Virus record (IMG/VR): IMGVR_UViG_3300008954_002403
Span: 1 to 20,260 of that record
DNA length: 20,260 nt
Reading direction: 5' to 3' (one strand)
DNA from: a virus
Shown here: piece after piece, positions 1-20,260 of the stretch
Position numbering within the stretch: position 1 is the first letter of the stretch
Layout of the letters: the number at the start of each line of letters is the position of its first letter
Program-made: the position numbers and the translations under genes
The notes under the pieces: generated by a model
The model's input: only the letters and a program-made list of their open reading frames with translations
What the model was told of the DNA's origin: nothing
The model's database searches: none

Positions 1-5
1 ATGAA

Positions 6-509
6 ATGCGACCTTTGTTTGGAAACCAGCCTCATTCACAAGGCACCGGTTTGCCTAACTACGGAGAGGCTAGACATCTGTTTATAGCAAATCCTGGAGA
101 CAGGATTAGGATCGTAGTTAAGTCTACGGGAGGAAGTCCAGCCACCTTAGAGAACCCTAGCCCCCTCGATCTTCCCGGTGTGGGGGATCCGATGGCAATA
201 GAAATATCTTTACTGTATAATTGGCCTGGCGTTCAAGAAACCCTAAAAGTTAACGGAGGCAAGGCTAAGTGGGCAGGCGGCAAACTAAATCTAGGAAATT
301 TCAATATCCCAGGAACAGAAGCCATTCTTGAATGGGAGATACCAATAAATGCCGAAATCGGTCAATCTTACGCTTCTGTATTACGATCTGCATTCGGGGG
401 ATTTTCCGGCGACATATTCTATGTTGGCTCGTGTGCAGCGCAGGGGTGTCTAGGTAATCCATGCCATGTTTGCGACAATAACATGGACTTAAGAATGGAT
501 ATCAACTAA
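6..509 (+). CDS. Unrecognised phage protein with Cys-rich C-terminus, probably 5'-truncated by window edge
   Basis: The frame is open from the left edge, with a Glu codon just before the first ATG. The real start may lie outside the window, because no ribosome-binding site can be seen for the ATG at 6. The 167 visible residues look mostly beta-strand, with alternating hydrophobics such as HLFIANPGDRIRIVV and AILEWEIPI. They end in a small cluster of four cysteines (GSCAAQGCLGNPCHVC, roughly residues 141-156). The short Cys tail and the next gene connect it to the cysteine-rich set that fills this region, but any N-terminal leader is not visible. No family is recognised. A virion-associated or secreted beta domain is a guess from composition only. 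Confidence 0.7.
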   Translation: MRPLFGNQPHSQGTGLPNYGEARHLFIANPGDRIRIVVKSTGGSPATLENPSPLDLPGVGDPMAIEISLLYNWPGVQETLKVNGGKAKWAGGKLNLGNFNIPGTEAILEWEIPINAEIGQSYASVLRSAFGGFSGDIFYVGSCAAQGCLGNPCHVCDNNMDLRMDIN

Positions 510-510
510 G

Positions 511-521
511 TAGGGTATAAA
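511..521 (+). promoter_or_regulatory. Promoter-like element TAGGGTATAAA
   Basis: The 11-mer TAGGGTATAAA lies just after the preceding stop codon and 20 bases before the ATG at 542. The identical 11-mer occurs at 20088-20098, again exactly 20 bases before an ATG (20119). The TATAAA core resembles the short late-promoter type used by T4-like phages (TATAAATA), which lacks a -35 box. The separate AAGGAA ribosome site closer to the ATG means this element is not needed for translation. Assignment as a promoter is inferred from the repeat and its fixed spacing. Confidence 0.35.
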
Positions 522-541
522 CAGTAACAAGGAATATCTAA

Positions 542-1147
542 ATGAACAGAAACGAATTTAATGAAATTTTAAACCGTATGACCAGGGGTCAAATAATACA
601 TAATCCGGGTGATAAGCCAGGCGGTGGTCCGGGTGGACCCACTTCTGATTTGCAAAGTATTTGCGAAAACTGCAAGAACTCTGTTTCACAATGCTTGGCT
701 CCTTTAGGCTATAATGAGGCTCCATGCGATGCAATAAAACGGGCAATCAAAGAAATGAGCATCATCAGACAGGCTATTAATAAAAAATGTCGAGAATGTA
801 ACAAGATTGGCGTTCTTGATGGACAACCAGGCCCATGTTATGGCCAGCCATTCGGTCCTGGCGGAGAGTCAACGAAGTGTCCTATATCCAACGACCAATG
901 GTGTGAGTGGGCCAAAACCGTTCACGATGGACCTCAGTCAGAACCTCCTCACGAGTGCCAGACTTGCTTGACAAGTGGGCTAGGGCTTGGGGACAGCGGT
1001 GAAGTTTACAGCCTATTTTGTGGCTTAAATGATTGCTTCAAGAACCATGCTGAGTGTATAGATCTAATGAAGCAGAACGATTGTTGTCCGTTTGAGATGC
1101 CAGACGTTCCCTTCAACCCGTTCTGGCCTTTCATTCAAGAAAACTAA
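542..1147 (+). CDS. Cys-rich protein with shared amphipathic N-terminal leader
   Basis: This 201-residue protein has 16 cysteines. It begins with the helix MNRNEFNEILNRMTRGQ, whose hydrophobics F6, I9, L10 and M13 fall on one face. That leader pattern is shared with nine other genes in the window. A Gly/Pro linker (GDKPGGGPGGP, about 23-33) separates it from a body with CxxC pairs (ICENC, KKCREC, ECQTC). The end has the motif CIDLMKQNDCC, which matches CLSFMAQKGCC near the end of the protein encoded at 1444-2070. There is no signal peptide or membrane segment. AAGGAA precedes the ATG by a normal distance. The function is unknown. Metal binding by the CxxC pairs or disulfide bonding inside or on the virion are both possible. 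Confidence 0.8.
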   Translation: MNRNEFNEILNRMTRGQIIHNPGDKPGGGPGGPTSDLQSICENCKNSVSQCLAPLGYNEAPCDAIKRAIKEMSIIRQAINKKCRECNKIGVLDGQPGPCYGQPFGPGGESTKCPISNDQWCEWAKTVHDGPQSEPPHECQTCLTSGLGLGDSGEVYSLFCGLNDCFKNHAECIDLMKQNDCCPFEMPDVPFNPFWPFIQEN

Positions 1148-1161
1148 AAAGGAAATAAAAA

Positions 1162-1362
1162 ATGGCAGTATTTAAATTTAACACAAACAAAGAACACGAT
1201 AAAGTGGAACAAGTTCCTGTCACCGATTCAAAGGTGGAAAAGAAAAAGACCACAACTAAGAAGAAAACTGAGACTAAAAATAAGAAGAGCAGTGCGTCCA
1301 GTCGTGACGCCATTCATGATACAGGCCTTAAGGCCGCCAAAGTTACTAAGAAGTCTAAGTGA
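1162..1362 (+). CDS. Small lysine/threonine-rich basic protein
   Basis: This 66-residue protein is preceded by a good AAAGGAAAT ribosome site 15 bases after the previous stop. Its middle is a strongly basic, low-complexity stretch of Lys, Thr and Ser (VEKKKTTTKKKTETKNKKSS, about residues 25-44), flanked by a short N-terminus with alternating hydrophobics (MAVFKF). It has no cysteines. Such tails are typical of DNA-binding or scaffold-binding small phage proteins, but no family is recognised. Its position between two cysteine-rich leader genes suggests it is co-expressed with them. A control region follows before the next gene. Confidence 0.7.
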   Translation: MAVFKFNTNKEHDKVEQVPVTDSKVEKKKTTTKKKTETKNKKSSASSRDAIHDTGLKAAKVTKKSK

Positions 1363-1396
1363 TCTGATTTAGTGGTTTAGCAGTGGGCGGGGTATC

Positions 1397-1426
1397 TTAG
1401 GGTATTCCGTCCATTGTGTATATAAT
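1397..1426 (+). promoter_or_regulatory. Possible promoter upstream of the 1444 gene
   Basis: The 81-base gap 1363-1443 holds no gene. It contains TATAAT at 1421-1426, within GTGTATATAATAG, and TTAGGG at 1397-1402, 18 bases upstream in the place of a -35 box. The latter is a weak match to TTGACA. TAGGGTAT here repeats the first eight bases of the elements at 511 and 20088. GAGG at 1431-1434 is the likely ribosome site for the ATG at 1444. The call is inferred from spacing and the perfect -10 hexamer. Confidence 0.35.
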
Positions 1427-1443
1427 AGAAGAGGTTCTCAGGA

Positions 1444-2070
1444 ATGGAAAAAGACAAACTTACAATAGCCCTCAATAGAATTCATGCCCAGCCCGAGTCG
1501 GTGGATGATGGAAGGCGTGGGCCTATAATTGAACCAGATCCAGATCCTGACACTGGTCTAGATCCTGATTGGATAGAAAAAAAATGCAAGGATTGCCAAA
1601 AGATAGTTAAAGATGCTTTATCCTGTGTAAACTGGGAAGAGTGCGAAAGAGCTTGCCGAGCCAATCTTCCCTCGGGATCTCTGGGTGGATGTACGTTTGA
1701 GGATCGACACTCAAAAGATTTATGCAAGCGCGCAACGGCCGCATATTCTTGCTGGACCAATCTCCGTCATTGCAAAAGAACGTGGCAAGAGGCCTGCCCA
1801 AGATCATGTGTTCCTCATCAAAACATGTGCAAAAAGACTGCCCCTCCGGGAAGCTTAGAAACTTGTGAAGAATGTATACAAAACCCGCAAGATCCACTTC
1901 CGGACGAGTATCAACCGGGCGGAGCGTTTGGATGTAGTCTTCAGAACTATTGCTGTACAATGAAACTAGGCCCTAGCGGAGGAAAAGTTGCCAGTTGCCT
2001 ATCGTTTATGGCTCAAAAAGGATGCTGTACACCAGAGGAAAAAGACCCTGGATCGATATACTCAAGATAA
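1444..2070 (+). CDS. Cys-rich protein with N-terminal leader and Asp-Pro linker
   Basis: This 208-residue protein has 20 cysteines. The leader MEKDKLTIALNRIHAQ fits the common amphipathic pattern and ends in the recurrent Ala-Gln. An acidic Asp-Pro linker (EPDPDPDTGLDPD, about residues 30-42) leads into a body with CKDC, CEEC, several WxxxxxC spacings and two CC pairs. The C-terminal part (CSLQNYCC... CLSFMAQKGCC) resembles the end of the protein at 542-1147, so the two appear paralogous in that domain. Ribosome site GAGG lies nine bases before the ATG. The stop TAA overlaps the next ATG (TAATG). No known fold is recognised. Many cysteines in a cytoplasmically made protein point to metal binding or to disulfides formed after release. 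Confidence 0.8.
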   Translation: MEKDKLTIALNRIHAQPESVDDGRRGPIIEPDPDPDTGLDPDWIEKKCKDCQKIVKDALSCVNWEECERACRANLPSGSLGGCTFEDRHSKDLCKRATAAYSCWTNLRHCKRTWQEACPRSCVPHQNMCKKTAPPGSLETCEECIQNPQDPLPDEYQPGGAFGCSLQNYCCTMKLGPSGGKVASCLSFMAQKGCCTPEEKDPGSIYSR

Positions 2071-3026
2071 TGCCTATTCCAACACAAAATTCCGACGAGA
2101 CCAAAAAAGACTTCATGTCCCGCTGCATGAGTAGCGATGTAATGAAGACAGAATACCCGAGCCACAGACAAAGAGTTGCTATATGTTTAAATAAGTCTGA
2201 GGGCGACATCTCGGGGTCCCTGTTAAGAATGGCTGAAAAATTAAAGGCGGGGGCCTTTCCAAAATATTCTGCAAACCCCACTGAGCCTGTCGAATTATTG
2301 GATTGTAAATCTGATGCCATTTTAGCTGCTAAGAAGGAAATGCAAGAGTGTGGAGGCATTCTGCAAAGAAGCGCCCGCAGGCAGTGTATATATAGAATAT
2401 CTAAAAAGGCTTGTAAAAAACACAATAAATGCGCTCTTTCGCTTGGGCTAAATGATCAAGTACTGTACTGTGGAGATTATGCCAATCAAACAGTTAGTTT
2501 ATATAAAGAAGAATTGGCTCCAAAACTTATGAACAAAAAACAAAAATCTAAGGCAATAGTAGACCCCACTGCTTTTGATACTGAAATCAAAATCGGGGAA
2601 CAAACATTTTTTGTAAAAACGGCATCTACGCCTGTTACTCTAAAAAAGGGATTGAAGTATAATACGTCTCTTAAGGAAGACCAAGGGATGCTATTCATGT
2701 TTGATAACGAGCAACCTCACGGAATGTGGATGATGGACACCCCTTTGCGTTTAACTATTGTTTGGATAAATGCAAATCGCACTGTTGTGGATATTCAAGA
2801 GGCAGAACCATGCACAACAAAGCCTTGCAAAGATTACACGCCAAAGGCTCCTGCCATGTACGTTCTTGAAGTAAGATCAGGCTCATTCAAAGGGTCAGTT
2901 GGCGACAAATTGTATTTAAAAACAAAAACCAGCACAACTACCAGAGAATCTAAAAAGATTGTTCTAAATCCCATGACAGATAGATTGCAAGATGCTTTGG
3001 TGGCATTTAAAGGAAAAAAAATATGA
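2070..3026 (+). CDS. Phage protein with N-terminal prohead-type motif and C-terminal DUF192 domain
   Basis: The start at 2070 (TAATG overlap with the upstream stop) is chosen over an in-frame ATG at 1995 because it avoids a 76-base overlap and gives a typical N-terminus. The 318-residue protein has two parts. Residues 8-42 (SDETKKDFMSRCMSSDV then YPSHRQRVAIC) match a short motif common in phage head and maturation proteins, of the type DF..RCM....V....YPD..QR.A.C. A middle region holds several cysteines (CIYRISKKACKKHNKC). Residues about 172-286 match DUF192, with GMLFMF, the WMMDTPL block and YVLEVRSGS near the end. DUF192 proteins are usually small, exported, beta-rich and of unknown function, so its presence as a fusion in a phage is notable. 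A lipoprotein gene follows with a 4-base overlap. Confidence 0.78.
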   Translation: MPIPTQNSDETKKDFMSRCMSSDVMKTEYPSHRQRVAICLNKSEGDISGSLLRMAEKLKAGAFPKYSANPTEPVELLDCKSDAILAAKKEMQECGGILQRSARRQCIYRISKKACKKHNKCALSLGLNDQVLYCGDYANQTVSLYKEELAPKLMNKKQKSKAIVDPTAFDTEIKIGEQTFFVKTASTPVTLKKGLKYNTSLKEDQGMLFMFDNEQPHGMWMMDTPLRLTIVWINANRTVVDIQEAEPCTTKPCKDYTPKAPAMYVLEVRSGSFKGSVGDKLYLKTKTSTTTRESKKIVLNPMTDRLQDALVAFKGKKI

Positions 3027-3310
3027 AACTATTACTATCAACAATTTTAATAATGACAATGGTTGGATGCACAACTACACACGGTAGATTTGACCATAGA
3101 GCAAAAGCCCAAAGAGTTGACCGTCAACATCATAGATCTGGAGACGACCTTGGAAAACAAGTTAACTCTCGAGACAAGTATATGCAGGCTGCGCGCAGAA
3201 TACGAGTAGCTATTGAAGAAGGCAAAATGACTCCCGAAGAGGGCCGAGAAATGATGGAGGCTCTTAGAAAAAGAGTTAAGGGTCGAGGCAAATCAATGGA
3301 TAGAAGATGA
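3023..3310 (+). CDS. Small phage-encoded lipoprotein
   Basis: This 95-residue protein starts MKLLLSTILIMTMVGC. It has a positive N-terminus, a hydrophobic core and a lipobox (MVGC) with the lipidated cysteine at residue 16, a canonical signal for signal peptidase II. The mature part is highly charged and has no other cysteine (RIRVAIEEGKMTPEEGREMM, then a basic end). It overlaps the DUF192 gene and the next gene by ATGA junctions, so translation is probably coupled. Phage lipoproteins include outer-membrane spanins and superinfection-exclusion or receptor-blocking proteins. A spanin role would need an inner-membrane partner with a transmembrane segment, which is not seen in this window. The exact role is unknown. 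Confidence 0.75.
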   Translation: MKLLLSTILIMTMVGCTTTHGRFDHRAKAQRVDRQHHRSGDDLGKQVNSRDKYMQAARRIRVAIEEGKMTPEEGREMMEALRKRVKGRGKSMDRR

Positions 3311-3624
3311 ACAAAAAACTACAAAACTCATTGAATAAACTACTAAAGGCCACGGCCCAAGTCACTCCTCGCATAAGCTGTGGCTGCGATCGTATCAATG
3401 CCATCGAATTCGCAAAAAACCAGTGTGAAGCCATAGAGGCCAATGGTTCAAGATATGTATGGACCGAGAAATATGACAGCACAAATTGTGGCGATCACTG
3501 TTTCGGAACATGTAAGTTCACTGGAACTTGCAAGCATCCCAATCACCCACTACCAGGAGGTGGTGGAAGTTACGTGCAGAGAATGATTACTCCTTGCACC
3601 AGACATTTCAAGCCGCGTAAATAA
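3307..3624 (+). CDS. Short Cys-rich protein with N-terminal leader
   Basis: This 105-residue protein has 8 cysteines and is the last gene of the left plus-strand block. The leader MNKKLQNSLNKLLKATAQV has L5, L9, L12 and L13 on one face and ends in the shared Ala-Gln. The body opens with CGC, carries one HCFGTC cluster followed by FTGTCKHP, and has a Gly-rich turn (LPGGGGSY). Its ATG overlaps the lipoprotein stop (ATGA). Mixed Cys and His spacing (CGDHC, CKHPNH) is compatible with metal binding but no known zinc-binding family is recognised. An intrinsic terminator follows 67 bases after the stop. Confidence 0.78.
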   Translation: MNKKLQNSLNKLLKATAQVTPRISCGCDRINAIEFAKNQCEAIEANGSRYVWTEKYDSTNCGDHCFGTCKFTGTCKHPNHPLPGGGGSYVQRMITPCTRHFKPRK

Positions 3625-3690
3625 TGCTGTATGGAAAAACCATTCAGCGTAGAATGATTTAACTATTGTAAATAAATCAAATATTAGAGG

Positions 3691-3721
3691 CCCCATTCAA
3701 GAAACATTGATTGGGGTTTTT
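3691..3721 (+). terminator. Intrinsic terminator ending the left plus-strand operon
   Basis: CCCCATTCAA and TTGATTGGGG form a 10-pair stem with one T-T mismatch around a six-base loop (GAAACA), followed directly by TTTTT on the plus strand. It sits between convergent genes. The opposite strand lacks a T-run after the stem, so it should act mainly on plus-strand transcripts. The rest of the gap 3625-3731 holds nothing else recognisable. Confidence 0.8.
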
Positions 3722-3731
3722 AATTAATCTA

Positions 3732-4271
3732 CTAATTTTTCCAAGTCTTATTGGTCACAACTCTTCGTATAGTGTCAACCGCAACACTAAACCTTTCAGA
3801 TATACTTTTAATTGTTTTTCCGTGGGTATAGAGCCGTCTAATTTCTTTTACTTTATCCCAGTCAAGCTTAGAGAACCTGCTATTCTCTCCTGAGATGCCA
3901 GACAGGTCTCGGTTCTCATCTTGCTCAGCTTTAGTTGCATACCTTAAGTTTTCAAGAGTGTTATTTTGCCTATTCCTATCGATATGATCTACTGTCATTT
4001 CCTTAGGACACGGACCAACGAAAGCGTCCATTACCATTCTGTGAACAAAATACTTTTTACTTACAGCTCGCCCCGACTCAGTTTTTTGTCTATCAGGGAA
4101 CACAACTACAAATTGATAGAAGTCCCTAGCCTCATACAATTTTAAAACCTTGGCTTTTCTAAAGTATCTTCGGCCCCTGTTAATTACATTCCTAGAAGGC
4201 ATTCTAACCCGACCAAGATTACTAACTTCATAACCTGGCGCTAGGTTGCTTTTTTCCCATATTTCATTCAT
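3732..4271 (-). CDS. Homing endonuclease (NUMOD4 + HNH + C-terminal HTH)
   Basis: This 179-residue free-standing endonuclease has three parts. Residues about 3-30 are a NUMOD4-type DNA-binding motif (WEKSNLAPGYEVSNLGRVR). Residues about 78-120 are an HNH core, with VHRMVMDAF, then VDHIDRNRQNNTLENLRYAT carrying the catalytic His and Asn pattern. Residues about 133-179 are a helix-turn-helix of the kind found at the C-terminus of these enzymes (DKVKEIRRLY ... IKSISERFSV ... VVTNKTWKN). Such enzymes cut intron-less or related alleles and spread with their own gene. It is the last gene of the minus-strand block. Its ATG overlaps the upstream stop by ATGA and it ends in TAG. It has normal length and looks intact. 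Confidence 0.92.
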   Translation of the reverse strand: MNEIWEKSNLAPGYEVSNLGRVRMPSRNVINRGRRYFRKAKVLKLYEARDFYQFVVVFPDRQKTESGRAVSKKYFVHRMVMDAFVGPCPKEMTVDHIDRNRQNNTLENLRYATKAEQDENRDLSGISGENSRFSKLDWDKVKEIRRLYTHGKTIKSISERFSVAVDTIRRVVTNKTWKN

Positions 4272-4900
4272 CTATTCACATCAAATTTGTCTTTAAAGTC
4301 AGTACCTTCTCTGCACCCATCACAGGTGTCTACATCATGAGAATTGCACTTCCATCCTGGTATAAAATTATCTTGACCGTTTCTATCTAGACATTCCCTA
4401 CGAGAAGTCCAAGAACATTCTCCATATGTAGTACCATCATCAACATCAGTATATCTGCATTGAGTGCAACACCGCGTCTGTTCATTTTCCCACTCGTCCG
4501 AACCCGGACAATATTCAAATGCACAATCGGTACCCATTGTAAATGTAGTATTCAAGACCCCTGGACCAGTCGAACTGTAATTTGCGCATTCTTCACTCGT
4601 CATATCACCGCACAAGATAAAAATTGGTTTTCCAGTAGCTACTGAGTATACGCAGCACCTACCTGTCTCGTCAGGTAATACATTGCATACATTCTCTTCT
4701 TCGCAAGGGGTTTCGCCTTCGCCAACTGGCCCAAACCACTCACCCCACAGACGCCTGCAACCCATCTCGCTAGTGACGCGACATTCTCCATGAACACAGC
4801 ACTGACCAAGGATAAAAGGATTTCCTCCGTCTGGAGTTACATAATCCCCTCCTCTCTGGGCTTCTGCAATCTTGTTCAGGATGTTTTTTAAATTATCCAT
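4268..4900 (-). CDS. Cys-rich protein with leader and two G-x-CC modules
   Basis: The start at 4900 is preferred over an ATG at 4927: AGGGTG lies five bases before it, it avoids overlap with the upstream gene, and it places the leader MDNLKNILNKIAEAQ at the N-terminus. The 210 residues contain 20 cysteines. Two modules of the type G-x-CC-x-x-x-x-C...C...C occupy about residues 32-72 and 80-131. The stretch DEWENEQTRCCTQC (about 135-148) matches EWVNEQMGCCEC in the protein encoded at 5643-6689. The leader is almost the same as that of the protein at 18742-19668, on the opposite strand about 14 kb away. No signal peptide or known enzyme motif is seen, and the function is unknown. Confidence 0.8.
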   Translation of the reverse strand: MDNLKNILNKIAEAQRGGDYVTPDGGNPFILGQCCVHGECRVTSEMGCRRLWGEWFGPVGEGETPCEEENVCNVLPDETGRCCVYSVATGKPIFILCGDMTSEECANYSSTGPGVLNTTFTMGTDCAFEYCPGSDEWENEQTRCCTQCRYTDVDDGTTYGECSWTSRRECLDRNGQDNFIPGWKCNSHDVDTCDGCREGTDFKDKFDVNR

Positions 4901-4908
4901 AAAGCACC

Positions 4909-5229
4909 CTATCGCTCTGGCGCACACCTTCCGGTTATCCTAAAGTTTGGTATGACAGGCCCCGCTTCTGAATAGCACGAAAACTTCGACACGCATAGTC
5001 TTGATTTATCACAGCCGTACGGTTCACAAGACTCTCCTAGATTTAGATCCACCCTCGTACAAGTTCCATGCCCGCCCGTTACCCGGCTACACAGTTTTCG
5101 GAACGCCATTATTCTACGTTTATCTATTTCACACATACAATTAGAGTAGGACGGGATATACAGACAATCGCTAACACTTGCCGTACTAGAGGACGAAATC
5201 TTGCTTAGTATTTTGTTTAATTTATCCAC
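4909..5229 (-). CDS. Small Cys-rich protein with leader, GTG start
   Basis: This 106-residue protein has 10 cysteines. The first codon is GTG at 5229, supported by AAGGTG eight bases upstream and by alignment of the leader with its neighbour. Here it reads M-D-K-L-N-K-I-L-S-K-I, followed by a Ser-rich stretch instead of Ala-Gln. It overlaps the upstream gene by eight bases. The first 17 bases after the start region repeat those of the upstream gene, which suggests tandem duplication of the 5' end. The body includes NCMCE and well-spaced single cysteines. It ends in TAG, within the TAGGGTG that also provides the ribosome site of the next gene. No family is recognised. Confidence 0.75.
   Translation of the reverse strand: MDKLNKILSKISSSSTASVSDCLYIPSYSNCMCEIDKRRIMAFRKLCSRVTGGHGTCTRVDLNLGESCEPYGCDKSRLCVSKFSCYSEAGPVIPNFRITGRCAPER
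5212..5228. repeat. 17-bp direct repeat copy 1 (copy 2 at 5624-5640)
   Basis: TTTGTTTAATTTATCCA occurs at 5212-5228 and again at 5624-5640. Each copy covers the first codons of one of two adjacent minus-strand genes (Asp-Lys-Leu-Asn-Lys). Exact identity at codon level between otherwise different proteins suggests recent copying of the leader-coding segment rather than convergence. Confidence 0.8.
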
Positions 5230-5641
5230 CAGATCTACACCTTAAAAAAGCCGCCTCTAACCTACGATATACAGGATCTTCTTTTATGGTTCTAGAATAG
5301 CACTCAGCAAGGCTGCGGCATATATCTCCATCGCACGGATTATTTATAGCCCGATCAAGCTGCCTTTGGCACTTCCTTCTTAGGTACAAATATAAATCGG
5401 CAGCAAGCTGACAACACTGTCTCGGCGTATCACTACCTTTTTCGCCGCAGCTACACATATGTTCTGGGTAGGTGAGTCTTGTTGTATTGAAGCAACTATT
5501 ATGACAGACGGAATCACAAGGCAACCTAGAACACAAGCATGTTGAGTCCTGATAACCTCCACCAGGACCCCTTCTGCAGCAAAACTCGTTACTCCAAGAG
5601 TCTGGGGATATTTGTGACAATGCTTTGTTTAATTTATCCAT
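5222..5641 (-). CDS. Cys-rich protein with leader, 16 cysteines
   Basis: This 139-residue protein starts at an ATG with AAGGTG eight bases upstream, the same ribosome site and spacing as the next gene. The leader M-D-K-L-N-K-A-L-S-Q-I is nearly that of the following gene. The N-terminal half is dense in cysteine (EFCCRRG, CLCSRLPC, CHNSC, MCSCGEKG). The second half is predicted helical (AADLYLYLRRKCQRQLDRAI, then ICRSLAECYSRTI) with widely spaced cysteines that could lock helices together by disulfides. It overlaps the next gene by eight bases and follows the previous stop after one base. No known family is recognised. Confidence 0.78.
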   Translation of the reverse strand: MDKLNKALSQISPDSWSNEFCCRRGPGGGYQDSTCLCSRLPCDSVCHNSCFNTTRLTYPEHMCSCGEKGSDTPRQCCQLAADLYLYLRRKCQRQLDRAINNPCDGDICRSLAECYSRTIKEDPVYRRLEAAFLRCRSGG

Positions 5642-5642
5642 T

Positions 5643-6689
5643 TTATGGACACCTTCTACATCTAAAGAATTTATTTAGACAACGACCATAAACTCCATGG
5701 GTTACCGCTTTACACCAACCCTTTTGCACAGCCTTATTCATATAACTTGGAACATGCCCAGGAGCATAATAATAGTTGGCTCCTATTCTTGACCAAACAG
5801 GATCAAGAGCATCAGAAGCAGGAATTGATGGATCTGGAAGATTTCCATAGTTATTTACACCTAGCTGACGACATGCGCGAGCAGCAGATTGACTTTTAGC
5901 GGGGTCTCTTTCTTCAGGGCAAAAACATAATTTAAACTTTCCATTGGGCGCCCCAGGAACTGCCGGTCCACCCCAACCTCCCTGAAAGGCGCCGTTGTTG
6001 GTTGCTTGTATACATGGGGTTCTTTCATCTCCACTGCAAACTGCTCCTCCAGGATTTGGGTCCTTTCTCCTGTTATACATAACCCAAACAATAGGAAGCA
6101 TGCACTCACTGGCCTCCCTTGGCCCTGCTTCGGCATAAACCAAGCATTCACAGCATCCCATCTGTTCATTGACCCACTCAGCATCACCGGTCGCTTCTCC
6201 TGTCGGCTCGTCACATTCCTCGTCACAAGGCTTGGGCCAATCATCACATGACTTATTGGCGTACCAATACTCGCCCATGTCTTGACAATCATTTTCCCAA
6301 GTCATTGAGCAGTTGTCTTCTCCTCTGCAACAGGCTCCCTTACAGATATTATTTTGACAGCTTGTCCCATCGCCTTTATACTCCCCTCCCCATTGGGAGC
6401 ATCCAGCAGAAGTATACTGTTTGCATTCTTTCTGTTCCTCATTACAGCACGCACCTACCGGACAAACTCCAGCTGCACCACAAGGAACGCCGTCCCCAAG
6501 ATAAACTCCGCCGGTTTTTATGCACTGTTCTTGCGTTACGTCGTTACAGTTACCAAGACTAGAACAACAGGCTCCAGTTTCGTCATTGTCATAATCATCA
6601 TAATCATCGTAATCATCATAATCCGGCTCAGGTATTTGAGCCATGGTTTTTTGTAAAGCGATTCTTAAAATATCTCTATAATTCATCAT
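5643..6689 (-). CDS. Large Cys-rich protein with leader, Asp-Tyr repeat and three GACC modules
   Basis: This 348-residue protein has 32 cysteines. It starts at ATG 6689 (ATGA overlap with the upstream stop) or the adjacent ATG 6686. The second fits the leader and the GGGGA ribosome site slightly better. The leader NYRDILRIALQKTMAQ is followed by an acidic Asp-Tyr repeat (about 23-36). Three tandem modules follow at about 39-76, 79-116 and 118-155. The first two have G-A-C-C, further cysteines, then GG-x-Y-x-GDG-x-x-C; the third is degenerate after GACC. EWVNEQMGCC follows at about 171-180 and is shared with the protein at 4268-4900. The Gly/Pro-rich C-terminal half ends in a basic Cys cluster (RCLNKFFRCRRC). 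It is a paralogue of the gene just upstream. GACC-type modules are usually in extracellular proteins, which suggests a virion or secreted location. Confidence 0.82.
   Translation of the reverse strand: MMNYRDILRIALQKTMAQIPEPDYDDYDDYDDYDNDETGACCSSLGNCNDVTQEQCIKTGGVYLGDGVPCGAAGVCPVGACCNEEQKECKQYTSAGCSQWGGEYKGDGTSCQNNICKGACCRGEDNCSMTWENDCQDMGEYWYANKSCDDWPKPCDEECDEPTGEATGDAEWVNEQMGCCECLVYAEAGPREASECMLPIVWVMYNRRKDPNPGGAVCSGDERTPCIQATNNGAFQGGWGGPAVPGAPNGKFKLCFCPEERDPAKSQSAARACRQLGVNNYGNLPDPSIPASDALDPVWSRIGANYYYAPGHVPSYMNKAVQKGWCKAVTHGVYGRCLNKFFRCRRCP
6589..6623. repeat. Six-base microsatellite coding Asp-Tyr repeat
   Basis: TCATAA-type units, with one variant CGTAAT unit, run through this stretch and encode the D-D-Y-D-D-Y repeat after the leader of the minus-strand protein at 5643-6689. 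A related tract is at 7779-7810. Such tracts can change length by slippage in steps of two residues without breaking the frame. Confidence 0.75.
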
Positions 6690-7870
6690 AAATCCCCATG
6701 GTTTCCAACCATCCTATCCCTACTACAAGATCCGCCCGGACACGGACGCCACATCCAATCAGGCGCACCCGTGGGTCGCACTTGAGGCAGAACTACGTTG
6801 CTATTTGGCGGCCCTCCTTCTCGCGTATCAGAGCAATGTTTACATATGCTTAATCCGTACCTTATATTCCTAGCAAAAATCTCTGACCCAAAATTTCCAG
6901 GAAGGGTGCAGATATCCCAAGGATTACCCCTTCCCGATAGGCTCCCACCCCCCGTACACGTTGTACGCATTATCTTGTTGTTTTCTTGAAAGCAGTCCAT
7001 TGTTTCAGGAGTAGTCACTCGTATGTCATTTGTATTATTGCCCTTACCCAAGCATCCAGCGTCGTTGCGCAACCAACACTTCCTGTGTTCCCACCACCAA
7101 ACATTAAACAGTTGGTCGTGCGTACAGAGGCAACGCTCGCCCTCAGGGTCGCCAGACGATGCCCCTGCTCTTACGCAACTTCCAAAATCAGCTAACCACT
7201 TAGTGGCATAATGCTCGTCTAATTTTTTAAGATAATCCTCAAGAGAGTCGCAATCATTACCGCAGACCTCTTCTGACAGTGCGCACAAGTCCGGCCCGTC
7301 ACCCTTCAATACTACGCAATTTTTACATTCTCCATCGCATCCTCCACTACAAGCCTCTTCACAATTTCGACATTTTGAAGCGCAATTCTCATGGTGTCCT
7401 CCAGATTCCTGACAACATATCTGAGCATTTACACATCTTTTTGCTTGGTTCTCTTTTTGGCATTCGCATAGTTGTTTTGATTGTTCGCATAGCTTGACCA
7501 TGTTGTGTACTGGGCTTGTTTCACGCAAAACTTGCCCTACGCACTGCTCCATATTTTGCTCGTACGAGTTTCCCCCGTCACTATCCCCGTCGTTATCCCC
7601 TATAGAGTCTAAACAGTCCTCAATACAGTCCGTGCATTGCCTGCTTTCACATGGCTCGCATGTGTCCCCACTACAGGAAGTATCATCACCTCGGTAGCTC
7701 CCATGCCTATTGCCGCAATCCTCCTCTGTCCTAATCGAACATATAGTTCCTATACAGCAGGCTCCTGTAGGATCCTCGTCATCATATCCATCATAATCAT
7801 CATAATCATCAATAGCCGCTTTAGCTAAAGTTTTTTGTAATGCATTTCTTAAAATATGATGATAATCCAT
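6686..7870 (-). CDS. Large Cys-rich protein with leader, Asp-Tyr repeat and GACC module (39 cysteines)
   Basis: This 394-residue protein has 39 cysteines. The start at 7870 has AGGAATT nine bases away. The leader MDYHHILRNALQKTLAK and the following Asp-Tyr-Gly repeat (about 21-31) closely match the gene downstream, so the two share a duplicated N-terminus. One GACC module follows (about 36-71: GACCIGTICS ... YRGDDTSC). Next comes a helical, Cys-dense middle part (about 72-200) with CxxC and CxxxC spacings (CTDCIEDC, CRNCEEACSGGCDGEC). The rest is richer in Trp, Gly and Pro. No catalytic motif or signal peptide is seen. The dense CxxC middle could bind metal or form a disulfide rod. The function is unknown. 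Confidence 0.82.
   Translation of the reverse strand: MDYHHILRNALQKTLAKAAIDDYDDYDGYDDEDPTGACCIGTICSIRTEEDCGNRHGSYRGDDTSCSGDTCEPCESRQCTDCIEDCLDSIGDNDGDSDGGNSYEQNMEQCVGQVLRETSPVHNMVKLCEQSKQLCECQKENQAKRCVNAQICCQESGGHHENCASKCRNCEEACSGGCDGECKNCVVLKGDGPDLCALSEEVCGNDCDSLEDYLKKLDEHYATKWLADFGSCVRAGASSGDPEGERCLCTHDQLFNVWWWEHRKCWLRNDAGCLGKGNNTNDIRVTTPETMDCFQENNKIMRTTCTGGGSLSGRGNPWDICTLPGNFGSEIFARNIRYGLSICKHCSDTREGGPPNSNVVLPQVRPTGAPDWMWRPCPGGSCSRDRMVGNHGDL
7779..7810. repeat. Second ATCATA-type microsatellite (Asp-Tyr repeat)
   Basis: TCATCATATCCATCATAATCATCATAATCATC-like units encode the acidic D-D-Y-D-D-Y-D-G-Y repeat after the leader of the protein at 6686-7870. It is homologous in position and composition to the tract at 6589-6623. 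Confidence 0.7.
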
Positions 7871-7873
7871 TTT

Positions 7874-8368
7874 TTAATTCCTAAATAACGAAGGCCACCC
7901 AATACACCGGTCGTTTCCGCCAGGTCCATAATTACAACCGTCAGGTCTCCAGTTTTCAAGTGGATTAGTACATTCTGTTATATAACCCTGCGAACAGTTT
8001 CCATCTGAACAACAAGAGCCTATTGTGCAACATTTATCATGGTGGCAACAGCACTCCTGCGAAACGTGTGGAGATGATCCAGGCGCTACGCACTGTCCTC
8101 CCGGTAAATCTGGAGAACCAGGGGCGCCGCATCCGCACTGGTATTGAGAAAGTGCGTGTTTTTCTTTGCGCCATTTGGATCCATACCGACCACTACAAAC
8201 AGACTGGGTAGTCCAATCATAATTTATAAGGCATTCCTGTGGTTCTATGGTATGTATGTTTTTTTGATGACCAGAGGGAATATTTTCAATTCTCCAACTG
8301 CAACATCCATAAGGCTCTTGTTGAGCTACAGTTAACGATTTTAATATTCTATTGAGTTTACTTTCCAT
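7874..8368 (-). CDS. Cys-rich protein with leader, CCC/CC clusters
   Basis: This 164-residue protein has 18 cysteines and starts at an ATG with AAAGGAA six bases upstream. The leader MESKLNRILKSLTVAQQ has L5, I8, L9 and L12 on one face and the shared Ala-Gln. The body begins YGCCSW. Its C-terminal half carries consecutive clusters (ECCCHHDKCC, then GSCCSDGNC) that resemble a reduced G-x-CC module with added histidines. The His-His between Cys clusters makes metal binding plausible. It is the first cysteine-rich gene after the beta-rich structural genes on this strand. No known family is recognised. Confidence 0.78.
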   Translation of the reverse strand: MESKLNRILKSLTVAQQEPYGCCSWRIENIPSGHQKNIHTIEPQECLINYDWTTQSVCSGRYGSKWRKEKHALSQYQCGCGAPGSPDLPGGQCVAPGSSPHVSQECCCHHDKCCTIGSCCSDGNCSQGYITECTNPLENWRPDGCNYGPGGNDRCIGWPSLFRN

Positions 8369-8382
8369 TAAAAATTCCTTTA

Positions 8383-8739
8383 TTATGATAGAGTCGTTGC
8401 GCTCGTAACAGTAATAGTCCCTGTAGTTATAGTGCCAATATTGCTGTTAGCGTCTTTTATTCGCGTTTCGTGATAATACTCGCCAGGACTCAGTGTCGCG
8501 CTGCTAGTAGCGTCAACAGTTATAGCCAACAGACCCAATGCGGGCGTAGCATTTGTTATTCCACTGCCTAATGTTTTTGTTACCAATGCAGTTGTGGAGT
8601 TAGGGTAGCTTTTTATAACAAACTGCGCCTTTAGCAATCCAGTCGTATTTACCACATCCCCATCTGTATCTTTAACAGTCAAGGATATAACCTTGGTATC
8701 ACCTATATGCATCGAAAAGTCTTGATTTATTGCCGTCAT
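8383..8739 (-). CDS. Ig-like beta-domain tail/baseplate-type protein
   Basis: This 118-residue all-beta protein has no cysteine. The sequence pattern is that of small phage tail or baseplate proteins, including the N-terminal domain of BppU-like proteins: an early D-x-K-V-I-x-L-T-V strand, D-x-D-G-D-V-V-N-T-T-G, an alternating central part and SPGEYYHETRIKDANSNIGTI with the typical G-x-Y-x-H-E and final G-T-I-T-V strand. Such domains commonly sit at the attachment end of receptor-binding or fibre complexes. The ribosome site AAGGAT lies upstream. The match is by pattern, so the exact role in the virion is inferred. Confidence 0.65.
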   Translation of the reverse strand: MTAINQDFSMHIGDTKVISLTVKDTDGDVVNTTGLLKAQFVIKSYPNSTTALVTKTLGSGITNATPALGLLAITVDATSSATLSPGEYYHETRIKDANSNIGTITTGTITVTSATTLS

Positions 8740-8768
8740 TGTTGAAATATCCTTAAAAAATAATACAC

Positions 8769-10079
8769 CTAACTAAGCCTAATTACAGGATTCATTTCCA
8801 GCTTGGCTCGTGGGCCGCCAACTTCTGTAGTCACAGGCGCCCCCAATCCGATAGCGCATATAGATGCGTCAAAAACTCTTCCTATATCCGAATAGGTCTT
8901 AACCTTCATTGTTATCTTTTTGGGTCCTGAAACTGAAGACGAATCCTTTATTCCAGCAAACCCTATTGGATTCTTCTCATTATTGGCTCCCGACACAAAA
9001 ATAGATTCATCTGAAAAACTATCGATAAAATCGGTCTCTAAAGAAGGGTCAGACCAAGTTATATTCATCCAACACCTTTCGTCTGAACCAGTAGTTCCAT
9101 TTGGATTAAATCCCCCATAAGTTAGTATTAACGTTTTGCCGGTAGCAAATGCACTAGCAGCAGCGGTTAACGCATCATCTTGAGGAGGAGTATAGTTGGA
9201 CAGACTTGCCACATTATCAAAGTCTCCAAGAGACAAAAGTTCTGTTGAGCTAGATGACTGGTAATAAGCAGTATGTTGTGTAGAGGCTAGCCTAAGCGCA
9301 AAAACCTTAGCTTGTTTACATGTATTATTGGTCTCTCGTATACTAGAGTCCTTGGTTTTCAAAGAAAGTCTTTTGTATCCCCCGTCAGCAGTCGTTCCAC
9401 CCAAATGAGCTGGATATCCCAAAAACGGAACACTAATAACTCTTTGCATATAGTTTGTTTTATAAGCTCCGGTTCCATTTGACGACTGTATTATTTCTGG
9501 AAATGACTCTATTCCCCTATACTCTAGTTTCTGATATAAACTTACCGAAGTACTATTAATACTAAATTGAGCAGCAGACAATACCAACCAATCCCCAGCC
9601 GTGTGTTTGGTGGCTGGTATATTTATATAGGCCATTTCCTGATAGCTATTCGTATTAACGGTATCCAAAGAGTTTTCAGTGAAGATATAATCCGAACCCG
9701 CAACCAAATTTTGAAGATCCAGACATGAAATTGTTGCTGTTTTTACTGATATTGGATGCCCCGATAAAGCCAGGGCCTGTATCTTTATGGTTTTTCCAGA
9801 CGCCCCAGGCTCAACCATCGTAAAATAACTATATCTAGTTTCATGGGTGCTACTCCTTGAGGTTTCAGAGAACAAAGATCCTGCCAATTCTACCCCGTCA
9901 AACAAGGTCCTAATTTTCGCCACCTCATTTATATCGGTTCCAAATTGCACATTAACTATGACTAGGTATTTCCCCCCAGAAGACAATGCAGACGTTTCAG
10001 CGACGTCTTCATAAACGTCATAAGAAGAACTCGTCCAATCAGCCGTAATCTCTTTATATATACTATTTATATTTGGCAC
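8769..10079 (-). CDS. Three-repeat beta-rich virion protein, possible fibre or receptor-binding protein
   Basis: This 436-residue protein starts with GTG at 10079, one base after the previous stop, with GGAC eight bases upstream. Three diverged copies of a domain of about 110-125 residues can be seen, at about 15-120, 145-265 and 290-413. Each begins with a G-x-W/T-L-V-L/I strand (GGKYLVIVNVQF, AGDWLVLSAAQF, TGKTLILTYGGF). Each ends with a K-x-I/L-x-x-K/Q strand followed by a final A-x-x-x-A-x-x-L strand (VFALRL, ICAIGL). Cysteine is scarce (four), unlike the leader proteins. Composition rich in Ser, Thr and Gly and a beta pattern are typical of tail fibres or capsid decoration. No database family is assigned and the virion position is inferred from neighbours. 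Confidence 0.7.
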   Translation of the reverse strand: MPNINSIYKEITADWTSSSYDVYEDVAETSALSSGGKYLVIVNVQFGTDINEVAKIRTLFDGVELAGSLFSETSRSSTHETRYSYFTMVEPGASGKTIKIQALALSGHPISVKTATISCLDLQNLVAGSDYIFTENSLDTVNTNSYQEMAYINIPATKHTAGDWLVLSAAQFSINSTSVSLYQKLEYRGIESFPEIIQSSNGTGAYKTNYMQRVISVPFLGYPAHLGGTTADGGYKRLSLKTKDSSIRETNNTCKQAKVFALRLASTQHTAYYQSSSSTELLSLGDFDNVASLSNYTPPQDDALTAAASAFATGKTLILTYGGFNPNGTTGSDERCWMNITWSDPSLETDFIDSFSDESIFVSGANNEKNPIGFAGIKDSSSVSGPKKITMKVKTYSDIGRVFDASICAIGLGAPVTTEVGGPRAKLEMNPVIRLS

Positions 10080-10080
10080 A

Positions 10081-10737
10081 TTAAACGTCCATATATCCCT
10101 GCACAGTTACTAAAATACTTTGAGTCGCAGTTCCTAGGCTCGCCTTAATGGCTTGTCCAGTACCGCACACTATTGGCGTAGGCAAAGACATCGCAATACC
10201 TCCGCCGGATTCAGCCACATAGGCATTAAATACGTTAGTAGAATCAGAAAACAGGGAAAATATGGTGCCAGTAGAGCTGGTATTAGATGCGCTTAGTGAG
10301 GTTATATAATATCTATTAGAGGTGGGCGATGGGGCCGTTTTTACGGAAGCTGCCGAATCACTAGAAATAGTACCCAACGCATTAAACATTCTGTCTGGCT
10401 CTGAATGCGGATGCCTAGGAACAACAAACAGGTAGCCGCTAACGTTTTGCTGTAAAGCCAATAGACTGCCGTCGGATTTCTCGCCCAGAGCCGCTGATCC
10501 TATTATTGTTCCCGTACTTGGAGTAGCGCCTTCAGTATACTGTACGCCACTGGGGAATAGCCCGCTTACTGAAATAGTCCCCGTTGCCCCAACCAATCCG
10601 CTGGTTATTACCAGATTTCCGGAAACTGCAGTAGTGCCATCCACATAATGGTGGGGGGTATGCCAAGAATTTCCTGAGTCATATGTTGTTTTTAGACTAT
10701 TATTTGAATTATTACCATCTTTTACTACAATTGCCAT
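10081..10737 (-). CDS. Beta-rich phage structural protein, fibre or decoration type
   Basis: This 218-residue protein is rich in Ser, Gly, Thr and Val. It has a short N-terminal segment (MAIVVKDGNNSNNSLKTTYD) followed by a Gly/Thr-rich spacer and a final domain with repeated short strands (NRYYITSLSASNTSSTGTIF ... SILVTVQGY). Only one cysteine is present. The ATG is preceded by AGGA seven bases away and by the previous stop after one base. This composition, and the linking of short N-terminal segment, spacer and C-terminal beta domain, is common in phage capsid-decoration and fibre proteins. The specific function is not shown by the sequence. Confidence 0.6.
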   Translation of the reverse strand: MAIVVKDGNNSNNSLKTTYDSGNSWHTPHHYVDGTTAVSGNLVITSGLVGATGTISVSGLFPSGVQYTEGATPSTGTIIGSAALGEKSDGSLLALQQNVSGYLFVVPRHPHSEPDRMFNALGTISSDSAASVKTAPSPTSNRYYITSLSASNTSSTGTIFSLFSDSTNVFNAYVAESGGGIAMSLPTPIVCGTGQAIKASLGTATQSILVTVQGYMDV

Positions 10738-10738
10738 T

Positions 10739-11071
10739 TTATAATCCTATCGTTACTATGTGTGCAGAGCTGCAAGTTTGACTAAATATCAGAGTACCGC
10801 AGTGGTCCTCTTCAGATGATGCAGCGTCTGGAATACACGAAAAATCAGAAACCAATGTCTCTTGATATTTAAATACACCTGATACGCTTACTCCCGAAGC
10901 ATAAGTTGACGTTAAAGACTCCACCCTTCTGAAAATTGCAGAAAAGGGAGACAGAATACTGTTCCCGAATATATCGGTATCGGTTTGTTTTGGGCTAGAA
11001 ACAGCAAATACAGAATCCAATGACCTGCTTGGTTCAAAAAAGCCGCTTATACTGCATGACGAATGGGCCAT
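10739..11071 (-). CDS. Small beta-type phage protein of unknown function
   Basis: This 110-residue protein is rich in Ser and has five cysteines (ATG at 11071, GGGTG upstream, stop one base before the next ATG). Segments such as SGFFEPSRSLDSVFAVSS and SLTSTYASGVSVSGVFKYQ suggest beta strands, and the C-terminus has a Cys-x-Thr-Leu-Ile-Phe strand. It lies first among the beta-rich structural genes and just after the small HTH gene. It does not carry the amphipathic leader. It is not recognised as a known family. Compact operon context and ribosome spacing support it as a real gene. Confidence 0.6.
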   Translation of the reverse strand: MAHSSCSISGFFEPSRSLDSVFAVSSPKQTDTDIFGNSILSPFSAIFRRVESLTSTYASGVSVSGVFKYQETLVSDFSCIPDAASSEEDHCGTLIFSQTCSSAHIVTIGL

Positions 11072-11098
11072 ACAGATTTATACACCCAAAAACCAGCT

Positions 11099-11299
11099 CT
11101 AACTAGTTTCCCTTAGAGCGACTACACCACGGCCAGATTTTTTAACCAAACCCAGCCTTCTTCGCATTTCCCTAACCGCCTTCAGCGATTTTCTCAAGGT
11201 GCTAGCCATTTCCTCGTCCTTCATTGTTCCCGAGTTTGTCCTCAGGAAAGACTTCTCCATTTCGGTCCATCTTGACTTTTTTCTTACTGATCTGTTCAT
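11099..11299 (-). CDS. Small helix-turn-helix DNA-binding protein
   Basis: This 66-residue basic protein has a three-helix DNA-binding pattern: RWTEMEKSFLRTN, MKDEEMASTLRKS, KAVREMRRRLGL. The Trp near the start and the D-E-E-M/I-A...L.KS...V...R.RLGL string are typical of phage Myb/HTH-like small proteins. The same string aligns without gaps with the first 45 residues of the protein at 11972-12814. It is the first gene after the divergent control region, the usual place for a transcription regulator of that region, which is an inference. AAAGG lies eight bases before the ATG. Confidence 0.7.
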   Translation of the reverse strand: MNRSVRKKSRWTEMEKSFLRTNSGTMKDEEMASTLRKSLKAVREMRRRLGLVKKSGRGVVALRETS

Positions 11300-11358
11300 T
11301 TTTTATACCTTTACTAGGGTTACTGCTATAATTATAGGAATTTATTAAGGATTTTTGA
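11300..11358. promoter_or_regulatory. Divergent control region with TATAATTATA palindrome
   Basis: This 59-base gap separates the minus-strand block from the right plus-strand block. CTATAATTATAG (11326-11337) is a perfect 12-base palindrome, so TATAAT is presented on both strands: a -10 hexamer in each direction about 27 bases from each ATG. No TTGACA-type -35 box is clear in either direction. AAGGAT is the ribosome site for the gene at 11359, and AAAGG for the gene ending at 11299. It is probably a bidirectional promoter or operator for the flanking HTH or sigma-like proteins. Confidence 0.5.
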
Positions 11359-11967
11359 ATGGCACAAGAAGAGAATTCCGAAAAAACACTTTCGGAAAGT
11401 TTAGATTATATCAACAGTTTTTCGAAAGATCAGATAACCGAGGAGGAGTTATTATCAGTAATTTCTAAAATAGCTACAATACATAGAAATAAAACGTTTT
11501 CTTATTTTTCAGAGGAGGATATAGAGGGCCAAGTTGTGTTAATTTGCTTACAGCAACTAAAGTATTATGAACCTTCAAAAGCAGCTGGAGATACATCTCT
11601 CAACTCTATTGAAAGGTGGTTAAATAGGGTAACCAAAAATAGGCTAGCCAACTACTATAGAGACAATTACAGCTCCGTAAATCAAAGCCACCGGCAAACT
11701 AGGATAAATCTAAACAACTGTATAGATATTGATGTAGTGGACCCCGCGAACAATTCAACCAAAAAACAATCTCCCGACCTAGACCCCTCCTACCAGGGTA
11801 GATTTAATGAGTTTAAAAATTTTGTGGAATCTAAACTAAGCGAAGATTTGCTAGATATATATCATGCGTGCATTGAAGAAGAGAACGTTTCATCCTATTA
11901 TAAGTCAAAGCTGAACCAAGAAATAAGCAAAATACTAGAAGAATGGGAAGAATTAAATAAAGAGTAA
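11359..11967 (+). CDS. Sigma-70 region 2-like protein, candidate phage late sigma factor
   Basis: This 202-residue protein has, at about residues 45-104, a string resembling sigma region 2: an early aromatic patch (SYFSEEDIEGQ), a helix with a repeated LxxLxxY (ICLQQLKYYEPSK) and the end ERWLNRVTKNRLANYYRD. The NRL-N-Y-RD end resembles the DNA-melting part of region 2 (R-N-x-L-N-x-x-R-D). There is no clear region 4 helix-turn-helix; the C-terminal 60 residues are acidic and helical. T4 gp55-type late sigma factors also lack a usual region 4. The gene sits at the head of the plus-strand block next to the control region, as expected for a transcription switch. Another helical DNA-binding protein is possible. 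The call is inference. Confidence 0.5.
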   Translation: MAQEENSEKTLSESLDYINSFSKDQITEEELLSVISKIATIHRNKTFSYFSEEDIEGQVVLICLQQLKYYEPSKAAGDTSLNSIERWLNRVTKNRLANYYRDNYSSVNQSHRQTRINLNNCIDIDVVDPANNSTKKQSPDLDPSYQGRFNEFKNFVESKLSEDLLDIYHACIEEENVSSYYKSKLNQEISKILEEWEELNKE

Positions 11968-11971
11968 TACC

Positions 11972-12814
11972 ATGCCCAAGAGACTAACAGATGCTGATAA
12001 AGATTATATTTTATATAATTATAAGACCATGACGGATAAGGAGATGTCGGAAATTCTTAAGTGTTCTACTAGAACCATAGAAAGGCATAGAAGTTCTTCA
12101 GGCTTAATAAAAAAACACAGAAAAGAACACGTCTCCGAATCCCCCGTGGGCCTAAAGAGCGATGTCGACAAAAGAGAATTTTATAAGAATCAATTCATTC
12201 TTAGCCACCGAGGAAGAAAGCTAAAGGGGCAGGTTTCTAACCGAGAGTGGCCCAATGTGGTTAGCGAATGGTGTGAGTATCATGTACAGCTTGATGATAT
12301 TACGTATACCGAACAAAACACTATCGAACAGATTATAATAATAAAATTGAGAATGGACAGGAACCAAACTGATTATAAAGACGCGTCCGCCTTACGTGAT
12401 TCGCTAATGGATGATATTGGCATGGATGATATTAAAGATTTAGATTTAACCAATCCAGACGAAGCGGCAATATACGAAAAAATATACTCGGCCTCTATTA
12501 AAATGAGCGACTTAAATAAAGAATACAGGGATATGTTGGACAAGTCAACAAAATTACAAGAAACCTTGAATGTAACGAGAAAACAAAGAGAAGAAAAAGG
12601 CAGAGTGGGCGCAGATACTTTTTTTGATCTTTGTAGAAAACTAGAATCCCAGAAGGCTCGCGATGAAGAGGGCAGAATGGCGGAGCTGTTAAGAATGGCT
12701 ACGGAGAAAAATTCAGGAAACTTACGAGAAGCCATAGAATATATGGATGGAGAAATAGCGCCTCAGCTTTTAGATGAAGAAACTATCAATTTAATGGAGA
12801 AAAAAAATGAATAA
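11972..12814 (+). CDS. HTH plus coiled-coil protein, possible small terminase subunit
   Basis: This 280-residue protein opens with a helix-turn-helix (about residues 3-48: DADKDYILYNY, MTDKEMSEIL, RTIERHRSSSGLIKK), closely related to the small HTH protein encoded at 11099-11299. It continues with a Tyr/Trp-containing region (REFYKNQFILS, REWPNVVSEW). The rest is a long charged helical or coiled-coil stretch (about 150-230: MSDLNKEYRDMLDKS, VTRKQREEKGR). This order of N-terminal DNA binding and central oligomerising helices fits small terminase subunits, and the large terminase lies downstream in the same block, but dehydratase and nuclease genes separate them. No specific small-terminase motif is certain. 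It overlaps the next gene by eight bases. Confidence 0.5.
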   Translation: MPKRLTDADKDYILYNYKTMTDKEMSEILKCSTRTIERHRSSSGLIKKHRKEHVSESPVGLKSDVDKREFYKNQFILSHRGRKLKGQVSNREWPNVVSEWCEYHVQLDDITYTEQNTIEQIIIIKLRMDRNQTDYKDASALRDSLMDDIGMDDIKDLDLTNPDEAAIYEKIYSASIKMSDLNKEYRDMLDKSTKLQETLNVTRKQREEKGRVGADTFFDLCRKLESQKARDEEGRMAELLRMATEKNSGNLREAIEYMDGEIAPQLLDEETINLMEKKNE

Positions 12815-13793
12815 AAAAGCAATTGTTACAGGATGCCCAGGGCAGGACGCTTCGTATTTATGCGAGCTTTTATTAGACAAAAATTATGACGTTTACGGTG
12901 TATCCAGAAGATCCACTCGAGAGAACGATAATATGCATAATTCTGAAGGTCGCCATAACTATACGGCAGTGACCATGGATGTCACAGACGCTAGCGGTAT
13001 CGCCAATCTTATCAAAGATATTCAGCCTGATGAATATTATAATTTGGCCGCCATGTCTCATGTTGGCCAAAGCTTTAAAGAACCTAGTTCGACCCTTCTA
13101 ACAAACGGATATGCTGTGTCATGTGCGCTTGAGGGAATTAGATCTTATGCACCTAAATGCAAATTTTACCAAGCGTCTACGTCGGAACTGTATGGAAAAG
13201 TTGGGGAAGGGGAATCATTAAATGAGGACTCCCCATTTAAACCCAGAAGCCCTTACGGCGCTGCTAAACTTTACGCCCATAATATGGTGTCTGTTTATAG
13301 AGACTCATATGACTTACATGCTTCTTGTGGAATACTATTTAATCATGAAAGCGAGAGAAGAGGTCTTAACTTTGTTACTAGGAAAATCACCCATGGAGTA
13401 TCTAGGGTAAAAAGCGGGCTAGACAGGCATGTTGTCCTAGGAAACATTGACGCAATAAGAGACTGGGGTCATGCCAAAGACTATGTCCAAGGAATGTGGC
13501 TAATGCTTCAACAAGACAGGCCCGACGACTACGTTTTAGCAACAGGAAAGACGGCGTCTGTCAGAGAGGCTCTTTCCTATGTTTGTGAATTGGCAGAATT
13601 AAATATGGATGAGGTTTATAAAATAAATCCGAAATTTATGCGACCTGCCGAGGTTCCGTATTTATGCGGAGACCCGTCAAAAGCTCAGACTATTTTGGGT
13701 TGGAATCCCGATTACGACTGGAAAGACCTGTTGGCAGCCATGTATAAAAACGATTTAAAATCTGCTGGTCGGGAGGTGTATACATATAGGTAG
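12807..13793 (+). CDS. gmd: GDP-mannose 4,6-dehydratase
   Basis: The enzyme converts GDP-D-mannose to GDP-4-dehydro-6-deoxy-D-mannose, the first step to GDP-fucose, GDP-rhamnose or perosamine, using bound NADP. The 328 residues match the extended SDR fold. The Rossmann start TGCPGQDASYL is at 8-18. Catalytic Thr-Ser-Glu in ASTSELYG is at 122-128, with Tyr149 and Lys153 in YGAAK. The family signature LGNIDAIRDWGHAKDYV is at 210-226. Family length is usually 320-370, so it is intact. The Rossmann loop has Cys-Pro where Ile/Thr is usual. GGAG lies eight bases before the ATG, inside the upstream gene. In a phage it may alter host surface glycans or provide sugar for virion glycosylation. Its placing inside the packaging block is unusual. 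The stop is TAG. Confidence 0.93.
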   Translation: MNKKAIVTGCPGQDASYLCELLLDKNYDVYGVSRRSTRENDNMHNSEGRHNYTAVTMDVTDASGIANLIKDIQPDEYYNLAAMSHVGQSFKEPSSTLLTNGYAVSCALEGIRSYAPKCKFYQASTSELYGKVGEGESLNEDSPFKPRSPYGAAKLYAHNMVSVYRDSYDLHASCGILFNHESERRGLNFVTRKITHGVSRVKSGLDRHVVLGNIDAIRDWGHAKDYVQGMWLMLQQDRPDDYVLATGKTASVREALSYVCELAELNMDEVYKINPKFMRPAEVPYLCGDPSKAQTILGWNPDYDWKDLLAAMYKNDLKSAGREVYTYR

Positions 13794-13805
13794 GAAACGC
13801 ATATT
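13792..13805 (+). promoter_or_regulatory. Possible ribosome site and ATT start for the HNH nuclease
   Basis: AGGAAA at 13792-13797 is followed five bases later by ATT at 13803. The reading frame of the HNH nuclease is open from the TAG of the dehydratase at 13791. The codons between carry HNH-typical sequence (RRTPLYHNFRKSV) upstream of the ATG at 13863, which itself has no ribosome site. An ATT start is very rare in bacteria (infC is the known example), so this needs proof. Confidence 0.35.
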
Positions 13806-13862
13806 AGAAGCCGGGACCCTCAAAGACGAACTCCTTTATACCATAATTTTCGCAAATCGGTT

Positions 13863-14222
13863 ATGGCGCGGGACGATTACTCTTGTCAATATCCCGGATG
13901 CAAATGCAAAACCGGTTTACAGGTCCATCACATTAAAAAGTTTTCCGAGTACGCTAGGTTGCGAACTGAGGTGTTTAATGGTATAACATTATGTAGAACG
14001 CACCACGATTTAGTTACAGGGAAAGAGGAAAAATACGAGGAGATGTTCTTTAAAGTAGTAGCATCAAAAAAGGGTTATGTCGGAATCAAGAAAAAAAATA
14101 AAAATGCCAAGCGCAAGAACAAGAAGAAATTCCGGACTGCACAAGGCTCGAAGCGCAATAAAAAACGCAATAGGCGTATCGGTGGTAGTAGACACCCGAG
14201 AAAAGGATCCATGGACATTTGA
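13863..14222 (+). CDS. HNH endonuclease (packaging-associated), N-terminus probably extends upstream
   Basis: The HNH core runs MARDDYSCQYPGC, LQVHHIKKF, then ITLCRTHHDL, with the Cys pairs, His-His-Ile and final His of the phage HNH group. The ATG at 13863 lacks a ribosome site and cuts off conserved residues RRTPLYHNFRKSV. The gene therefore probably begins upstream, perhaps at ATT 13803, giving 139 residues in place of 119. The C-terminal 45 residues are a low-complexity basic tail that overlaps the ERCC4 gene. HNH proteins beside terminase genes are known components of phage packaging motors, working with the large terminase at the DNA cutting step. Here the gene is 438 bases upstream of the terminase, with one nuclease between, so a packaging role is likely but not proven. 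A homing role is the alternative. Confidence 0.82.
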   Translation: MARDDYSCQYPGCKCKTGLQVHHIKKFSEYARLRTEVFNGITLCRTHHDLVTGKEEKYEEMFFKVVASKKGYVGIKKKNKNAKRKNKKKFRTAQGSKRNKKRNRRIGGSRHPRKGSMDI

Positions 14223-14667
14223 AGGAGAGCTGCCCTCTAATTTACACATTAAAAAAACATATTCCGACAAGCTGGAGGCTGGGGATTATACTATAGTTGG
14301 ATACGACCTAGAAGGTGATGACTATGGAGTAGTGATAGAGAGAAAAAATTCCCTAGAGGAATTCATAGGAAATATTGGTAGAGGATGGGATAGGTTTAAG
14401 GTGGAGTTAGAAAAGATGTCAAAATATCGAATTGCGGCAATTATTATAGAGGACGATTTAAAAGATTCGTTTGCTAAATACAAATCCAAAAAGGGGTATG
14501 GAAAATATTTTAACGTTAGCCCTAACTTTATAGTAAAACGTATTTCAGAAATCAAATCTCGATATGGAGTCTCTACATATTTTATGTCCAATAAATACTT
14601 TGCCCAAAGATTAGCCTGCAATCTTTTTAGAGATGCGGTCATACTTGATGGAGAATTGGATGTCTAA
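14077..14667 (+). CDS. ERCC4-type nuclease
   Basis: This 196-residue protein has an ERCC4 (XPF/MUS81-type) nuclease domain from about residue 33. The metal-binding pattern is visible: VVVDTREK (D39, R41, E42), LEAGDY (69-71) and VIERK (88-90), followed by SLEEFIGNIGRGWDRF. These enzymes cut branched or looped DNA. A phage may use one to resolve forks or joints before packaging. The first 32 residues are basic, and they overlap the HNH gene by 146 bases in another frame. The start at 14077 is preceded by AAAGGG at an unusually short distance, and ATG 14104 is an alternative. The terminase start overlaps its end by eight bases, so the three genes are coupled. Confidence 0.85.
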   Translation: MSESRKKIKMPSARTRRNSGLHKARSAIKNAIGVSVVVDTREKDPWTFEGELPSNLHIKKTYSDKLEAGDYTIVGYDLEGDDYGVVIERKNSLEEFIGNIGRGWDRFKVELEKMSKYRIAAIIIEDDLKDSFAKYKSKKGYGKYFNVSPNFIVKRISEIKSRYGVSTYFMSNKYFAQRLACNLFRDAVILDGELDV

Positions 14668-16690
14668 TAAAGATATAGCATCATGGTCAGCAGAACACCG
14701 AAGCGAGTTCCTTAAGAACGCCTACCTAGAAATAGGCGATACGTATTTTATCGATACCCATAATGCTAAGAGACATCTCCCCTCTAAAGAGTCTGTGGCT
14801 GAAGACATAGTAAAACTATGTATGAACGAAAAGTATTTGCAGTTCCCAGCTAAACACATATTAAACATGGACTTGTTTCCATACCAAATGAGCATACTGA
14901 CAACCCTTTGGACAAAGAGGCTTCCTATGATTTTGGCGGCTCGTGGTGGAGCCAAAACTACTATGTTGGCAGTATACATAACTCTTCGCGCTATCCTAAA
15001 TCAGGGCGTTAAAATTGTTGTGGCCGGAGCAGGACTCCGTCAGTCAGGATTAGTTTTTGAGGCTATAGAGCAAATATGGAAGAACTCCCCAATTCTCAGA
15101 GATATATGCGGCACAGAAAACGCCCCCAAGAGAGGGGTCCTAGGATACACATGGAGCGTTGGAAAGAGCAAGATAACCGGCATACCTATTGGAACAGGAG
15201 AAAAAATAAGAGGTTTACGGGCCAACGTTATTGTATGCGATGAATTTGGTTCTATAAATCCCGATATCTTTGAAACCGTTATTAGAGGTTTTGCTGCTGT
15301 ACACAGTCATAACACTTTTGAAAAAGTTCAACAGGTATACCAAGAGGCTCTTTTGAAGGAGATGGGCCTTTCACTCGAAGATCCAGAGAACGAGGATAAG
15401 TTTTCTCTTTCCGGCAACCAAATAATTTTATCCGGAACAGCAACATACCAGTTTAATCACTTTTATAAATATTATCAAAGTTACTCAAACCTTATTTACT
15501 CTTCTAAAACAACAGACAAAAAAACGTCACCTGGTAGCGAGTACGCCATTATAAGAATACCGTACGACAAGCTTCCGCCTGGACTTATGGATGCAACCAT
15601 CCTAGAGCAAGGCGAAGCCACCATGGACAGCAGCATCTTTAAGATGGAATACGGTTGTGTCTTTTCTAAAGACTCAGAAGGGTTCTTTCCGGCATCTTTG
15701 CTGTACAATTGCACATGCCCCACTAGATGCGGAGAAGAAGAAGTCACCTTTAATATAGAACTCAAAGGAGACCCCACCAAAGAATATGTTATGGGAATAG
15801 ACCCCGCTTCCGAAAGAGACAATTTGGTTATTACTATTGTAAAACTAGACAATCCAAGAAGGCAGGTCTACACTTGGAGCGCAAATAGAAAAAGATTCGA
15901 GGCTGATAAAAAAAAGAGGAAGAAAGAATACGAAGGCGTTGATGATTATAACACTTTCATAATCCAAAAAATACACGATTTGGCGAGCAGATTTAACCTA
16001 CAAAGAATACACCTAGACGCTGGCGGTGGTGGCAGATCTATAGTTGAAGGATTAAAGGACACATCTAAGCTGAAAAAAGATCAAATATGCATATATGACA
16101 TGGACGACGATATGGTGGCCGGAGAAGACGGCCTTCATATAATAAAGGTTATACAGTTTTCAAAAAGAGAATGGTACGAGTCTGCGCACTACAACTTACT
16201 AAAAGACCTCACCATTAAAAAGCACTTGTTTCCGGAATACGACGCTGTGTCCATTGAGCAATCTAGGCACCAAGGCCTAGAAGGGTGTCTTGTGCGAGAT
16301 ATTGCTGAAGATATTCAATATGAAATTGAAGAATGTAAGTATCAGACCACATTAATACAAGAGCAAACTACAGCCAAGGGCATGAAAAAATGGGACCTTC
16401 CTGACGTCAAGGGAGTCCTGACTGAATCTGTACAGTTAAAACTAAAGAGGGATCATTTTACCAGCCTCCTTTTAGCTAATGATGCCGCCAGGGAACACCT
16501 AAATGATGACGACGAGGCCATAACAACATACGGAGGCATCTCCTCCAAAGAGGCCAGAACGCGAACAATTGAGCCTCAAAACCCAATGTATCAAGGAAGA
16601 GGGCTTAAGTCTATGAGGAAAACAAGCTATAATAAGAGTAGTTATTTGAAATCTAATAAAACGGATGGGGACGGAACCATAAACTACTAA
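14660..16690 (+). CDS. terL: Phage terminase large subunit (ATPase and nuclease)
   Basis: This motor pumps DNA into the prohead and cuts concatemers. Start 14660 is chosen because GGAG lies six bases upstream and it gives the usual short overlap with the ERCC4 gene; ATGs at 14648 and 14633 are in frame. In the 676-residue form, Walker A is ARGGAKTT (94-101), Walker B is VIVCDE (190-195) and the coupling motif is SGTATYQ (258-264). The RNase H-fold nuclease begins with VMGIDPASERDN (catalytic Asp about 381), followed by IHLDAGG (Asp about 453) and a later Asp in WDLPDVKG. Length is in the upper range for terminases. A short control gap separates it from the portal gene. Confidence 0.95.
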   Translation: MSNKDIASWSAEHRSEFLKNAYLEIGDTYFIDTHNAKRHLPSKESVAEDIVKLCMNEKYLQFPAKHILNMDLFPYQMSILTTLWTKRLPMILAARGGAKTTMLAVYITLRAILNQGVKIVVAGAGLRQSGLVFEAIEQIWKNSPILRDICGTENAPKRGVLGYTWSVGKSKITGIPIGTGEKIRGLRANVIVCDEFGSINPDIFETVIRGFAAVHSHNTFEKVQQVYQEALLKEMGLSLEDPENEDKFSLSGNQIILSGTATYQFNHFYKYYQSYSNLIYSSKTTDKKTSPGSEYAIIRIPYDKLPPGLMDATILEQGEATMDSSIFKMEYGCVFSKDSEGFFPASLLYNCTCPTRCGEEEVTFNIELKGDPTKEYVMGIDPASERDNLVITIVKLDNPRRQVYTWSANRKRFEADKKKRKKEYEGVDDYNTFIIQKIHDLASRFNLQRIHLDAGGGGRSIVEGLKDTSKLKKDQICIYDMDDDMVAGEDGLHIIKVIQFSKREWYESAHYNLLKDLTIKKHLFPEYDAVSIEQSRHQGLEGCLVRDIAEDIQYEIEECKYQTTLIQEQTTAKGMKKWDLPDVKGVLTESVQLKLKRDHFTSLLLANDAAREHLNDDDEAITTYGGISSKEARTRTIEPQNPMYQGRGLKSMRKTSYNKSSYLKSNKTDGDGTINY

Positions 16691-16708
16691 ACAACGGTGT
16701 ATTTACAA

Positions 16709-16724
16709 TTGAACCGCAGTTCAA
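16709..16724. promoter_or_regulatory. Small hairpin between terminase and portal genes
   Basis: TTGAAC-CGCA-GTTCAA is a perfect six-pair inverted repeat in the 46-base terminase-portal gap, just before the portal ribosome site AGGAAG. No T-run follows, so it is not an intrinsic terminator. It could be an operator or an mRNA fold that tunes portal translation. Confidence 0.45.
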
Positions 16725-16736
16725 CTAGGAAGAAAA

Positions 16737-18770
16737 ATGTCTGAAGAACAAGAACAACCAAAAAGTTTTTACCACTCTCCTAATTTGGAGAAAAACGATA
16801 GCCTTAAGGGGTTTTCGGAAGCAATGGACAAAACCAAGCACTCAGTGGCTGGCTTTTATTCTAACGTCGAAGATAATATGTCTGTCAGACCTCCCTTTGC
16901 TCGCAAGCATTATGAGAGATTCCGTCCAGGAGAGGCGATTCCTAGTGACGACTCTGAAATAATGCTTTCTTGTCGCGAGGCTTACGAAAAAGTTGGCCTT
17001 ATTCGATCAGTTGTAGACCTTATGACAGAAATAGCTATAGACGGCATTAGCATAGTAAGCACCAACGACTCTACTGAAAAATTCTTCAAAAGCTGGGCCA
17101 AAAAAATTAACCTTGAAGAACTATCTGAAAAATTTGCTAATTATTTTATCGTTGAAGGAAATGTTTCCGTAAGAAGAAAGCTGGATACTATAGATATTCC
17201 CTCTGTCCGAAGGATGAAGAGAGAGCCAGCTGTTGGCAAGGATTTGGATGAATCAAAAATTCCCATGGAATACATTTTCTATGATCCGTCGACCCTAGAT
17301 TTAATCGGAGGGGAATTGGCTATTTTTGCTGGAGTCAGAAGATGGGGGCTAAAAGTTCGCGGATCCGAAATATCTAATTTAAGGCAATTGGTCAATGATG
17401 GTAATAAAGATCTATTAAAAAGTCTACCCAAAGAAGTTAGATCACTGCTTACCGGCAAAGACGCTTCAATGACAGGATACAAGAGTCCTGTAGTTATACC
17501 GATACCAGAAGACCAGATTTATGTGGCTCATTATAAAAAGAAGGACAGTGACGTATGGGCCAAGAGTTTTATATACAGTATTCTTCACGATGTAATATAT
17601 AACGAAAAATTAAGAATGGCTAAGATTAGCGCATTGGACAGCTGGTACAACTCGGTTCGATTGTGGAAATTGGGCGATCATAAAGAAGAGATTCTTCCTG
17701 ATGTTGGTTCCGTAACCAAGCTGGCCAATATTCTAGAAAACCATACCGGTGGGACAATGGATATCATATGGGACTCAATGCTAGACTTTGAGCAGCATTT
17801 TCCTCCAGTCGAAAAGCTACAAAATTTTGACGAGAACTACGAATCTATGCTGCTTGGATTAGGAATACACAAGTCATTGATTGGCGGAGACGAGACAGCT
17901 GCCGCAGCCTCTAGTGCCTTCATGGGCCTTAGAAATGTAATGAAAAGAATTGACGCTGTTCGTCGCGCTCTTTCAAGCTGGATTAACTCTGAGATAGATA
18001 TCGTGGTAGAAGAACTAGGGTTTAGGCATAGGCCTACCGTAACATTTAAGAACGACGACTTGTTTGAGCAGGGCAGCTACTTTAGATTATTAATGGACCT
18101 AAACGACCGAAGCATAATCTCTAATAGAACGATTGTTGAAAAGATAGGCGAGTTGTGGGAAATTGAAAACGGCAGAATTTCATCAGAAGAAATGTCTAGA
18201 GAGTCAGGAGACATGCCCCCTAAATACAGTCCATATATACAGTCTTATGTACCAGAAGAAAATCACGACAAGCAGATGGAGTTAAAAGAAACCTCTATTC
18301 CTAAGCCCCCCTCATCAAAAACCGTTGTTGACGATAGTGATGAAGAAGGCAAGGAATCTAACTTGAATCAAGGTCGACCCCCAGGAGCCAAAGATAGTTA
18401 TAAGAGAAACCGAAAAATTAAGACCATGGCGGAGCTTACTGTTATCGCAGAAAGAATACAAGACAAGCTTGACAAAGTTTGCGATTCTAACTATTTGAAG
18501 CAGAAGAATGTCAAAAACAAAAGGATGCTCACTTCTGAACAAAAAGACGAGCTGGATGATATCAAGCTGGGTATAATGTCTATAGTTGAAAACGACAATT
18601 TCAACAGTATTGAAGGCCTGACGGGTCATATCAATGAAGATTTCATAAAAGTGTACACTGACATGATTAGTCAAGCGGGATCAAATTTAACTAATTCTGA
18701 AGTTAGGGCAATAAGATCTGCGGCTTACGCAAGGGTTAACCATGAAAAAGATAGTCCGAATATTAAATAA
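16737..18770 (+). CDS. Portal protein
   Basis: Portal proteins form the dodecameric ring at one vertex through which DNA enters and leaves, and dock the terminase during packaging. The 677 residues, immediately after the large terminase, show the usual order. The N-terminal segment has REAYEKVGLIRSVVDLMTEIAIDG (about 80-102). An alpha/beta middle with IFYDPSTLDLIGG follows. Then a long helix region (KLRMAKISALDSWYNSVRLW) and TAAAASSAFMGLRNVMKRIDAVRRALSSWIN lead to the stem/crown region. The C-terminal 130 residues are longer than in most portals and contain a basic GRPPGAKDSYKRNRK stretch (546-560). That stretch partly resembles the small protein at 19811. AGGAAG lies five bases before the ATG. 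No motif is diagnostic alone, so the call rests on position and overall pattern. Confidence 0.85.
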   Translation: MSEEQEQPKSFYHSPNLEKNDSLKGFSEAMDKTKHSVAGFYSNVEDNMSVRPPFARKHYERFRPGEAIPSDDSEIMLSCREAYEKVGLIRSVVDLMTEIAIDGISIVSTNDSTEKFFKSWAKKINLEELSEKFANYFIVEGNVSVRRKLDTIDIPSVRRMKREPAVGKDLDESKIPMEYIFYDPSTLDLIGGELAIFAGVRRWGLKVRGSEISNLRQLVNDGNKDLLKSLPKEVRSLLTGKDASMTGYKSPVVIPIPEDQIYVAHYKKKDSDVWAKSFIYSILHDVIYNEKLRMAKISALDSWYNSVRLWKLGDHKEEILPDVGSVTKLANILENHTGGTMDIIWDSMLDFEQHFPPVEKLQNFDENYESMLLGLGIHKSLIGGDETAAAASSAFMGLRNVMKRIDAVRRALSSWINSEIDIVVEELGFRHRPTVTFKNDDLFEQGSYFRLLMDLNDRSIISNRTIVEKIGELWEIENGRISSEEMSRESGDMPPKYSPYIQSYVPEENHDKQMELKETSIPKPPSSKTVVDDSDEEGKESNLNQGRPPGAKDSYKRNRKIKTMAELTVIAERIQDKLDKVCDSNYLKQKNVKNKRMLTSEQKDELDDIKLGIMSIVENDNFNSIEGLTGHINEDFIKVYTDMISQAGSNLTNSEVRAIRSAAYARVNHEKDSPNIK

Positions 18771-19668
18771 GATTGCAGAAAAAGCCCAAGCAACAGGCTG
18801 TGAACCTCCGGAATCATGGGTTACAGATTATCAAGGAAATGCATTATCTGGAAGATGTTGTGGCATACTTCCAGATGAGAATGGCGTAGACCGAGGCGTT
18901 TGCACAGACGATGTTTCCCAGCAAGAATGCTGGGAGGATCAGGGTGGTGATAAATGTTGTGCAGAAGGCGTTGAAGATTGGTGGGTTCTGAGTGGACATT
19001 GTTCACTTAACCATTGTGATTGTTGGCATGGAGGAATTAGCGATGGTCCGGTGATACTAACCATTCTCCCTAGCCCCGAAGGCGAAAGATGTTTCGTACA
19101 CCCCGGACATGGCTATGAGGTATGTCGCCAATACTTGGGTGAGTTTAGCGCTGGAGACGATATAGATGTTATCTTTTCCATAGAAAGGGGTTCTGGTATA
19201 CACAATCAGGAAACTTGGGCTTATTCTAGAATGATTCCAGAGTACTCTTTCGACCCTATAACCCACTTCAACGCAAGTCAATATATCAGCCCCATCCGAT
19301 CACGCCTATTTAGATGGTCACATGAACATGACGATACAGCTCCGCCCCCGCCTTACTCAGGCCCACAAAGATTCAAACTCAGAATATCCGAAAACTTCTG
19401 GGATCCTATGGATGAATCCATAGGCGCTGGCAATATGTGGCCGAACTGGTGGGGGTTTTATAATAGACGCATATATTATATGATGTTTTATGACAACTAT
19501 GAATTCTTTAAAACCAAGGGACCGCTGTTATATTACTTCGACGTAACAAGGCCACGCCCTGGGCCTGGGCCTGGACCTACACCGGGTCCGATTGGTCCGG
19601 AGGGGCCAGTGGCAGAAAAGCCTGAAATCAAACCGTTCCGCCCGAGACCTGACGAAAATAAGTTATAG
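18742..19668 (+). CDS. Large Cys-rich leader protein with beta domain and Gly-Pro tail
   Basis: This 308-residue protein starts inside the end of the portal gene, with AAGGG seven bases upstream. The leader MKKIVRILNKIAEKAQATGC is almost the same as that of the protein at 4268-4900. The 12 cysteines all lie in residues 20-128 and include GRCCG, KCCAEG and CDC of the G-x-CC kind. Residues about 130-268 are a Trp/Tyr-rich beta domain with no cysteine (WPNWWGFYNRRIYYMMFYD). The end is a proline-glycine stalk (PRPGPGPGPTPGPIGPEGP, about 271-289). The order leader, Cys modules, beta domain and stalk looks like a surface or fibre-like protein. The function is unknown. Confidence 0.8.
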   Translation: MKKIVRILNKIAEKAQATGCEPPESWVTDYQGNALSGRCCGILPDENGVDRGVCTDDVSQQECWEDQGGDKCCAEGVEDWWVLSGHCSLNHCDCWHGGISDGPVILTILPSPEGERCFVHPGHGYEVCRQYLGEFSAGDDIDVIFSIERGSGIHNQETWAYSRMIPEYSFDPITHFNASQYISPIRSRLFRWSHEHDDTAPPPPYSGPQRFKLRISENFWDPMDESIGAGNMWPNWWGFYNRRIYYMMFYDNYEFFKTKGPLLYYFDVTRPRPGPGPGPTPGPIGPEGPVAEKPEIKPFRPRPDENKL

Positions 19669-19694
19669 TGTATTTAACTACGAAGAGTTATATT

Positions 19695-19814
19695 ATGTGT
19701 AATTGTGGAAAAAATAAAAATATAAAAAGAAGCCCCCTGTCTCCCAGGGTCAACACAAAAACAAGCTTAAAAAAGCTATCAAGCGCCCTAAATAAGTTCC
19801 GTGAGAAAAGATGA
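19695..19814 (+). CDS. 39-residue basic peptide with CxC start and leader-like C-terminus
   Basis: This is a very short gene, supported by ATGA coupling to the next gene and GAAGAG nine bases upstream. It starts MCNCGKNKN, has a basic middle with PLSPRV, and ends SLKKLSSALNKFREKR. The last part resembles the amphipathic leader (LxxLxxALNK) found at the N-terminus of the cysteine-rich proteins, but here at the C-terminus. It has two cysteines. No known function. It could be an accessory or anti-tag peptide of that family, which is inference. Confidence 0.55.
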   Translation: MCNCGKNKNIKRSPLSPRVNTKTSLKKLSSALNKFREKR

Positions 19815-19960
19815 AAAAAAATTGGGCAAAAGATGACCCTCAGTTTGATCATATGAGACCTGGGGCCAAAAACAGAACTCCTGAAGACTATAAAAAAGAT
19901 AGAGCTTCTCGAAATTTAAAAAAGGATATTAAGAATGTCTCAAGAAACCGATCCAAATAA
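19811..19960 (+). CDS. 49-residue basic protein
   Basis: MKKNWAKDDPQFDHM is followed by RPGAKNRTPEDYKKDRASRN and a basic helical end. It overlaps the previous gene by ATGA and the next by 26 bases. The RPGAK...DYKKDR string partly matches RPPGAKDSYKRNR in the portal C-terminus, which may mean that both contact the same partner. No cysteines. It is too short for a family call. Confidence 0.5.
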   Translation: MKKNWAKDDPQFDHMRPGAKNRTPEDYKKDRASRNLKKDIKNVSRNRSK

Positions 19961-20090
19961 CAATACTATCAAGTCTACAAGGCATCGCAGAAAAGAACAC
20001 AGAGAAAACGCCGCTAAAATCCTACAGCAAGAGCGGGAAGAAAACGCAAAAGCCCCCCAACGCGACAGGCGAACCAAGCCAACAAAATAG
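19935..20090 (+). CDS. 51-residue highly basic protein
   Basis: MSQETDPNNNTIKSTRHRRK is followed by a charged helix (EHRENAAKILQQEREEN) and a basic end. AAGGAT eight bases before the ATG supports translation. No cysteine and no known family. It lies just upstream of the promoter-like TAGGGTATAAA at 20088-20098; its TAG stop is the first three bases of that element. It may bind DNA or RNA or act in scaffolding. Confidence 0.5.
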   Translation: MSQETDPNNNTIKSTRHRRKEHRENAAKILQQEREENAKAPQRDRRTKPTK

Positions 20091-20098
20091 GGTATAAA
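20088..20098 (+). promoter_or_regulatory. Promoter-like element TAGGGTATAAA, second copy
   Basis: Identical to 511-521 and again 20 bases before an ATG (20119). It contains the stop of the upstream gene. The shared spacing suggests a phage-specific promoter. See the finding on this pair. Confidence 0.35.
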
Positions 20099-20118
20099 AA
20101 CACTGAACAGGGTATTTT

Positions 20119-20260
20119 ATGAGAATTTATGAAGCTGAATTAGGTATTAAAGAGCTTGTTGAGGACAATTCAACAACAAGCGTGTGTGTTTTTATTGACA
20201 ATTCTCAGGCTAATACAGAGAATATGCTGCAAAAATGTCAAGGAGAGGCTTGCTCCTGCG
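20119..20260 (+). CDS. Gene cut by the right edge, unknown
   Basis: The first 47 residues are visible: MRIYEAELGIKELVEDNS, then SVCVFIDNSQANTENM, then QKCQGEACSC. AGGG lies seven bases before the ATG. Three cysteines in the last eight residues suggest another cysteine-rich protein, but it lacks the consensus leader, although MRIYEAELGIKEL could be an amphipathic start. In order after portal and small genes, a capsid-maturation protein would also fit. It cannot be decided from this fragment. Confidence 0.6.
   Translation, partial: MRIYEAELGIKELVEDNSTTSVCVFIDNSQANTENMLQKCQGEACSC

Follow-up and report, generated by a model that had tools for sequence, protein, structure and literature searches.

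An amphipathic N-terminal leader on cysteine-rich proteins of uncultured tailed phages: an exchangeable module that may target proteins to the phage head

The closest described counterparts of the genes considered here encode the internal proteins of phage T4, which have diverse bodies and of which, in the published account, the tag alone is conserved (PMC3012670). When we compared the T4 genes ipII and ipIII, their DNA proved to be alike from about 16 bases upstream of the start codon to about codon 11 and different thereafter. Giant phages offer a second point of reference: in SPN3US and phiKZ, which possess a prohead protease, the propeptides of ejection proteins are thought to guide cargo into the prohead, and these propeptides are described as mostly long, frequently exceeding 100 residues, with cleavage at a defined motif (PMC5694885). 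A third is provided by the virion-associated peptidoglycan hydrolases of tailed phages. Here we analyze positions 1 to 20,260 of the IMG/VR virus record IMGVR_UViG_3300008954_002403, a stretch of 20,260 nucleotides hereafter called the window, together with related phage contigs. As in T4 ipI, ipII, and ipIII, where the DNA of the ribosome-binding site and tag is alike in neighboring genes and the bodies are unrelated, the proteins in question carry a short N-terminal tag on otherwise unrelated bodies. The differences from T4 are considerable, however: tagged genes are more numerous, with ten in the 20-kb window; the bodies are cysteine-rich or resemble wall hydrolases; the leader genes of the window overlap or abut and lack promoters of their own; and packaging is here a proposed role. 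Moreover, because a search of the T4 record with a profile built from 13 leaders (A4) returns no match at E-values up to 10, there is no sequence kinship with the T4 tag. Like the propeptides of SPN3US and phiKZ, the leaders are N-terminal segments presumed to guide cargo, but they span only about 12-20 residues and no motif was seen in them. Relatives of the window phage also encode leader-bearing Hydrolase_2-like and lysozyme-like proteins, which recall the virion-associated peptidoglycan hydrolases but, unlike these, have a swappable tag in common with cysteine-rich proteins.

Ten genes of the window begin with an amphipathic leader, and nearly all of their bodies are rich in cysteine (3.9-11.5% of residues, with nine proteins at 7.6% or more, versus 0-3.6% in 11 other genes). 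The median helical moment of the leaders is 0.66 (n = 24) compared with 0.38 for other N-termini (n = 531), a difference that is partly circular, as the leaders were picked for their hydrophobic spacing. Four of the genes lie on the plus strand: NEFNEILNRMTRGQ (542-1147) and DKLTIALNRIHAQ (1444-2070), both cysteine-rich; MNKKLQNSLNKLLKATAQ (3307-3624), whose slot in the nearest relative, L002, is taken by two genes in which this leader precedes different bodies; and MKKIVRILNKIAEKAQ (18742-19668), which overlaps the 3′ end of the portal gene and is missing from L002. The remaining six are on the minus strand. Besides the two genes denoted A and B below, these are the cysteine-rich MDNLKNILNKIAEAQ (4268-4900), NYRDILRIALQKTMAQ (5643-6689), DYHHILRNALQKTLAK (6686-7870), and MESKLNRILKSLTVAQ (7874-8368). 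NYRDILRIALQKTMAQ contains an acidic DDYDDY run and part of its body is related to L002:3053-3736, although tblastn against 50,697 phage records recovered no relatives of the body; for DYHHILRNALQKTLAK, the leader alone was matched in L002. These two neighboring genes have both the leader and the DDYDDY run in common (6564-6686 and 7754-7870; 126 bp at 70% identity). We also considered whether leaders furnish the upstream gene with out-of-frame stops. The two remaining frames run into a stop within 60 nt in each of the ten leader genes, but the same holds for 8 of 11 other genes, and the property is therefore not special.

The initial annotation drew attention to an exact 17-base repeat over the start codons, one GTG and one ATG, of two neighboring genes, and this repeat is indeed present at both sites. 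Its minus-strand sequence, TGGATAAATTAAACAAA, consists of the last two bases of the start codon (TG) and the codons GAT AAA TTA AAC AAA (D-K-L-N-K). The copies cover, in register, the start codon and codons 2-6 of gene A (repeat at 5624-5640; gene at 5222-5641, minus strand, with an ATG start at 5641) and of gene B (repeat at 5212-5228; gene at 4909-5229, minus strand, with a GTG start at 5229). Gene A encodes the leader MDKLNKALSQIS and a cysteine-rich body (139 aa, 11.5% cysteine), and gene B the leader MDKLNKILSKIS and another such body (106 aa, 9.4% cysteine); the TAA stop codon of gene A falls within the start region of gene B. An imperfect third copy, differing at three positions, covers the start of the leader gene that follows (4883-4899, minus strand). 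Not mentioned previously is a Shine-Dalgarno-like AAGGTGT on the minus strand, located at the same distance, 7 nt, upstream of the ATG of gene A (5649-5655) and of the GTG of gene B (5237-5243, inside the 3′ end of gene A). The window contains three direct repeats of at least 15 bases, namely, the 17-mer, one of 15 bp, and one of 20 bp (6589/7791), the last corresponding to Asp/Tyr-coding repeats in two other leader genes, the DDYDDY-bearing pair NYRDILRIALQKTMAQ and DYHHILRNALQKTLAK. None of 60 dinucleotide shuffles of the window yielded a direct repeat of 17 bases or longer, and hence the 17-mer is not a product of chance. In agreement with the description of a common leader start in otherwise different proteins, the BLASTP match between A and B is confined to the leader (6 of 6 residues, E = 0.49). 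The difference between GTG and ATG is without visible meaning. A related-locus search found no relatives of either body, nor did tblastn of the gene A body against the 50,697 phage records.

The nearest relative, L002 (contig IMGVR_UViG_3300046532_004698, with L039 denoting the full contig), has a terminase 87% identical to that of the window and a backbone that is 82% identical. Between the window and L002/L039, DNA identity is 78-85% across the aligned blocks 2151-3010, 3625-4271, 8384-18740, and 19695-19947, and the two phages differ exactly at the leader genes. Of the ten, eight fall, along with one other small ORF (3023-3310), in the unaligned intervals 3011-3624, 4272-8383, and 18741-19694; the remaining two, at 542 and 1444, precede position 2151, where the alignment starts. 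The comparison of related phages for gene gain and loss, proposed in the initial annotation, thus places such changes at the leader cassettes. The alignment breaks off two bases ahead of the leader gene at 18742, the start of which lies within the last codons of the portal gene. Inside the unaligned intervals, blastn matches are restricted to leader-coding ends (5577-5641, 6636-6673, and 7827-7872). The first of these matches is that of gene A, which, intact in the window, persists in L002 as a relic (L002:2993-3057) that reads [I]DKLNKILSQISQGPWSHEFC and reaches a stop after 21 codons; ATT replaces the start codon, with no ATG, and the five codons of the repeat are spelled as in gene A. Gene B is missing from L002. 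Elsewhere in that contig, the leader of the gene at 2168-2959 holds an 18-bp tandem duplication (AAATTAAACCTTACAAAA twice), which represents slippage inside a leader.

The identity of the DNA had been taken to indicate recent copying of the leader-coding end. Recombinational copying in this phage, whether from A to B or from B to A, would account for the 17 identical bases in register and for the equally spaced AAGGTGT, and copying of this kind does occur in a relative (L020, see below). However, the identity ends at codon 6, whereas the likeness of the leaders continues to codon 12, and the residues shared beyond the repeat (codons 8, 9, 11, and 12) are each spelled with different codons. Given equal residues, the five-codon agreement has a probability of 0.015 under the all-codon usage of the window (A and B left out) and of 0.057 under the usage in the first 12 codons of other genes. 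Because that run was selected for being a run, the fairer test considers every residue that the two leaders share in codons 2-12; of these nine, five have equal codons versus 3.31 or 4.09 expected (P = 0.188 with all-codon usage and 0.377 with first-12-codon usage); the excess of synonymous identity that characterizes recently duplicated gene ends is thus not seen. Furthermore, A and B are only 40% identical in the 40 nt upstream and 52% in the first 54 nt. Over the first 36 nt, gene A and the L002 relic have 31 equal positions, gene B and the relic 26, and A and B 24. Since A and B are less alike than A and the relic, any copying between them probably predates the split of the window and L002 phages, unless gene B evolved faster. 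The codon spelling of gene A is old, as the relic has the same five codons. We therefore reject recent copying, which codon spelling and the relic together render improbable. The initial annotation had itself set against its reading the possibility that both genes are old; the relic bears this out for gene A, gene B being without a relative in L002. Even less credence is due to the notion that constraint on translation starts (low structure, A-rich codons, Shine-Dalgarno spacing), rather than common descent of the leaders, maintains the identity. AAA, GAT, and TTA are enriched among start-proximal codons of the window, which raises the chance of the five-codon match as given above, but the peptide likeness reaches codon 12 and extends to eight further genes with other spellings, so that a leader exists at the protein level whatever the constraint on the DNA. 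The explanation that we hold to be probable, with moderate confidence, is that A and B belong to an amphipathic-leader family, that their 17-base likeness is old rather than the outcome of a recent copy, and that the leader is modular and most likely targets the head. The repeat would then represent the conserved translation start and first leader codons of the two genes, held at the protein level and aided by A/T-rich codon use near the start.

Judging from DNA comparisons among relatives, the recruitment of leaders as tags is real in this lineage: the copying mechanism proposed in the initial annotation, although not borne out for A and B, finds its counterpart in relatives in which near-identical promoter and leader DNA precedes unrelated bodies. 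In L020, two adjacent genes are 95.8% identical over 119 bp that reach from the upstream DNA through codon 18, followed by unrelated bodies, and the upstream part includes a hairpin resembling a terminator and a sequence that matches a sigma-70-like promoter (11/12). The codons of these leaders agree in excess (60 of 90 equal versus 34.8 expected); such an excess is lacking in the window as a whole (57 of 152 shared residues across all leader-gene pairs versus 55.8 expected), the pair with the clearest excess being 5643-6689/6686-7870 (7 of 9 versus 3.0). Between L028 and L030, the preceding 1.9 kb is 93% identical and divergence sets in at leader codon 17. Generally, a terminator, promoter, and 17-codon leader that are 90-98% identical stand ahead of unrelated bodies in the relatives, with an abrupt break at the leader end that is not found between A and B. 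We compared 40 nt upstream plus the leader for the set of genes with an MSLE leader (22 genes in 10 of 12 loci, 231 pairs). At least 80% identity was found in 23 pairs, the bodies of which are less than 35% identical in 14 cases, 60% or more in 5, and in between in 4. In the 14 pairs with unlike bodies, which are not independent and are estimated to reflect about five events, the break falls at nt 50-73 from the ATG in 13 and at nt 35 in one. By this comparison, promoter and leader DNA has been duplicated and joined to new bodies in the relatives, with the break at the leader end, so that cargo genes come, go, and are exchanged, whereas the tag persists.

Exchange of cassettes might be driven by an HNH/NUMOD4-type endonuclease. 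A gene of this type borders the leader-gene cluster in five phages: that of the window (3732-4271, minus strand; NUMOD4 + HNH_3), identified by family match, and those at L002:1629-2171, L010:1849-2217, L011:1767-2141, and L048:728-1249, assigned by sequence likeness. Other genes of the window include one for a DUF192 protein (1995-3026, the true start probably being the ATG at 2073), one with a weak match to phrog_1740, a family of phage sigma factors for RNA polymerase (11359-11967), and one resembling, by eye, a nucleotide-sugar dehydratase (12807-13793), which is retained between regulator-like genes and the terminase in the relatives examined.

Leaders extend beyond the known clusters. 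At E-values up to 1, profile A4 has matches in 10 of 12 records. Five matches outside the clusters were inspected, four of them at ORF starts and one internal to an ORF. Three of the ORF-start matches are tandem genes beginning with NNDNLKRVLNKIS or NNNLKRILNKIS, whereas the fourth is a cysteine-rich protein beginning with MNKLNVILDKL. A cell-wall-hydrolase-like protein is encoded in 10 of 20 records and, as assessed by eye, has a leader-like start in each; in L010 it starts with MKNLNKVLSKLQLAM, close to the leaders of A and B. Matches of these proteins to Pfam Hydrolase_2 are slightly below the cut-off of that family, and a sequence search of the PDB with the hydrolase returned nothing significant. 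One slot (L020:4785-5630/L030:4514-5605) is occupied by either a lysozyme-like or an opposite-strand Hydrolase_2-like gene, both with leader-like starts. Literature searches for earlier accounts of comparable leaders in other phages listed nothing on the present lineage, a result that by no means proves that none exist, and a host search found no relative of the terminase among cellular genome contigs.

By analogy with the capsid-targeting sequence of T4, the most likely role of the tag is to bring its proteins into the head ahead of packaging, and a head protease may clip it. The window ends ahead of the candidate protease gene, and the evidence for the enzyme comes from relatives, in which a protein encoded between the portal and major capsid genes has an invariant His and Ser. 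Its predicted structure has a mean pLDDT of 60.8 (about 80 in the core), and 10 among 50 listed BFVD matches are named as prohead, head, or capsid maturation protease or phage-like protease, the remaining listed ones being unnamed or, for example, tape measure protein or ferritin. Sequence and fold searches of the PDB gave no significant match, the Pfam S77/S78 protease models had no match in the records of 10 relatives, and tblastn found no relatives in the 50,697 phage records. The BFVD matches and the model suggest that the relatives encode a head-protease-like protein. No constant cleavage residue or motif (AQ, AA) was found in the leaders by eye. Mimicry of a scaffold helix by the leader was tried as well and dismissed: in a profile search of 671 proteins, the scaffold segment scored 2.1 bits, not above other internal matches.

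It is conceivable, albeit unlikely, that the leader is instead an export or membrane-targeting signal. The cysteine content of the leader proteins, set out above, makes their bodies likely to be disulfide-bonded, and leader-like N-termini also occur on the Hydrolase_2-like and lysozyme-like proteins; both cysteine-rich bodies and wall hydrolases would then act outside the cytoplasm. However, the leaders have no Sec-type hydrophobic core, their genes adjoin those for the terminase, portal, and other structural-looking proteins, and the cassette design fits that of the T4 internal proteins; besides, packaging followed by ejection would deliver such proteins too. The joining of a leader to a cysteine-rich body is also reminiscent of RiPP precursors, in which the leader directs modification of a cysteine-rich core, and leader copying is common among RiPP families. 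Usual RiPP precursors are nevertheless far shorter than the leader proteins, which have 105-394 aa; similar leaders are found on wall hydrolases, and no modification enzyme was detected among the proteins scanned, which represent part of the genes, so that we regard this interpretation as very remote. Targeting to the head remains the preferred function: tagged proteins would enter the head before packaging.

More tentatively, and with somewhat less than even confidence, we propose that these uncultured, unclassified tailed phages have a tag of their own, unrelated in sequence to that of T4, and duplicate and trade units consisting of a promoter, a 17-codon tag, a variable cargo, and a terminator, with breaks where the tag ends; the products would be a changing set of effectors, often cysteine-rich, that are packed into the head and injected. 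The injected internal proteins of T4 are described as including counters to host defenses (PMC3012670, PMC9391042). The positions of the cassette breaks show a route by which a tag can be placed on a new protein. Should the leader serve in packaging, sequence alone would mark those uncharacterized phage proteins that are injected at the start of infection.
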